Positions 1 to 64,000 of a DNA stretch of 64,000 nucleotides are shown piece after piece (the first letter of the stretch is position 1; each line of letters opens with the position of its first letter). The stretch comes from Rhizobium sp. CG5. GTDB lineage: Bacteria > Pseudomonadota > Alphaproteobacteria > Rhizobiales > Rhizobiaceae. Below the pieces are notes generated by a model. It saw only the letters and a program-made list of their open reading frames with translations, had not been told where the DNA came from and searched no databases. The DNA is taken from NCBI RefSeq assembly GCF_023701945.1, contig NZ_JABAEF010000017.1, positions 62,001-126,000 of the forward strand, in the 5' to 3' direction. A program made the position numbers and the translations under genes.

Positions 1-2
1 TC

Positions 3-1844
3 CGGGCGATCCACACGCTGAAGGGCTCGGTCGGCCTTTTCGACTTCGGTCCGATGCTCAAAATATTGCACCAGGCGGAAGATCTTCTGTCGCAAGCACG
101 CGCCGGCAAGATCGTCGTGGACGCGACGCTCATCGATCCGCTTTTCGCGGTGATCGAATGGGTTGACAGCAGCATAGAAGGCATCACCGAGACAGGGCGT
201 CTTTCCGAAGCGCAGGAGAAGCAGGCGCCGAGGTTGGTGAGGCTGGTGAGCGGCGAAATGACCGAGCGCAACGCCGGGGAGACTGCCCTTGCACCCACGG
301 CAGTTCCGGACTGGGCGCTGTCTCTGCATCACAAGGTTCCCACGACGGATGCGGCAGGAACCTTGATTGCCATCCGTTACGAGCCGCATCCCGAATGTTT
401 CTTCAATGGCGACGATCCGCTGGCGACGATATCGCGGCTTTCTGACCTCAGGCATCTGGCTCTTTCGCTCAAGGAACCCCGGCCGGCGCCGCAGGATTAC
501 GATCCGTTCCGTTGCCATCTGCTGATCGAAGCCGTTTCGGGCGGTTCGCTGGCGGAGGCGGAAGGCGTGTTCCGCCTGATCCCCGATCAGGTCAAGCTTT
601 TCACCTTGCCCGGATCAGCCGGTGAACGGGCAACCGCCCAGCCGGAGGTCGCGGCATACCGCTCGACGGATCGTCAATCGACCACCATGCGGGTCGATTC
701 CGCGCGTATCGACAAGCTGGTCGAGATTGCCGGCGAGCTGATCACCGCCAAGAACGGCCTCGTGCCGCTGGCGGATGAAGCACGAAGCCACGGCAATGTC
801 CAGCTCGCGAGACGCATCCTTTCTAACCACCACGCGATCGATCGTCTGGTCGCCTCGCTCTATAGCGCCGTCACCCAGGCGCGGATGATCCCGCTCGAAC
901 ACACGTTTCGCCGTTTTCCGCGGCTGGTGCGGGAGACATCGGCAACTCTCGGCAAGGCGCTCGACCTGATTATCGAGGGAGAGGCCGTCGAGGCCGATCG
1001 GGAAATCGTCGAGAACCTGTTCGAACCCCTACTGCATCTCATACGAAACGGTCTCGACCATGGCATCGAGCCGGAAGCCGACCGGCTGCAGCAGTCCAAG
1101 CCCGCCAGAGGTCGTCTCCTGTTGCGCGCCCGGCAGCGTGGCGACCAGATCGAGATCGAAGTGGCCGATGATGGCCGCGGCATAGATCCGCAACGCATCC
1201 GGGCGACAACGATGGATCGCGGTCTAATATCGGAAGGCCAGGCGTCGGCTCTCTCCGACCGGGACGTTCTGCAATTCGTCTTCGCGCCCGGCTTTTCCAC
1301 CGCATCCTCGGTCTCCGACCTGTCCGGCCGCGGGGTCGGCCTCGACGCTGTTCAGAGTTCCGTCAAAAGGCTTGGCGGGACGCTCGAGCTGCAAAGCACG
1401 GTCGGACGCGGCACATCCTTCGTCCTGAAGCTGCCGATCAGCTTTTCGATGACGCAGCTCATGGTCGTTCAGGTCGGCGATGAGCGTTATGGCATCCCCA
1501 TTTCGGATGTCATCGAGACACACAAGCTGCCGGCGAGCGCCGTCCAGTCCGTGCGGGCGGGCAAGGCCTTCGTGCGGCGCAACCGGACGATCCCTTTGCT
1601 GCATCTCGGCGAACTCCTGCAGGTGCAATCGCCGAGCGCGCATTCCAGCGATCTCAAGGTGCTGATCGTGCAGGCTGGGGAAGACGAGATCGGGGTCGCC
1701 GTCGATGAGATTGCCGAGCGTGCCGAGACAATGACGCGGCCGCTGGTGGGCCTGCTGCAGGGCGTGCCCGGGATTGCAGGAACGACTCTGCTGGGGGATG
1801 GAAAGGTCCTGCTGGTCGTGAATATAGAGGAGTTGGTGCCATGA
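3..1844 (+). CDS. cheA: CheA-like chemotaxis histidine kinase, 5' end outside the window
   Basis: Cytoplasmic histidine kinase that autophosphorylates on an Hpt histidine and passes phosphate to a CheY-type receiver. The reading frame is already open at base 3, and the first visible residues carry the Hpt motif HTLKGS with its phospho-acceptor His at bases 12-14, so the start lies before the window. After this come a linker, a dimerisation segment (about 680-900), the ATPase domain with N-box LIRNGLDHG, G1 DDGRGID and G2 GRGVGLD (about 1020-1440), and a C-terminal CheW-like domain (about 1450-1840). Its stop overlaps the next start (ATGA). It heads a signalling operon with STAS-like, CheY-like and CheC-like proteins. 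No receptor, CheR or CheB is seen, so the output may be something other than flagellar taxis. The CheA family is certain; the pathway is inferred. Confidence 0.93.
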   Translation, partial: RAIHTLKGSVGLFDFGPMLKILHQAEDLLSQARAGKIVVDATLIDPLFAVIEWVDSSIEGITETGRLSEAQEKQAPRLVRLVSGEMTERNAGETALAPTAVPDWALSLHHKVPTTDAAGTLIAIRYEPHPECFFNGDDPLATISRLSDLRHLALSLKEPRPAPQDYDPFRCHLLIEAVSGGSLAEAEGVFRLIPDQVKLFTLPGSAGERATAQPEVAAYRSTDRQSTTMRVDSARIDKLVEIAGELITAKNGLVPLADEARSHGNVQLARRILSNHHAIDRLVASLYSAVTQARMIPLEHTFRRFPRLVRETSATLGKALDLIIEGEAVEADREIVENLFEPLLHLIRNGLDHGIEPEADRLQQSKPARGRLLLRARQRGDQIEIEVADDGRGIDPQRIRATTMDRGLISEGQASALSDRDVLQFVFAPGFSTASSVSDLSGRGVGLDAVQSSVKRLGGTLELQSTVGRGTSFVLKLPISFSMTQLMVVQVGDERYGIPISDVIETHKLPASAVQSVRAGKAFVRRNRTIPLLHLGELLQVQSPSAHSSDLKVLIVQAGEDEIGVAVDEIAERAETMTRPLVGLLQGVPGIAGTTLLGDGKVLLVVNIEELVP

Positions 1845-2101
1845 CAGTGGCCCTTGGCAATGGTACAATCGTCCTCTCTGGAAAATGTGGTATCGAAGAA
1901 GCGGAGACGCTCGTCAGCTATCTGGAAAATCACCGCGACCTTGCCGTCGATGTGGCGGCAGCAACCGAAATTCACACGGCTCTATGGCAAGCACTACTAT
2001 TATACAGCCCACAGCTCACCGGCACCCCTCAAGGGTCTACTATGGCCGACCTGTTGGTTCCCGTAATAAAAGCTTCGCTCGTGGACGCGTCAAAAACCTA
2101 G
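1841..2101 (+). CDS. Small STAS-like protein of the chemosensory operon
   Basis: An 86-residue protein without membrane segments whose start overlaps the cheA stop by four bases, so translation is probably coupled. The pattern (short strand, a nucleotide-free helix-strand core, an Asp-rich central strand ending in a conserved-looking threonine region) resembles small STAS (anti-sigma antagonist-like) proteins found between cheA and cheY in some alphaproteobacterial clusters. No catalytic motif is visible. The role may be as a regulatory adaptor or switch protein for the kinase; this is inference from position and size, and the fold call is weak. Confidence 0.6.
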   Translation: MTVALGNGTIVLSGKCGIEEAETLVSYLENHRDLAVDVAAATEIHTALWQALLLYSPQLTGTPQGSTMADLLVPVIKASLVDASKT

Positions 2102-2190
2102 TGGCAAACTTGCGGAGTTCCCATAGGCCCTTTAAAAGAGAGGTTTATGTTGGCGTCCAAGTGGATCGCAGCCCATTGGTGGAGTTTTAG

Positions 2191-2574
2191 ATGACGGTCA
2201 TAGTCCTTATGGTTGACGACAGCAAATTAGCCAGGATCGTAGCCGGTAAGGCGATCGCGGCATTACAGCCCGATTGGACGCGCATTGAGGCAGGAAGCGC
2301 CGCCGATGCTTTGGCTGTCGTTAACTCCCAGAAGATTGACGTGGCCGTTCTGGACTTCAACATGCCTGATAAGGATGGGCTTGAACTCGCTAGAGAACTA
2401 CGCGGTTTATATCCCAACATGCCGATCGCCGTCGTTACTGCCAATGTTCAGGATGAAATCATTGCAGGAGTCCGCGCGCTGAACGCGACCTTCGTGGCCA
2501 AGCCTGTCACGGAAGAAGCTTTGAGCGGCTTCATCTCCGGCGCCGCACTTCGCCTGAGGAAGGCCGCCATATGA
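2191..2574 (+). CDS. CheY-like single-domain response regulator
   Basis: A 127-residue receiver domain with no output domain. Visible motifs are the acidic pair in MVDDSK near residue 8, the phospho-acceptor Asp in VLDFNMP (about residue 51), the switch Thr in VVTAN, and the conserved Lys in VAKPV near residue 100. It is likely phosphorylated by the CheA upstream and dephosphorylated by the CheC/CheX-like protein downstream, whose start overlaps its stop by four bases (ATGA). With no DNA-binding or enzymatic domain it presumably acts by protein-protein contact. The target is unknown. Confidence 0.92.
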   Translation: MTVIVLMVDDSKLARIVAGKAIAALQPDWTRIEAGSAADALAVVNSQKIDVAVLDFNMPDKDGLELARELRGLYPNMPIAVVTANVQDEIIAGVRALNATFVAKPVTEEALSGFISGAALRLRKAAI

Positions 2575-3200
2575 GCAGTGGTTCGTTAGCGCTGGACGAT
2601 CTCGAACGCGATGCCCTGACAGAACTCGTCAATATCGGCGTCAGCCGTGCCGCGGCGAGTTTGCGAAAGATGGTCAACAGGCAAGTCATCCTGTCTGTCC
2701 CCTCTGTCGAGGTCGTTACACGAAAGTCTGCGGCTGCCTTGATTGGTCAGCGAGAGAACGAAGATCTCATCGCCGTGCATCAGCAGTTCGAGGGCCCGTT
2801 TTCCGGGCGCGCGCTTCTCATTTTTCCTGAAAGCAATGGCCTGTCGCTCGTCCGTGCCATCATCGGCGAGGACATGGACGACGCGGGCGTCGCTGAAATT
2901 GAGGATGAAGCTCTCGCCGAAACCGGGAACGTTATCTTGAACGGCTGTCTCGGCTCGATGGCGAACATGTTGCAGCACACGTTGAAAATGTCGCTTCCCA
3001 GTGTTCGCCGCGGTAACAGCGCCGCTTTGTTCGACGTATTCGACAACACCAGTGACCAAAGCTTCGTATTGTTCCTCTACATTAACTTTTCCGTCCAAGA
3101 TCGAAAGGTACGCGGGTACATCGCCATGCTGATGGACCTGCCGTCTCTGGAGAAACTGAAAAGACTTATCGCCGATTTCATCGACCGGGTGATTGCATAA
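2571..3200 (+). CDS. CheC/CheX-like CheY-P phosphatase
   Basis: A 209-residue protein of the CheC/CheX/FliY phosphatase family, which hydrolyses the aspartyl phosphate of CheY-type receivers. Two copies of the family's E-x-x-N signature are visible: ELVN near residue 18 and ETGN near residue 122, each at the start of a helix followed by a small-residue-rich stretch, as in CheC. It is translationally coupled to the receiver upstream, and so is the probable off-switch of that receiver. Enterobacteria use CheZ instead; in alphaproteobacteria such proteins tend to occur in accessory chemosensory systems. Confidence 0.83.
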   Translation: MSSGSLALDDLERDALTELVNIGVSRAAASLRKMVNRQVILSVPSVEVVTRKSAAALIGQRENEDLIAVHQQFEGPFSGRALLIFPESNGLSLVRAIIGEDMDDAGVAEIEDEALAETGNVILNGCLGSMANMLQHTLKMSLPSVRRGNSAALFDVFDNTSDQSFVLFLYINFSVQDRKVRGYIAMLMDLPSLEKLKRLIADFIDRVIA

Positions 3201-3214
3201 ACGGGGGAAACGCA

Positions 3215-4735
3215 TTGTCGATCATCAACAGCCCTGACAATAGCGCGAAGTCCGAGCTTGAGCGTGCGCGTCGTGATATTGCAGTGGCACGTGGGCAACT
3301 TGAGCTCGCGCTCGATGTCGCGGGAGCGTCATGTACCTGGGAATGGGATATTCGAAGCGGCAGGCTTGTGGCCGACGCCCGGTTTGCGGCAATTACACGG
3401 CAGGATCCGGCTGTCCTTGCGGACGGCGCCTCTACAAACTGTTTCTTCAACTCGATCTATCCCGATGACCTGAAGCGGGTGAAGCTCGCTGTCGCAGGGA
3501 TCATGGCCGGCTCGGAACTCTTCTCCAAAGACTACAGGCTGTTGAAAGACGATGGCGGGTATCGGTGGGTGCACGCCAGGGGCCGCGCGATATTCGATCA
3601 GGACGACGAGCCGACCATGTTCGTCGGTTATCTGGTCGACATTACGGAGCAAAAGCGGATCACCGAAGAGCTTCGTATTGCTCAGTCGGCGGGGGGCATT
3701 GGTACGTTCGAACACAGAGTGGGGTGGGCGACGATCACTGTTTCGGAACAGTTCTGCCGTCTGTTCGGCCTTCATCCCGCTCGGGTAATCGCGGTCACCA
3801 CCTTGAACGAGCTCATCCATCCAGACGATAGAAAGCTAATCGACCTCAGCTTTCCCGATGAACACCAGGACGTCAGCAGCATCGAATTCCGCATAAGACG
3901 GGCGGATAACGACCAAGAACGGTGGCTGACGCGTCGTGGCGAATACGTCGATGATGTTGATTCCGGAGGGCATCGCTATGTCGGGGTCATTTTTGACGTG
4001 ACCGAGGCCAAACAGATCCAAGAAAGATTGCAGGAGGCTAACGAGGAACTGGCCGGCATTGCCCACGAACGAGAACAGTTCATTGCTGTGCTCGGCCACG
4101 ATTTGCGCAATCCTCTCTCGTCAATGTCCGCTGGTTTGCGAGTGATTTCGAAAGACGTGACCGATCAGCGTACGATACGGATCCTGCGCCTTATGGGCGA
4201 AAGCGTACAGCGTATGAGCAGCCTGATAGACGATCTACTGGACCTCGCCCGCGGCCGTCTCGGAGACGGTATCTCTCTTAGTATAACGAAGGCAGAGCCT
4301 ATCGAACCGCTTCTCGCAAGGATCGTCAACGAAATTCTGGTCGCGCATCCCGAGCGTATCATCGAAACCGACTTTGATGTGCATCGGCCTGTCGATGTGG
4401 ATCACGCACGGCTGGAGCAATTGGTTTCCAATCTCCTCGGGAACGCGATTACGCATGGCGCGAGCGACAGGCCTATAACGCTTTCTGCAAAAGTAGAGGG
4501 TAACCTGTTTCAGCTTGCGATTAGAAATGGTGGCACGAAAATTTCAGAGGTCACCATGAAGCGCTTGTTTCAGCCGTTCTCTCGAGGTGAAGGAAACGCG
4601 AGCAAGCAGGGTCTTGGGCTCGGACTCTACATCGCAAGTGAAATCGCAAAAGCTCACGGTGGAACCCTCAGTGCGACATCCGACGACACATCGACCTGCT
4701 TTATCTTCCGAATGCCACTAAACACCGCAAGGTAA
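3215..4735 (+). CDS. PAS-domain sensor histidine kinase
   Basis: A 506-residue soluble hybrid-free kinase. Two PAS/PAC units are visible, one at about residues 35-150 (ending in VDITEQK) and one at about 150-270 (ending in FDVTEAK). They are followed by a HisKA dimerisation helix with the phospho-acceptor His in GHDLRNP near residue 294, and an ATPase domain with N-box LLGNAITHG and GLGLGLYIA. No membrane segment is seen, so it probably senses a cytoplasmic cue such as redox or a ligand. The start is a TTG preceded by a GGGGGAAA ribosome site, 14 bases after the CheC-like gene, so it is likely the last gene of the chemosensory operon and may feed the same CheY-like receiver (inference). Confidence 0.9.
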   Translation: MSIINSPDNSAKSELERARRDIAVARGQLELALDVAGASCTWEWDIRSGRLVADARFAAITRQDPAVLADGASTNCFFNSIYPDDLKRVKLAVAGIMAGSELFSKDYRLLKDDGGYRWVHARGRAIFDQDDEPTMFVGYLVDITEQKRITEELRIAQSAGGIGTFEHRVGWATITVSEQFCRLFGLHPARVIAVTTLNELIHPDDRKLIDLSFPDEHQDVSSIEFRIRRADNDQERWLTRRGEYVDDVDSGGHRYVGVIFDVTEAKQIQERLQEANEELAGIAHEREQFIAVLGHDLRNPLSSMSAGLRVISKDVTDQRTIRILRLMGESVQRMSSLIDDLLDLARGRLGDGISLSITKAEPIEPLLARIVNEILVAHPERIIETDFDVHRPVDVDHARLEQLVSNLLGNAITHGASDRPITLSAKVEGNLFQLAIRNGGTKISEVTMKRLFQPFSRGEGNASKQGLGLGLYIASEIAKAHGGTLSATSDDTSTCFIFRMPLNTAR

Positions 4736-4889
4736 AACTCGCGTTGTCGGGGTCAGATCTCTATTGAGGCGTTATCATCTGCTCCAAGTATTGCTTGTTG
4801 AGCCAGTTTGCTCGGTTGTTCCGAACTGTGCTTGGGCAAACGCCGTGGGCATTCCGGCGCAGGGAATGATATCCGAACAGACGTAACCA

Positions 4890-6594
4890 TCATTCGAGCG
4901 ATCGCACAAGTAGCCGAGGCAAATCAGCGACCCCGCTCTCATAGTGGCCGCGGTCGTGGCTACTCTCAATAACCTTGGCCGACTGGACAGCCCATCGCGC
5001 GCAGGGCTGCTTCCTGCTCCGGGGTTTCGATCCCTCAGCGATCGTCTGCAAACCGAGATCCTGGCTCATTGCGATCAATGCTCTGGTGATGGCCGCGTCC
5101 GAAGGGTTGGTATCTATGTCCCGTATGAACGCGCGGTCGATCTTGAGGGTCGTCAGCGGGAAGCGCTGCAGGGAACTCAGAGAAGCGTAGCCAGTCCCGA
5201 AGTCGTCGAAGACGACACCGACGCCAAGGTCGCGCAATTGCAGGAGTGTGCGCATCGATCGCTCGTCGTCGCCCAAGGCCACCTCCTCGGTGATTTCAAG
5301 CTCGATTGATGCGGGCCTGATGGCGTGCCTTCTAAGAGCGTCGAGGACTTTGTCCGGGAAGTTCAATGCTCGGAACTGAGTCGGAAACAGGTTTCACGCC
5401 GATCTTGTATGTGTCGCCGCGCGAATTCAGCCAGGCGCTCACCCGGCAGGCCTCGTCCAGTGTCCACCAACCGATGTCCAGGGCGAGCGTGCTCTGCTCG
5501 AGCGCGGGAAGGAACGCACCAGGGGCAAGGACGCCTCTTTCCGGATGATGCCATCTGATCAGCGCCTCAAAGCCGATTGGCTGAGCGGTATCCAGTCGCA
5601 CCTGCGGCTGATAGTAGAGCCGGAGTTGTCCATCCTGAAGCGCCTGGCGCAATTCGTCTCTTATCGCTCGGCGCGCCTGGGCCTCGCTGCGCATCGAATG
5701 ATAGAACAGGCGACAGCATCCACCTCCGGAAGCCTTGGCGCGATAGAGAGCGAAGTCGGCGCTCGCGACGAGCTCGTCGGCGTCTGCGCCATGCTGCGGA
5801 GCGATCGCGATGCCAATGCTTGCGCCGAGATCCAGCACAAGACCGCCGAGATGAAATGGCTTTCTGAAAGCCCCCAGTATTTCAGTTGCTTCCGCATGTG
5901 CTTTCAGCGGGTCGACGCTCCCCGGAAGGAGCACTGCAAATTCGTCCCCGCCCAACCGCGCCACAATAGCGTCTTGCCGCAGCAGGTATTGCAGGCGGAC
6001 ACCAACCGCTTGCAGGAGCGCATCACCGGTCGCATGACCATGCGTGTCGTTGACTTCCTTGAAGCCGTCGAGATCCACAAATATGACGGTCGCGGGTTCA
6101 CGCGAGGACAGGTGGTCGCCGACATGGCTCAAGAACTGGTGTCTGTTGTGCAGGCCGGTCAACGTGTCCTGCGAGGCCAAACGCATCAACTTGTTGTCGC
6201 GTTCGCGCCGTTCGGAAATATCCTTGATGATGGCGCCGGCGCAGAACCCGCGCGGGCCGGACCAAACCGAGAGCGTTATTTCAATCGGGAATTCGCTCCC
6301 ATCCTTCTTAACTGCAGGGACTTCCACGGTTTTGCCAGCCAAGTTTGGCTTTTCTCCCGCGGCGACCCTGGCAAGGCCCGCCATGTGAGCGCCCCGCATG
6401 CGTTCCGGAATAATGATCGTGATCGGTTGACCAACCATTTCGTCAGAGTCATATCCAAACAGGGTACACACGGAGGGATTGGCAAATTCGATGTTGCCAT
6501 CACTGCCGACGGAGATCAATGTCAGGTTCGCGGCCTTGGCAAAGTGGCTTAGCGCGACGGATTGATAGTTTGCGTCAATCACCATGTGTTCCAA
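4890..6594 (-). pseudogene. PAS-GGDEF-EAL cyclic-di-GMP protein, frameshifted
   Basis: The 5' part encodes an N-terminal PAS domain (about residues 15-135), a GGDEF diguanylate cyclase domain with an intact GGDEF motif, and the start of an EAL phosphodiesterase domain (FEALIRW). The frame breaks at about 5392-5394, where one extra A in an AAA run changes the expected GVNLFPTQF into GVKPVSDS. Removing it joins the EAL continuation with LEITE and DDFGTGYASL. A second break near 5030-5034 (one base missing) spoils IAEG-ETPEQEAA, and the last residues after MGCPVGQGY are also out of register. The gene is therefore probably dead for phosphodiesterase output, although the PAS-GGDEF portion could still be made as a 420-residue protein. 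At least two independent indels favour real decay over one sequencing error. Confidence 0.85.
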
Positions 6595-6836
6595 TTGTTC
6601 GAACCTCTCAGTTCTCCCAACTCTATCGTAGGTGTATTAGTAAAAAATAAAAGTTGAATCCTCGAGAAACCATTTTTGGCAAAGATGATGCCCGCAAAGT
6701 CCTTGGGATTGAATTGACAAAGCGCATTGAGCCCCACAGCTCCTCGCTAGAGACACCGGCTGTCAAATCTTCGTTTGGTAGCGTTGGTGCGTCCGCGACT
6801 TTTGACTAGAAATGTCGCACACGTGGGCGGGCAATG

Positions 6837-7751
6837 TCAGTGGACGTGGCGAACGGAGGTCTCGGTGGCATAAAGGTTATGCTTGGTGCCGTAGACCCCA
6901 CCGAACCAGGCGGCGATCGCACCGATCAGCAGAGCGATAAAGCCGAGGATCGCGCCAGCTGACACGGCTTTTGTTGCGGTCTGCGCCGCTTCGAGCGCCT
7001 GCGCCTTGGCGGCTTGCACATTGTCATTATAAGCCTTCATGTACTGATCGACCTGCGTGCGGGCCTGATCGACCGGGATGTTCTGGGCTTTGGCGATCGC
7101 ATCCGCAGCGCGGTTACGGGCATCGTCGGCCTTTGCTTTGTCGCCGGTGACCGCGGCCTGAACGGCGGAAATGGCAGCATTGCGCAACGCTTCCGGATCA
7201 TTGCCGCCCGAGGCGTCGCGGATCTGCTGTTCGATGCCCGCCATCGGGTTTGCCGAGTTGGCCATCGCTGGTGCTGCGGCCGTCACTGCTGTCGCCGCCG
7301 TGCTGCCAACGCCGCTGACAATGCTCGACAGACCGCTGAACGCACCGCCGACAAGGGCGCCGACGGACGTGGTCAGCAGGTAGAGAATAACCAGCGTGGT
7401 GACAGCCCAGGTGGTCAGGCCCTGGTAGCCGCCGGTCGAATTGCTGGGACGGCCGGAAAGACGGCTGGCGATGTAGCCACCGACAAACGAGGCGATCAGA
7501 CCGGCGACAACAAACCACAGGCCGCCGGCGATGGAGAATGTACTCGCATCGGGATTATCGTAACGCGCCGGGTCGATAACCGCTGCGCCGATACCGACGC
7601 CAAGGAGGTTGAAAAGAAACTGGACAGCCAATCCAACGAAAACGCCGGCAAAGATAGCGCCCCACGAGACTGTGTAGAGAGCAGCGGTCGATCCGCCATC
7701 GACGCCATAGGCGACATCGCGCGGGAGGTGAGTAGAAACAGGTTCGGTCAT
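6837..7751 (-). CDS. PhnA-like / tetraspan stress-associated membrane protein
   Basis: A 304-residue integral inner-membrane protein with hydrophobic segments at about residues 26-55, 72-100, 115-145 and 272-295. An Ala-rich, charged alpha-helical stretch (about 165-265) lies between the third and fourth segments and probably lies outside the bilayer. It resembles membrane proteins annotated as PhnA-like in Rhizobiales; the biochemical function is unknown. It lies just downstream of the DUF2382 stress genes and has an EcfG-like promoter about 42 bases upstream of its ATG, suggesting a role in general stress. No enzymatic motif is seen. Confidence 0.75.
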   Translation of the reverse strand: MTEPVSTHLPRDVAYGVDGGSTAALYTVSWGAIFAGVFVGLAVQFLFNLLGVGIGAAVIDPARYDNPDASTFSIAGGLWFVVAGLIASFVGGYIASRLSGRPSNSTGGYQGLTTWAVTTLVILYLLTTSVGALVGGAFSGLSSIVSGVGSTAATAVTAAAPAMANSANPMAGIEQQIRDASGGNDPEALRNAAISAVQAAVTGDKAKADDARNRAADAIAKAQNIPVDQARTQVDQYMKAYNDNVQAAKAQALEAAQTATKAVSAGAILGFIALLIGAIAAWFGGVYGTKHNLYATETSVRHVH

Positions 7752-7792
7752 GGTGGCCCCTTAGGTGTTCACGGGATCGTGAGTGCCACAAT

Positions 7793-7817
7793 AACTCGCA
7801 GTAGCCGTCGATGTTCC
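7793..7817 (-). promoter_or_regulatory. EcfG-like (general stress sigma) promoter
   Basis: Read on the minus strand this is GGAAC, 16 bases, AGTT, one mismatch from the alphaproteobacterial EcfG consensus GGAAC-N16/17-CGTT. It lies about 42 bases before the ATG of the membrane protein ending at 6837. Weaker than the match at 9201-9225. Confidence 0.5.
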
Positions 7818-7893
7818 GCCTGTGCTGCCGCGTGCCGGAAATGAGAACGGCGATGTCGATGACACCGCCGTTCGCATGCAACTAATGGATAGA

Positions 7894-8775
7894 TCAGTCC
7901 CGACGGATGCCGAGAGTTCCGTCCTTGCGGGCAGTGCCTTCGCCGCGTTCGTCCTCGATCTCGACGTCGGTCTTGCGGACCGTATCGGACACTGTTTCAT
8001 CGCGCTGCTCGGATGTCTTGCGAAGAGAGATTTCCTCGACGACGCGGGCCTCCTTGGAGACGACAGCTTCTTCGTGATGCTCTTCGGCCTCGATGGTGCG
8101 ATCGACGAACGCATTCTCGGTTCCAGTCAGCGGACGATCGACAGTGCGGCGCGTGACCTCGACACTCTCGTCGCGAAGCGAGAGATTTTCGCTCACAGGA
8201 GTCTCGGTCACGTAGGAACGAACCCGGACACGACCGTTGTTGACGTCACGCTTACCGACGCGAAGCTCTTCCTGGACCACCGGGATGACTTCCTCGCCAT
8301 CGGCGCCGAGACGCGAGGGCTGCGCAGCCGCAGTCTGGGCGCTGTCGAGGCGCGTTGCGGCAGGCGTTTCGATGTTGCCGGTGCGCGACCAGCCCTCGGA
8401 TTCCCAGGCCTGTGCGCGTTCATCAAGGTCGATGCTGCCCTCGTCGTCGAGAATATCGAGGGCGATATCGTGCATGTCGAAGGCGTAGCCAGACACCGTG
8501 ACGAGATAGCCGCCGCGACGAAGGCCCTCGGCATATGTGTGGCGATCTTCGTCGGGGAAGAAGAAGTTTTCCAGCGACGCCCAGAAGCCAGTGGATTCCG
8601 ATGTCGACGAGGAAGCCGTGGGGGCGGATCCACCTTCGATCACACTGACAGAGCTTCTGGAGATGCCCGCTTCCACCAGCCGCTCGACGGCGCTGTCGGC
8701 GTCCGCGCGGCTGTCGAAGAAAGCTGTGATGGTGTTGGAGTTGGTCGTCGTGGCAGTCTGGTCTGTATAGGTCAT
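7894..8775 (-). CDS. General stress protein with 17M-like and DUF2382 (YsnF/AvaK) domains
   Basis: A 293-residue soluble protein. Residues about 15-110 resemble the general stress protein 17M-like domain (start TITAFFDSRADAD, with a VSVIEGG strand and a low-complexity Ser/Thr linker). Residues about 160-285 form a DUF2382 domain of the YsnF/AvaK type (PVVQEELRVGKR, repeated RRTVDRPL and EEISLRK motifs). These families are linked to stress and desiccation but have no known enzymatic activity. Its start overlaps the stop of the upstream DUF2382 gene by four bases, so the two are co-translated from the EcfG-type promoter at 9201-9225. Confidence 0.8.
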   Translation of the reverse strand: MTYTDQTATTTNSNTITAFFDSRADADSAVERLVEAGISRSSVSVIEGGSAPTASSSTSESTGFWASLENFFFPDEDRHTYAEGLRRGGYLVTVSGYAFDMHDIALDILDDEGSIDLDERAQAWESEGWSRTGNIETPAATRLDSAQTAAAQPSRLGADGEEVIPVVQEELRVGKRDVNNGRVRVRSYVTETPVSENLSLRDESVEVTRRTVDRPLTGTENAFVDRTIEAEEHHEEAVVSKEARVVEEISLRKTSEQRDETVSDTVRKTDVEIEDERGEGTARKDGTLGIRRD

Positions 8776-9179
8776 GGCAGTTTCTCCTCGTTGGGGATGT
8801 TGTTTCCAAGTCTTTCGACCGTGGCACTTTGCTTGCGGAGCGTGACCGGAATGGATACCTCGTCCGTAGTGGCAATTTTGCGGATGCGGATCTCTTCGAC
8901 CAGCATCAGCCGCTTCTCGACCACGACGATTTCTTCCAGCACCAGGATGATTGTGACGTCACCCTCGATCCGCATTGGCGGCGCCTCGCTGACTTCGCGG
9001 CCGATTGCCTCGCGTGTCACCTCGACCCGTTCACCGGCAAGTGAAGTGTGGGCAACTTCTGCGGTGAGGTCGCTACGCGTTGTGACCCGCACGCGTTCAG
9101 TGACGACCCGTTCGGCCTCCACGCGGAGGCTCTCTTCGACGAGCTCAAGTTTGTGTTCGTCACTTGCGACCATCTTCAC
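8772..9179 (-). CDS. DUF2382 (YsnF/AvaK-type) protein
   Basis: A 135-residue protein consisting of one DUF2382 domain, rich in charged alternating strands (ELVEESLRVEAERV, GERVEVTREAIGREV, EEIRIRK). It lacks a signal peptide and membrane segments. First gene of a two-gene operon: the downstream protein carries the same domain plus a 17M-like domain. The ATG is 22 bases from the -10 element of a full-match EcfG promoter, so it should be induced by the general stress response. Function unknown; a structural or protective role is only inferred. Confidence 0.8.
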   Translation of the reverse strand: MKMVASDEHKLELVEESLRVEAERVVTERVRVTTRSDLTAEVAHTSLAGERVEVTREAIGREVSEAPPMRIEGDVTIILVLEEIVVVEKRLMLVEEIRIRKIATTDEVSIPVTLRKQSATVERLGNNIPNEEKLP

Positions 9180-9200
9180 CGTTTCCTAGATTGGACTGGG

Positions 9201-9225
9201 AACGCCAACGCCGATGGAATGTTCC
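9201..9225 (-). promoter_or_regulatory. EcfG (general stress sigma) promoter, consensus match
   Basis: On the minus strand: GGAAC (9225-9221), a 16-base spacer, CGTT (9204-9201). This is an exact match to the GGAAC-N16/17-CGTT consensus of EcfG/RpoE-type general stress promoters of alphaproteobacteria. The -10 element is 22 bases before the ATG of the DUF2382 gene at 9179. The site is nearly palindromic: on the plus strand GGAAC (9199-9203) is followed after 16 bases by TGTT, which could weakly serve the plus-strand gene at 9332. Confidence 0.75.
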
Positions 9226-9331
9226 GCCGATGGAGTGTTGACGCCAGGGTATCCCCACAAAACGCTTCTCGGGCGTTAAGAACTTATTCACCACATCGCG
9301 TCACACTCGCTCCCGGGTGAAGGGCGAACGG

Positions 9332-9610
9332 ATGCGCAAGATCGAAATCATCGACGACCTGAGAATGCGGTTTCCTTGCCGCGAGGCGGAATTTGACATT
9401 GGCGTCGAGGTCGGAGCCATAAGCGTCCTTCTTGCGCAAGGCGCGCCGACGATCGAACGTCAAATCTCGAAGGATGCGCTCGAGCAACTGAGACCAATCG
9501 CGGAACGATTTGGATACGTCGTCATCGCTAAGGAAGATGAAGACAGCCTGATGAGCGTCTGCCTCTCACGCTGGCCTCAAAGGCCCCAGCTTTGGGTCGT
9601 AAAGGGCTGA
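9332..9610 (+). CDS. Small hypothetical protein
   Basis: A 92-residue soluble protein (97 residues if the upstream ATG at 9317 is used). The start at 9332 (MRKIEIID) is preferred because the upstream residues MKGER look like untranslated leader. It has a predicted alternating strand-helix pattern, a Cys near residue 16 and another near residue 78, and ends in a Trp-rich tail. No known motif is recognised. It diverges from the stress operon and may share the palindromic EcfG-like region. Confidence 0.55.
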   Translation: MRKIEIIDDLRMRFPCREAEFDIGVEVGAISVLLAQGAPTIERQISKDALEQLRPIAERFGYVVIAKEDEDSLMSVCLSRWPQRPQLWVVKG

Positions 9611-9651
9611 GGACGGCGACCGCTGCTTCGTGAACAAATAAAGCCCTATGC

Positions 9652-10212
9652 TTAGACGACGAGCATGGCAACCGCCGCGACGCCCATCACTGCCGTTGCC
9701 CCCCAGCCGAAGATGCGCATCGACATCGGCGCGGTAAATTCCTTCATATGCTTCTTGCTGCTGACGATCATCATCACCGCCACCATGATCGGCACCGCCA
9801 CGAAGCCATTGATCACCGCGCTCCAGAAGAGGGCCTTGACCGGGTCGAGCGGCACGAACTCGAGAGTGAGGCCGAACGTGGTCGCTGCGGCAATCACCCC
9901 GTAGAAGCCGACAGCTTCCCAGGGCTTATGATCGAGCCCTGCTTTCCAATCCTGGGTCTCGTTGAAGGCGTAGGCCGCCGATCCGGCCAGGACCGGTATC
10001 GACAAAAGCCCGGTGCCGACAATCCCGAGACTGAAGAGCGCGAAGGCAAAGTTGCCGGCGATCGGCTTGAGGGCTTCGGCGACGTCGGCGGCGGAGTTGA
10101 TGTCGGTCTTGCCGCTCGCATGTAAACCAGCGAGACTTATAGTGCCGATGCTGACGCGCTTCATTGCGACCGATCGAGGATTTGCCAAATTGCGGCGTGT
10201 CGATCCGAACAC
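9652..10212 (-). pseudogene. Truncated Nramp-family divalent metal transporter (C-terminal part)
   Basis: Encodes only the last ~170 residues of an Nramp (Mn2+/Fe2+-type) transporter. The segment HASGKTDI, the helix FALFSLGIVGTGLLSIPVLAGSAAYAF, the basic loop and the C-terminal helices are typical of the family, with four membrane segments left of the usual 11 or so. The N-terminal two thirds, including the metal-binding DPGN and MPH motifs, are absent. The homologous part begins about 20 residues after the apparent ATG, only a few dozen bases from the stop of the neighbouring LysR gene, so a deletion or insertion has removed the start. It cannot be a working transporter. Confidence 0.75.
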
Positions 10213-10218
10213 ATAATA

Positions 10219-11133
10219 CTATTGCCGTTTGTCGCGGTCGGTGGACATTTTTCGTGCCATACTCGAAAAGCGACGAAATGCAGGATTGTCGTTCTCTGCC
10301 TTCCAGACGCCGTAAAAGTCTAAGACGTAATCCTTTATCGGAATCATTGCTACGCCGGCAAATGGGCTACCCAGTGCTGCTTCATTCGCGAACGTCACGC
10401 CCCTGCCGATACGAACAGGGTCCATCAGCGTTTCCCGGCTTACATCCTGGGTCTCAATTTCGAGCGGATACCCTAGGTTTGAAAAGAGTGCCGACAGTTC
10501 TGCAGCAATCTGAGGCCCTGATCCTGTTGATCGCACGACAAAGTGTTGTTGCTGAATATCTGCCCAGCTCACTTCCATGCGTCGTGCCAATTGGTTCTGC
10601 TCTGGAGCACATAAAAGAAGCCGTTCCGTCCATAACTGGCGGACCTCGCAATCGCTAAATTCGTGCTTCTGAACAATGAACGCGACGTCCAATTCCCTTT
10701 TGCGAATTCGACTAATAAGCCCACCAACATCGGCTTCAAAGAGTTCGATAGATACTCCTGAATTTTCCTTCGAGAAACTCTCGAGGAGGTCATGGAGAAA
10801 TCCTTCTGCCAGAAAAATATAGAGTCCTATCCTAATCAGACCGACTTTTGCGCGCCCCGCTGCCGCCGCGCCGGCGGTCGCGTCCTTAAGGATTTCAAGG
10901 GCCGTCTTGGCTTGACCGATAAATACCTGGCCTGCCCGAGTCGGCTGCGCCCCATTCGATGTCCGCTCGAACAGAGAGACGCCCACCTCATCCTCAAAAT
11001 CTCTGATCCTTCTGCTGGCAACGGATGGATCGAGCCCAGAGGTGTGCACCGCCTTCCGAAAGCTTCGGAGGTCTGCCGCTTTAATGAGCAAGTCAACATC
11101 GCAAAGAAAGGTGTGAAAGCTATTTCTAACCAT
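10219..11133 (-). CDS. LysR-family transcriptional regulator
   Basis: A 304-residue regulator with an N-terminal winged helix-turn-helix (about residues 14-72, with SGLDPSVASRRIRDFEDEVG and LFERT) and a periplasmic-binding-like effector domain to the end. The first residues MVRNSFHTFLC may be leader, and the true start could be a few codons later. The gene is squeezed between a truncated transporter and an IS element, so its natural target operon may be lost. No divergent partner gene is present and the regulon cannot be inferred. Confidence 0.82.
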   Translation of the reverse strand: MVRNSFHTFLCDVDLLIKAADLRSFRKAVHTSGLDPSVASRRIRDFEDEVGVSLFERTSNGAQPTRAGQVFIGQAKTALEILKDATAGAAAAGRAKVGLIRIGLYIFLAEGFLHDLLESFSKENSGVSIELFEADVGGLISRIRKRELDVAFIVQKHEFSDCEVRQLWTERLLLCAPEQNQLARRMEVSWADIQQQHFVVRSTGSGPQIAAELSALFSNLGYPLEIETQDVSRETLMDPVRIGRGVTFANEAALGSPFAGVAMIPIKDYVLDFYGVWKAENDNPAFRRFSSMARKMSTDRDKRQ

Positions 11134-11362
11134 TGTGCAGTCGACATCCGCTTGTAGACAAATGGTCGGATTGCGGTCTCAGCACCTCACATGAAACCTG
11201 ACGATCCAAGGGCTCTTGCGAAGACCGCGGCCCGGTCGCTTCCGGTTCGAGGAGATGACAATCTATCCCACTGAATAGATGGCGTGGTTGCCGCCCTACC
11301 GACCCGGCATGTTTTGTCAGAGGATGGTCGGGTTAAAATCCAACGGGTGGAAGGATGGCGGC

Positions 11363-12394
11363 ATGACACACAACACGATGATTGGGGTGGATCTGGCGAA
11401 AAACGTTTTCCAGGTCCATGGAGCGTCTCTTTCCGGAGAGGTTAAGTTCCGTCGGAAGCTATCCCGGCAGCATTTTCGCAAATTCATGGCCGAGCAGGTT
11501 CCTTCGATCGTCGTGATGGAGGCTTGCGGCAGTGCTCACTACTGGGCGCGTGAGATGATCAAGCTGGGCCATCAAGTAAGGCTGATCGCACCACAGTACG
11601 TGCGCCCATTCGTGAAGCGCCAGAAGAACGACGCGGCGGATGCCGAAGCGATTGTCATCGCCGCGCAGCGACCCGAGATGCGCTTCATCACGCCGAAGCT
11701 GGAGGAGCAGCAGGCACAGGCGCTTCTCTTCCGCGGAAGAGAACGGCTTGTACGTCAGCGTACTGAGTTGGTGAACGCATTGCGATCCGCCCTCTACGAG
11801 TTCGGGCATCCAATTCCTCCGGGCATTGGGCACCTAAAGCGGATTGAGGCGATGGTTGAGGCTGAGAACAGCGATCTGCCAGAACTGTTTCGCGACGAAT
11901 GCCGTGATCTTCTGCTGCAGATCGCCGAGAAGACGCAACGGATCGAGGGGAAGACAAAACAGATCGGCGCTCTGGCATCACTGACTGACACAGCGCGCCG
12001 TTTGCAAACGATGCCGGGCGTTGGACCAATGAGCGCGTTGGCCGTTGAAGCGTTTGCTCCACCCATGGGGAGTTTTCGGCGTGGACGAGACTTCGCGGCT
12101 TGGTTAGGCCTGGTGCCGCGGCAGCATTCGTCAGGAGGAAAAGAGCGGCTCGGACGAATATCAAAGGCCGGGCAAGCCGACATACGCCGGCTCTTGATCA
12201 TGGGAGCGATGTCGCGCTTGAACTGGCTCGGGCGGAGGACGATCCCGGAAAGGTCTTGGCTATCTGGAATGTTGGCCAGGAAACCGAGAATGCTTGTGGC
12301 TATCGCGCTTGCGAACAAAATGGCCAGAGCAATCTGGGCGATGCTGACAACAGGCAAGGATTATGAGGACCCGGCAAAGACTGTCGCTGCATGA
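11363..12394 (+). CDS. IS110-family (IS1111 group) transposase
   Basis: A 343-residue DEDD transposase. Visible motifs are GVDLAKNVFQVHG (first Asp, about residue 8), VMEACGSAHYWARE (Glu), KNDAADAEAI (Asp pair) and the C-terminal Tnp domain with PGVGPMSALAV and the Ser-containing LVPRQHSSGGKERLG, where the family's catalytic serine lies. The ATG at 11363 is chosen over the upstream in-frame ATG at 11279 because family members begin with this MIGVDLAK segment. The protein is full length and looks intact. IS1111-group elements have a long non-coding 3' end that encodes a guide (bridge/seek) RNA; here the 3' non-coding stretch is about 270 bases. Confidence 0.9.
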   Translation: MTHNTMIGVDLAKNVFQVHGASLSGEVKFRRKLSRQHFRKFMAEQVPSIVVMEACGSAHYWAREMIKLGHQVRLIAPQYVRPFVKRQKNDAADAEAIVIAAQRPEMRFITPKLEEQQAQALLFRGRERLVRQRTELVNALRSALYEFGHPIPPGIGHLKRIEAMVEAENSDLPELFRDECRDLLLQIAEKTQRIEGKTKQIGALASLTDTARRLQTMPGVGPMSALAVEAFAPPMGSFRRGRDFAAWLGLVPRQHSSGGKERLGRISKAGQADIRRLLIMGAMSRLNWLGRRTIPERSWLSGMLARKPRMLVAIALANKMARAIWAMLTTGKDYEDPAKTVAA

Positions 12395-12667
12395 CAGAGG
12401 TGCGGCGCGAGGTAGTTTAGAGCCGGTGACGGAGGTGTGAGAACGTCGACGACCCATATGGGCAAAATGATCGAACAGATCTGGATCAGGAAAACCAGTT
12501 AGGGGCATAGAGCCATTCAGCTCGCTGAATAGATTTGGACCTGATCCGCTGATCACCATATCGGCCCGCGGCTTCCAAAGTGCCGCATTTGAAGGCCTGA
12601 CAGAAGACCGCACTCGATCACGCCCAATGGTTCAGAAACTTCTTGCATTATGAGCGGCAACCACAGA
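12395..12667. ncRNA. Possible bridge/seek-RNA region of the IS1111-group element
   Basis: These 273 bases hold no gene. They follow the intact IS1111-group transposase and precede the inverted repeat of the IS3 element. In that group the guide RNA is known to be encoded in the non-coding right end. I did not derive a secondary structure or exact element ends, so this is a positional inference only. Confidence 0.3.
12624..12664. repeat. Left copy of an imperfect ~41-bp direct repeat
   Basis: Shares with 15531-15571 the blocks CCAAT, CAGAAAC, TCTTGCAT and GCGGCAACCA in the same order and spacing (about 80% identity, one indel). The two copies flank the whole IS3/IS110 composite. They may be the terminal sequence of two related elements or remnants of a duplicated target. 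Confidence 0.55.
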
Positions 12668-12721
12668 AGCCCCGAGATTTGTAGACGCCTTCTTTCCTAA
12701 TTTTGAGGCAAGAAGAGCATC

Positions 12722-12957
12722 ATGAGCAAATCGAATTTCAGTGAAGAGTTTAAGCGTGACGCGGTGCGCCAGATCACGGAGCGAGGCTATCCGGTTGCTG
12801 AGGTTTCGCAGCGGCTCGGGGTCAGCCAGCATTCGCTCTACGAATGGAAGAAGAAGTTTGCTGCGTCGAACGCCAAGGGCAACGACGAGGCCGAGGAGAT
12901 CAGGCGACTGAAGAAGGAGCTGGCTCGCGTTACCGAGGAGCGAGACATCCTAAAAAA
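12722..12957 (+). pseudogene. IS3-family OrfA, disrupted near its 3' end
   Basis: Encodes the helix-turn-helix and leucine-zipper part of an IS3 OrfA: FSEEFKRDAVRQITERG, VSQHSLYEWKKKF and the coiled segment EEIRRLKKELARVTEERDILK. The reading frame is cut after CTAAAAAA at 12957 by the IS110-family insertion. The missing end (AAAYFARDAK then stop) is found intact at 14549-14580, right after the insertion. The break falls in the A-run that in this family serves as the programmed -1 frameshift site for making OrfAB, so the fused transposase can no longer be produced. Confidence 0.88.
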
Positions 12958-13184
12958 CGATCACGGGCTTTGGTCCGCCTGTGCGCGGTAGAAACAGGCT
13001 GTGCTACGCTGACCGCCGGAGGGGAGTTGCCGACTGCTTATTGGAGGCATTCGACCCCGTTAAAAAACGTGGCACATGGGCTGTTGCGGACTTGAGAGTG
13101 GTGACGCCGTCTTGGCGGCGATCCCGGTTAGGAAAATGACGAACTTGCGCGGCCCAGCCCCTCCCATCGATAGGAGGAGAAGGT
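12958..13184 (+). ncRNA. Possible bridge-RNA leader of the IS110 element
   Basis: A 227-base non-coding left end lies directly before the transposase. IS110-group elements are known to transcribe a guide (bridge) RNA of roughly this size from the left end, with loops complementary to target and donor. The structure was not computed, so this is an inference from position and length. Confidence 0.35.
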
Positions 13185-14546
13185 ATGCCGACATCAATCC
13201 CCACCAACGCTAAAAACCTCACCCGCATCAACCCCGGAGCAGCGGCCATCGACATCGGGTCCACGATGCACATGGCCGCAGTCAATCCGGACAGTGACGA
13301 TTTGCCGATACGCGCCTTCGGCACCTTCACGCACGATCTGCATGATTTAGCCGCCTGGTTCAGATCTTGTGGCGTCACAAGCGTGGCGATGGAGTCGACC
13401 GGCGTCTACTGGATACCGGCTTACGAGATTCTGGAGCAGCACGGTTTTGAGGTGATCCTGGTCAACGCACGTTATGCGAAGAACGTCCCAGGCCGGAAGA
13501 CCGACGTCAGCGATGCGGCGTGGCTTCGTCAGTTGCATTCCTATGGCCTGCTGCGCGGGAGCTTTCGCCCGAATGCACAGGTCGCAACATTGCGTGCTTA
13601 TCTGCGGCAACGAGAACGGCTGGTCGAGTATGCGGCAGCTCATATCCAGCACATGCAGAAAGCTCTGATGGAGATGAACCTGCAGCTCCACCATGTGGTC
13701 TCCGACATCATCGGCGTGACAGGCATGAAGATCATCCGGGCGATTGTCTCCGGCGAGCGTGACCCCGACGTCCTGGCATCAATGCGCGATGTTCGCTGCC
13801 ACTCGTCTGTCGAGACAATCAGAGCATCCCTGATCGGCAACGATCGTGATGAGCACGTGTTTGCGCTTTCCCAATCACTGGAGCTTTACGACTTCTACCA
13901 AGTGAAGATGATCGAATGCGACCGCAAGCTTGAGGCGTCTATTGCATCCATGACGGCCGATCTTGAAGCGCCGCTCGCGCCGCTACCAAAGGTCCGGACT
14001 AAGACCAAGCAGACGAATGCGCCGTCGTTTAATGTACGGTCTGCACTATACGGTCTCACGGGGACAGACTTGACCCAGATTCACGGCCTCGGCTCCTCGC
14101 TCGCCCTCAAGCTCATTGGCGAGTGCGGAACGGATCTGCAGGCATGGCCGACCGCCAAGCACTTTACATCGTGGCTCTGCCTCGCACCTGGCAACAAGAT
14201 CTCGGGAGGCAAAGTGCTATCATCGCGAACTCGTCGGTCGTCCAGTCGAGCGGCAGCATTGTTGCGATTGGCCGCAACCACGATTGGGCGAAGTGACACT
14301 GCCCTTGGCGCGTTTTACCGGCGGTTGGCCGGGCGCATCGGAAAGCAGAAAGCAGTGACAGCGACAGCGCGGAAGATTGCAGTCCTCTTCTACAATGCAC
14401 TGCGGTTTGGGATGGTCTACCGGGACCCAGGTGCTGCTGCCTACGACGAACGGCATCGTGGCCGCGTCATAGCCAACCTCCAGCGGCGGGTTCGGTCTAT
14501 GGGCTACGAGCTGGCAGCCATGACTGCTGGAGAATGTGTTTCTTAG
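13185..14546 (+). CDS. IS110-family transposase, intact
   Basis: A 453-residue DEDD transposase. The RuvC-like N-terminal domain shows AIDIGSTMHMAAV (Asp), VAMESTGVYWIPAYE (Glu) and GRKTDVSDAAWL (Asp pair). A long helical middle part is followed by a C-terminal Tnp domain with HGLGSSLALKLIGECG and CLAPGNKISGGKVLSS. A strong ribosome site (TAGGAGGAGAAGG) precedes the ATG. Longer than the IS1111-type transposase at 11363 and clearly from a different branch. It appears functional, and it has inactivated the IS3 element it sits in. Confidence 0.92.
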   Translation: MPTSIPTNAKNLTRINPGAAAIDIGSTMHMAAVNPDSDDLPIRAFGTFTHDLHDLAAWFRSCGVTSVAMESTGVYWIPAYEILEQHGFEVILVNARYAKNVPGRKTDVSDAAWLRQLHSYGLLRGSFRPNAQVATLRAYLRQRERLVEYAAAHIQHMQKALMEMNLQLHHVVSDIIGVTGMKIIRAIVSGERDPDVLASMRDVRCHSSVETIRASLIGNDRDEHVFALSQSLELYDFYQVKMIECDRKLEASIASMTADLEAPLAPLPKVRTKTKQTNAPSFNVRSALYGLTGTDLTQIHGLGSSLALKLIGECGTDLQAWPTAKHFTSWLCLAPGNKISGGKVLSSRTRRSSSRAAALLRLAATTIGRSDTALGAFYRRLAGRIGKQKAVTATARKIAVLFYNALRFGMVYRDPGAAAYDERHRGRVIANLQRRVRSMGYELAAMTAGECVS

Positions 14547-14578
14547 GAAGCGGCCGCGTACTTCGCCAGGGATGCAAA

Positions 14579-15439
14579 GTGAAGTACGCGTTCATTGCCC
14601 TGCATCGCCTGCGGTTTTCAGTGCGGACGATGTGCCGCCTTCTGCAGGTTCATCCGAGCGGGTTTTACGCCTGGCTGAAGAATCCGCTGAGCAGGCGAGC
14701 CAACGACGACCAGCGACAGACCGATCTGCTCCTGAAGGCTTGGGAGGAAAGCGGCAAGGTCTACGGCTATCGAAAGCTGCATGACGACCTTCTCGATCAG
14801 GGAGAGATGTGCTGCTCGAACCGGGTTGCGCGTCTGACCCGCCTTGCCGGGATCAAGGCGCAAATTGGCTACAAACGCCGTCCCGGCATCTATGGCGGCA
14901 GGCCTGCCGTCGCTATCGACAACACGCTCGACCGGCAATTTAACGTGGCGGCTCCGGACAAGGCCTGGGTGACAGACATCACCTACATCCGAACCTGCGA
15001 GGGCTTCGCCTATCTCGCCGTCGTCATCGATCTTTATTCCCGCCGGGTGATCGGTTGGGCAATGCAGAGCCGCCAGACGACCGATGTCGTATTGCAGGCT
15101 CTGCTCATGGCCGTGTGGCGACGCAAGCCGAAGGAAAAGGTGCTGATCCACTCGGACCAGGGCTCGCAGTTCACCAGCATGGACTGGGCATCGTTCCTGA
15201 ACCACCACAATCTGGTTCACTCGATGAGCCGAAGGGGCAACTGCCACGACAATGCGGTCGCCGAAAGCTTCTTCAATCTTCTGAAGCGAGAGAGGATACG
15301 CCGCAGGCTCTACCGTTCACGCGATGAAGCTCGCCAGGACGTGTTCGATTACATCGAAATGTTCTACAATCCGAAACGCAAGCATGTCAGGAACGGCATG
15401 CTGTCGCCCGTCGAGTTCGAAAAGCAGAAGAAAATCTAA
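14579..15439 (+). CDS. IS3-family OrfB (integrase catalytic subunit)
   Basis: A 286-residue DDE transposase subunit starting at the GTG that overlaps the restored end of orfA (reading VKYAFIALHRLRFS). It has the HTH_21 region (AWEESGKVYGYRKLHDDL) and an rve core with the catalytic triad in WVTDITYI, HSDQGSQFTS and NAVAESFFNLLKRE. The catalytic subunit itself is intact, but OrfA and the frameshift signal upstream are cut off by the IS110-family insertion, so the element can probably not transpose on its own. Confidence 0.88.
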   Translation: MKYAFIALHRLRFSVRTMCRLLQVHPSGFYAWLKNPLSRRANDDQRQTDLLLKAWEESGKVYGYRKLHDDLLDQGEMCCSNRVARLTRLAGIKAQIGYKRRPGIYGGRPAVAIDNTLDRQFNVAAPDKAWVTDITYIRTCEGFAYLAVVIDLYSRRVIGWAMQSRQTTDVVLQALLMAVWRRKPKEKVLIHSDQGSQFTSMDWASFLNHHNLVHSMSRRGNCHDNAVAESFFNLLKRERIRRRLYRSRDEARQDVFDYIEMFYNPKRKHVRNGMLSPVEFEKQKKI

Positions 15440-15530
15440 CCCGAGGGTGTCTACGAAACTCGGGGCTATTCACAGATTCACCGCGTTGGAAAGGCCAAAG
15501 AGTCGAAATCAGCAAGGATGCGTATAATTG

Positions 15531-15571
15531 CCAATTGAACCAGAAACCTCTTGCATCACGGGCGGCAACCA
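15531..15571. repeat. Right copy of the imperfect ~41-bp direct repeat
   Basis: Partner of 12624-12664; see that entry. The flanking 15468-15655 holds no gene. Confidence 0.55.
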
Positions 15572-15655
15572 AGACGAATCATCGCTACGTTAAGCTCAAA
15601 AATTTGAGAAAGGTCCTGGTCGCACACAAGCAGTGACGAGGTGTATAAGCAATTT

Positions 15656-16759
15656 CTATGACGAGGGCGTTCGACGTGGCATCGGCGCATTTGGCCTTTG
15701 ATCGCCGATGCTTTCGCGGCGAATAAGCCGGCTCGGGATGACGATGCGGCTATTGCCATCATGACCGGAATTTTCCATGAGTGCGATCAACAATTCAGTT
15801 GCCGCTTTGCCAAGCTGTTCCATCGGCTGCTCGATGGTTGAGAGCGGCGGCGCGCAAAATGCGCAGACAGGCGATCCATCGAAGGAGATGATAGAGACGT
15901 CTTGCGGGACGCGCCATCCCATTTTTTGAATCTGGCTCATGAAGGAGATGGCCATATCATCACTCGTTGCGACAACGGCAGTCGGCTTTCTCTCGAGAGC
16001 GGCGAAATCATCCGCGGCCTGCAGACCTGTCTGAAACCCGAACTGATAGGACAAATCGCCCCCGGAGCGGATGACGTCGCTCTCGGATAGCCCGGCCTCT
16101 TGCAAGGCCTCGACCAAGCCGCCAAATCGCTCGACGTCATGATAATTGCCGCTCGGGCCGGCGATATAAAAGAACCGGGTGTGCCCCAGCGCTATCAGCT
16201 GCCGGGTCGCATCCCTCACCGCCTGGCGATCGTTGGTCACCACGCTCGGGACTGACGAATCGCTCATGTCGAGCAACAGCGAAACGATCGGCAGGCCGGC
16301 TTCTCCGAGCGACCTGTTGGCCACGACGGGCAGTTGCGACGACAGGATCAGCGCACCGCGTATCGTGCCGCCGAAGGCGAGGTCGAGGATGTGCCTTTCG
16401 GAGCTTTCGTCGCGATCGAGGTTGGCAATCATCAGGTTGTAACCGCTCCTGATGACCGTCCGGTTCACCGCCTCCAAAACCTGCGGAATAATTTGGGAGG
16501 CGCCGTAATGCAGCGATCCCGGCAGTACGATCATGATGACATTGGATTTGCCGACACGCAGATTGCGCGCGGCCGCATTCGGCGTGTAACCGAGCTGTTC
16601 GACGGCAGCGGCAATTCGCGCCCGGGTTTTCTCATTGACCCGGCCGGGATTGGCAAGCGCCCTGCTGACGGTCGAGGTCGCGACACCGGCGAGGCGGGCC
16701 ACGTCAGCCATCAGAGTCCCCACCCCTTCCAAAGACGGCTTTTCATCGTATTTCTTCAT
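15656..16759 (-). CDS. LacI-family transcriptional repressor of the sugar operon
   Basis: A 367-residue regulator with a LacI helix-turn-helix at about residues 16-62 (MADVARLAGVATSTVSRAL) including the hinge NAAARNLRVGKS, followed by a periplasmic-binding-type sugar-sensing domain (SFDGSPVCAFCAPPLSTIEQP near the end). It is divergent from the isomerase/ABC/GMC operon and separated from it by 228 bases holding two or three palindromes built on TGGCAA/TTGCCA half-sites. It probably represses both itself and the operon until the imported sugar or its derivative binds. The ligand is unknown. Confidence 0.9.
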   Translation of the reverse strand: MKKYDEKPSLEGVGTLMADVARLAGVATSTVSRALANPGRVNEKTRARIAAAVEQLGYTPNAAARNLRVGKSNVIMIVLPGSLHYGASQIIPQVLEAVNRTVIRSGYNLMIANLDRDESSERHILDLAFGGTIRGALILSSQLPVVANRSLGEAGLPIVSLLLDMSDSSVPSVVTNDRQAVRDATRQLIALGHTRFFYIAGPSGNYHDVERFGGLVEALQEAGLSESDVIRSGGDLSYQFGFQTGLQAADDFAALERKPTAVVATSDDMAISFMSQIQKMGWRVPQDVSIISFDGSPVCAFCAPPLSTIEQPMEQLGKAATELLIALMENSGHDGNSRIVIPSRLIRRESIGDQRPNAPMPRRTPSS

Positions 16760-16813
16760 TTTTCATCCAATGGTTCGAAAATGAGAGCATTCTGCCGTCA
16801 ACCGATCCTCTTA

Positions 16814-16829
16814 TAGCAAACGATTGCCA
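16814..16829. promoter_or_regulatory. LacI-type operator, imperfect
   Basis: Reads TAGCAA-ACGA-TTGCCA, one mismatch from the perfect palindrome at 16883-16898. It lies 55 bases before the lacI start, as expected for autoregulation. A third, weaker half-matching site (ACGATTGCA) lies at about 16843-16851. Confidence 0.65.
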
Positions 16830-16882
16830 AAAATTGTCATAAAACGATTGCAAAATTTTTGGCTTTGTCTAATATCCAGCCA

Positions 16883-16898
16883 TGGCAATCGTTTGCCA
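16883..16898. promoter_or_regulatory. LacI-type operator, perfect palindrome
   Basis: TGGCAA-TCGT-TTGCCA is a perfect inverted repeat with the central CG typical of LacI-family operators. It lies 90 bases before the first gene of the sugar operon. Confidence 0.75.
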
Positions 16899-16987
16899 AA
16901 ATTCAAGCCATTGAAATATATACATATTCTAATTGTGGGAATTTGTTTCCGTGCAGACTGACAATGAGAGTGAGACGGGATTGACAA

Positions 16988-17941
16988 ATGGCTTCTCCTG
17001 AAAATCTTCAATTTGGCGTCGACCTTGTGACCTTTTCTCACCCAGGTTTCTGGGGCGTGGACAGTGACGACGCGATCACGGATTATGCGAAATCCAATCC
17101 GCGGGCGTTCTGGGACAAGATACTCGACAGCGTCCAGGCATCGGGCGTGACCGGCGTCGAATTGACCTTCTCGCCATTCAACTGGCAAGACGCGATCGAG
17201 ACCTACGGATCGGTCCAAGCCTTCGCTGCCGAGCTTGCGGCCCGCGGCCTTCGGCTGGCCTCCGGCTTTTTTGCCGAGCTCGAAGCATCCGGAGATTTCA
17301 CCCTGGCCTCAGCACAGGCGGCCATCATCGACAAGGCCGAACGCTATGCGGACTTCATCAAGGCCTGCGGCGGCGACATCATGGTCATCGGCGCGCCGAT
17401 GCGCAAAACGCCCGGTGAACAGCCCATCCGCTTCCACGATTTCGACCGGGCAAAGACCATAGCCGATTTTCTCAATCGCCTCGGCGCGACCCTCCACACG
17501 AAAGGCGTGAAGCTCGCGCTCCACACCGAAGCGCACTCGATCTTTGCCGCCGCCCGGGACGTCGATCTGATGATGATGCTGACGGACCCGGCCTATGTCC
17601 ACATGTGCCCGGACACGGCCCACATCATTCTCGAGGGCTCGGACCCGATCCAGCTCGTCGATCGCCATCACGAGCGGATGGTCATCGCGCACTGGAAGGA
17701 TGCGATCGGCAGGATGCCGGCCGACACTCCGATCGGCGCGGACATTCACGAGCGCCACCGTGCGTATTTCTGCCGCTTCGGTCTCGGCCGCGTCGATTGG
17801 CAGGCCTGGATCCGCCTGCTGCGCGATCGCCAGTTCTCCGGCTGGGCCATTCTGGAACTCGACGCGGCACCCGACCCCGTCGCCGACATAGCCGACGGCC
17901 TGACGCTGGTGCGCCAGGCGCTGACGCCGATCTATCGTTAA
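16988..17941 (+). CDS. Sugar phosphate isomerase/epimerase-like TIM-barrel protein
   Basis: A 317-residue xylose-isomerase-like TIM barrel (AP endonuclease 2 family). Candidate metal and substrate residues are visible at the ends of strands: TGVELTF, LALHTEAHS (Glu, His), CPDTAHI (Asp), IAHWKDA (His, Lys, Asp) and AILELD (Glu). No signal peptide, so it acts in the cytoplasm. First gene of the operon with the ABC importer and the GMC oxidoreductase. It likely isomerises or epimerises the imported sugar or its oxidised keto form. The substrate cannot be told from sequence. Confidence 0.82.
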   Translation: MASPENLQFGVDLVTFSHPGFWGVDSDDAITDYAKSNPRAFWDKILDSVQASGVTGVELTFSPFNWQDAIETYGSVQAFAAELAARGLRLASGFFAELEASGDFTLASAQAAIIDKAERYADFIKACGGDIMVIGAPMRKTPGEQPIRFHDFDRAKTIADFLNRLGATLHTKGVKLALHTEAHSIFAAARDVDLMMMLTDPAYVHMCPDTAHIILEGSDPIQLVDRHHERMVIAHWKDAIGRMPADTPIGADIHERHRAYFCRFGLGRVDWQAWIRLLRDRQFSGWAILELDAAPDPVADIADGLTLVRQALTPIYR

Positions 17942-17995
17942 TCATCCATGCAACCAAATGGCCCCGAAAAGAGGGTCTATTCAAGAGGTGGAACC

Positions 17996-19225
17996 ATGAA
18001 GAAAACAATGATCCTGCTTGCCGGCACCGTGTTGCTCGGCTCGATTGGCCTCGCGCAGGCAGCCGAAAAGTTGAAAGCGGAGGTCTTCACGTCCTGGACA
18101 TCGGGCGGGGAAGGTCGGGCGCTAGAGGCCATCAAGAAAGAGTTCGAAAAGCGCGGTGGCGTCTGGGAAAGCTCGACCATCGCCGGCTTTGAAAATGCCA
18201 ATGCCGCGTTCCAGAACCGGCTCGTCGCGGGCGACCCGCCGACCGCAAAACAGGTGGTCGTCGGCAAGGACCCGGCCGAGTTCATCGAGCAGGGTCTGAT
18301 GAACCCGATCGACGACGTTGGCGCGGCCGGAAAATGGAAAGACGTTCTTCCCAAGGCGCTTTACGATTACATGACCTATGACGGCAAAGTCTATCTGACC
18401 CCGACCGGCATTCATGGCGAGAGCTGGATGTTCTATTCCAAGGACGTCTTCAGCAAGGCAGGCATTGCCGAAGAGCCGAAGGACTGGGATGCCTTCTTTG
18501 CCGACATGGACAAGCTGAAAGCCGCGGGGCTGATCCCGATCGCCTGGGGTGGCCAGGCCTGGCAGGAGGCCAAGGTCTTCAACATGATCCTGCTTTCCCA
18601 GGTGGGCATGGATGGCTTCATGAAGATCTATGCCGACCAGGACAAGACGGTTCTCGCCTCCGATGGGATCAAGAAGACGCTCGAGATTTTCGGCAAAATG
18701 CGCGGCTATGTCGATGAGGGAGCGCCCGGCCGCAACTGGAACGACGCAACCGCCATGGTGATCACAGGCAAGGCTGGCGTGCAGTTCATGGGCGATTGGG
18801 CCAAAGGCGAATTCACGGCGGCGGGCAAGGTGGCCGGCAAGGACTTTGGCTGCGCGATCTCGCCGGCCTCGCCTGGCCTGATCTATATCGCCGACGCCTT
18901 CGGCTATCTCAAGACGAATGATCCGAACCAGGACGCCGCACAAAAGCTGCTGGCCGAAGTGGTGATGGGCCCGGCCGTCCAGGTCGAATTCTCGCTGAAC
19001 AAGGGATCGATTCCGACGCGGACCGATATCGACAAGTCGAAGTTCGACATCTGCACACAAAAGGGCATGACCTACCTCTCCGAAGGCAAGATCGTTCCCG
19101 AGCAGGCGATCACCATCACGCCGCAGCAGGTCGGCACGCTGACCGACTTCATCGATGAGTTCTGGGCCAATCCGTCGGCCGATATCGATGCATCCGCAGC
19201 GCAGTTCGCCGCCGCATTCGAATAA
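17996..19225 (+). CDS. Carbohydrate ABC transporter, periplasmic binding protein
   Basis: A 409-residue extracellular solute-binding protein (family 1, MalE/UgpB-like). The start at 17996 is chosen over the in-frame ATG at 17948 because it follows a GAGGTGG ribosome site and begins a clean signal peptide (MKKTMILLAGTVLLGS, cleavage after AQA near residue 22). The mature part has the family's sugar-binding features such as FTSWTSGGEGRA, the middle GIHGESWMFYSKDVF and the C-terminal FIDEFWANP. It delivers an oligo- or monosaccharide to the permeases downstream. Confidence 0.92.
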   Translation: MKKTMILLAGTVLLGSIGLAQAAEKLKAEVFTSWTSGGEGRALEAIKKEFEKRGGVWESSTIAGFENANAAFQNRLVAGDPPTAKQVVVGKDPAEFIEQGLMNPIDDVGAAGKWKDVLPKALYDYMTYDGKVYLTPTGIHGESWMFYSKDVFSKAGIAEEPKDWDAFFADMDKLKAAGLIPIAWGGQAWQEAKVFNMILLSQVGMDGFMKIYADQDKTVLASDGIKKTLEIFGKMRGYVDEGAPGRNWNDATAMVITGKAGVQFMGDWAKGEFTAAGKVAGKDFGCAISPASPGLIYIADAFGYLKTNDPNQDAAQKLLAEVVMGPAVQVEFSLNKGSIPTRTDIDKSKFDICTQKGMTYLSEGKIVPEQAITITPQQVGTLTDFIDEFWANPSADIDASAAQFAAAFE

Positions 19226-19297
19226 TCCCGAATGGCCGATCCGCGCGTGTCCTTGCCACGCGCGGATGGACGCAAGTCACTTCGAAAAGGCGACCTG

Positions 19298-20188
19298 ATG
19301 AAACGGAAGCACACCCGCTCCAAGGCGGCGCGCATTGCACTCGTCCCGACATGGGCCGCGGTGATTGTCGTCTATATCGGAACCATGGTCTGGTCGGTGA
19401 CGCTGTCTTTCACCAATTCCCGGCTGTTCCCGTCCTCGACCTTTGTCGGGTTCGAGCAATATTCAAAGCTGCTCCACTCCGCGAAGTGGCTGATCTCCTT
19501 CGAGAACCTGATTATCTTCGGGGTGCTCTACGTCGTCGGCTGTCTCGCTCTCGGCTTCCTGCTTGCCGCGGCGCTTGATCGCAAGGTCCGCTTCGAAAGC
19601 GCCTTTCGGACGATTTTTCTCTACCCCTATGCCATGTCCTTCGTGGTCACCGGCCTGATCTGGCAATGGATGATGAACCCGACGCTCGGAATTCAGGCGA
19701 GTGTGCGTGCGTTCGGATGGCAGAGCTTCACCTTCGACTGGATCATCAATCGCGACCTGGCGATCTATGCCGTGGTGATCGCCGCCCTCTGGCAGGGCGC
19801 GGGCCTGGTGATGATCCTGGTGCTCGCGGGCATGCGCGGCATCGATGGCGAGCAATGGCGCGCGGCGCGGATCGATGGCATTCCCGTCTGGCGCATCTAC
19901 GTCTCGATCATCCTGCCGCAGCTGACGCCGGCTTTCGCGGCCGCCGGCACCTTGCTCTCCATGGGCGTGATCAAGACCTACGACATCGTCGTTGCGCTCA
20001 CCAATGGCGGCCCCGGATCGGCGACCGAAGTGCCGGCAAAATTTATCATGGACAATCTTTTCCAAAGACAGAATCTCGGCCTGGCGACGGCGGCCGCAAC
20101 TGTGCTGTTGCTGACGGTGCTGATCATCGTCGCGCCAATCCGCTACGCCCAGCATATCCGCGCTCGCCGTCTGGCAGGTGCGCTATGA
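19298..20188 (+). CDS. Carbohydrate ABC transporter permease (MalF-like)
   Basis: A 296-residue inner-membrane permease with six membrane segments and the EAA loop near residue 195 (EQWRAARIDGIPVWRIYVSIILPQL) that docks with the ATPase. The ATG at 19298 is preferred to the earlier ATG at 19232, since the extra 22 residues are polar and precede the conserved N-terminus. Its stop overlaps the next permease start (ATGA). It pairs with the MalG-like permease to form the channel. Confidence 0.92.
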   Translation: MKRKHTRSKAARIALVPTWAAVIVVYIGTMVWSVTLSFTNSRLFPSSTFVGFEQYSKLLHSAKWLISFENLIIFGVLYVVGCLALGFLLAAALDRKVRFESAFRTIFLYPYAMSFVVTGLIWQWMMNPTLGIQASVRAFGWQSFTFDWIINRDLAIYAVVIAALWQGAGLVMILVLAGMRGIDGEQWRAARIDGIPVWRIYVSIILPQLTPAFAAAGTLLSMGVIKTYDIVVALTNGGPGSATEVPAKFIMDNLFQRQNLGLATAAATVLLLTVLIIVAPIRYAQHIRARRLAGAL

Positions 20189-21063
20189 CCCATCCCCGCG
20201 GCCCGCGGCCGACCAAAATCACCGCAGCGCGCATCGGCCTCTATGCGTTCCTTCTGTCGGCGGCCCTGTTTTTCGCCGTCCCGCTCTATGTGATGGTCGT
20301 CACGTCGCTGAAGACCATGGACGAGATCAGGCTTGGACAGATCTTCGCGCTGCCGCTCCACATCGACTTCACCGCATGGAAGACCGCCTGGGCAGGCGCC
20401 TGCGCCGGAAGTGATTGTGGCGGGGTTCGCATGGGCTTCTGGAATTCGGTTAAGATCACCGTCCCAGCCGTTGCCATCTCCGTCTTCATTGGCGCCATCA
20501 ACGGCTATGCCCTGTCGTTCTGGCGCCCCGCGGCTGGTCGACTGATGTTCGGATTGCTCATGGCCGGCGCGCTGGTGCCCTATCAGATCTTTCTCTATCC
20601 GCTGGTCCGCGCCATGGCGATCATGGGCTTTTATAACACGCTTGGCGGCATCGTTCTCGTCCACGTCCTGTTCGGCCTGCCACTTGTGACGCTTCTCTTC
20701 CGCAACTACTTCGTGACGATCCCCGAGGAACTGTTCAAGGCGGCGCGTGTCGATGGCGCCGGTTTCTGGCGAATATTCATCGAGATCATGCTGCCCATGG
20801 CGCTGCCGATGATCGTCGTCGCCTCGATGTTCCAGTTTACCGGCATCTGGAACGATTTCCTGCTCGGCGTGGTATTCGCAGGGCGCGACAACCTCCCGAT
20901 GACGGTTCAGCTCAACAACATCGTCAACACGACGATGGGTGAGCGCAACTACAACGTCAACATGGCGGCCACTATCCTCACCGCCCTCATCCCACTCGCC
21001 ATCTATTTCCTGTCCGGACGCTGGTTTGTCCGCGGGATCGCGGCCGGCGCCGTCAAAGGGTAA
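20185..21063 (+). CDS. Carbohydrate ABC transporter permease (MalG-like)
   Basis: A 292-residue permease with six membrane segments and the EAA motif EELFKAARVDGAGFWRIFIEIMLPMALP. It starts at the ATG overlapping the stop of the first permease; a longer frame reaching back to 19666 is an artefact. An unusual short Cys-containing insert (GACAGSDCGG) follows the first periplasmic segment. It forms a heterodimer with the upstream permease. Confidence 0.92.
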   Translation: MTHPRGPRPTKITAARIGLYAFLLSAALFFAVPLYVMVVTSLKTMDEIRLGQIFALPLHIDFTAWKTAWAGACAGSDCGGVRMGFWNSVKITVPAVAISVFIGAINGYALSFWRPAAGRLMFGLLMAGALVPYQIFLYPLVRAMAIMGFYNTLGGIVLVHVLFGLPLVTLLFRNYFVTIPEELFKAARVDGAGFWRIFIEIMLPMALPMIVVASMFQFTGIWNDFLLGVVFAGRDNLPMTVQLNNIVNTTMGERNYNVNMAATILTALIPLAIYFLSGRWFVRGIAAGAVKG

Positions 21064-21068
21064 GTCGA

Positions 21069-22148
21069 ATGCAATCTGCCGTTTCCATCAAGGATCTGAA
21101 GATCACCTATGGCGATCATACGGTGATCGAAAAGCTGTCGCTCGATATCGCGCCCAAGGAATTCCTGGTGCTCCTCGGCCCGTCAGGCTGTGGCAAGTCG
21201 ACCTTGCTGAACGCCATTGCCGGGCTGGCTGACATCACAGATGGCGAGATATGGATCTCGGGTGAGAACATGACCTGGGAGGAGCCGAAGGATCGCGGCA
21301 TCGGCATGGTGTTCCAGTCCTATGCGCTCTACCCCCGCATGACGGTGCGCAGGAACCTGTCCTTCGGATTGCGCGTCGCCGGCCTGCCGAGAGCCGAGAT
21401 CGACAGCCGTGTCGGGCGTGCCGCATCCCTGCTCCACCTCGACAATTTGCTGGACCGTCGTCCCGCCGAACTGTCCGGGGGGCAGCGCCAACGTGTCGCA
21501 ATCGGCCGCGCGCTTGTGCGCGAGGTCGATGTCTTCCTGTTCGACGAGCCGCTGTCGAACCTCGACGCCAAGCTGCGCAACGAGTTGCGCGTCGAGATCA
21601 AAAAGCTGCACCAGCAGCTCGGCAACACGATGATCTACGTGACCCACGATCAGATCGAAGCGCTGACGCTGGCCGATCGCATCGCCATCATGAGGGACGG
21701 CGTCATCCAGCAACTGGATACGCCGGCGGAAATCTACCATTGCCCGGCAAACCTCTTCGTCGCCGGCTTTATCGGCGCACCATCGATGAACTTCTTCGAA
21801 GGCAAAATCGAGAAGGGCGACGGCGCGCTGCTGTTCAGAGCAGCGGATCTCGTGGTCGACCTTTCAGCCTATGCCTTCAAAAGCGAGCCGCAGCCCGGGC
21901 CCGCGACCTTCGGGATTCGCCCCGAGCATCTCGCCATCGCGCCGAAGCCAGATTGGCCGCGCATCACCCCCACCGTTTCGGTGATCGAGCCCATGGGTTC
22001 GGAAACCATTGCCTGGCTCAACTGGGAAATGACGAACCTTTCACTGAGGGTCATGGGCGATCTCGATCTGCTGCCGAACAATCCGGTCACCGTCGGTCTT
22101 TATGTATCAAAGGCATCGCTGTTTGGCGCCGACGGCGATCGCCTTTGA
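21069..22148 (+). CDS. Carbohydrate ABC transporter ATP-binding protein (MalK/UgpC-like)
   Basis: A 359-residue ATPase with Walker A GPSGCGKST (about residue 38), signature LSGGQRQRVAIGRAL, Walker B VFLFDEPLSNLD and the switch His in YVTHDQIEAL. The C-terminal TOBE-type regulatory domain (about 240-355) marks the sugar-importer subfamily. It completes a self-sufficient importer with the three genes upstream, and follows the permease by five bases. Confidence 0.94.
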   Translation: MQSAVSIKDLKITYGDHTVIEKLSLDIAPKEFLVLLGPSGCGKSTLLNAIAGLADITDGEIWISGENMTWEEPKDRGIGMVFQSYALYPRMTVRRNLSFGLRVAGLPRAEIDSRVGRAASLLHLDNLLDRRPAELSGGQRQRVAIGRALVREVDVFLFDEPLSNLDAKLRNELRVEIKKLHQQLGNTMIYVTHDQIEALTLADRIAIMRDGVIQQLDTPAEIYHCPANLFVAGFIGAPSMNFFEGKIEKGDGALLFRAADLVVDLSAYAFKSEPQPGPATFGIRPEHLAIAPKPDWPRITPTVSVIEPMGSETIAWLNWEMTNLSLRVMGDLDLLPNNPVTVGLYVSKASLFGADGDRL

Positions 22149-22220
22149 CACACACTCTCACTGCGGCCGGAATCGGCGCCGCGAACCGATATATGGATGA
22201 AGTCAGGATACGGAAATTAT

Positions 22221-23927
22221 ATGTCTGAGAAAGTGTATGACGCGCTGGTGATCGGCTCGGGCGCGGCAGGCTCATTTGCCGCCAAGGAATTGACTGCCAA
22301 CGGCCTTACCGTCCTACTGCTCGAGGCCGGAGCGGAAATTGGCAAAAAGGACTTCGATCCGTCCCGCAAGAAGCCGCCCACCAGCGCGATCAATATATGG
22401 GAGCGCGCACGCGCGACGCTGAAGGGACAGCCGATCCAGGCCCGGGCCGCATTCTTCAGCGAGCGTTTTAGCCGCTTCTTCGTCAACGATCGCAAGAACC
22501 CCTATACCACGCCGCGCAGCGCGCCGTACCTCTGGATCAGGGGCCGTCAGGCCGGCGGTCGCCTGCACAGCTTCGGACGCGTGCTGATGCGCTGGAGCGA
22601 TGACGATTTCAAGATCCAGAGCCGCACCGGAAGAGGCGCCGATTGGCCTGTTTCCTACGACGAGCTGGCGCCCTTCTATGCCGAGGCCGAGAGCTACCTC
22701 AATCTCTATGGCAACGAGGACCACGTCTCGTCGCTGCCCGATGGAGTCTATTCGCATCCGGCGAAGCTGACGCCCGCCGAACAGCTGTTCAAGAAGACCG
22801 TCGAGACCGGATCGCCCGAGCGGCATGTCGTCTCCTGGCGTTATATCGCGCCGGATGCGGAGCGGGTGCCACGCCCGCTTCGCGAGGCGCTGGCAAGCGG
22901 CAAGCTGACGATCACCTACGATGCCGTCGTGCGCCGTATCCTCACCGATAACAACACCGGGCACGCCACCGGCGCGGAATTCGTCGACCGCATCTCGGGA
23001 GCGATCAGGACCGTCAGCGCTGCAAACGTCGTGCTGTGCGCGTCACCGATCGAGAGCGTGCGGCTGTTGCTCAACTCCGCATCGCCCGCTCATCCGAACG
23101 GGCTGGCCAACAGCTCGGGCACGCTTGGCCGTTACTTCATGGACCAGCTGCCCTGCCTCGCATTCGGCAGGTTCGCGCCGGCGCCCGGCTGGTCGCACGA
23201 CGATTCAGCGCCACAGGATCCATTCTACAACCCATCGGGCGGCATCTTCATCCCCCGCTTCGACAATGTGGAGGGAAAAGCGCCGCGAGGCGACTTTGCC
23301 TTCCAGGGCAGCGTCGGACGCGCGCCCGTCGCCGATACGGCACCATCGAGCCTCGCATTCTTCGGTTTTGGCCTCATGCTCCCCTACGCGGACAACCGCA
23401 TCACGCTTGATCCGCATAAGAAAGACGCCTGGGGCATATCGGTGCCGCACATCCGATGCGTCATGGACGAGGCGGAACAAGAACTGCTCAAGAAGCAGGA
23501 GGAGACGCTGATTGACATGGTGAGGACCGCCGGCGGTGAACTGGAATTCATCGGCTCGCCGCGCGGCTTCACGGAAATGGGACGCGGCGCCTTTCCCGAG
23601 GCGGATGCCTTCAGCCGGTTTCTGTTCCGCAAGTGGTTTCGCAAGACCATGTGCATGGGCGCGGCGATCCACGAAAGCGGCGGGGCGCGCATGGGTGCGT
23701 CGAAGGATACATCCGTCCTCGACAGCTGGAACCGGACCTGGGACGTGCCGAACCTGCTGGTGACCGACGCCAGCGCATTCCCCGGCGGCGGGATCTCCGG
23801 CACCACATTGACGGTCATGGCGCTGACACTGCGTGCGTGCCGCAACCTGGCGCAAAAATATTGTCATACGGCGCACAAGCCGCCGGCGAGCGCTTTGACA
23901 GCCAGGCATTCCGCACCTCCGGCCTAA
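22221..23927 (+). CDS. GMC-family FAD oxidoreductase
   Basis: A 568-residue flavoprotein. The N-terminal dinucleotide fold reads ALVIGSGAAGSFAAKEL. The C-terminal GMC_oxred_C part has the His/Asn active-site region AAIHESGGARMG and the TDASAFPGGGISGTT segment typical of the gluconate 2-dehydrogenase/glucoside 3-dehydrogenase branch. There is no signal peptide, and the small and cytochrome subunits of the known three-subunit enzymes are absent nearby. It probably oxidises the imported sugar to a keto-sugar, which the TIM-barrel protein would then act on (inference). The ATG at 22221 starts the conserved region; an upstream ATG at 22197 has a poor context. The operon may have lost downstream genes at the junction near 24007. 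Confidence 0.87.
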   Translation: MSEKVYDALVIGSGAAGSFAAKELTANGLTVLLLEAGAEIGKKDFDPSRKKPPTSAINIWERARATLKGQPIQARAAFFSERFSRFFVNDRKNPYTTPRSAPYLWIRGRQAGGRLHSFGRVLMRWSDDDFKIQSRTGRGADWPVSYDELAPFYAEAESYLNLYGNEDHVSSLPDGVYSHPAKLTPAEQLFKKTVETGSPERHVVSWRYIAPDAERVPRPLREALASGKLTITYDAVVRRILTDNNTGHATGAEFVDRISGAIRTVSAANVVLCASPIESVRLLLNSASPAHPNGLANSSGTLGRYFMDQLPCLAFGRFAPAPGWSHDDSAPQDPFYNPSGGIFIPRFDNVEGKAPRGDFAFQGSVGRAPVADTAPSSLAFFGFGLMLPYADNRITLDPHKKDAWGISVPHIRCVMDEAEQELLKKQEETLIDMVRTAGGELEFIGSPRGFTEMGRGAFPEADAFSRFLFRKWFRKTMCMGAAIHESGGARMGASKDTSVLDSWNRTWDVPNLLVTDASAFPGGGISGTTLTVMALTLRACRNLAQKYCHTAHKPPASALTARHSAPPA

Positions 23928-24007
23928 CCTTATGTTTCGGCCAGTAAGTGCGATCTCTCGACAAAACTTTGAAAATCCTCTCGAAAACGCCGCTTTCACA
24001 CCACCGG

Positions 24008-24666
24008 CGCTGCTGGATCGTGTCCATCTGGCTATCCTGGAAGCCGTTGCGGCGCACGCGCCCGGAGTTGAACATGCTGAGCGTCGCCACGGCCTTGAAG
24101 CGCTTGTCCGTCTTGGCGGCCGACAGCGAGTACCCACCGCCGCCGCAAATGCCGAACAGGCCAAGACGGGCTGTATCGACACCGGGGAAGCCGCTTATAA
24201 AATCAGCCATGCCGTGGATATCTTCGACACGGTACTGCGGTTTGTCGATGCTGCGCGGCTCGCCGCCGCTTCCGCCCTGATAGGCGGCGTCGGCGGTGAT
24301 GGTGATGAAGCCCTGCTCCGCGAGGCGTTGGGCATAGAGACCCGTCGTCTGCTCTTTCACGCCGCCATTCGGGTGCGCCAGCACGAGGGCTGGATACGTC
24401 TTCGACGGATCGTATCCGGCCGGGGTATAGACATTGGCGACGATATCGAGACCGTTCAGCTTATATTTCACTAGATAGATGTTCACTTTGCCCGGCTCGT
24501 TCGCGGTGATCGCACCGTCATAGACGAGCGTGAACGGATTCTGCTTGTAGTCGGCGGCGACGGTTCTGGTCGTCATTGCTGACACGCCAAGCAGTGCACC
24601 GGAGACGACGAGCGCGGAGGCTCCGAGGAACTCGCGGCGTCTTGTGTTGATGATCTCGTTAGCCAT
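24008..24666 (-). pseudogene. Alpha/beta hydrolase, 3' end lost at a junction
   Basis: The N-terminal ~220 residues belong to a Tat- or Sec-exported alpha/beta hydrolase: RRREFLGASALVVSG signal, the LVLAHPNGG oxyanion loop, DAAYQGGSGG and the nucleophile elbow GICGGGGYS (Cys or Ser position occupied by Cys). After TIQQR at about 24008 the homology to the family stops, and the frame runs on for 63 unrelated residues into the antisense of the GMC gene. The missing ~140 residues would carry the catalytic Asp and His, so the enzyme is dead. The break marks a rearrangement point between this block and the sugar operon. Confidence 0.75.
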
Positions 24667-24730
24667 TGTCTGGCTCCTTTTAAGTTCGGGGAAAGCGCGC
24701 AGCGGCTATTGCTCAAAGCGCGGCCATTGA

Positions 24731-25816
24731 TCAGTCGAGCTTCTTGTCGGTGAGGAATTTGGATACGACGTCCGCGATCTCGACATTGTTCAGGTCCGAC
24801 ATCAGGAAGTGGGTGCCACCCTTGATGCCGATCTCCGGCAGGTGAACGAGCGTCGCGTCGCCGCCATGCTTGTTGACGGTGTCGACCCAGAGCTTCGCCA
24901 TGGCGAGACGAACCCGCCAGTTGTCCTGGCCACGCTCTACCGTCGGTTCAACGGGGAAATTGTCGCCGTAGTAGATGACGATCGGCAGCTTGGTCAGTTT
25001 CTCGAAATTGGCGACGGGAACCGCTTCACCCTTGAGCGTGCCGGCAGCGCTCGCCATGTCGGCTGGCACTTCGCCTTCCGGAAAGATGAAGCCGCTACCG
25101 GGCTCAAACGCCACGATGCCCTTGACGTTCGGGTTCTTGATCGCCGTCAGCCAGCCGGGTCCACCTGCTTGCGAATGGGTGAACAGGATGCCCGGTCCAG
25201 TCTTCTCGAACAGGGCCGACATCGCGTCCGAGATCACGTTTGTATCGAAGGGCCCAGTGTTCGGTGTCACTGAGCGGAAGAACTGGTCAAGGGCTGCTGG
25301 GCTACGATCGACCTGGACGTTCTCGAAGTAGTCGGGCCATTTCCCGAGGCGGAACTGGTCGAAGAACAGCTGATCATAGGGCGTCGGCTCGATCGTCGTC
25401 GCCACCGTGCTCTTGCCAGCTCAACCACGACGCGGCTGGTCAACGATGTAGGTGGAGAAACCCTTGCGCAGGAAAATGGTCTGGAAACCTTCACGGCCAT
25501 CCGGTGTGGTCTCCCAACTACGGCCGGACTGATATGCTCCGTGCAGCATGATGATCGGCAGAGGCTTGGGGTCCTGCGGAACCTGGTAGAAGACGTACGC
25601 GTGGTCGCCGTGAAGCGACTGTCCCTCAGGAGTCGGGGCATTGTTGTTGTAGGTGCCAGCGGTCTGCGAGACGGTACCGCCCACCGCAAAGCTGCCCTGA
25701 TCCTGGATAACGAGCGGTTCAGGCTTGGAAGAGGATTGGGCAAACGCCACGCTGGTGAGCGCGAGGGCGCTTGAGAAAGCGAGGACGGATAGGGTTTTAG
25801 CGAGTGTGCGGGGCAT
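24731..25816 (-). pseudogene. Alpha/beta hydrolase interrupted by one in-frame stop
   Basis: A secreted hydrolase with signal peptide (LAFSSALALTSVAFA), the loop IIMLHGAYQSGRSWE, the nucleophile elbow FTHSQAGGPG (Ser) and the C-terminal His region GGTHFLMSD. Both halves lie in the same frame, separated only by a TGA at 25421-25423 in the stretch QPRRG-stop-AGKSTVATT. Family members have an Arg here, so a single CGA-to-TGA change explains it. Without readthrough only the first 131 residues would be made. Full length would be about 361 residues. Confidence 0.85.
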
Positions 25817-25937
25817 ATCGATCTCACAATCATTAAGTTGCGAGCAGGGTACGCGGGCATCACTCAGATGATTAGCTGCCCATTTCCGATTGAAGCCATT
25901 AGCCTTTCTTATTAATCACAAACGGTTGATTAGCGGG

Positions 25938-26831
25938 TTATCCGCGATAGCGGAGGGCTTCGACGACCAAGGCAAACGCAGGGGAGGTGTGCCTGCGGTT
26001 CGGGTAGTAGAGATGATATCCTGGGAATGGCGCGCACCAGTCTTCCAGCACCCGCACTACCTCGCCACTGGCAATCAACTCCGCGACCTGATCCTCAGGC
26101 ATGTAGGCCAGGCCAAGTCCTCTTCTCACAGCGTCGAGGCGCATCGCGATGTTGTTGAACACCAGTTGCCCTTCCACCCTCACCTTGAGCTCGTGTCCGT
26201 CCTTCTCGAACTCCCACGAGAGGATGTTGCCGTGAGTGGGCATCCTGATCTGAATACAGTTGTGTCCCGTCAGGTCCTGTGGGACTTCGGGCCACGGGTT
26301 CTGCCGGAAATAGGAGGGTGCGCCCACGACAGCCATGCGCATTTCCGGGCCGATCCGAATAGCGATCATGTCCTTGGCCAGTTGCTCGCCAAGCCGCACA
26401 CCTGCGTCATAGCGCTCGGCGACGATGTCCGTAAGACCGTAGTCGACAGTGATCTCGACGTTGACATCAGGATTGTCTGGCAGGATCTTTTCGAGCGCGG
26501 GTGCGAGGACCGAAATTGCCGCATGCTCGCCGGAAGTAATACGAACGGTTCCGGCAGGCGTGTCACGCATTTCGGCGAGCGCTGCCAATTCCGTCTGGAT
26601 TTCCTCAAACCTCGGACCCGCTATTCTGAGCAAGCGTTCGCCCGCTGCTGTGGGAGACACGCGGCGTGTCGTTCTCGTCAGCAGCCGAAGCCCCAGTCTC
26701 TCTTCAAGCCCGCGAACGGTCTGACTGAGTGCCGACTGCGACACGCCCAGTTTGACCGCCGCTTTCGTGAAGCTTTCTTCGCGCGCCACCATCACGAAGG
26801 CGACCAGATCGTTGAAGTTCTCCTGCGGCAT
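25938..26831 (-). CDS. LysR-family transcriptional regulator
   Basis: A 297-residue regulator with an N-terminal wHTH (AAVKLGVSQSALSQTVRGLEERLGLRLLTRTTRRVS) and an effector domain of the AaeR/DsdC-like type ending in FALVVEALRY. Divergent, across 132 bases, from the MFS transporter and aldo/keto reductase genes, which it presumably controls. Intact, unlike several of its target-side neighbours. Confidence 0.9.
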   Translation of the reverse strand: MPQENFNDLVAFVMVAREESFTKAAVKLGVSQSALSQTVRGLEERLGLRLLTRTTRRVSPTAAGERLLRIAGPRFEEIQTELAALAEMRDTPAGTVRITSGEHAAISVLAPALEKILPDNPDVNVEITVDYGLTDIVAERYDAGVRLGEQLAKDMIAIRIGPEMRMAVVGAPSYFRQNPWPEVPQDLTGHNCIQIRMPTHGNILSWEFEKDGHELKVRVEGQLVFNNIAMRLDAVRRGLGLAYMPEDQVAELIASGEVVRVLEDWCAPFPGYHLYYPNRRHTSPAFALVVEALRYRG

Positions 26832-26963
26832 TCATTAGACATCCTTATAGCTTCATCCCGATTACTGCCCCTAATCCAAAGGGTCGGCAAGCGATATCTC
26901 TGTCTTATCGAAACAGGCACCGCCGTGGAGGACGGCGGGCTCTACCCTGAACGGAACACGGAA

Positions 26964-28382
26964 ATGCCAATCGGCCCTGATGAAAAACCCTCCGCGAACA
27001 AGACGGCCATTCGCGCGATCATCCTGATCAGCTACGTGATGATCGTCCTCGACATCTCCATCGTGCTGACGGGGCTGCCAAGGATTCATGTCGAACTGGG
27101 CTTCAGCGATGCGGGCCTCGCCTGGGTCTCCACCGGCTACACGCTGACCTTCGGTGGCTGCCTGCTGCTCGGTGCGCGTGCGGGCGACATCTTCGGGCGA
27201 CGCCGCATGTTCCTCATCGGGCTAACGATCTTTTCGCTTGCGTCACTCGTGATCGGCGTGTCGCAGACACCGGGGGTCATGATTGCCGCAAGAGCCCTGC
27301 AGGGTCTCGGTTCTGCTATCCTCGCTCCTTCGACGCTCGCTCTCCTGCAGACCAATTTCGAGCCGGGTCCAGAGCGCACGCGTGCCGTGTCCTACTATGC
27401 TGCTGCGGCAGGGGTATCGGCCGCGTTCGGCCTGGTGGTCGGCGGTCTTCTTGCCGACTGGCTGTCCTGGCGCGTCGGCTTCTTCATCAACCTGCCCATC
27501 GGCATTGCGATGATGATCGCCGCGAAACGCTACGTTGGTGAAACGGAGAGAACCCCCGGTACCTTCGATATCGCGGGTGCGATCATATCGACGCTAGGGA
27601 TCGTGGCGCTCGTCTACGGTGTCATCCGATCCGCGTCGACCGGATGGGCCGACTTGGAAACCCAGGCTTGCGTCGGTTTTGGCATTGCCATGCTGATCCT
27701 GTTTGCGTTCGTCGAATTGCGTGCGAGCCAACCGATCATGCCGCTATCGCTGTTCGCTGACCGGGAACGGTCAGCCGCATACGGGGCCCGCGCCCTGTTC
27801 CTTGGTGCGAATGTCGGATTTTACTTCTTTGTCGCCCAGTTCCTTCAGAGCGTCGTCGGTCTGAGCTCCTCGGAAGCGGGCATCGCCTTTCTTCCAACGA
27901 CGGTGGTCAACTTCATCGTCGCCATGTCGGCACCACGTCTGATCGGACGATACGGCGCTGGCAAAGTCCTGGTTACCAGCGTCGTGACGGGCCTGATCGG
28001 CATGATCTGGCTCAGCTTCGCCATGCAGCAGGCATCGATTGCCGCACTCGTCATTCCGATGATGCTGATCGGTGCTGGCCAAGGTGGCGCACTCGGACCG
28101 CTGACGGCCTGCGGGATCGTGCGGGTGCCGTCGGAGCGTGCAGGAGCAGCCTCGGGTGTCGTCAACGTTGCCCATCAGCTTGGCAGTTCGCTCGGTCTCG
28201 GCGTTCTCGTCGCCGTCGCGGCAATTGGCTCGCAAGGCCTGCAGGGGACGGAGCTTCTGGCCAGACGTGCGAGCGTGGCGATGGAAACCGGATCGGTCCT
28301 CGTCGCAATAACCCTGATCCTCGCTGTCCTGTTTATGGCGCGTCCCCGTGCCCGCCTGGAAAAGGCATCGACCACGGCGTGA
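26964..28382 (+). CDS. MFS transporter, DHA2 (EmrB/QacA-type) drug exporter
   Basis: A 472-residue inner-membrane protein with about 14 membrane segments. Motif C-like GVSAAFGLVVGGLLADWLSWR, the early VLDISIVLTGLPRI segment and the motif A GDIFGRRRMF mark the 14-helix drug:proton antiporter family. A much longer open frame reaching back to 25890 overlaps the divergent LysR gene and is rejected. The start at 26964 (MPIGPDEK) follows GGAACACGGAA. Likely exports a toxic small molecule connected with the reductases downstream. Confidence 0.88.
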   Translation: MPIGPDEKPSANKTAIRAIILISYVMIVLDISIVLTGLPRIHVELGFSDAGLAWVSTGYTLTFGGCLLLGARAGDIFGRRRMFLIGLTIFSLASLVIGVSQTPGVMIAARALQGLGSAILAPSTLALLQTNFEPGPERTRAVSYYAAAAGVSAAFGLVVGGLLADWLSWRVGFFINLPIGIAMMIAAKRYVGETERTPGTFDIAGAIISTLGIVALVYGVIRSASTGWADLETQACVGFGIAMLILFAFVELRASQPIMPLSLFADRERSAAYGARALFLGANVGFYFFVAQFLQSVVGLSSSEAGIAFLPTTVVNFIVAMSAPRLIGRYGAGKVLVTSVVTGLIGMIWLSFAMQQASIAALVIPMMLIGAGQGGALGPLTACGIVRVPSERAGAASGVVNVAHQLGSSLGLGVLVAVAAIGSQGLQGTELLARRASVAMETGSVLVAITLILAVLFMARPRARLEKASTTA

Positions 28383-28411
28383 CCAACCCGAAATACATTC
28401 GAAAGGACTGA

Positions 28412-29401
<990 letters not shown>

Positions 29402-29436
29402 CATCAGCGGTGAGCCTCGCGCTCGCGCCTCCATGA

Positions 29437-30305
<869 letters not shown>

Positions 30306-30309
30306 GCTG

Positions 30310-31193
30310 ATGGCAGTCGGTGACGGTGTGGCGACCTCCTCCTTTCAGTTCGATGCCATCGGCACGTCCTGGCAGATCGACACGCCTGCGCCGCTTCCAG
30401 CCGAGACCAGAGCGGAGGTCGTTGATCTGGTGGAGCGTTTCGACAGCATCTATTCGCGGTCCCGGCATGATTCCATTGTGACGCGGATCGCCAATGCTGC
30501 CGATGGCGGAAGGTTCAGCTTTCCGTCGGACGCAGCCCTGATCTTCGACCTCTGTGACCGCCTCCATGTCGCGACGGACGGGGCGGTCGATCCGCTCGTC
30601 GGCCGCGATCTGGAGCTTCTCGGCTATGACCGCGACTATACGCTGGAGCTGACGACGGGGCCATCACGTTGATGGCGGCCCAACGTCCGGTCTGGCATCG
30701 AGACGTGCAGCGCGAGGTCAATTCGATCACGACGCAAAGGCCGCTGGTCATCGATATCGGAGCCGTCGGCAAAGGCAGACTGATCGATCTGATCTCCGAC
30801 CTGCTTGCGGCTGACGGTTTGAAAGACTTCGTCGTCGATGGCGGCGGCGATATCCTCCATCGCGGAGATGCCGCACTCGATGTCGGCCTCGAACATCCGC
30901 TTGATCCGGACATGGTGATTGGGGTCGCAAACCTGATCAACCGCTCCCTCTGCGCGTCCGCATCCAATCGGAGAGCGTGGGGTGACGGTCTCCATCACGT
31001 CATCGACGGCCGCACCGGGCGACCGACGAGTGAGGTCATTGCCACCTGGGCGATCGCGGCAGACACGGCGACCGCGCTCTTCTTCGGCTCCTCCGCGCGA
31101 CTGATGGCAACCTTCGACTTCTCTTATCTGCGCATGTTCGCCGACGGGCGCGTCGAAGTCTCGGACAATTTCGATGGCGAAGTCTTCACCTGA
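30310..31193 (+). pseudogene. ApbE-like FAD:protein FMN transferase, frameshifted
   Basis: ApbE enzymes attach FMN covalently to a Thr or Ser of partner flavoproteins. The first part (GVATSSFQFDAIGTSWQI, FDSIYSRSRHDS, AVDPLVGRDLELLGYD) and second part (DIGAVGKGRLIDLI, VVDGGGDIL, HHVIDGRTGRPTS, WAIAADTATAL) are both good ApbE, but in different frames. Adding one G at about 30651 (ELTT becoming ELDDG-AITLM) joins them into a protein of about 294 residues. As it stands it is a frameshift mutant. It lies next to its likely substrate, the FMN-binding protein at 31208. Confidence 0.85.
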
Positions 31194-31207
31194 GACAGGA
31201 AAACACG

Positions 31208-31591
31208 ATGCAAAACCAGACAAGAAACCTTCTTTTGGCCAGTGCCCTGACATTCACGTTTGCCGGTGCTGCGGAAGCACAAAGCGCAAGGTCCGCCAGA
31301 TTTGTGGATGGCGTCTACACAGCGACTGGAGAGTACGGCGGGCAGCCATCGCACATCACGGTCAAGGCGGCGCTCAAGGACGGTATTGTTACTGCCGTGA
31401 GCGTAACCACGCATGCCTATGTCCCCCGATCCCTTGAGCTGCAGCGCGCATTTGCAGCCGCCGTACCGAAGGTCGTCGTCGGCAAGCGTATCGATCAGGT
31501 CAGGGTCGGCAAGCTTGCAGGCCCCAGCAGCACCCCGAAGGGCTTCAACGATGCCATCCGACAGACCAGGGCGCAGGCCGCACGTGGCTGA
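31208..31591 (+). CDS. Exported FMN-binding domain protein (ApbE partner)
   Basis: A 127-residue protein with a signal peptide (LLLASALTFTFAGAAEA) and a single FMN_bind domain as in RnfG/NqrC: DGVYTATGEYGGQPSHITVKA, IVTAVSV and the C-terminal AGPSSTPKGFNDA, where the Thr/Ser accepting covalent FMN is expected. It acts in the periplasm as a small electron carrier. Sits between ApbE and the esterase, and near a Tat-exported reductase. If ApbE is truly broken it would stay unmodified. Confidence 0.8.
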   Translation: MQNQTRNLLLASALTFTFAGAAEAQSARSARFVDGVYTATGEYGGQPSHITVKAALKDGIVTAVSVTTHAYVPRSLELQRAFAAAVPKVVVGKRIDQVRVGKLAGPSSTPKGFNDAIRQTRAQAARG

Positions 31592-31630
31592 TCGACCTGA
31601 AAACCGACGTTTGGTGAAAGGAGCGCACCG

Positions 31631-32627
31631 TTGAACAGCCTCAGGACCGTCCTTCTCGCTTCGTTGCCATTCCTGTTCGATCCCGTCGCAGGGAGAACGG
31701 AATCCACCATGCCGCAGTCAGAGCAAGCCCAGAGCACTGAGCGCCGGCTCCTATCCGCGACGAGCACGGTCGGAGACATCCTGCGTCATCCGGCATTCTC
31801 CGGATACGCCGGTCGCATCCTGCCTTGGGACGATCGTCCCTATGACGAGTCGATGAAGTTGAGCGAAATCGGCGGGCTTCTTCCGTATCACAGTGCCGTC
31901 GACACCGGGACGGTGCTTGGCGGACTGAACCGGATGATCGAGGATGTCGCAGCGGGCCACCAGGTGTTTTACGACATCTATACCGAGGCCGATAAACGTG
32001 CAGACCCGAGCAAAGAGGACACGGGTCTGTTCTACTTCCGCGGCCGACCTGGCGCGCCCTTCGCGATCGTCTCCCCCGGCGGCGGGTTCGCCTATGTCGG
32101 TTCCGTCCACGAGGGGTTTCCCTATGCGGTTGGGATCAACCGACAGGGCTATAACGTCTTCGTCCTGAAATACCGTGTTGGCCAGGGCGGCAGGGTCGCA
32201 ACACAGGACCTTGCGGCGGCCATTTCCTATGTCTTCCGGAACAGCGAAACGCTTGATGTCGCGACGAAAAGGTATTCCGTCTGGGGAAGCTCAGCGGGCG
32301 CGCGCATGGCAGCATTTATCGGATCAGCACGGGGTCGCCGCGTTCGGAGGGGATGTCTTGCCCAAGCCTGCGGCGGTTGTCATGGCCTATACCGCGCATT
32401 CCGACCATTCCGACAGTGAACCGCCGACCTTTGCGGTCGTGGGATCGGACGACCGGATCGCTCCGCCCGCTTCCATGGAAAGTCGGATCGCCGACCTGAA
32501 GCGCCTCGGTGCCACCGTCGAATACAAAGAATTCCCGTCAGTCGGCCATGGTTTCGGCACGGGAGCAGGCACCAGCGCCGAAGGCTGGATCACCGACGCC
32601 ACCCTGTTCTGGGAACGGTCACAATGA
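31631..32627 (+). pseudogene. Secreted alpha/beta hydrolase (esterase), frameshifted
   Basis: Starts at a TTG with ribosome site GAAAGGAG and a signal peptide, or less likely at the ATG at 31710. The first part contains IVSPGGGFAYVGSVHEG (oxyanion loop, HGG variant) and the nucleophile elbow VWGSSAGARMAAFIGS. At about 32326 an extra base shifts the frame; in the other frame the protein continues HGVAAFGGDVLPKPA, VVGSDDRIAPP (Asp) and VGHGFGTGAG (His). One inserted base therefore separates the nucleophile from the acid and base. The stop overlaps an ATG of the next gene. Confidence 0.85.
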
Positions 32628-32674
32628 CCGCCGGCACCTTCAACACATCCACCATCAACACAAGGAAAGCGGAT

Positions 32675-33829
32675 ATGACAACGAAACACGGACCTGAACT
32701 GAACCGGCGTGGCTTGTTGCTGGCGGCCGGGGGACTGGCCGCTGCGGCAACCGTCGATGTGGCAAACGCGCAGACAGCCACGCAGGCGACCGCTCCTGTG
32801 ACGGCTTCCACATCCTCGATCGGACGGCGCAAACTCGGAACGCTGGAGGTCTCCAGTGTCGGCCTCGGCGTCCAGAACATGAGCCGCACCTACCAGCAGA
32901 CGATCCCGACGCGCCCCGAGATGCACAACATCATCCGCGCCGCCTTCGACAACGGCCTGACCTTTTACGATGCTGCGGAAGCCTATGGTCCGCATGAGGT
33001 CGAGCGCATCCTTGGCGAAGGCGTCGAACCGTTCCGCGACCAGATCGTCATCGCCACCAAGTTCGGCTGGAACATCGATCTCGAGACGGGTGAACGTAAG
33101 CCGGGGCTGAACAGCCGCCCGGAGCACATCAAGGCTGTAGTGGAGGGTATGCTCAAGCGCCTGCGCACCGACCGGATCGATCTGCTCTATCAGCACCGCG
33201 TTGATCCTCAGATTCCGATCGAAGATGTTGCGGGCTCGGTCAAGGACCTGATGGATCAGGGCAAGGTCCTTCATTGGGGCCTATCCGAAATGGGGCTGAA
33301 CACACTTCGCCGCGCACATGCGGCCGTTCCCCTCACAGCCGTCCAAAGCGAATACTCGATGCTGTGGCGTGGACCCGAAACCGGGGCAATTCCGGTCTGC
33401 GAAGAACTCGGCATTGGCTTTGTGCCGTGGAGCCCGCTCGGTGTTGCGTTCCTCAATGGCGCGATCGACGCAAAGACCCGCTTCGCTCCAGGCGATATCC
33501 GAGGCATCGAGGGTCGCTTCGCACCGGATAACCTTCCGAATAACCTAGCGCTTGTGGAACTGTTGAAGACCTGGGCCGACCGCAAACAGGCTCGTCTTGG
33601 TCAGATCGCCCTTGCTTGGCTGCTGGCCCAGAAGCCCTTCATCGTGCCGATCCCAGGCACCACCCAAATGGCTCACATGATCGAGAATATCGGTGCAGCG
33701 TCCCTCCGGCTCGATAGTTCTGAACTCGCCGAACTCAATGCGGCCGTTTCGGCGATCAAGATCAAGGGTGCCAGGCTGCCAGATGCGGTTCAGGTGTTTT
33801 CGGATGTGGAAGCGCCCATGAAGTCGTAG
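32675..33829 (+). CDS. Tat-exported aldo/keto reductase
   Basis: A 384-residue aldo/keto reductase fused to a Tat signal (LNRRGLLLAAGGLAAAATVDVANA). The start at 32675 is chosen because it begins this signal and follows AAGGAAAG; an earlier in-frame ATG at 32624 overlaps the esterase stop. Catalytic residues are visible: DAAEAYGPH (Asp, Tyr), IATKFGWN (Lys) and LLYQHRVDP (His). The cofactor loop IPGTTQMAHMIEN is near the C-terminus. Export of an NADPH-type enzyme as a folded protein fits the neighbouring periplasmic FMN-binding protein. The substrate is unknown. Confidence 0.87.
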   Translation: MTTKHGPELNRRGLLLAAGGLAAAATVDVANAQTATQATAPVTASTSSIGRRKLGTLEVSSVGLGVQNMSRTYQQTIPTRPEMHNIIRAAFDNGLTFYDAAEAYGPHEVERILGEGVEPFRDQIVIATKFGWNIDLETGERKPGLNSRPEHIKAVVEGMLKRLRTDRIDLLYQHRVDPQIPIEDVAGSVKDLMDQGKVLHWGLSEMGLNTLRRAHAAVPLTAVQSEYSMLWRGPETGAIPVCEELGIGFVPWSPLGVAFLNGAIDAKTRFAPGDIRGIEGRFAPDNLPNNLALVELLKTWADRKQARLGQIALAWLLAQKPFIVPIPGTTQMAHMIENIGAASLRLDSSELAELNAAVSAIKIKGARLPDAVQVFSDVEAPMKS

Positions 33830-33839
33830 CTGCCTGCCC

Positions 33840-33872
33840 GTACCGCTCGCGGCTAGTCGCCGCGAGCGGTAC
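33840..33872 (+). terminator. Perfect hairpin terminator after the reductase block
   Basis: A 14-base perfect stem, GTACCGCTCGCGGC, with a 5-base loop and its exact complement. Only a short weak T-stretch (CTTTC) follows, so it may be an intrinsic terminator or a 3' RNA stabiliser. It lies 11 bases after the reductase stop. The following 248 bases to 34120 hold no recognised gene. Confidence 0.7.
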
Positions 33873-34120
33873 TTTCATAAGGGTATTTCGCCTTGATGGA
33901 ATCGGAACCCGTGATGCCATCAAGGCGATAGAGGGTCCGATTGCAGACATCGTACAATGGCGTCAGTTGGCTGCTCCGTGGCTCTCTTCATAAACCAGCG
34001 CGGTTTTGGATGCCGCATAGCTGGCCGACCAACTCTAGAAGCAAGCATCAGAACAGCCGCAAACAGACGCTGAGAAATTCCGGATCTGTTTGCACGGGCT
34101 ATTCTGACGCCTTGTTGCTT

Positions 34121-35629
34121 TCAGTCATCCTCCACAAACACCTGGTCCCGCTTTGAACGTATCGAGGGCAAAAGAGCGAGGACGACACAGAGCAGACCCA
34201 CACCCAGCAGCGAGGCAGCGATCGGGTTTGTGACGAATACCGTCGCGTCACCACGAGAGATGATCATCGCCCTCCGTAGATGCTCCTCAAGCAAAGGCCC
34301 CAGCACAAAGCCCAGCAAAAGCGGAGCGGGTTCGCAGCCGACCCTGATCAGGACGTAGCCGAGTATGCCGGAGACGATGATCGCATAGACGTCAAAGGGA
34401 TTGTTGTTGATAGAATAGCACCCGATGGAGGCAAAAATGACGATGGCTGGAAACAGCATTCGGTAGGGTATGCTCAGCATCTTCACCCAAAGGCCAATCA
34501 GCGGCAGGTTGAGGATCACCAGCAACAGGTTGCCGATCCACATCGATGCGATGATGCCCCAGAACAGCGCCGGCTGGCTGGTAATGACGTCCGGCCCCGG
34601 CGTGATCCCCTGTAGGATGAAGGCGCCGACGATGAGGGCCATGACCGGATGCGCCGGGATCCCGAGGGTAAGCAACGGAATGAAGGACGTTTGTGCCGCT
34701 GCGTTGTTGGCGCTTTCGGGGCCAGCTACACCCTCGATAGCCCCGTGACCAAACTCTGACGGATTTTTCGACAGGTTCTTCTCGACCGAGTAACTTGCAA
34801 AGGACGCCAGTACATGACCGCCGCCCGGCAATACGCCAAGAAGCGAGCCAAGTGCAGTTCCCCGAAAGACAGGACCTATAATCCGCCGGAAATCATCCTT
34901 CGTCAGCCAAAGGTTCGTGACGCGCTTCACGCCGACTTCGCGCGCGTGTTCATTTTGTAGGTTGCGGAAGATTTCAGAGACACCGAAGATGCCGACGGCG
35001 ATCGAGACAAAATTGACTCCTTGCGACAATTCCAGCCGACCGAAGGTAAAGCGCTCCTCGCCCGTATAGATGTCCTGCCCCACCGTTCCGAGCAACAGGC
35101 CGATGACGATCATTCCCAGCGCCTTGAGCACGGAGCCATGGGCAAGCGAGATCGAAACCAGGAGGCCGAGGACGATCAGGGCGAAATATTCCGGCGCACC
35201 AAACTGGAGCGCGATCGAGGCAAGGGGTGGAGCAGCGATTGCGACCAGGAGAGTTGCCACGCAGCCTGCGAAGAACGATCCAAGCGCGGCCGTTGCCAGC
35301 GCTTGGCCAGCTCGTCCTTTTCGCGCCATCTGGTAGCCGTCGATCGCCGTCACGGCCGACGAACTCTCCCCCGGCAGGTTGATGAGGATTGCCGTCGTGG
35401 ACCCGCCATATTGGGCACCGTAGTAGATGCCCGACAGCATGATCAGCGATGTGACTGGAGAGAAGGTAAAGGTGATTGGCAGAAGCATTGCGATCGTCGC
35501 AGTCGGTCCAATGCCTGGCAACACGCCAACGAGTGTGCCCAGCAGGACGCCGACGAAACACCAGACAATGTTTATCGGCGTCAGCGCGGTTTCGAAGCCG
35601 AGAGCAAGATGCGAGATCAGATCCATCAT
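34121..35629 (-). CDS. tctA: Tripartite tricarboxylate transporter, large membrane subunit TctA
   Basis: A 502-residue protein with about 12 membrane segments and the two TctA signature loops GVLPGIGPTATIAMLLP near residue 35 and GVLPGGGHVLASFASYS near residue 255. The start at 35629 (MMDLISH) is chosen because it begins the family's N-terminus; 16 upstream codons are not conserved. Together with TctB and the binding protein TctC it forms a TTT importer for a carboxylic acid, here probably tartrate, since a tartrate dehydrogenase lies in the same operon. Last gene of the operon. Confidence 0.92.
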   Translation of the reverse strand: MMDLISHLALGFETALTPINIVWCFVGVLLGTLVGVLPGIGPTATIAMLLPITFTFSPVTSLIMLSGIYYGAQYGGSTTAILINLPGESSSAVTAIDGYQMARKGRAGQALATAALGSFFAGCVATLLVAIAAPPLASIALQFGAPEYFALIVLGLLVSISLAHGSVLKALGMIVIGLLLGTVGQDIYTGEERFTFGRLELSQGVNFVSIAVGIFGVSEIFRNLQNEHAREVGVKRVTNLWLTKDDFRRIIGPVFRGTALGSLLGVLPGGGHVLASFASYSVEKNLSKNPSEFGHGAIEGVAGPESANNAAAQTSFIPLLTLGIPAHPVMALIVGAFILQGITPGPDVITSQPALFWGIIASMWIGNLLLVILNLPLIGLWVKMLSIPYRMLFPAIVIFASIGCYSINNNPFDVYAIIVSGILGYVLIRVGCEPAPLLLGFVLGPLLEEHLRRAMIISRGDATVFVTNPIAASLLGVGLLCVVLALLPSIRSKRDQVFVEDD

Positions 35630-35639
35630 GGTAGGCACC

Positions 35640-36107
35640 TCATAGTCCGAAAACCGGCCCGAAAGTCGGAATGGCAACTGCCAGCCCGACCTTGAAGACC
35701 AGATAGCAAAGAGTGGCGATGACAGCGGCCATCATAGCCGCCGATACCAGTGAATTTCGGCGGGATGCGAGTGCCGTCATGAACGTGCAAAGCAGGACGA
35801 CGGGTACGAGCCCAAGATCGCGCGCTCCGGCTGCAAAGATGGCAAGTGCGAGACAGATGAGGACGAGTCCGCGCCAGGGGACGGAACCATCGGTCGGCTC
35901 CGGCTCGCTGCGCAAGCCATCCAGGCCGATGACGGCACCGAGTGCACCCAATACGAAAGCAAGAACCACCGGGAAAAAGCCCGGCCCCATCTGTGTCGCG
36001 GTCCCGAATTCATACCGTAGACCCTGCACGGCGAAAGCGGCTGCGATGGCAACGAATATGCCACCGGCAATCAGATTTTTCCGGGTGTGCTTTTCAAGTG
36101 TAGCCAT
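35640..36107 (-). CDS. tctB: Tripartite tricarboxylate transporter, small membrane subunit TctB
   Basis: A 155-residue membrane protein with four hydrophobic segments, including the N-terminal NLIAGGIFVAIAAAFA and the motif QMGPGFFPVVLAFVLG characteristic of TctB (GPGFFP). It pairs with TctA and is encoded 10 bases upstream of it. The tartrate dehydrogenase gene is inserted between tctC and tctB, showing that the whole set is one catabolic operon. Confidence 0.9.
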   Translation of the reverse strand: MATLEKHTRKNLIAGGIFVAIAAAFAVQGLRYEFGTATQMGPGFFPVVLAFVLGALGAVIGLDGLRSEPEPTDGSVPWRGLVLICLALAIFAAGARDLGLVPVVLLCTFMTALASRRNSLVSAAMMAAVIATLCYLVFKVGLAVAIPTFGPVFGL

Positions 36108-36146
36108 GGTCTCCTCCCCTTTGGCCTCCTCTGACGATGTTCCCGT

Positions 36147-37223
36147 TCAGATAATGTTCGACCCTGCGATGGCGTCGCAGACGGCGTCGGTGACCTGTTT
36201 CGTGTTTGCGGTACCCCCGACATCCGGCGTCAGGATGCCCGCTTCGGTGACCCGCTCGACGGCGCCCATCAGCCGGGCCGCGGCCTCGCGTTCGCCGAGA
36301 TGCTCGAGCATCTGCGCCGCCGTCCAGAAGGTTGCGATCGGGTTGGCAATGCCCTTGCCGGTGATGTCGAAGGCAGACCCGTGGATCGGTTCGAACATGG
36401 ACGGGAAACGGCGTTCCGGATCGATATTGGCGGTCGGCGCCACACCGAGCGAGCCGGCCAGCGCGCCGGCCAGATCCGACAGGATGTCGGCATGCAGATT
36501 GGTCGCCACGATCGTGTCGAGCGTCTCCGGCTTCAGCGTCATGCGGACTGTCATCGCATCGACCAGCATCTTGTCCCAAGTGACATCCGGGAATTCCGCC
36601 GATACTTCGGCCGCGATCTCATCCCACATCACCATGCCATGGCGCTGGGCGTTCGACTTGGTGACGACCGTCAGCAGCTTGCGCGGACGCGCCTGGGCCA
36701 GCTTGAAGGCGTAGCGCATGATGCGGGTGACGCCGACACGGGTGAAGATCGCCACTTCCGTGCCCACCTCTTCCGGCAGGCCGCGATGAGCGCGGCCGCC
36801 ATGGCCGGAATATTCGCCTTCGGAGTTCTCACGCACGATCACCCAGTCGAGGTCGCCTGGGCCGCAATTGCGAAGCGGCGGCGTGATGCCCGGCAGGATC
36901 TTCGTCGGGCGCACATTGGCGTACTGGTCGAACCCTTGGCAGATCGGCAGGCGCAGCCCCCACAGCGTGATGTGGTCGGGCACATCAGGCGCGCCAACCG
37001 CACCGAAGAAGATCGCATCGAACTTCTTAAGCTTCTCCAGTCCGTCGGCCGGCATCATCACGCCATGCTTCTTGTAGTAGTCCGAACCCCAGTCGAAGGT
37101 CTCGGTATGGATCTTGAAATCCCCACTGCGCTGTTCCAGCGCTTCCAGAACCTGAAGTCCAGCCGCTATCACCTCGGGGCCAATCCCATCCGCGGGGATC
37201 GCTGCAATTTTGTATTCACGCAT
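36147..37223 (-). CDS. ttuC: Tartrate dehydrogenase/decarboxylase, copy 1
   Basis: A 358-residue NAD- and metal-dependent dehydrogenase of the isocitrate/isopropylmalate family that oxidises tartrate, and in known enzymes also decarboxylates malate-like acids. Visible motifs: AIPADGIGPEV (N-terminus), DWVIVRENSEGEYSG (substrate Arg and Glu), VTKSNAQRHGMVMWDEIA, AMTVRM, NLHADILSDLAGAL (metal Asp) and EPIHGSAFDITGKGIANP (NAD). The ATG at 37223 is chosen because it matches copy 2; a further upstream ATG adds unrelated residues. It differs from copy 2 (41908-42999) by two internal residues (A/K and G/S) and in its last residues, where it stops after SNII. Confidence 0.92.
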   Translation of the reverse strand: MREYKIAAIPADGIGPEVIAAGLQVLEALEQRSGDFKIHTETFDWGSDYYKKHGVMMPADGLEKLKKFDAIFFGAVGAPDVPDHITLWGLRLPICQGFDQYANVRPTKILPGITPPLRNCGPGDLDWVIVRENSEGEYSGHGGRAHRGLPEEVGTEVAIFTRVGVTRIMRYAFKLAQARPRKLLTVVTKSNAQRHGMVMWDEIAAEVSAEFPDVTWDKMLVDAMTVRMTLKPETLDTIVATNLHADILSDLAGALAGSLGVAPTANIDPERRFPSMFEPIHGSAFDITGKGIANPIATFWTAAQMLEHLGEREAAARLMGAVERVTEAGILTPDVGGTANTKQVTDAVCDAIAGSNII

Positions 37224-37336
37224 GGGTAGTTCGCTCCTGTTGAGTATACCGCGCTCAGCATCAAGCGCAGGCTGCATGGCTCGCTGCCATGGCGAGTTGG
37301 GTCGGCGGGCGTTTGAAGACGCCGACCCAACTGAGC

Positions 37337-38305
37337 TTATTTGCCGCTCTCGCTGATCAGTTTCGTCAGTCGCTCGACTTCAGACGCGAACTTCTGGTCA
37401 AGTGCTGCCGGTGTTGCCAGATCTTCGGAAACCGGTGCTGTTCCGAGGCTCGCAAATCGCTCAATTACGACCGGATCCTTCAGCGCGGCACGCAGCGCTT
37501 CTGCGAGCTTGTTGCGGACGGCCTCAGGCGTTTCCTTGGGAGCCCACAACGCATGCCAGGCTGAGAGTTCGAACCCTTGCAGACCGCTCTCCTCCACGGT
37601 TGGAAGATCCGGCAGCACATCGATCCGGGCCTTTGTCGTAACAGCATAAGGATGAACCTCGCCGGCCTTGATCTGGGTTGTGGTATTGGTGGTCTGATCG
37701 CAAGCGAGATCTATGCGGCCGCCGATGAGATCGGTCATCGCCGGGCCCATGCCCTTGTAGGGCACCAATGTTATCTTTGTGTCGAGCGCATCCTGCAACA
37801 ACCTGCCGCAGAGATCGGAAACGGCACCCGTGCCAGCGGTGCCGAAGGTGACGGCGGGGCCGTTTGCCTTCACATAGGTAACGAGATCTGCGAAGGTCTT
37901 AGGCTCGAAGTCCTTTCTGCCGACGACGGTCATCGGAACCTCGGTAATCAGCCCGACGCTGGAAAAGTCTTCGCTCGGTACATAGGTCAGGTTGGGATAA
38001 AGTGCTGCGAAGGTTGCTACGCCGATATGATAGAGCAACAGTCGGTAGCCGTCGGGGTCCGCCTGCGCCACTGTCCCGGCACCAAGAGAGCCGCCGGCGC
38101 CACCCATGTTCTCGATCAGCACCTGCTGACCCAGCGTGGTTGACATCGACTGGGCCACCAGACGCGCGACGGTGTCACTTGGACCACCGGCTGCGGCAGG
38201 CACCACAATTGTGATGGGTCGGTCAGGATAGTTCTCCTGCGCCAGAACCAGATGGCTGGACATGGCAAACAGGACACCCGTGAGGGACAATAGTACCTTT
38301 TTCAT
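37337..38305 (-). CDS. tctC: TctC-type periplasmic carboxylate-binding protein
   Basis: A 322-residue binding protein of the TctC/Bug family with signal peptide MKKVLLSLTGVLFAMSSHLVLA, followed by the family start YPDRPITIVVPAAAGGPSDT. Family members capture carboxylates (citrate, tartrate, nicotinate and others) for TTT importers. First gene of the operon tctC-ttuC-tctB-tctA, divergent from the GntR gene. The ligand is likely tartrate by context only. Confidence 0.9.
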   Translation of the reverse strand: MKKVLLSLTGVLFAMSSHLVLAQENYPDRPITIVVPAAAGGPSDTVARLVAQSMSTTLGQQVLIENMGGAGGSLGAGTVAQADPDGYRLLLYHIGVATFAALYPNLTYVPSEDFSSVGLITEVPMTVVGRKDFEPKTFADLVTYVKANGPAVTFGTAGTGAVSDLCGRLLQDALDTKITLVPYKGMGPAMTDLIGGRIDLACDQTTNTTTQIKAGEVHPYAVTTKARIDVLPDLPTVEESGLQGFELSAWHALWAPKETPEAVRNKLAEALRAALKDPVVIERFASLGTAPVSEDLATPAALDQKFASEVERLTKLISESGK

Positions 38306-38360
38306 CGCGCTTTCCTCCCTGAGATCGCGAAGGATGCCTCCACACCCTTTTCCATCCTAC

Positions 38361-38372
38361 CTTGCATGCAAG
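38361..38372. promoter_or_regulatory. Candidate operator of the GntR regulator
   Basis: CTTGCATGCAAG is a perfect 12-base palindrome in the 148-base gap between tctC and the divergent GntR gene. FCD-type GntR regulators often bind short palindromes of this shape (TTGTATACAA-like). Confidence 0.6.
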
Positions 38373-38453
38373 CTTACATTTGTTGATGCGTGACCCTTTG
38401 TCAAGTGTTGTAAGAGCGGCTATAACGCGCGTTGAAACAACGTCAGGCAGCTC

Positions 38454-39197
38454 ATGATCAAGACGATCGACATTCCCGGAGCCGCACCACGCGATCCGGT
38501 CACAGAACAGAATTCAGCAAACGCCGACAGCAACGGTTCGGGTCGGGTTTCTGCCGCCTATCTCGCCATCAAGGAGGCGATACGCTCCAACGCGTTTCCC
38601 CCCGGATACCAGGCTGCGGAAATTGAAATCGCCCGTCAGCTCGGCATGAGCCGAACCCCGGTGCACGAAGCCATGGCGCGACTGCAGGAAGACGGACTGG
38701 TCCGGATACTTCCCAAGAAGGGCATCATAATCTGCGCCCTGTCTCCCGCGGATATCGAGGAAATCTACGAAGTCATCACCGCGCTCGAGGGTGCAGCGGC
38801 GGCACGGCTCGCCCGGTTGCCGATGGAGGAACGCGCGCCCGTCTTCCAGCTTCTGAAGGCTGCCACAAAGCGGATGATTGAGGCATTGGCGGACAACGAC
38901 CTTCCACGATGGGCTGTCGCCGACGAGGATTTTCATCAGACCCTCGTAACAGAGAGCGGAAACAGCCGCCTGATGCGAATGGCGGGGACTGTCGCCGATC
39001 AATTGCATCGCGCCCGCATGTTCACCCTCAACCTACGCCCCTTGCCGCTGCACTCGGCCGGTGAGCATGCGGAAATCATAGAGGCAATCGAGCAGAGTGA
39101 TGCGGAGGCGGCAAGCCGCGCCGCACGGCTGCACCGCAAACACGCGCATGACGCACTGATCCCCCTTATTGCCAGGTACAATCTACGCAATCTCTAG
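38454..39197 (+). CDS. GntR-family regulator (FCD/FadR subfamily)
   Basis: A 247-residue regulator: wHTH at about residues 30-90 (EIARQLGMSRTPVHEAMARLQEDGLVRILPKKG) and an all-helical FCD effector domain with likely metal ligands in DEDFHQTLV and GEHAEIIEAI. Divergent from the TTT/tartrate dehydrogenase operon, which it most likely represses until tartrate or a product binds. Its last 15 bases overlap the convergent pyruvate kinase gene. Confidence 0.9.
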   Translation: MIKTIDIPGAAPRDPVTEQNSANADSNGSGRVSAAYLAIKEAIRSNAFPPGYQAAEIEIARQLGMSRTPVHEAMARLQEDGLVRILPKKGIIICALSPADIEEIYEVITALEGAAAARLARLPMEERAPVFQLLKAATKRMIEALADNDLPRWAVADEDFHQTLVTESGNSRLMRMAGTVADQLHRARMFTLNLRPLPLHSAGEHAEIIEAIEQSDAEAASRAARLHRKHAHDALIPLIARYNLRNL

Positions 39198-40631
39198 GTT
39201 ATCGGTTGCGGCGATCTGCACAACACGGAGATTGTTGGTGCTGCCCCGTTGCGCGAATGGGAATCCCGCCACGATAACAATGTGATCGGAGGGACTTGCC
39301 AGCTTTGCTTCCTGCACCGCCCGTTGCGCATGAAGCAGCGACGCCTCATAGGTGTGGACATCTTGTGATCGCACGCCGACCACTCCCCAGAACATGTTGA
39401 GCCGGCGCGCGACTTGTTCGGACGGAGTGAGAGCCAGAATTGGCAAGGCCAGCCTCGCGCGCGAAATCCTTGCCGCCGTTGTTCCGCTCGAAGTGTATGC
39501 AACCACAACCGGCGAGCCAAGGGCCACCGCGACATTGGCGGCCGCAGTGGCGACCGCATGCGGAGGGGACTGAACGACGTCGGGTTCTGTCGCTTCCAGG
39601 ATTGGCCGATAGTGCTTGTGCTTCTCCGTCTTTTCTATGACCCGGCTCATCATTTCGACCGCCTCTACCGGATAGGCACCTGTCGCGGATTCCGCCGACA
39701 GCATGACGGCATCCGCCCCATCGTAGATGGCGCCGGCCACGTCGGAGGCCTCCGCCCGCGTCGGCGTGGGCGAACTCACCATAGAGTCAAGCATCTGCGT
39801 GGCAACAATCACAGGCTTGGCCGCGACCCGGCATGCACGGATGATGTCCTTCTGCTTGGCCGGGACATCCTCCGGCGGGATCTCGACACCGAGATCACCG
39901 CGCGCCACCATGACGCCGTCCGAAAGCCCTACAATATCCTCGATATCATCAAGAGCAGACGGCTTCTCGATCTTGGCGATAAGGCCAGCCCTATCTCCAA
40001 CGAGGGATCGTGCTTCGATCATGTCGCGTGCCCGCTGAACGAAAGAGAGCGCGACCCAATCGACGCCCAGCTCAAGGCCGAATTCCAGATCTTCACGATC
40101 CTTCGCCGTGAGCGGGGAGATGTCGAGGACCGCTCCGGGCACGTTAACCCCCTTGCGGTTCAACAGGGTGCCGCCGTTGATAACCTCGCAGACGAGCCGC
40201 CCCTCCATCACCTCCCTGATCCGGACCCTTATCCTGCCATCATCGATCAGCAGATGCATGCCGGGCACGGCCACGTCGAAGATCTCCGGATGCGGGAGTG
40301 GAATGTCGTTCATTCCTTCGCCACCCTCCCGCCCAAGGACAAATCCGATCGTCGCCCCGCGCGCCAGATCAAGCCTGCCATGCGCCAGCACTCCGATCCT
40401 GATCTTCGGACCCTGAAGATCCTGCAGGACGGCGATGCCGGCATCCTGTTCCTTTTCAAGAGCCCGGATGCTCCGGTAGACCTCGGCATGATCCGCCCGG
40501 TCGCCATGACTGAAGTTCAGGCGGAACGTGTCGACACCGGCGCGGAACAGCGAGCGAAGCATGCCGGGCGAACTGGAAGCCGGGCCGACTGTCGCGATGA
40601 TCTTCGACCTCCGATTGTTGCGGATGAACAT
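39183..40631 (-). CDS. ttuE: Pyruvate kinase of the tartrate operon
   Basis: A 482-residue pyruvate kinase converting PEP and ADP to pyruvate and ATP. Signatures: NFSHGDRADH, DLQGPKIR (substrate), IAKIEKPSALD (catalytic Lys), MVARGDLGVEIP (metal), ATQMLDSM and the C-terminal domain with AYTSSGTTA. It is the last gene of ttuBCDE; a dedicated pyruvate kinase here fits conversion of tartrate-derived glycerate via 2-phosphoglycerate and PEP. The set is otherwise housekeeping-like, so identity rests on the operon. Confidence 0.92.
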   Translation of the reverse strand: MFIRNNRRSKIIATVGPASSSPGMLRSLFRAGVDTFRLNFSHGDRADHAEVYRSIRALEKEQDAGIAVLQDLQGPKIRIGVLAHGRLDLARGATIGFVLGREGGEGMNDIPLPHPEIFDVAVPGMHLLIDDGRIRVRIREVMEGRLVCEVINGGTLLNRKGVNVPGAVLDISPLTAKDREDLEFGLELGVDWVALSFVQRARDMIEARSLVGDRAGLIAKIEKPSALDDIEDIVGLSDGVMVARGDLGVEIPPEDVPAKQKDIIRACRVAAKPVIVATQMLDSMVSSPTPTRAEASDVAGAIYDGADAVMLSAESATGAYPVEAVEMMSRVIEKTEKHKHYRPILEATEPDVVQSPPHAVATAAANVAVALGSPVVVAYTSSGTTAARISRARLALPILALTPSEQVARRLNMFWGVVGVRSQDVHTYEASLLHAQRAVQEAKLASPSDHIVIVAGFPFAQRGSTNNLRVVQIAATDNLEIA

Positions 40632-40639
40632 GATGAAAC

Positions 40640-41908
40640 CTAACCTATGAGGATTGCGCGGATATCGTTGACATTCGTGAGCGTGGGACCGGTGACCACG
40701 AGATCGCCGATGGCCTTGAACGCCGTATAGCTGTCGTGGACCGCCAGGGTAGCGCGGGGATCGATGCCAGCTTCGTGCATGCGAGCAATGCTGTCCGGCG
40801 CCACCAGCGCCCCGGCAGCATCCTCGACGCCGTCGATGCCATCGCTATCGCCGGCGATGGCCCAGATGCCCTCAGCTCCCTTGAGAGCGACAGCAAGACT
40901 GAGAAGGAATTCCGTGTTTCGCCCCCCGCGGCCTTCGGTCGTGACCCCGAGTGAAACGGTTCCCTCACCGCCGGAGAGGATCACGGCAGGCCCCGCGACA
41001 GGCAGGCCCTTGTCACGGGCGGATAGCGCAATACCCGCCATGACACGCCCCATCTCGCGCGCTTCGCCTTCCAGGGCATCACCGAGGATCAGCGGACGCA
41101 GTCCGGCCTTGTGTGCCGCCGCCGCCGCCGCGTCGAGCGCGATCGAGGGGGCCGCAATCAGACGAATTTCACCTTCAACGTCCCCTGCCTTGGGCGTCTC
41201 CTTGCCGTGTGTCAGAACTGACCGCGCAGCCTGCGGCAAATCGATACCATAGCGGGCGACGATCGCGCGGGCCTCTGCCATTGTGGAGGGATCCGCCACC
41301 GTCGGGCCGGACGCGATCTCCGATGGATCATCTCCTGGTACATCAGAGATAACCAGTGTCAGCAGCCTCGCGGGTCGAGCAGCGCGCGCCAGGTGCCCAC
41401 CCTTGATGGCCGAAAGATGCTTGCGTACGGTGTTCATATCGGAAATCGTGGCGCCGCTGGCAAGCAGCGCCTGGTTGACCGCCTTCTTGTCCGCCAAGGT
41501 CATCTGGCCGGCGGGCGCGACCAGCAATGAAGAGCCTCCGCCGGAGATGAGAGCCACCACGAGATCCTCCGGTCCAAGGCCCTGGACCGCAGCGAAGATC
41601 CTTTCTGCGGCCATGACGCTCATCGCATCCGGGACGGGATGGGAGGCTTCCAGGATTTCGATGCGTCCTGCCGGGACCGCGTGGCCGTAACGGGTTACTA
41701 CCACGCCTGAAAGATCGACATCAGGCCAGGCCACATCGATCGCGGCCGCCATCGCGGCCGACGCCTTGCCTGCCCCCACAACGATGCAGCGACCTCTTGG
41801 ACGCTCCGGGAGGTTGTTGATCACCGCTGCCCGCGGATCCGCACGGGCAACGGCTGCGTCGAAGATCCGACGCAGCACCTGGCGAGCGGACACATCGTTC
41901 CAGGTCAT
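40640..41908 (-). CDS. ttuD: Glycerate 2-kinase / hydroxypyruvate reductase family protein TtuD
   Basis: A 422-residue MOFRL/DUF4147 protein, the family of class II glycerate 2-kinases, named hydroxypyruvate reductase (TtuD) in the Agrobacterium vitis tartrate literature. Motifs: VVGAGKASAAMAAAID, LISGGGSSLLVAP, DVPGDDPSEIASGPTV, the C-terminal ILSGGEGTVSLG and GRGGRNTEFLLSLA, and AGDSDGIDG. As a kinase it would make 2-phosphoglycerate, feeding enolase and the adjacent pyruvate kinase. The start ATG overlaps the ttuC stop by one base (TAATG), so it is translationally coupled. A longer frame running upstream to 42739 is antisense noise. Confidence 0.9.
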   Translation of the reverse strand: MTWNDVSARQVLRRIFDAAVARADPRAAVINNLPERPRGRCIVVGAGKASAAMAAAIDVAWPDVDLSGVVVTRYGHAVPAGRIEILEASHPVPDAMSVMAAERIFAAVQGLGPEDLVVALISGGGSSLLVAPAGQMTLADKKAVNQALLASGATISDMNTVRKHLSAIKGGHLARAARPARLLTLVISDVPGDDPSEIASGPTVADPSTMAEARAIVARYGIDLPQAARSVLTHGKETPKAGDVEGEIRLIAAPSIALDAAAAAAHKAGLRPLILGDALEGEAREMGRVMAGIALSARDKGLPVAGPAVILSGGEGTVSLGVTTEGRGGRNTEFLLSLAVALKGAEGIWAIAGDSDGIDGVEDAAGALVAPDSIARMHEAGIDPRATLAVHDSYTAFKAIGDLVVTGPTLTNVNDIRAILIG

Positions 41909-42999
41909 TAGGCCGCAGCCATCTTCGGGATATTCGACCCTGCGATGGCGTCGCAGACGGCATCGGTGACCTGCTTCGTGTTGGCGGTGCCGCCGACGTC
42001 CGGCGTTAGGATGCCTGCTTCGGTGACACGCTCGACGGCGCTCATCAGCCGCGCAGCAGCCTCGCGTTCGCCGAGATGCTCGAGCATCTGCGCGGCCGTC
42101 CAGAAGGTCGCGATCGGATTGGCAATGCCCTTGCCCGTGATATCGAAGGCGGACCCGTGGATCGGCTCGAACATCGACGGGAAACGGCGCTCCGGGTCGA
42201 TGTTGGCGGTCGGCGCGACCCCGAGCGAGCCGGCCAGCGCACCGGCCAGATCCGACAGGATGTCGGCATGCAGGTTGGTCGCCACGATCGTGTCGAGCGT
42301 CTCCGGCTTCAGCGTCATGCGCACCGTCATCGCATCGACCAGCATCTTGTCCCAGGTGACGTCCGGGAATTCCTTCGACACTTCGGCCGCGATCTCGTCC
42401 CACATGACCATGCCATGACGCTGGGCGTTCGACTTGGTGACGACGGTCAGCAGCTTGCGCGGACGCGCCTGGGCCAGCTTGAAGGCATAGCGCATGATGC
42501 GGGTGACCCCGACGCGGGTGAAGATCGCCACTTCCGTGCCGACCTCTTCCGGAAGGCCGCGATGGGCGCGGCCGCCATGGCCGGAATATTCGCCTTCGGA
42601 GTTCTCCCGCACGATCACCCAGTCGAGGTCGCCCGGACCGCAATTGCGCAAGGGCGGCGTGATGCCGGGCAGGATCTTCGTCGGGCGCACATTGGCGTAC
42701 TGGTCGAACCCCTGGCAGATCGGCAGGCGCAGGCCCCACAGCGTGATGTGGTCGGGAACGTCCGGAGCGCCGACCGCACCGAAAAAGATCGCGTCGAACT
42801 TCTTCAGCTTCTCAAGCCCATCGGCCGGCATCATCACGCCATGCTTCTTATAATAGTCCGAACCCCAGTCAAAGGTCTCGGTATGGATCTTGAAGTCGCC
42901 GCTGCGCTGTTCCAACGCCTCCAGAACCTGAAGTCCGGCGGCAATGACTTCCGGGCCAATCCCATCCGCAGGGATCGCTGCTATCTTGTATTCACGCAT
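41908..42999 (-). CDS. ttuC: Tartrate dehydrogenase/decarboxylase, copy 2
   Basis: A 363-residue tartrate dehydrogenase with the same motifs as copy 1 (ENSEGEYSG, AMTVRM, EPIHGSAFDITGKG). The proteins are identical for about 350 residues except A to K in VSKEF and G to S in RLMSA; the C-terminus here is SNIPKMAAA. The DNA has many more differences, nearly all silent. It lies between the MFS transporter and ttuD in the classical ttu operon and is coupled to ttuD by a TAATG overlap. Confidence 0.93.
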   Translation of the reverse strand: MREYKIAAIPADGIGPEVIAAGLQVLEALEQRSGDFKIHTETFDWGSDYYKKHGVMMPADGLEKLKKFDAIFFGAVGAPDVPDHITLWGLRLPICQGFDQYANVRPTKILPGITPPLRNCGPGDLDWVIVRENSEGEYSGHGGRAHRGLPEEVGTEVAIFTRVGVTRIMRYAFKLAQARPRKLLTVVTKSNAQRHGMVMWDEIAAEVSKEFPDVTWDKMLVDAMTVRMTLKPETLDTIVATNLHADILSDLAGALAGSLGVAPTANIDPERRFPSMFEPIHGSAFDITGKGIANPIATFWTAAQMLEHLGEREAAARLMSAVERVTEAGILTPDVGGTANTKQVTDAVCDAIAGSNIPKMAAA

Positions 43000-43020
43000 G
43001 TCTGTGCTCCACCTTGAGAT

Positions 43021-44322
43021 TTAACGATTTTGGACCGGGGCGACTTTGGTCCCGTTTTCCGGCGCGGTGCGCGACAAGACGAGCGTCACGATCGCGGACA
43101 CGACCAGCAATGCGGCGACGAAGTAGAGGCCGCCCGCAAAGCTGCCGGTGACGTCCTTGATCCAGCCGATCATCGAGGGACCAACGAAGCCACCGAGGTT
43201 GCCGATCGAATTGATGGTGGCGATCCCCGCCGCGGCGGCCGGCCCGGAAAGGAACAGCGTTGGCATGCTCCACAGCGGTGGCTTCGAGCAGCTGATGCCG
43301 ATGTTGACCAGCGTCAGCGCAATGAGGACTGTGAAGACGCTCATGGCACCTGTTGCGAATGCAAGCCCGGCGGCAGCAAGCAGGCAGGCGCCGACGACAT
43401 GCCAGGTCCGTTCACCGGTCTTGTCGGAATGACGTGCCCAGAGGACCATGGCGACCACCGCGAAGATACCGGGCACGGCGTTGATGAAGCCGACCTGCAG
43501 AGATGACAGACCAAACTCTTTGATGATCTGTGGCGCCCAGATACCCAGAGTGTAAAGACCGGCGGATGTTCCGAAGTAAACAAGAGCTAGCGCAATGACA
43601 CGGATGTCGGCCAGACCTGCCAGGATGCTGTGGCTTGCCCCACCCTTGGTGGTCTGCTCGGCATTCATCGTTTTCACAAGCCAGTTCCGCTCATCTTCCG
43701 AGAGCCACTTTGCCTTTTCCGGGCGATCGGTCAGGTAGAAGAGGACAACGAAGCCGAGTATTATCGCTGGTGCTGCCTCGATCAGGAACATCCACTGCCA
43801 TCCGGCAAGACCGAGGAAGCCGTGCATTTCCATGAGTGCACCTGAGATCGGCGATCCGAGGACAGTAGAGAGCGGCGCTGCTGCCATGAACATCGCGGTC
43901 ACTGCCGCACGTCGGCGAGCCGGAAACCAGAAGCTCAGATAGAGAATAATGCCGGGAAAGAAGCCCGCTTCTGCGACGCCGAGGAGGAAGCGCAACGCAT
44001 AGAAAGTGGTCGTTCCCTGCACGAACGCCATCAGGCCGGACACGATCCCCCAGGTGATCATGACGCGGGCGATCCAGATGCGCGCTCCTACCTTGTTGAG
44101 AATGAGATTGGACGGGACCTCGAACAGGAAGTAGCCGACGAAGAAGATGCCTGCACCGATGCCGAAGACGGTCGACGAGAAGCCGAGGTCCTGGTTCATG
44201 GTCAATGCGGCAAAGCCGATGTTCACGCGGTCCAGGAACGCGATGAAATACAGCAGCATGATGAATGGTACGATGCGCAGAGTGATTTTGCGCAGGACGC
44301 GCGTCTCCAGGTCGCTGTTCAT
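43021..44322 (-). CDS. ttuB: MFS tartrate/carboxylate importer TtuB
   Basis: A 433-residue anion:cation symporter-type MFS protein with 12 membrane segments, the start IVPFIMLLYFIAFLDRVNIGFA, and FFVGYFLFEVPSNLIL, both hallmarks of the phthalate/tartrate/hexuronate branch. The ATG at 44322 lies 7 bases after a GGAGG site; the longer reading from 44355 is not needed. First gene of ttuBCDE, divergent across 122 bases from the LysR gene ttuA. Confidence 0.9.
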   Translation of the reverse strand: MNSDLETRVLRKITLRIVPFIMLLYFIAFLDRVNIGFAALTMNQDLGFSSTVFGIGAGIFFVGYFLFEVPSNLILNKVGARIWIARVMITWGIVSGLMAFVQGTTTFYALRFLLGVAEAGFFPGIILYLSFWFPARRRAAVTAMFMAAAPLSTVLGSPISGALMEMHGFLGLAGWQWMFLIEAAPAIILGFVVLFYLTDRPEKAKWLSEDERNWLVKTMNAEQTTKGGASHSILAGLADIRVIALALVYFGTSAGLYTLGIWAPQIIKEFGLSSLQVGFINAVPGIFAVVAMVLWARHSDKTGERTWHVVGACLLAAAGLAFATGAMSVFTVLIALTLVNIGISCSKPPLWSMPTLFLSGPAAAAGIATINSIGNLGGFVGPSMIGWIKDVTGSFAGGLYFVAALLVVSAIVTLVLSRTAPENGTKVAPVQNR

Positions 44323-44411
44323 AGCGAACTCCTCCCAATGATCCGTTCGACGCACCTCCTGCGTCGTCGGAAGAAGGCTATGTCGCCCTTTCCTTCCAGG
44401 CCATACTGCTC

Positions 44412-44425
44412 TAATTATATAATTA
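44412..44425. promoter_or_regulatory. Palindrome in the ttuB/ttuA intergenic region, candidate LysR site
   Basis: TAATTATATAATTA is a perfect 14-base palindrome, 20 bases before the ttuA ATG and 90 before the ttuB ATG. It fits the T-(N)-A dyad usual for LysR targets and may overlap the ttuA promoter. Confidence 0.5.
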
Positions 44426-44444
44426 AACGATACAATGAGGCGTC

Positions 44445-45359
44445 ATGGAACTGGAACAGTTGAGGTGCTTCGTCGCTGTTGCAGAAGAACTGCATTTCGG
44501 CCGAGCGGCGCAGAAGATGGGTCTGCTCCCGGCGTCCCTGGGACGGCATGTGAGACTGCTGGAGGAGTCCTTGGGCACTCGCCTCATGTCCCGGACAACG
44601 CGTAGCGTCTCTCTGACGGAAGACGGCGCCGCCCTGCTTGAGGAGGTGCGGCCCCTTCTCCATCGCCTGCAGACACTCGCCGAGGAGTTTCGATCTAGGA
44701 AAACCCAGCAGGCGACCGTGCTGCGCATCGGCGCGATCGACAGTGCTGCCGCAGGCCTCATACCGGCGTTGTTGCACGATTTCCGTGAGCGATGCCCGGG
44801 CATCGTCACTCAACTGGTTGAGGACAAATCCATCCGTCTCATTCCAAAATTGATTGCCGGGCGACTGGATGTCGTCTTCATTCGGCCCCGCGACGGACTA
44901 AGCCGCAATCTGGCTGTTCGCATCCTGACCCACGAAACACCCGTGATTGCCCTGCCCGTCACGCATCCTCTGGCCGCCTGCGACCGTGTCTCGGTAGATG
45001 AACTGGGAGACGAGCCCCTCATCGTGCCCGACCGTCGCTCTCGACCGCACAGCTACGATCTGACGATGAAACTCTTCGAAGACGCGGGACTGCACCCGCG
45101 CATAGCGCAGATTGCTGACGAAAAGCAAACGATCATAAACCTCGTTGCAGCAGGCATCGGGTCCGCCATCGTTCCGCGCTGGACTTCGAAACTCGCAGTA
45201 TCCGGGGTGACCTTCGTTTCTCTGGTGAACGCCGACAACACACCATTGCGAAAACTGCCGCTTGCTGTCGCCTGGATCAAAGCTGTCCGCGATCCCGGTC
45301 GGGATCAGTTGCTGGAACTGCTGGACAAAAACATCGGTCGATACGCAGAGCAGGCATAG
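44445..45359 (+). CDS. ttuA: LysR-family regulator TtuA
   Basis: A 304-residue LysR regulator: w[29 protein letters not shown], then a second helix pattern [26 protein letters not shown], and a co-inducer domain ([24 protein letters not shown]). Identity as TtuA rests on its divergent position to ttuBCDE, the same arrangement as in grapevine Agrobacterium. It probably activates ttuBCDE in response to tartrate. Confidence 0.85.
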
Positions 45360-45604
45360 GTTTGGCCACTCTCCGATTGCGGCAGATATCCCCCTCGTCT
45401 GGGTGGTTAGGTTTCTACTTTTCGTTCTTGAGATCCCATCTGGGGTGAGTAGCGGCCAGCACTGTGGCATGGTGATACCTGATGTCGGCATCGCCGAAAA
45501 TTATGCGCAACCCGACAGCCAAGCAACCGCATGCCGATTAACGTGACAACACCGCTTTGGCTCCTCGGCCGTCGCCAAAGATATCATGGAATACGAATGT
45601 CGGC

Positions 45605-46105
45605 TCAGAAGGCGCTTATAAGTTTGCTTAAGAGACTGTTCAGACAGTCTCTTTCAGACGTAGAGAGTGTCCGAACGACTTTCAAGAAGCGAGATGACCG
45701 CGCAACCTGTATCCGGCTTGCCTGCAAAAGTTTCTCACCACTGTCAGTCATCTGCACAAAAACGGTGCGTTTGTCCGAACTTGACGGGACACGCAGGACA
45801 AGTCCCTTTTGTTCCAACCTCGCAATTCGGCCAGTGATAGCTCCCGTGGTCACCATGCAAAGCTCGGCGAGATCGCTTGGCCGCAAACGATGCGGCGCCG
45901 GTTGATGGCGAAGATAGTTGAGCACGTCAATCTCGCCAATGCCGACATCGAACGCCATAAGTATCTCAGATAGCGAATCCTGATCCAGCATATGCAGGTG
46001 ACGGAGATGCATCGCGATCGCGACAGGCGTGCTGTCCTCACCCGGAAAATCCGTCTCCCATTGACTGATAAGATCCGAAAATATGCCCTTGGTTTCAGAC
46101 ATCAC
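45605..46105 (-). CDS. MarR-family regulator of the ring-cleavage cluster
   Basis: A 166-residue winged-helix regulator: dimerisation helices at both ends and a wHTH with LRPSDLAELCMVTTGAITGRIARLEQKGLVLRVPSSSDKRTVFVQMTDSG. The start is a GTG followed by an ATG, so it may begin at 46105 or 46102. Divergent from the flavin reductase gene across 182 bases, with TTGACC (46229-46234) and TAAGAT (46251-46256) a candidate promoter for the other side. Probably represses the cluster until an aromatic ligand binds; the ligand is unknown. The 245 bases between it and ttuA hold no gene. Confidence 0.88.
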   Translation of the reverse strand: MMSETKGIFSDLISQWETDFPGEDSTPVAIAMHLRHLHMLDQDSLSEILMAFDVGIGEIDVLNYLRHQPAPHRLRPSDLAELCMVTTGAITGRIARLEQKGLVLRVPSSSDKRTVFVQMTDSGEKLLQASRIQVARSSRFLKVVRTLSTSERDCLNSLLSKLISAF

Positions 46106-46228
46106 TGCTTCATATCTATCTTGGAGCTAACAAAAAAAGCGGAGAAAGACTCTCACGTCTTTCATAAATCTTTGATTCCATTCACGCAATCGCTTTCGCG
46201 CAAAAATAGCCCGAAATCGGAAACGGGA

Positions 46229-46256
46229 TTGACCAAAGTTAGTTTAGTAGTAAGAT
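46229..46256 (+). promoter_or_regulatory. Candidate sigma-70-like promoter of the ring-cleavage operon
   Basis: TTGACC and TAAGAT separated by 16 bases, about 32 bases before the flavin reductase ATG. The imperfect dyad TTAGT...TGCTAA across the -10 region could be a MarR site. Weak evidence. Confidence 0.4.
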
Positions 46257-46287
46257 AGTGCTAAGGTAGTTTGAGGGAACCTATACG

Positions 46288-46836
46288 ATGATACGAGCAT
46301 CGACAATGCAGCATTTTGTCGCAGAGGAAAACCGCTTGGAGAGATCTCCAGACATTGAAGATCTCAAAGGCGCTTTCAGCCGCCTTCCATCCGGTGTGGT
46401 CGTGATAACAAGCACGAGTGCATGCGGCGAATTTGCCGGAGCAACCGTCAGCAGCTTCACCTCGTTGTCGTTCAAGCCCCCTCTTGTCGTTTTCGGTCTG
46501 GCGCAGAGTTCGGCAACGCTTTCAGCCATCCTCAGCCATGGGCATTTCGCAGCGCATGTGGTTGCCGAACCACATCAGGATCTGGCAATGCGTTTCGCAT
46601 CCAGCGGCACCGACAAATTCAATGGCGTTGATTTTAAGTTGTCTCCCTTCGGGGTGCCGCTGTTAACGCAGTTCGATACGTATTTTCAGTGCACGTTGGA
46701 ACGTGCACAACCAACCGGCGATCATCAGCTTCTTGTCGGTCGCGTTCTTGACGTGTCCCTTGCGGGGCGGAACGCCACGCCGGTCGCCTGGCTTCAGCGA
46801 AGCTTTCACGTCTGCGAGCGTGTTACGGCGCTCTAG
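46288..46836 (+). CDS. Flavin reductase of a two-component monooxygenase
   Basis: A 182-residue flavin reductase of the HpaC/FMN_red type (flavin_reduct domain: AFSRLPSGVVVITSTS, GATVSSFTSLSFKPPLVVFGLAQSS, DLAMRFASSGTDKF, and the late HQLLVGRVLDVSL). It supplies reduced FMN or FAD to the monooxygenase encoded 47 bases downstream. Also used in 4-hydroxyphenylacetate, steroid and chlorophenol hydroxylation systems. First gene of the operon. Confidence 0.9.
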   Translation: MIRASTMQHFVAEENRLERSPDIEDLKGAFSRLPSGVVVITSTSACGEFAGATVSSFTSLSFKPPLVVFGLAQSSATLSAILSHGHFAAHVVAEPHQDLAMRFASSGTDKFNGVDFKLSPFGVPLLTQFDTYFQCTLERAQPTGDHQLLVGRVLDVSLAGRNATPVAWLQRSFHVCERVTAL

Positions 46837-46883
46837 CTGCATCGCACATCTGACCACACAACTTAAAAAAATGAGGAAATGCC

Positions 46884-48179
46884 ATGGAAATGAGCGTTAA
46901 GCAATTCGAGTATTCAGCGCCGGCGCGGCTCGACTCGCCCTACAGCACAGAGGCAGGCCGCAAGATTCGCGACAAAGCCAAAGCACTTGTGCCCTTGCTG
47001 CGTAAAAACGCCGGAGACGGAGAAAAGCTCGGTGCGCTCAATACAGAGAGCCTGAAAGCATTGAGCGACATCGGCGCATTCAAGCTGACCTTGCCGACCG
47101 ATTTCGGCGGATATGCGCTCGGAGCCCGCGATGTTGTCGAAATCGTTGCCGAGCTTGGTAGGGGCGATGGTGCAGCGGGCTGGATGGCATTTGTCGCGGG
47201 AGGCCTGCGCAACATCCTCGCCTTTCCGGATCGGGCGGTACAGGAGATCTTTGCCAATGGCGACGATTGGGTTGGCCCGCTGGCGGCCGGCGCCTCGGTC
47301 TTCGCCACGAAAGTAGGTTCCGCGCGCCGCGTGGATGGCGGCTGGATGGTCAGTGGCTCCTGGCATTTCGGCAGCGGCTGCAAGCATGCCAAATGGATCC
47401 TGGTCGGTGTCGAATACCAGAACAATTCGGGCATGGCTGGCCGAGCAATGACGATATTGAAGGCCGACCAGGTGGAAATCATCGACAATTGGCACGTCAT
47501 GGGGATGAAGGCGACCTCTTCCAATAGCTTGACAGTGCGCGAAGAACAGTTCGTTCCGGACCATCGCTTCATGGACATGGCGGAATTCCCGCCCAGAATG
47601 GACGAAACTCGTACGCGTTATCAGGGTTCCGCCAGCAAGTTCGACGGCCGCGGGCTGATGCTAGTGACCAATCTTACGCATTTGGCGATTGTCCTGGGCA
47701 TGGCGCGCGGTGTGCTGGAAACCTACATCGAAATGGCGAAAAAGCAGCAGCCTTTCAACCTGCCTTATCCTCGTGTCGCCGAGATGGCGTCGACCCAGAT
47801 TTGTGCGGCAAAGGCCTATGGCGCAATCAAGATAGTCGAAACAGCGGCCCTTAGCGCGGCTGATGTTCTCGACCGTCACGCACTTGAGGGACGCGATATC
47901 TCGGCCGAGCAAGAGCAGGCAATGATAATGGAGAGCGTCTACGCAGCCCACACACTTGACGGCGCCGTCGGTCAACTCCAGCTCAGCATCGGTTCGGCCA
48001 CCGCACATGAGAACAATGCCATCCAGCGATTTGTCCGCGATATCCGCGTGGCGATGCTGCATGGCGCGGTGAGGCTCGATCCTACAGCCGAAATCTTCGG
48101 ACGGCAGCTTATGGGCCTCCCCCCCTTCCCAATGTTTGCGGGAGGGTTGCCTGATCGAACGGCTCAGCCAGCGATCTGA
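46884..48179 (+). CDS. Flavin-dependent monooxygenase of the acyl-CoA-dehydrogenase fold (HsaA/HpaB-C2-like)
   Basis: A 431-residue protein of the acyl-CoA dehydrogenase superfamily, but with the aromatic-monooxygenase pattern: N-terminal RDKAKALVPLLRKNAGDGEKLG, GDGAAGWMAFVAGG, WHFGSGCKHAKWILVG and VMGMKATSSNSLTV. In these group D enzymes reduced flavin comes from a separate reductase, matching the gene upstream. It likely hydroxylates an aromatic substrate ortho to an existing hydroxyl, making a catechol for the extradiol dioxygenase at 52108. The substrate is unknown; the ring-hydroxylating role is inference from fold and neighbours. Confidence 0.85.
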   Translation: MEMSVKQFEYSAPARLDSPYSTEAGRKIRDKAKALVPLLRKNAGDGEKLGALNTESLKALSDIGAFKLTLPTDFGGYALGARDVVEIVAELGRGDGAAGWMAFVAGGLRNILAFPDRAVQEIFANGDDWVGPLAAGASVFATKVGSARRVDGGWMVSGSWHFGSGCKHAKWILVGVEYQNNSGMAGRAMTILKADQVEIIDNWHVMGMKATSSNSLTVREEQFVPDHRFMDMAEFPPRMDETRTRYQGSASKFDGRGLMLVTNLTHLAIVLGMARGVLETYIEMAKKQQPFNLPYPRVAEMASTQICAAKAYGAIKIVETAALSAADVLDRHALEGRDISAEQEQAMIMESVYAAHTLDGAVGQLQLSIGSATAHENNAIQRFVRDIRVAMLHGAVRLDPTAEIFGRQLMGLPPFPMFAGGLPDRTAQPAI

Positions 48180-48239
48180 CTGAGCCGGAAGCGTGCGGTT
48201 GGAGGCCGCGCGCCGTACTTACAAGAGGAGGAGGAAGCC

Positions 48240-49571
48240 TTGGAACAAGGAAAGAAGACGCGTGCCGTCGCCAATCCTGAGACCAACAGAGGATTCGAAT
48301 ACAGCGCCCATGCAGTGAAAGTGCTCGGTGCATTGTGGTTGATCGTACTGTTGGTCGTTGCGATACCGAGCATTGGCACAACTGTCATTAACGCTCGAAT
48401 GATCGACGACCTCAACATGGACCGAGCGGTGTTCGGTACGGGGTTTGGCATCTTCGTTATGATGATGGGCTTTCAGGGGCCCATCGTTGCTATGCTGGTC
48501 CGGAAATTCGGCTATCGTGCAACAGTCACCGCTGGATGTTTCGTGCTGTTTGCCGGTGCGCTTGCGATGGCAACCGTTGTTCAGACGGGATGGCAATATG
48601 CTCTCGCATTCGGATTGATGGTTGGGACAGGTGTCTGTGTTGCCGGGATGTTGCCCGCACAAACGGTCGTCACGAATTGGTTTCATGCGCGCCGTGCTCT
48701 GGCCGTATCAATCGTGTTCTCGGCTGTCGAGGTGGGCGGTTTTGTCCCCCCGCCTGCACTTGAAAAGCTCGTTGCCATGTCTGACGACAACTGGCGCGCA
48801 GCTTGGTGGGTGATTGCCGGGGCGGCGATCGTCGCCATGGTAACGGCCTATACCGCTTTGAATGAGCGCCATGTCGACCGGTTCATTGCGGAGAGCCCGA
48901 CCACGTTGCCGCTGCACGAGCGCGGCAAAGTGTTCAAGAGCACAACTCATTGGACACTCAGGGAAGCCGTTCGGACCAGGGCATACTGGCTGATCCTGAT
49001 CTACATGAGTATTGCTGGAGTAGCCTGGATCTTCCTCATGGCCCATGGCGCCGTGCACCTGCGGGACGTCGGATATTCGCCGGCTGAAGCCGCAAATGCC
49101 ATGGCGATCATTATCGTCGCGTCGTTTATCGGCAACATGACGGCCGGCCTCCTGGGAGACCACGTCTCACCTTCGATAATCGCGGCTGTGAGCATGGGTT
49201 TGATCGCTCTGGGCTTCTGCATGGTGGTCAAGCCGGAAGGGTTTACCGGAATCTTGCTGTACGCCCTTCCCGCAGGCATCGGATACGGAGCCTCGCAGGT
49301 CTGCCTGATGGCGCTTCTTGGCAACTACTTCGGCAAAGAATCCTTCTCGATCATCTTGGGTTCGATGATGCCGGTATCAACACTTTGTGCGGCAATCGGC
49401 GCCGGATCAGCAGGAGCCGTCTTTGATCGAACGGGAACATATGGAGGGGTGTTCCTGATCGTCACTGCGCTTTGCGTCATCGCATTGCTCGCCATCTTGG
49501 CTGCCTCGCCGCCGCACAGTCGCAGACCGAAGGAGGAGGAGCCATCGGTCAATCCAGTCGCAGCGGAGTGA
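48240..49571 (+). CDS. MFS transporter of the ring-cleavage cluster
   Basis: A 443-residue MFS protein with 12 membrane segments, of the monocarboxylate/oxalate-formate-antiporter-like type (GTGFGIFVMMMGFQGPIVAMLVRKFGYR, AGMLPAQTVVTNWFHARRALAVSIVFSAVEVGGF). It starts at a TTG behind a very strong AGAGGAGGAGGAA site. Likely imports the aromatic or acidic substrate across the inner membrane, after passage through the adjacent porin. Confidence 0.87.
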   Translation: MEQGKKTRAVANPETNRGFEYSAHAVKVLGALWLIVLLVVAIPSIGTTVINARMIDDLNMDRAVFGTGFGIFVMMMGFQGPIVAMLVRKFGYRATVTAGCFVLFAGALAMATVVQTGWQYALAFGLMVGTGVCVAGMLPAQTVVTNWFHARRALAVSIVFSAVEVGGFVPPPALEKLVAMSDDNWRAAWWVIAGAAIVAMVTAYTALNERHVDRFIAESPTTLPLHERGKVFKSTTHWTLREAVRTRAYWLILIYMSIAGVAWIFLMAHGAVHLRDVGYSPAEAANAMAIIIVASFIGNMTAGLLGDHVSPSIIAAVSMGLIALGFCMVVKPEGFTGILLYALPAGIGYGASQVCLMALLGNYFGKESFSIILGSMMPVSTLCAAIGAGSAGAVFDRTGTYGGVFLIVTALCVIALLAILAASPPHSRRPKEEEPSVNPVAAE

Positions 49572-49601
49572 ACAAATTCTATTCTTAGGGGGAGGACAAC
49601 A

Positions 49602-50978
49602 ATGCGAATTCTATACATCACCGTGCCGTTGATGCTGGGAACTGCCATTCCGGCGTCTGCTGCAGGCCCTGCCATCCTGTTGGAGGAAGAACCGCCTATC
49701 ATAGTCGGCCCTCCTGTGCCGACCTACTCTGGTCCGTTGGCAGACATTGGCAGATCGCTCCATGACAACGGAATTGATCTCCGCCTAGACTACCTCAACA
49801 TCTATCAGAACGCACCCACCTTTGGTTTCGCGGGTGGCTCGTCGGCCAACTATGGCATGTTCATCTTCGACGCTACCGGCTACCTGTCTCCTGATCTTCG
49901 CGTGAAGTTCACGGAGACGATCAACGCTCCATCCTACAATGTCGACGGCTATCTCTTTGACACGTCAAACGCCTTCTTTCCGGTACCGGTTGTCGACTCC
50001 GACACGGATCTCACACGCTTGACATTGGAGGCCGACTTTTTCGATGACCGCCTCCAAGTCGAGGCCGGCCGCATGGGACTGGCTCGCGACTTCATGACAA
50101 AGGGCTTTTGCGGTGGCCTTGGCTGCCTCAACTCGACGCAGGCGAACACTCTCAATGTGCCAGGCGAGTCGCTTGCCGTTTGGGGTGGTCGCGTCGCCTA
50201 CAAGCTAAAACCAGACACCACATTGGGCTTCGGCATCATCGAGGACAATCCCGACAATTGGCAAAACGGCAGTGGTTGGGATTGGCAAGCCGGGAGCAGC
50301 GAAGGCTATATCGCCATTGCCAATATCCGTCATGATGAGACATTCCGGGACAGCCTCAATCCGTTGCAATTTGAAGTCGGAGCCTATCATCGTTCCGCGC
50401 CCTATGAAGATGCTCTCTACAACGACGGTTGGGGGAATCCGACCTTCGGCGCGAGCCCAACGATCGTTACCCACGAGAATGGAACGACCGGTGTTTACGC
50501 TCAGGCGCGTAAGGTGATCTGGAGCAACCCTTCCGGCGGCATGATCCCGGAAAATCTGGCGATCTACGGCGGCATTTTTCACACCTTTGGCGAGGGCCAG
50601 GCTTATCCATGGGAGGCATACGCGGGTCTTGAATATTCGGGGTTCTGGGCAGAAAACCCGCTCGCGACGATCGGTGCTTCGGTTCATTACATCGGCCTCA
50701 GCGACGAACGAGCCCAATACGAGCGCAATGCCCGGCTGTTCTTCTCGGGACTTGATGAGGCGCAGCCGAAAGACACCTTCATGTTCGATGTGCACGCAAC
50801 CACTGGGGTGTTCGACATCGGCATTCTCGACGTGGGCGCCGCCTATCTCGTCAATCCCAACACGTCCGTTATGGCCGATTATTCAACCGGAAGGATGAAG
50901 GATGACTTCGTCTTTTACGCCGCACTGGCGTTCGACTTGAGCGGTGGCCTGGGCCTTTCGCCCCGCAGAGGTCCCTAA
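49602..50978 (+). CDS. OprB-like outer-membrane porin
   Basis: A 458-residue protein with signal peptide MRILYITVPLMLGTAIPASA, a Pro-rich linker, and an alternating beta-strand pattern with many aromatic residues and a C-terminal aromatic-free LGLSPRRGP end after FVFYAALAFDLSGG. Motifs such as GIDLRLDYLNIY, LQVEAGRMGLARDFM and AVWGGRVAYKLKPDTT are typical of carbohydrate-selective porins OprB. It probably lets the pathway substrate through the outer membrane. A strong GGGGGAGG ribosome site precedes it. Confidence 0.83.
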   Translation: MRILYITVPLMLGTAIPASAAGPAILLEEEPPIIVGPPVPTYSGPLADIGRSLHDNGIDLRLDYLNIYQNAPTFGFAGGSSANYGMFIFDATGYLSPDLRVKFTETINAPSYNVDGYLFDTSNAFFPVPVVDSDTDLTRLTLEADFFDDRLQVEAGRMGLARDFMTKGFCGGLGCLNSTQANTLNVPGESLAVWGGRVAYKLKPDTTLGFGIIEDNPDNWQNGSGWDWQAGSSEGYIAIANIRHDETFRDSLNPLQFEVGAYHRSAPYEDALYNDGWGNPTFGASPTIVTHENGTTGVYAQARKVIWSNPSGGMIPENLAIYGGIFHTFGEGQAYPWEAYAGLEYSGFWAENPLATIGASVHYIGLSDERAQYERNARLFFSGLDEAQPKDTFMFDVHATTGVFDIGILDVGAAYLVNPNTSVMADYSTGRMKDDFVFYAALAFDLSGGLGLSPRRGP

Positions 50979-51014
50979 GCAATTTTGTCCCACAGCAAGC
51001 AGGAGAACTCAGTA

Positions 51015-51428
51015 ATGCATGCCACTGAAAGCCGTGTTCGGCTTGAACGAAACAAGCACCTGGTCCGGGAATTCTACCGTCGTGTTTTCGACGGCCAGAA
51101 CGCGGAAGCCGTCAAGGACTTCGTCACCGAAGATTACAAGCAGCACAACAGCCATATTCCAAGCGGCCGGCAAGGCTTGGAGGGGTTCGTTCGGTCGGTG
51201 TTCCCGAACGGGCCGGTTCCCGAGCCGAGCGAGATGCGCATTCCCCCGTCCTTGATCGTGGCCGAGGGCGACATGGTCGTGGTGGCAGCGTCCCTGCCCC
51301 AGCCCGATCCCGATAATCCCGGGACCACATACGATTACTTTATCTTCGATGCCTACCGCATCCGGGATGATCGGTTGTCCGAACATTGGAGCGGTGTGAA
51401 CAAGATTGCTCCGCCGAAACACGCTTGA
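51015..51428 (+). CDS. SnoaL/NTF2-like small protein
   Basis: A 137-residue protein of the SnoaL/NTF2-like fold: NKHLVREFYRRVFDGQNAEAVKDFVTEDYKQHNSHI and the C-terminal FIFDAYRIRDDRLSEHWSGV. Such proteins act as cyclases, isomerases or hydrolases of small cyclic substrates in a cavity. The ATG at 51015 follows AGGAGA. In this operon it may isomerise or hydrolyse a lactone or enone formed after ring opening; this is speculative. Confidence 0.8.
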   Translation: MHATESRVRLERNKHLVREFYRRVFDGQNAEAVKDFVTEDYKQHNSHIPSGRQGLEGFVRSVFPNGPVPEPSEMRIPPSLIVAEGDMVVVAASLPQPDPDNPGTTYDYFIFDAYRIRDDRLSEHWSGVNKIAPPKHA

Positions 51429-51505
51429 CGACGTCGCTTAGGTCTCGCCTGATCCAGGCAAGGCACGAGCGAACGTCCACCCACCATCACTTGGAGATCC
51501 ATTAC

Positions 51506-52096
51506 ATGAAACTTTATCACGCGCCCGGCGCCTGCTCTAACGCATCCCGCATTGTCCTTGAGGAAGCCGGCATTGCCGTCGAGCCGGTGGAAGTCAACTT
51601 GAGGGACAAGACGCTTCCTGACGGGACAAGTTTTCTAAACATCACTCCCAAGGGCCAGGTCCCGGCACTTGTTCTCGACGATGGCCAGGTGCTGACCGAA
51701 GGGGCGGTCATCATGCAATATATCGCCGACCAGGCGCCTGCATCCGGATTGCTGCCAGCACCTGGCAACATGGCGCGCTACCGCGTGCTGGAATGGACCA
51801 ATTACATCGCCACCGAACTGCACAAGACCTTCTCACCGCTGAACCGGCCGAACACGCCGCCGGAGTTTCGGGAGATCACGAGGACCGCGCTGCTGCCGCG
51901 GGTTTTCGGGGTGCTGAATGACCGTCTGGCCGTCAGCGAATATCTTGCCGGCGACACTTTCTCGATCGCGGACGCCTACGCGTTTGTCGTTCTCGGCTGG
52001 ACGAAGCGGCAGGACATTGACCTGTCCGCCTGGCCAAATATCCAAACCTATCTCACACGGGTTGAAGACCGCCCTTCGGTCAAAGCGGCACTGTAG
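51506..52096 (+). CDS. Glutathione S-transferase (beta-class-like)
   Basis: A 196-residue GST: N-terminal thioredoxin-like domain MKLYHAPGACSNASRIVLEEAG with the beta-class Cys near residue 10, TPKGQVPALVLDDGQVLTEGAVIMQYI (glutathione binding), and a helical C-terminal domain. The ATG at 51506 is preferred since the upstream in-frame start overlaps the SnoaL gene. In ring-cleavage operons GSTs can isomerise maleyl-type products or detoxify reactive quinones; which applies here is unknown. Confidence 0.88.
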   Translation: MKLYHAPGACSNASRIVLEEAGIAVEPVEVNLRDKTLPDGTSFLNITPKGQVPALVLDDGQVLTEGAVIMQYIADQAPASGLLPAPGNMARYRVLEWTNYIATELHKTFSPLNRPNTPPEFREITRTALLPRVFGVLNDRLAVSEYLAGDTFSIADAYAFVVLGWTKRQDIDLSAWPNIQTYLTRVEDRPSVKAAL

Positions 52097-52107
52097 AGAG
52101 GATAATC

Positions 52108-53007
52108 ATGACTTATCTCATTCGACAAATGGGCCACGTAATTATCTCGTCGCCCGATCCCCTGGGCGCGGCAAAGGATCTTTGCGAGGTTGTGGGATTA
52201 CGGATCACCGAAGTTGACGGCGACACCGTATATCTCACCAGCAATGACCGCCATCACGAAGTGACTTACATCAAAGGCGACGGTAAGGCCATCGCTTGTG
52301 GACTTGAGGCCGTGAGTGCGTCCGCGGTCGATGAGGTCTATCGCCGCGCAAAATCGGACGGGCTGGAGATCCTGTCGGACAGGCCCCTCGGCAAGCATTA
52401 CGAGCGCGCCGTGCGTCTGGTCGCTCCTGGCGGCACCATTTTCGAAGTCCATACACCGATCGCCCGAAACCAGCCGCGACATTACAGCTATTCGGCTCCC
52501 GGTGCCCGTCCCCGACGGATCGAGCACATCAATTCCTTCGCGCCGGACACCGCCGCCTTTGGCGAGTTCTGCCAAAAGGGCTTGGGCATGAAGCTGTCGG
52601 ACATGACGGAGGACGGCGCGCTGCGATGGTACCGGGCAGAAGACGGTTATCACCACACAATCGCGATGGGACCGGGCGAAAGCGGGCTGCATCACTACGC
52701 CTTCGATCTGCATTCGCTTCAGGATCTGCAGACGATTGCCGACAATCTCGCCGAGAAGGACCGGGCTTTGGTTTGGGGACCGGGCCGCCACGGTGCGGGC
52801 GGGAACATCTTTACCTACTACGCCGACCCCCATGGCTGCCTGGTGGAAAACTCGATCGAACTCGATCGTATCGACAACGATGCCACCTATGAACCACGTA
52901 GCTGGGACATTTCGGAAGGGTTGGCGGGTCGTTGGCTGAACCTTTGGGGTACGCCGCCGACCGCCTCCTTCCTGCGTCCCGGCATCCCTTTCGATGTCAC
53001 GGCCTAG
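52108..53007 (+). CDS. Extradiol ring-cleavage dioxygenase of the VOC (type I) family
   Basis: A 299-residue two-domain VOC protein. The C-terminal domain has the Fe(II) triad: His140 in RRIEHINSF, His195/196 in GLHHYAFDL and Glu247 in GCLVENSIEL, plus the active-site YADPHG. The N-terminal domain has lost the equivalent ligands, as in catechol 2,3-dioxygenases. Expected to cleave a catechol made by the monooxygenase into a muconic-semialdehyde-type product. It follows the GST by 11 bases. Confidence 0.87.
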   Translation: MTYLIRQMGHVIISSPDPLGAAKDLCEVVGLRITEVDGDTVYLTSNDRHHEVTYIKGDGKAIACGLEAVSASAVDEVYRRAKSDGLEILSDRPLGKHYERAVRLVAPGGTIFEVHTPIARNQPRHYSYSAPGARPRRIEHINSFAPDTAAFGEFCQKGLGMKLSDMTEDGALRWYRAEDGYHHTIAMGPGESGLHHYAFDLHSLQDLQTIADNLAEKDRALVWGPGRHGAGGNIFTYYADPHGCLVENSIELDRIDNDATYEPRSWDISEGLAGRWLNLWGTPPTASFLRPGIPFDVTA

Positions 53008-53057
53008 GCCGAAGGGTACCTGACACAAAGCGTTCCCAAACAGGAAATATCTGAAAG

Positions 53058-53948
53058 ATGAGTATCAAGCTGAACCGCGATTTTCGCTACCGGATGCCGG
53101 TTTCGTTCGGACCGGCACCCGGGCCGCGCCAAAAGCCCGGCGGTGGCATGTGGAAGCCGGAGGAGACCGGCCGGATGAATGCCGAATGGATGGCGATCAC
53201 CTATCGCACCGATCCGAAAAAACTCGAAGCACTGCTTGCGCCGGGCATGGAGCTGCGCGGCGATCCGCTGGTCACCGTGTCCTGTGCCTGGTTCAAGAAC
53301 CTCTACTGGCTGGCTGGGCGCGGCTACGGCATCGTGGTCGTCGATTTCCCGGTGACCTATCGCGGCAGGACGGAGACGCTGGAAGGCACATACTGCCCGG
53401 TGCTGTGGGAAGGTGCGCCCGACGCCATCATGACCGGCCGCGACGAGCTGGGCTTTCCAAAAATGTTCGCCGACATCCCGGAAATCGAACACGACAAGGA
53501 GCGAGGCACCGCCGCCTGCTCGGCCTCCTGGATGGGGTTCAAATTCTTCGACATCGCACTCACGGATCTGGTCGACGCCGGCAATGAGCCGGCCCTTCCC
53601 GGGGCGGATAACGGTCCAGCGATGTATTATAAATACGTGCCCCGCACAAGCATCGGCGGGTGCGAGGGCCCCGACGTGGCCTATGTCACCACCGCCGCGG
53701 CGCCGGCTGGAGCAGGCGGCAGGGTCGGCAACATCAATTTCGACGGCTTCGACTTCAAGCGCTGGTCCGCCAAAGGCACAGTGGCATGGCACCGGGCCAC
53801 GTTCGAGCAATTGCCGCTCAGCGCGCATGTCGTTAACGGCATGGCCGATCTCGATATTCTTGAAATCACCAAGGTGCAGATGGTCGCCTTCTCAGGTCCC
53901 GGGATCGCGGTCTCGGTCAACTCCATGCGCGCAGTGGATCCAGCTTAA
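53058..53948 (+). CDS. Acetoacetate-decarboxylase-like protein
   Basis: A 296-residue ADC-family protein. The lysine that forms the Schiff base in ADC lies in ELGFPKMF (Lys135); the second lysine that follows it in the classical enzyme is Met here. Other family segments: APGMELRGDPLVTVS, VVVDFPVTYRG and YYKYVPRTSIGG. Members outside acetone fermenters catalyse retro-aldol, hydratase or decarboxylase steps on 2- and 3-oxo acids. It may act on the beta- or oxo-acid produced after ring cleavage; the reaction is inferred, not known. Confidence 0.83.
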   Translation: MSIKLNRDFRYRMPVSFGPAPGPRQKPGGGMWKPEETGRMNAEWMAITYRTDPKKLEALLAPGMELRGDPLVTVSCAWFKNLYWLAGRGYGIVVVDFPVTYRGRTETLEGTYCPVLWEGAPDAIMTGRDELGFPKMFADIPEIEHDKERGTAACSASWMGFKFFDIALTDLVDAGNEPALPGADNGPAMYYKYVPRTSIGGCEGPDVAYVTTAAAPAGAGGRVGNINFDGFDFKRWSAKGTVAWHRATFEQLPLSAHVVNGMADLDILEITKVQMVAFSGPGIAVSVNSMRAVDPA

Positions 53949-53965
53949 ACTAGGAAGTATACATC

Positions 53966-54817
53966 ATGAAGTTGGCAAGGTTCACGATTGACGGCACCAT
54001 CCGTCTGGGAAAGCTCGAGAACGAACAGGTCATCGATTTGACCGGCACCGCCCGGAACTGCGGTGATTCGATGCGGCTGCTCCTCGAAAGATATGAGGAG
54101 TTGCGTCCGGCATTGGAATCGGTTCAGGGGCCGTCCTTCCCGCTCACGGCCGTGCGACTGGAGGCTCCGATCGCCGATCCGCAGAAATTCCTGGCGATCG
54201 GCATGAACTACAAGGCCCATGCCGAAGAAGCGGCTGCCGCCGGCATCAAGATCCCTGAGAGCCAGTTGTGGTTCAACAAACAGGTCAGTTGCATCAATGG
54301 CCCTTACAGCGCCATCGTCGTGCCCAAAGCATCGACGATGGTCGACTACGAGGCCGAACTGGGCTTTGTCATCGGCAAGCGTTGCCGCCATGTAAGCAGC
54401 GATGCTGCCCGAACGGTGATCGCCGGTTATCTGGTGGCCAACGACGTAACCGCCCGGGACTGGCAGTTCCGCTCGCCGACCTATACGCTGGGCAAATCAT
54501 TCGATACCCACGGCCCGCTTGGCCCGTGGATCACCACGGATGATGAAGTGGAGGACCCGCATGATCTGACGCTCACCCTTTCGCTGAACGGACAAGAGCG
54601 GCAGCGAACATCGACCGGCGACATGATCTACAATATCTACGAGCAGATCGCATACCTATCGACGGTCATGACATTAGAACCAGGAGACGTCATCATCACC
54701 GGCACGCCATCCAACGTGGGGATTGCAACGAAAACATTCATGAAGCCGGGCGACGTGGTGCGCGTCGAGGTCAACGGTCTGGGCGCGATCAAAAATCACT
54801 TTATCACGGAAGTCTGA
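53966..54817 (+). CDS. Fumarylacetoacetate hydrolase-family enzyme
   Basis: A 283-residue FAH-superfamily protein (2-hydroxyhepta-2,4-diene-1,7-dioate isomerase / acylpyruvase-like): IGMNYKAHAEEA, the metal Glu pair in MVDYEAELGFVIGK, AGYLVANDVTARDWQF (Asp), GPLGPWITT and the C-terminal GTPSNVGIAT. It hydrolyses or decarboxylates a vinylogous or acylpyruvate-type ring-cleavage product to central metabolites. Last gene of the operon; it converges with the siderophore esterase. No terminator hairpin was seen in the 129-base gap that follows. Confidence 0.88.
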   Translation: MKLARFTIDGTIRLGKLENEQVIDLTGTARNCGDSMRLLLERYEELRPALESVQGPSFPLTAVRLEAPIADPQKFLAIGMNYKAHAEEAAAAGIKIPESQLWFNKQVSCINGPYSAIVVPKASTMVDYEAELGFVIGKRCRHVSSDAARTVIAGYLVANDVTARDWQFRSPTYTLGKSFDTHGPLGPWITTDDEVEDPHDLTLTLSLNGQERQRTSTGDMIYNIYEQIAYLSTVMTLEPGDVIITGTPSNVGIATKTFMKPGDVVRVEVNGLGAIKNHFITEV

Positions 54818-54946
54818 TTGCCGTTCCACTGAATCGAGGTTGCGCCAGGTGGTTGCCGGCCCTGTCGCAAATTTTTGCGCTTAACGGTATATTGACTGTC
54901 GGAAGAGAAATTTCCGCTCCAGATGTTGTAGAGCGGATCGATGATT

Positions 54947-55831
54947 CTATCGCGGAAGCGCAAATCTCAAGGCCCCGCAAAGCGCTGCCGTTAGCGTGCT
55001 GGCATGATCTTCATTCATCTGGATCTCGAACCTGACGGCTGCCTTTGCACCCAGAACCTCCGCGATGTGGCGCGAAACCTCCTCGGCATTCTCGATCATC
55101 CGGCGTTTGCGGCGCAGCGCGCCGTAATCGTGCCCCGCCTGCAGCAGTCCTTGCCAGGGCGCCAGTTCCCGCTCCCATTCGCCGACCGTCGTGTACAGCC
55201 TCAAGGGGCGCTCGAGATCCCTGCCGGCGGTCTCCAGGGATTGTAGCATCGCCGGGCGATCCCACCATATCGACGGACTGACGGCGACGTAGCCGGAAAA
55301 AAGGCCGGGACACTGGCACAAAAGGTCGAGCACGAAATAGCCGGCCAGCGAGTGGCCGAGGACGACCTGCGCCGTCCTGTCGATATCGTAAAGGCCGGCG
55401 ACATGCGGCATCAGACTGTCGCCGAGAAAACGGATGAAATCCGCCTGTCCGCCGCAGGCAGGCAGATGCCTGTCCTTCAAGGCGTCGTCAGCCGGCGGCC
55501 CGCGTGTGAAATCGAAATGGCGGCGGTCTGCATGGTAGTCGCCGATGCCGGGATAGCCGATGCCGATGACGATCGACGGCCGCACCCCGGTTGCAGAAGG
55601 TCGCCGCGACAGCCGCCGGACCGTCTCGGCTACCAACAGGAAATCGGCGTTCGCATCCAGCACGTAGAATACCGGAAAACCTTCCGGCGGTGGCGGCGTG
55701 GCCGGCACATATTCGAAAATGTCGTAGCACTGCGCTGGGTCCTTGCCTTCCAGGCGATAGCGCCGGCATCCGGCAACATCGATCGACTCCGATACGATGT
55801 TCTCCTGTCTGTCAGCGGCATTGTTCAGCAT
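54947..55831 (-). CDS. Siderophore esterase (IroE/BesA-like alpha/beta hydrolase)
   Basis: A 294-residue hydrolase of the COG2819 group: FYVLDANADFLLVAETVRRLS, VIGIGYPGIGDYH, the nucleophile elbow VVLGHSLAGYFVLDLL (Ser) and the C-terminal MNEDHASTL (His). Members cleave the serine trilactone of enterobactin-type siderophores to release iron. Last gene of the siderophore operon, 14 bases after entA. The absence of a signal peptide suggests cytoplasmic action. Confidence 0.85.
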   Translation of the reverse strand: MLNNAADRQENIVSESIDVAGCRRYRLEGKDPAQCYDIFEYVPATPPPPEGFPVFYVLDANADFLLVAETVRRLSRRPSATGVRPSIVIGIGYPGIGDYHADRRHFDFTRGPPADDALKDRHLPACGGQADFIRFLGDSLMPHVAGLYDIDRTAQVVLGHSLAGYFVLDLLCQCPGLFSGYVAVSPSIWWDRPAMLQSLETAGRDLERPLRLYTTVGEWERELAPWQGLLQAGHDYGALRRKRRMIENAEEVSRHIAEVLGAKAAVRFEIQMNEDHASTLTAALCGALRFALPR

Positions 55832-55845
55832 GATTATCTTCCTTC

Positions 55846-56613
55846 CTATCCACGCAAGGTCGCGCCGCCGTCGACATAGAGATCTGCCATGGTGATATGG
55901 CAGGCCTGGTCGGACAATAGAAACACCACCGCCTGGGCGATGTCGTCCGGCATTGCCAGTTTGCGCAGGGGAATACCGGTGCGGTAGGTTTTCAGCGATC
56001 CCTCGATCACCGCCTCTGCGCCGCTATCGTCCGCCCACATGCCGGTTTGCATCGGCGTCAATGTCGAGCCGGGGGCGACGATGTTGCAGCGGATGCCATG
56101 GGGGCCGAGCTCCAGGCCAAGGCAGCGGGTGAACATCGTGGCAGCAGCCTTGGAAGCGGCATAGGCCGCCATATTCTGCCGCGGTATGCCGGCCGCATTC
56201 GATCCGACCGTGACGATGGCGCCGCTACCCTGCGCAATCATGGACCTGGCCAACGCCCGAGAGACGAGGAAAACACCCGTGGCATTGATGGCGATGACGC
56301 GATTCCAAACCGCCTCGGACGTCTCGACCACAGATGTTGTCTGCAGTACACCGGCGACATTGACGCCGAAATCGACATGGCCCCAATCCCTGGCAATACC
56401 ATCGACGAAACGGTCGACCGCGGCCCCGTCACAGACATCGAGGCGATGGACCAGCAGGCGCTCGGCATCAAGAGCCGCCAGCGCAGCCGTCTCGACATCG
56501 GTGGCAGCGACGGTGACGCCCATGGCCAGCAGCAGCTTGACAACGGCAAGACCGATGCCGCCGCCGGCGCCGGTCACCAGCGCCGTTTTCCCCTCGAAAC
56601 CGGTCAGTTGCAT
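55846..56613 (-). CDS. entA: 2,3-dihydro-2,3-dihydroxybenzoate dehydrogenase
   Basis: A 255-residue short-chain dehydrogenase: ALVTGAGGGIGLAVVKLLL (NAD), NVAGV, the Ser in VTVGSNAA and YAASKAAA (Tyr, Lys). It oxidises 2,3-dihydro-2,3-DHB, the isochorismatase product, to 2,3-DHB. The ATG at 56613 overlaps the end of entF by 10 bases; an upstream start at 56766 lies inside entF and is rejected. Gene context makes EntA rather than another SDR very likely. Confidence 0.9.
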   Translation of the reverse strand: MQLTGFEGKTALVTGAGGGIGLAVVKLLLAMGVTVAATDVETAALAALDAERLLVHRLDVCDGAAVDRFVDGIARDWGHVDFGVNVAGVLQTTSVVETSEAVWNRVIAINATGVFLVSRALARSMIAQGSGAIVTVGSNAAGIPRQNMAAYAASKAAATMFTRCLGLELGPHGIRCNIVAPGSTLTPMQTGMWADDSGAEAVIEGSLKTYRTGIPLRKLAMPDDIAQAVVFLLSDQACHITMADLYVDGGATLRG

Positions 56614-59600
56614 GCAAGTGTGCTTTCGGCTGTGTCCAGGGCTTGCCGCAGCAGCGGAGTGATCGCCGCCACCGCCGCGGCGCTGGTCATTTGGGCATGA
56701 ACGAAGGGCACCTCGCAGACATGGAGATGGCCGACATAGGGCAGCCAGGCGTCCGGATTCAGGCATCTCTGCCCGGCGGTAGCCTGCGCGCGGACATGCA
56801 GCACCGGGCCATCGTAGAACCGGTGGCGGTGCTGGCGCATGAAGCGGTTGTTGAGGCCGACAACCCGCAAAATGCCGTCGAGGGCGCTGCCGGGCAATTG
56901 TCCGAGTGCGCTGCCCCGCTCGCGCAGGAAGCGGCAGACGGCATCACGGGTCAGCGGGAGGTCCGGCAGCTGCTCCGGATCGTGTCCGGCAATGGCGAGC
57001 AGCGCCTTCAACTCGGCGCCCTGCCCCGGATCGGCTTCGTTGCGCCAGCAATCGGCCGGATAGGCATCGAGCATTGCCAGCAGGCCGACGCGGCATCCCA
57101 TGTCGTGAAGCTGCACGGCCACGGCCTGCGCCAGAATGCCGCCGACCGACCAGCCGCAGAGATGAACCGGGTCGGTGCCGCTCAAAAGCGCGATCCGGCG
57201 GGCATAGTCGAGTGCCATCTCGTCGAGGCTTTCCGGCACGGGCATGCTCTCGTCGAGCGCCAAGGCCTGCACCCCCCAGCCGTCGCGCTCTGCGGAAAAC
57301 TGGCGGGCATAGCCGCTATAGCACCAGGACAGCCCTCCGGCCGGATGCAGCATGAACAAGGCGGGCTTGCCGGCCTCCCCGGCATTGAGCTTCAGCAGAG
57401 GCTGCAGTCCGGCGTCGGTCCCAACCGTGACATGCTCCAGATGATGCGCCAGCCGCCGCACCGTAGAATTTTCAAACAGAATGCCGATCCCGGGATCGCG
57501 CCCGAGGATCTCGCGCAGATGCAGCATAAGTTCGACCGCCAGCAGCGAATGGCCGCCAAGGTCGAAAAAATCGTCATCGGCGGAGAGATCCTGTTCGATT
57601 CCGAGAATCCGGGCAAACAACAGCGCCACAAGTCTTTCGGTTTCGCCCTGCGGGCGGGTGCTGGCGCGCGGCGTGCGTGCCGGTCTCGGCAGCGCCTTAC
57701 GGTCCAGCTTGCCGCTCGCCGTCAGAGGCAGCGCCTCCAGCCGCGTGATTGAGGCGGGTATCATGTAATCCGGCAAGCGCGCCGTGACATGGGCAGACAG
57801 CGCGCCGGTCACCTCACCCTCGCCGGCGATCACGACATAGGCAGCGATACATCCGCCCCCGGCCGTGTCCTCGCGCAGAATGGCGACGGCCTGCGCGACC
57901 GCCGGATGCGACAACAACGCCGCCTCGATCTCGCCGAGTTCGATACGCTGCCCCCTGAGCTTGACCTGATAATCGGAGCGGCCGATATAAACGATGGCGC
58001 CATCGTCGCGCAGGCGGGCCAGGTCGCCGGTCTGATACATTTTCTCCGCGGGGTGAAAGGGATCGGCGATGAAGCGCTCGGCCGTCAACGCCGGCTGGCC
58101 GAGATATTCGCGCGCCAATTGTACGCCGGCGATATAGAGATGGCCTGCCACCCCTGCCGGCACCGGCCGCAGATAATCGTCGAGAACATAGAGACGCGTG
58201 TTCCAGACCGGATAGCCGATCGGCACGGGACTGGAACGGTCTTGCGGACCGGCCGGCCAGTAGCTGACATCGACCGCCGCCTCCGTCGGCCCGTAGAGAT
58301 TGTGCAATTGCGCCCAGATATGGCGGTGAAAGCGGTCCCGCAGATCGCTGGTCAGTTCCTCGCCGCTGCAGAACACTCTTTTCAGCGCAAGCCCGCGTGT
58401 TTTCGGCTCCGACACGAAGGCCGAAAGCATGGAGGGCACGAAATGCGCCGTCGTCACGCCATTCTGCCTGACCAGTTGCGCCAGCGCCAGGGCATCCCTG
58501 TGAGCCTCGGGAGGAGCGACGACCAGCAATCCCCCGGAAACGAAGGACAGAAAGAATTCCCAGACGGAAACGTCGAACGTCATCGGCGTTTTCTGCAGGA
58601 TCACGTCATCGGCATCAAAACCGTAATGCGCCTGCATCCATGCCAGCCGGTTGACGATGGCGCCATGTTCGATGACCACGCCCTTGGGCTCCCCGGTGGA
58701 GCCGGAGGTGTAGAGCACGTAGGCGGCATCCGATGGCGCCTGCACGGGACGGGCGGTGCCGGCGGGCGCCAATGGCCAATCCCGCGGAAGACTCACCTCG
58801 ACCCCGGCCAGCGTCTCCTCGGCAAGCAGCAGCAGTGGCCTTGCCGACGCCAGTATGCGGTTCAAGCGCTCCGCAGGGTGGCTGAGGTCGAGCGGCATAT
58901 AGGCGGCGCCGGCCCTGAGGATCGCCACCAGCGCCACGATCAGCTCGATCGATCGCGGCAGGGCAACGGCAACGATGCTCCCCCGGCCGATGCCGCGGGC
59001 AAGCAGCATCTCCGCCAGGGCCGCCGTCCGCTGATCGAGCTGCGCATAGCTCAGCGACGTGTTTTCAAAGCGCACCGCCTCGCGTTCGGCAAATTCCCCG
59101 AAAGCCTTTTCGATGATGGCGGTGAGGGTCGGATCCTTCACCGCATGGCTGGTCGCATTGAGGCCATGGATCAGCCATTCGGCCTCCGGCGGCGTCACGG
59201 TCTCGAGGTCGCGCAGACGTGCACCGGATCTTGCTGCGCGCACCGCAGACAGCAGGAAGGCCGCCAGCCGTTCGGCATGGCGCGGTCCCGCATCCGGCGG
59301 GTAGAGATCAGGATTGGTGTCGACCTCGATGCAGAAGGATCCGCGAGCCGGATCGCCGCGGAAGCTGAAGGTGATATCATCGACCGGCCCGGTTCCCAGC
59401 AGCGTCAGGGTGGTATCGGCACCCGCCAGCAAGGGCACCGCGTCAAACGGCAGAACGTTGACCAGAGGGCCATAGAGGCGCCTGTTGCCGCCAAGAAGGC
59501 CGAGATCGCGGCGGATCTGTTCATGACGGTAGCGCCCGTGGCGGCGGTCGGCGGCCATCCGCGCGGCACTTTCCCGCAACCAGGAGACAAGGTCGCGTTC

Positions 59601-60524
59601 CTCATCAATGCACAGGCGTAGCGGCAGGATATTCATCACCATAGTGGCAACCCGTGCAGCGGCAGAGGCGAAGCGATCCATGAACGGCACGCCGATCACC
59701 ACGTCGCGCCCGCCGCAGAACCGCGCATAGTAGGCAGCCGTGAAGGCAGTGAGAATATCGGGCCAGGACAGCTGGGTCTCCCGGGCCAGATCGAGAAGTG
59801 CGGCGCCGAGATCCTCCGGCAGGCCGTAGTCCGCATGGTCGTAGCGATGGGCCGAGCGGGCAACCCCCGAATTGATGCCAACGACATCCGGCGCACCGCA
59901 AAGGGCTTGCTGCCAATAGGCGCGGTCCTCGACTTGCCGGGAGGAATGATCATAATCCCGATCCAGGGCGATGGCGACCTTGAGTGTAGAGAGCGGCGGG
60001 CCGGCCGGCGCCGCCATAGTCTCGCTGTTGTAGAGCTGGGCGATGCGCTGCGTGAGCAGATGGGTGGCAAAGCCATCGGCAACGATGTGGTGCAGTCGCT
60101 GGAACCAGATGAAACTGTTTTCAGCAATCCGATAGAGGACCTGGCGCGCCGGCGGATCGCGGGCAAGATCGACGGGATGCTGCATATCCGCCTCAATGTC
60201 GCGCAGGGCCTGGGAACGCGGATCGGCATGGCTTGAAACGTCGACAAGCTTCAGCCGCGGCCGGTTGTCCTCGCTGACGTCCTGCCGGTCCTGATCCAGG
60301 ATCCGCACGGCAAGGCTGTCGGCCTCGGCCGCAGCCGCATTCACCGCCCGTTCGAAGCGGGCCGGATCCAGCGGCCCGCGGATTTCGACATATTGCCCGG
60401 TATTGAAAACCGGGTTCTGCGGATCCAGCGCCTGGGCGAACCAGATGCCGCGCTGGGCACTGGTAAGCGGCAGGGCCTGAACGGCCTGCGGTTTCCTGTT
60501 CGGTCGTGCGGACGATACCGGCAT
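56604..60524 (-). CDS. entF: Single-module NRPS, EntF-like, serine-activating
   Basis: A 1306-residue synthetase with C-A-T-TE order. Condensation motif HHIVADG near residue 143; adenylation motifs LYTSGSTGEPKG near 597 and LYGPTE; thiolation motif LGGHSLL near 990 (phosphopantetheine Ser); thioesterase GWSVGG near 1122. Specificity residues read in the order of the Stachelhaus code: Asp-Val (FDV), Trp (VW), His (AHF), Phe and Ser (FCS), Leu (NLY), Val-Asp (AVD), with Lys at the end. This is DVWHFSLVDK, the EntF serine code. It should join 2,3-DHB to serine and release a cyclic trilactone of DHB-Ser. Length and order match E. coli EntF (about 1290 residues). Confidence 0.93.
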   Translation of the reverse strand: MPVSSARPNRKPQAVQALPLTSAQRGIWFAQALDPQNPVFNTGQYVEIRGPLDPARFERAVNAAAAEADSLAVRILDQDRQDVSEDNRPRLKLVDVSSHADPRSQALRDIEADMQHPVDLARDPPARQVLYRIAENSFIWFQRLHHIVADGFATHLLTQRIAQLYNSETMAAPAGPPLSTLKVAIALDRDYDHSSRQVEDRAYWQQALCGAPDVVGINSGVARSAHRYDHADYGLPEDLGAALLDLARETQLSWPDILTAFTAAYYARFCGGRDVVIGVPFMDRFASAAARVATMVMNILPLRLCIDEERDLVSWLRESAARMAADRRHGRYRHEQIRRDLGLLGGNRRLYGPLVNVLPFDAVPLLAGADTTLTLLGTGPVDDITFSFRGDPARGSFCIEVDTNPDLYPPDAGPRHAERLAAFLLSAVRAARSGARLRDLETVTPPEAEWLIHGLNATSHAVKDPTLTAIIEKAFGEFAEREAVRFENTSLSYAQLDQRTAALAEMLLARGIGRGSIVAVALPRSIELIVALVAILRAGAAYMPLDLSHPAERLNRILASARPLLLLAEETLAGVEVSLPRDWPLAPAGTARPVQAPSDAAYVLYTSGSTGEPKGVVIEHGAIVNRLAWMQAHYGFDADDVILQKTPMTFDVSVWEFFLSFVSGGLLVVAPPEAHRDALALAQLVRQNGVTTAHFVPSMLSAFVSEPKTRGLALKRVFCSGEELTSDLRDRFHRHIWAQLHNLYGPTEAAVDVSYWPAGPQDRSSPVPIGYPVWNTRLYVLDDYLRPVPAGVAGHLYIAGVQLAREYLGQPALTAERFIADPFHPAEKMYQTGDLARLRDDGAIVYIGRSDYQVKLRGQRIELGEIEAALLSHPAVAQAVAILREDTAGGGCIAAYVVIAGEGEVTGALSAHVTARLPDYMIPASITRLEALPLTASGKLDRKALPRPARTPRASTRPQGETERLVALLFARILGIEQDLSADDDFFDLGGHSLLAVELMLHLREILGRDPGIGILFENSTVRRLAHHLEHVTVGTDAGLQPLLKLNAGEAGKPALFMLHPAGGLSWCYSGYARQFSAERDGWGVQALALDESMPVPESLDEMALDYARRIALLSGTDPVHLCGWSVGGILAQAVAVQLHDMGCRVGLLAMLDAYPADCWRNEADPGQGAELKALLAIAGHDPEQLPDLPLTRDAVCRFLRERGSALGQLPGSALDGILRVVGLNNRFMRQHRHRFYDGPVLHVRAQATAGQRCLNPDAWLPYVGHLHVCEVPFVHAQMTSAAAVAAITPLLRQALDTAESTLACN

Positions 60525-60527
60525 GGC

Positions 60528-60779
60528 TCAGGCCTCCCCATTCTGTGCGATCCGTCGCGCGGCAATCGCCCACCAGGCAGACAGGGTCAGGCGTGCGGCA
60601 AGTTCGGAGAAATCGAGAGTGACACCCCTCTCCTGCCACAGCAGCACCAGATTCAAGGCGCGCATGGAATCCAGGCCGGCATCCATCAGATTGTCGTCAT
60701 CGGCGATATCGCGCGGATCGACATGGATCACCGCGGCAATATCGCCCCGCATCGTTTCCAGGGTGAAATCTTCCCTCAT
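60528..60779 (-). CDS. Stand-alone aryl carrier protein
   Basis: An 83-residue carrier domain: DNLMDAGLDSMRALNLV with the Ser that receives the phosphopantetheine arm. In E. coli EntB this domain is fused to the C-terminus of isochorismatase, but here it is a separate gene whose ATG overlaps the isochorismatase stop (ATGA). It would be loaded with 2,3-DHB by EntE and used by the EntF condensation domain. The gap to entF is three bases. Confidence 0.9.
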   Translation of the reverse strand: MREDFTLETMRGDIAAVIHVDPRDIADDDNLMDAGLDSMRALNLVLLWQERGVTLDFSELAARLTLSAWWAIAARRIAQNGEA

Positions 60780-61426
60780 GACGCCTCTCCTTGCGGCAAG
60801 GACCGCGACAGGGCATCAAGCGTCAGCGGCACGGCGCAGGTCATTGCCGCATAGGCGAGCGCCATGTCGTGGCGTTCGCGCGAGAAATCGGCAAGGGCGT
60901 CTGCGACGAGAAAAGGTTTTACGTCGCGCTGGAAGGCCTCCGCAGCGGTGAGCAGGCAACCGATATGGGCGTAGACGCCGCAGATCACCAGCTGGCTTCG
61001 CCCGCGCGCCTGCATATGATGGGCCAGATTGCTCATCTGGTAGGCGCTGTAGCGGTGCTTGACGAGAACGATGTCCTCCTCGCCGGGTTTCAGCGCCTCG
61101 ACGATATTCTGGTGCCCGGGCGCATCCGTCATGCCGGGCCCCCACAGATCGGCCTGCAGTCCGCGGTCGCGCGGATCCTGGTTGCCATTCTGCGCGGTGT
61201 AGAAGACCGGCATGCCCGCCGCATGCGCGCAGCGTTTAAGGCGGACGATATTGGCGATGACCGGTGCGATCGGCGAAGCATCCGCCTCGAATGGCGAGAG
61301 GAAGTAGTTCTGCATGTCATGGATAAGCACGGCTGCGCACCCGGGATCGAAAGTCCAGGACATGCGCGCACTCGGAATCTCCTGCCCGGTCGGCAGCGGA
61401 TAGGCGACGATTTTCGGTATTGCCAT
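60776..61426 (-). CDS. entB: Isochorismatase, lacking the aryl carrier domain
   Basis: A 216-residue isochorismatase: SWTFDPGCAAVLIHDMQNYFL (catalytic Asp region), VFYTAQNGNQ, LVKHRYSAYQMSNL and VICGVYAHIGCLLTA. Hydrolyses isochorismate to 2,3-dihydro-2,3-DHB and pyruvate. It ends at EAS where E. coli EntB would continue into a carrier domain; the two are coupled through an ATGA overlap. It follows entE by two bases. Confidence 0.92.
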   Translation of the reverse strand: MAIPKIVAYPLPTGQEIPSARMSWTFDPGCAAVLIHDMQNYFLSPFEADASPIAPVIANIVRLKRCAHAAGMPVFYTAQNGNQDPRDRGLQADLWGPGMTDAPGHQNIVEALKPGEEDIVLVKHRYSAYQMSNLAHHMQARGRSQLVICGVYAHIGCLLTAAEAFQRDVKPFLVADALADFSRERHDMALAYAAMTCAVPLTLDALSRSLPQGEAS

Positions 61427-61428
61427 GG

Positions 61429-63057
61429 TCAGGACCTCGATTCCTGTGTTTCAAGGTAGCCGTCCCTGAGGCCCTGCCGCAGGATCTTGCGACTGACCTT
61501 GCCGACGGCCGTGGTTTCGAACTTTTCGACAAAGACCACCTGATCGGGCACCTTGAACTCCGCCAGGCCCCGGCCGCGCACGAAGGCCTTGAGAGCGAGG
61601 GCGGTCGGGCGGTTCCCGCCGCCGATCACGAAGGCGCAGCTGCGCTCGCCGAGATAGGGATCGGGAATGGCCACCACCGCTGCATCGAAAACGCCGGGAT
61701 GGGCAATCAGGTGGTCCTCGATCTCCTCTGCCGATATTTTCTCGCCGGCCCTGTTGATGTGGTCGCCGGCGCGGCCCTCGACCACCAGATAGCCGTCCGC
61801 CGTCATGCGCACGATGTCACCGGTGCGGTAATAGCCATCGGCCGTAAACGAGCGGGCATTCGCCGCGGCGTCATCGTGATAGGCGCGGATCGTATAGGGA
61901 CCCCGCGTCAACAGCATGCCGGCGGCGCCATCGCGGACGGGCTCGCCCCATTCGTCAACGATCAGGATCTGGTCATCCGGGCTGATCGGACGGCCCTGCG
62001 TCTCGACGATGCGCTCTTCCGGATCGTCGAGACGCGTATAGTTCACCAGCCCTTCCGCCATGCCGAATACCTGCTGCAGGCTGCAGCCGAGTGCCGGGCG
62101 GACACGCCTTGCCGCTTCCGGCGTGAATTTCGCGCCGCCGACCTGCAGCACTTTCAGGCTCGACAGGTCGTGCGTCGCCGATGCCGCAGCCTGAATCCAC
62201 AACAGTGCCAGCGGCGGCACCAGCCCAGTGATGGTGACCTTTTCGCGGGCGATCAAGGCGAAAGCCGTTTGCGGGCTGGGCGACGGGCACATGACCACCC
62301 GGCCGCCGGCATAAAGAGCCCCGAAGGCGCCGGGGGAACTCATCGGGAAATTGTGGGCGACCGGCAAGGCCGCCATATAGACGCTGCCCGCGTCGAGCCT
62401 GCAAATCTCGGCGCTGGCGCGAAAACTGTAGATATAGTCATCATGGGTGCGCGGGATCAGCTTGGGCAGGCCGGTACTGCCACCGGAGATCTGCAGGAAC
62501 GCCACGCTGCCCGGATCCGGGTCCGCAGGCAGATCCACAGGCGTCGCCGGCAATTCGGAAAGGCTGGTGAACTCCTGCGCGTCACCGACCACGATCACAT
62601 GCCGTAGCGCCGGTGTGCCGTCCTTGACCTTGCGGGCGAGCACGCGGTAGTCGAATCCGTCGGCCGCCGCCGCAATGATATATCCCGACGCCTGCGACCT
62701 TGCAGCAAGATGCAGGACTTCGCACTCGCGGTGGGCCGGCAGCGCGAAAACCGGGATGAGACCGGCCCGAAACAGGCCGAAAACCACCGACAGGAATTCG
62801 GGGATGTTCGGCAGTTGCACCACGATGCGGTCCCCGGGCCGGTAGCCGAGTGCAAGCAAACCGTGTGCGACCGCCTCGGCCCTCTGCGTGAGCTCGCGAT
62901 AGGTCCAGCATGCAGTTTCTCCGACGACGGCGATGCTGTGTGGCCGTTCGCCAGCATGACGGCGCAGGAAACCGAACATGGTCTCGCCACGCCAATAGCC
63001 GCGTTCGCGGTAGAGCGCCGCCAGATCGTCCGGCCAGACCTGCGTCAGCGGCTGCAT
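61429..63057 (-). CDS. entE: 2,3-dihydroxybenzoate-AMP ligase
   Basis: A 542-residue stand-alone adenylation enzyme: [19 protein letters not shown] (ATP loop), [59 protein letters not shown] and the terminal Lys region [11 protein letters not shown]. Activates 2,3-DHB and transfers it to the aryl carrier protein. The start at 63057 ([10 protein letters not shown]) is the usual family start; an in-frame ATG at 63075 is possible but would overlap entC more. Upstream codons back to 63315 lie inside entC and are rejected. Confidence 0.92.
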
Positions 63058-63061
63058 GACA

Positions 63062-64000
63062 TCATTCCTTTCCATCGACGCAGGCGGCGTCAATGCCGAA
63101 GGCGTCGAGCATTGCGCGAAATTTTGCCGCCGTCTCAGCGACCTCACCTTCGGGTGTCGAACCGGGCACGATGCCGGCCCCGGCGTAGAGACGGGCCTGC
63201 TTGCCTTCGATCTCGGCGCAGCGGATGGACACGAACCAGCGTCCATCGCCGGCGGAGTCGCACCAGCCAACCGCCCCGGCATAGAAATCACGGTCATAAA
63301 CCTCCAGATCGCCAATCACGCGATGAGCAAGGTTGCGCGGCATGCCGCAGACAGCCGGCGTCGGATGCAGAAGCGCGGCCAGCCGTTGCGAGGAGATCGA
63401 CGCATCCTTCAGCTTGCCGCAGATCCGCGTGCCAAGATGCCACATGCTGGCGGTCGCCTTCAGCGCCGTGCCATCGGGGGTGGAAAGCGCGCGGCAATGC
63501 GGCGCCAGCAGATCCATGATCGCCTCGACGACCATCGCGTGTTCGCGCCGGTCCTTGTCCGATCGCAGCAGCATGTCCGCCGACTGACGGTCCGCCGCTT
63601 CGTCCGCATGGCGCCGCGCTGATCCGGCAAGCGGATGCGACGCGACATTGGCGCCGCGCTTCTCCAGCAGCAGCTCCGGCGTCGCACCGACCAGATATCG
63701 CGGCGTCTTGTGCCGCGACGGCAGCGGCGTGACAAACGCCGTCACGCCGTCATCCCCGGCCAGGCGCCGCAGCAGTTCAGCGACCGAAAACGCATTGCGG
63801 GCACTGACCTTCAGGCTGCGCGACAGGACAATCTTGCGCAGATCCGTGCCCGGGACCGCCAGCGCCTCCAGGCCCCGTGCGACAGCCATGCCGAAGATCT
63901 CCGCAGCCGGGTCGGCCGTCACCACAATGCCCGACGATCCTATGCGAGCCGATGGCGATCCCTCCAGACCCGAAAGGCTTGCCAGGTCATGGCGCCCCTG
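63062..64000 (-). CDS. entC: Isochorismate synthase, 5' end outside the window
   Basis: About 313 residues of an isochorismate synthase (chorismate-binding family) open to the right edge of the window: [51 protein letters not shown], the conserved [10 protein letters not shown] and [13 protein letters not shown], and [18 protein letters not shown] (metal and substrate residues). Full-length family members have about 390-400 residues, so roughly 80 are missing. It supplies isochorismate for EntB. First visible gene of the operon; any promoter, and possible Fur/RirA/Irr site, lies beyond the window. Confidence 0.92.

Follow-up and report, generated by a model that had tools for sequence, protein, structure and literature searches.

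A conserved ten-gene operon in Rhizobium and Agrobacterium vitis that probably encodes meta-cleavage of a plant-derived phenol

Gene content of the operon and family assignment

Ten genes were verified at positions 45605-54817 of the window, the 64,000-nucleotide stretch of Rhizobium sp. CG5 DNA analysed here, with the coordinates, strands and families given by an earlier sequence-only reading and with start sites refined. A MarR-family regulator gene (45605..46105, minus strand) diverges from a flavin reductase gene (46288..46836), with 182 nt between the two, and the flavin reductase gene is the first of nine co-directional genes on the plus strand. It is followed by genes for a flavin-dependent monooxygenase of acyl-CoA dehydrogenase (ACAD) fold (46884..48179), an MFS transporter (48240..49571), an OprB-type outer-membrane porin (49602..50978), a SnoaL-like NTF2-fold protein (51015..51428), a glutathione transferase (GST; 51506..52096), a type I extradiol dioxygenase of the VOC family (52108..53007), an acetoacetate decarboxylase (ADC)-like enzyme (53058..53948), and an FAH-family hydrolase/decarboxylase (53966..54817). 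Successive gaps among the nine measure 47, 60, 30, 36, 77, 11, 50, and 17 nt. Over the opening 60 bases inspected of the MFS frame, TTG 48240 is the sole start codon, and the best starts of the SnoaL and GST genes are ATG 51015 and ATG 51506. The proposal of a single operon at this place is supported.

The family given to each gene at first sight is likewise borne out by Pfam and NCBIfam profiles and by PDB relatives. Scores exceed the Pfam cutoffs for MarR/MarR_2 and SnoaL_2/SnoaL, and reach 125.6 bits for Flavin_Reduct, 108 bits for MFS_1, 103.2 bits for OprB, 241.4 bits for FAA_hydrolase, and 94.3 bits for ADC (gathering score, 29.8 bits). At the NCBIfam cutoffs, nine of the ten proteins reach no family; the GST alone passes, as a GstA equivalog (NF007831, 223.6 versus a cutoff of 198), and the regulator's top match, HpaR, stays below its cutoff (43.7 versus 121.2).

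The monooxygenase is related to the solved structures 3afe and 2rfq (3-HSA hydroxylase), XiaF, and the C2 p-hydroxyphenylacetate hydroxylase. The match to 3afe (E 1.7e-33) covers residues 34-415 of 431, and this near-full-length relation to solved members, together with a reductase gene 47 nt upstream, places it in the ACAD-fold flavin monooxygenase group. It scores 163.7 against NCBIfam HsaA (equivalog cutoff, 450) and 134 bits against the oxygenase of C2 p-hydroxyphenylacetate hydroxylase (cutoff, 650), while the flavin reductase scores 103.7 against FerA (cutoff, 260) and 100.3 against HsaB (cutoff, 230), all below the family thresholds. In the dioxygenase, H140, H196, E247, H182, H228, and Y237 align with 1f1r and are invariant in all six rows of alignment A1; these residues we take to be the 2-His-1-Glu iron site and the catalytic His, His, and Tyr of HPCD. 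Profile matches and the retention of all six mark the protein as a type I extradiol dioxygenase, yet its top NCBIfam match, HpaD (homoprotocatechuate 2,3-dioxygenase), gives 94.5 bits against a cutoff of 321.4, and the cutoffs for catechol 2,3-dioxygenase and BphC are not reached.

The ADC-like enzyme, whose PDB relatives are 3cmb, 3bgt, and 3c8w, carries a lysine (K135, in GFPK) that is invariant in alignment A2, and the position of the second lysine of the ADC motif is occupied by Met or Leu in all eight rows. Acetoacetate decarboxylase proper has a Lys-Lys pair in this motif. That identity was rejected on account of the replaced lysine and of a PRK02265 score of 33.5 versus a subfamily cutoff of 150. 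The AlphaFold model of this protein (pLDDT 32.5) was not used. The FAH protein has 2,4-didehydro-3-deoxy-L-rhamnonate hydrolase (DhyDRhmHlse) as its top NCBIfam match, below cutoff (222 versus 500), and resembles HpcE and diketo acid hydrolase structures, the top PDB match being HpcE, an isomerase/decarboxylase. Its His/Glu and acidic metal positions are kept relative to 1gtt. In structure, the model of the SnoaL-like protein (pLDDT 70.7) resembles cyclases of SnoaL type and limonene epoxide hydrolase. FAH and ADC aside, none of the genes in the window operon belongs to the families of hydrolases, semialdehyde dehydrogenases, hydratases, or aldolases. A search for the 4-hydroxy-2-oxovalerate aldolase family returned none over cutoff in any of seven genomes, nor in any of 14 control genomes, so that its outcome carries no weight either way.

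A promoter-overlapping palindrome and the conservation of the cluster

The promoter-like stretch upstream of the flavin reductase gene (46229..46257, plus strand) combines a -35-like TTGACC (46229-46234), a -10-like TAAGAT (46251-46256), and a copy of the palindrome TATCTTAGNNCTAAGATA with three mismatches (46240-46257) that lies between and over these elements. An additional operator-like site, also with three mismatches, adjoins the marR start (46117..46134, no strand assigned), and 100 shuffles of the window gave no match to it. The promoter-overlapping palindrome is present in all eight aligned MarR-led clusters, exact in A. vitis and with one to three mismatches elsewhere, and the blocks TTGAC, TTAG, TAAGATA, and CTAA are unchanged across the eight promoters. 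In three relatives, exact copies occur at this promoter only. The palindrome is likely to be the operator of the MarR-family regulator. Both copies in the window have three mismatches, and the genome-wide count at up to three mismatches is six versus four in a reversed control, so the four sites outside the window were tentatively taken as chance. The operator-like sites on contig 2 of the same genome have two to three mismatches, with no relatives of the operon genes within the 17 kb inspected there.

The identical ten genes in identical order (form A) occur in six further genomes, one of Rhizobium herbae and five from the genus to which the window belongs, of which four are Agrobacterium vitis, a grapevine bacterium. 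Form B comprises the ten genes plus one MhpA-type hydroxylase gene. Conjugative plasmids carry it in A. vitis and R. leguminosarum WSM1325, and Rhizobium sp. CF080 has it too; the window's genome lacks an ortholog of this second hydroxylase, the closest relative there being at 37%. Gene order in form C differs from that of form A. Purifying selection acts on each of the nine structural genes, with dN/dS of 0.027-0.171 in 17 of 18 comparisons and saturation in the remaining one. The shared order in six further genomes, the low dN/dS, and the palindrome at the promoter together argue against a chance neighbourhood, the outcome that would have undone the initial proposal. The host species bear names of plant bacteria.

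On A. vitis pAt, an aldehyde dehydrogenase gene follows the operon, its closest families including HpaE, below cutoff. A GH1 beta-glucosidase gene adjoins form C in all three loci searched (L048-L050), next to a family 5 solute-binding protein, and is absent from all five other loci searched (L044, L052, L040, L043, and the window). The idea that it points to a glucoside as substrate was considered and dropped; given its solute-binding neighbour and its absence from the five other loci, it was taken as a separate sugar system.

Relation to described catabolic systems

The operon resembles HsaABC (3-HSA, steroid) and C2-HPAH/HpaD (hydroxyphenylacetate) in its two-component ACAD-fold monooxygenase and type I extradiol chemistry, but every component falls far under those family cutoffs. 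Neither of these pathways is known to contain an ADC, SnoaL, or GST protein. The NCBIfam cutoffs exclude membership in HpaBC/HpaD, C2-HPAH, HsaABC, catechol 2,3-dioxygenase, and BphC, in agreement with the initial view that the HpaBC, Hsa, and Bph pathways differ from this set.

For the full set, which the sequence-only reading did not recognise as a combination, no paper was found in an open-access library, but precedents exist for parts of it. The hcdABC pathway of Pseudomonas mandelii 7HK4 degrades 7-hydroxycoumarin/3-(2,4-dihydroxyphenyl)propionate and likewise joins flavin hydroxylation, type I extradiol cleavage, and an FAH-family enzyme in one operon, with 2-hydroxy-4-oxopent-2-enoate and succinate as end products of a scheme in which one step is marked hypothetical (PMC6222606). 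HcdA is, however, a class A FMO, and the excerpted description includes no ACAD-fold monooxygenase, ADC, SnoaL, GST, porin, or MarR protein; the MhpA-like subfamily, to which the extra hydroxylase of form B belongs, is counted there among the functional relatives of HcdA (PMC6222606). An hcdABC-type pathway was rejected for the window operon, which lacks a class A FMO; form B has one. In the phenol regulon of Saccharolobus solfataricus, catechol 2,3-dioxygenase is induced together with an FAH-family protein and two ADC-related proteins, the latter proposed as aldolases, whereas the first enzyme is a toluene-4-monooxygenase-type system and the portion of the account available describes no ACAD monooxygenase (PMC7820114). 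The fde (naringenin) and ifc (isoflavone) systems resemble the proposed pathway in degrading plant phenols through flavin hydroxylation and a ring opening of VOC type, but they begin with a group A FMO, followed in ifc by cupins (PMC11069340), whereas the window operon has an ACAD-type enzyme and no cupin. Membership in the fde/ifc flavonoid group was rejected because the ten genes include neither a group A FMO nor a cupin, a judgement made by gene content.

A candidate pathway and its alternatives

The operon probably encodes, under repression by MarR, a complete meta-cleavage route of its own for a plant-derived phenol, in which the ADC-like and FAH enzymes would dismantle the ring-opened product. 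By family, the porin and MFS transporter would import the substrate, and the flavin reductase would supply reduced flavin to the monooxygenase, which by homology may hydroxylate the phenol next to its hydroxyl group to give a catechol. The dioxygenase, whose active-site residues are kept, is predicted to open the ring. The FAH enzyme may then cleave or decarboxylate a dioxo acid, and the lysine of the ADC-like enzyme may form a Schiff base with a beta-keto intermediate, leading to decarboxylation or breakage of a C-C bond. The SnoaL-like protein (tautomerase- or hydratase-like) and the GST (isomerase or protection) could assist, their roles being the least certain. We infer the order of the last steps and the identity of the substrate; the earlier suggestion of a scarce substrate, drawn from the pairing of porin and importer, is unsupported.

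A second, meta-placed hydroxyl of resorcinol type would lead to an acylpyruvate-like acid that the FAH enzyme could split into pyruvate and an acid, a reading we consider conceivable but rather doubtful. It requires a substrate already bearing the extra hydroxyl, since no ortholog of form B's second hydroxylase is encoded in the genome of the window. More speculative, and on balance unlikely, is the fuller proposal that an FAH acylpyruvase and an ADC-family enzyme with a Schiff-base lysine stand in for the customary hydrolase or dehydrogenase, hydratase, and aldolase in degrading a resorcinol-type plant compound, and that conjugative plasmids spread this route among plant bacteria. The HpcE match of the FAH protein fits an ordinary catechol meta pathway equally well. 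There, FAH would be an HpaG-like decarboxylase/isomerase or hydratase, ADC the final aldolase, and general cell enzymes would oxidise the semialdehyde. The proposal of an aldolase role for the Saccharolobus ADC-family proteins (PMC7820114), HpaD as the closest NCBIfam family of the dioxygenase, and the aldehyde dehydrogenase on A. vitis pAt point the same way. However, genes for a dehydrogenase, a tautomerase, a separate hydratase, and a classical aldolase are missing from the window operon, and the dioxygenase scores 94.5 where HpaD requires 321.4; we regard this ordinary route as an improbable alternative.

A role in detoxifying or modifying some phenolic antibiotic or signal, instead of supporting growth, is still less probable; FAH, ADC, SnoaL, and GST would then clear reactive products. 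MarR control, the GST and the transporter, the plant-associated host names, and the two conjugative plasmids would suit such a role, and ifc isoflavone catabolism likewise lowers toxicity (PMC11069340). The OprB porin and two enzymes suited to ring-opened acids suggest complete catabolism instead, though detoxification and growth are not mutually exclusive. Least plausible is the chance adjacency of two modules, one for uptake and hydroxylation and an ADC-FAH module for another keto acid. The ADC and FAH relatives of B. cenocepacia (57% each) do lie beside a different VOC protein (26%) and flavin hydroxylase, form C does reorder the genes, and the ADC relative of A. tumefaciens (37%) lies beside ABC transporter genes without VOC or FAH. 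Against this, form A keeps the ten-gene order fixed, and wherever an inspected locus has an ADC at least 57% alike, as do forms A, B, and C and B. cenocepacia, FAH, VOC, and flavin hydroxylase genes are near it. More distant ADC relatives (34-41%) with other neighbours were left out of the inference of function, although the A. tumefaciens one is cited here for the two-module reading.

The substrate of the ten-gene unit, a conserved and partly plasmid-borne catabolic unit of A. vitis and rhizobia with a likely operator, is named in no publication found. Nine of its proteins stay below every NCBIfam cutoff, so at least one ring-fission substrate is likely to be undescribed, and perhaps a role of an ADC-family enzyme as well. 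Comparing form B, which has the extra hydroxylase, with the form that lacks it is a ready way toward that substrate.

Layout and conservation of the operon

The sequence-only reading had described ten genes at 45605-54817, and all ten are found there, in a window that belongs to contig C8 of the 6.5 Mb Rhizobium sp. CG5 genome. Their products carry, between them, the Pfam families MarR, flavin reductase, acyl-CoA dehydrogenase (ACAD) domains, MFS, OprB, SnoaL, GST, glyoxalase/extradiol dioxygenase (VOC), acetoacetate decarboxylase (ADC), and FAH. Only GstA reaches an NCBIfam cutoff, the other nine of the ten operon proteins scoring below. Nine genes follow one another on the + strand, separated by 11-77 nt, and a 182-nt stretch lies between this run and the divergent marR; the corrected starts are ATG 51015 for SnoaL, ATG 51506 for GST, and TTG 48240 for MFS. 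The operon is real and conserved, of the ring-cleavage type with an unusual enzyme set, and is probably regulated by MarR.

Matches to the dioxygenase of at least 85% identity occur in four of 60 relatives (the genome itself included), all of the same genus. Rhizobium herbae DSM 26427 carries all ten genes in the order of the window, with identities of 81% (MarR), 79% (reductase), 84% (ACAD), 81% (MFS), 81% (OprB), 88% (SnoaL), 85% (GST), 95% (VOC), 92% (ADC), and 85% (FAH). The ten-gene set is also present in A. vitis CG78, NCPPB 3554, CG118, and T60/94 and in a congener (G015), so that the synteny on which the earlier claim depended is borne out: the ten-gene order is kept in six genomes besides the window, with NCPPB 3554 counted once. 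When the nine structural genes are set against their counterparts in R. herbae and in A. vitis CG78, dN/dS lies at 0.027-0.171 in 17 of 18 comparisons, the remaining one being saturated, and constraint is strongest on the dioxygenase (0.039 and 0.027). On the opposite strand beside the R. herbae operon (locus L044, 1-3300) lies a possible second ring-cleavage set, comprising a flavin hydroxylase (37%), an FAH protein (36%), and a VOC protein (28%).

Two other gene groups flank the operon. Directly upstream (40640-45359) is a tartrate-type group, noteworthy in a host related to the grapevine bacterium A. vitis, that encodes a tartrate dehydrogenase (TIGR02089, 625.9 vs. a cutoff of 470.4), an MFS protein, a LysR gene, and a MOFRL/DUF4147 protein of the glycerate-kinase type. 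Just downstream, on the opposite strand (54947-60524), are probable catechol siderophore genes, including an NRPS with condensation, adenylation, carrier, and thioesterase domains, a 2,3-dihydro-2,3-dihydroxybenzoate dehydrogenase (315.1 vs. a cutoff of 300), and an esterase.

Enzymes and proposed pathway

Homology of the ACAD protein to 3-HSA hydroxylase, XiaF, and C2-HPAH extends across most of its sequence. In the VOC protein, H140, H196, and E247 line up with the iron-binding residues of homoprotocatechuate dioxygenase, and H182, H228, and Y237 with its catalytic ones; all six are kept in each of the six aligned relatives. The ADC protein retains the motif lysine K135 and lacks the adjacent lysine of acetoacetate decarboxylase, which makes a plain acetoacetate decarboxylase unlikely. 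The FAH protein retains the H..E and acidic positions of HpcE. In a structure model of middling confidence, the SnoaL protein has an NTF2 fold like that of the SnoaL cyclases and limonene epoxide hydrolase.

FAH and ADC aside, hydrolases, semialdehyde dehydrogenases, hydratases, and classical aldolases are not represented in the operon, which makes these two proteins the prime candidates for taking apart the ring-opened acid. In the hcdABC pathway, a resorcinol-type acid is the substrate of a flavin hydroxylase acting together with a type I extradiol enzyme and an FAH-family enzyme; the published scheme, one step of which is labeled hypothetical, leads to 2-hydroxy-4-oxopent-2-enoate and succinate (PMC6222606). 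By analogy, the same logic of flavin hydroxylation, extradiol cleavage, and FAH action would fit the window operon, where ADC might act before FAH or on the released keto acid. A study of Saccharolobus grown on phenol describes catechol 2,3-dioxygenase induced together with two ADC-related proteins, proposed to be aldolases (PMC7820114). The open-access literature yielded no publication with this ten-gene set, in agreement with the earlier claim of an enzyme set lacking a published match, and the operon is read as a variant on a known kind of pathway with an uncommon combination of enzymes.

Promoter and operator-like site

Eight aligned promoters share a pattern of TTGAC, then TTAG-N3-TAAGATA, then CTAA, with TAAGAT 16 nt past the TTGACN box. 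This layout fits an operator placed between and over -35 and -10 boxes. The A. vitis copies match the palindrome TATCTTAGNNCTAAGATA exactly, and those of CF080, R. herbae, WSM1325, and the window differ from it by 1-3 mismatches, as counted on the promoter alignment. The window holds two matches with three mismatches each, one where marR starts (46117-46134) and the other at 46240-46257, and 100 shuffles of the window gave none. Sites with up to three mismatches number six in the CG5 genome (four for the reversed control), three in NCPPB 3554 (five), four in G015 (eight), and four in T60/94 (nine); against such control counts, weak matches alone mean little. All five exact copies (two in NCPPB 3554, two in T60/94, and one in G015) lie between marR and the reductase gene. 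We infer that MarR binds the palindrome.

Rarity, rearrangement, and mobility

The ADC protein was found at E<=1e-50 in one of 297 family genomes, the window's own, in a draw that left out the A. vitis genomes carrying it. At E<=1e-30, it was found in five of 385 class genomes (its own and four at 37-41%) and two of 398 phylum genomes (its own and one at 40%). A VOC-alignment scan of named genomes placed relatives at 129 sites, from which 78 loci were kept. Four of these have the ten genes in window order (form A), two add a flavin hydroxylase (form B), and three have another gene order (form C); the operon gene set is absent from the other 69, many with an FAH match nearby.

Form C was found in A. 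vitis at all three loci searched (L048-L050). Its proteins share 86% (VOC), 75% (FAH), 67% (ADC), 61-64% (OprB), 49-50% (ACAD), 32% (reductase), 27-29% (SnoaL), and 19-23% (MFS) identity with those of the window; MarR and GST are unmatched there at E 1e-6, and a TetR gene is present. Two metagenome bins (Xanthobacteraceae and Rhodobacteraceae) pair a VOC protein of 74-78% with the flavin hydroxylase (59-60%); the 16-21 kb examined contain no ACAD match. In B. cenocepacia CMCC(B)23006, relatives of ADC and of FAH, each at 57%, have as neighbors a DUF4440 protein, a flavin hydroxylase (39%), and a different VOC protein (26%), and an ADC relative on an A. tumefaciens plasmid (37%) has different neighbors. 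In six of the scan's seven Chloroflexi loci (L087, L088, L089, L092, L095, and L096; not L116), an FAH match stands beside a VOC protein of 32-38% identity, five of the six also having an opposite-strand MarR match; these loci are possibly an old relative of the operon module.

The operon is partly mobile. In form B, an MhpA-subfamily flavin hydroxylase (518 vs. a cutoff of 390) stands between VOC and ADC; the sites are A. vitis pAt, NCPPB 3554 contig 7, Rhizobium sp. CF080, and plasmid pR132503 of R. leguminosarum bv. trifolii WSM1325, and both pAt and pR132503 are typed as conjugative. In the CG5 genome this hydroxylase has no ortholog, the best relative reaching 37%. After it, pAt carries a second MFS gene, NCPPB 3554 and CF080 have open frames, and WSM1325 has none. 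In each of the A. vitis copies of form B, the first MFS gene reads as two fragments (locus L043, 27081-28402; locus L051, about 5900-7200). The pAt plasmid (NZ_CP118261) also holds an apparent aromatic-catabolism island at 56-122 kb (loci L123 and L043), where some 65 kb encode four annotated VOC proteins, as many of the ACAD type and of the FAH family, and two MhpA-like hydroxylases.
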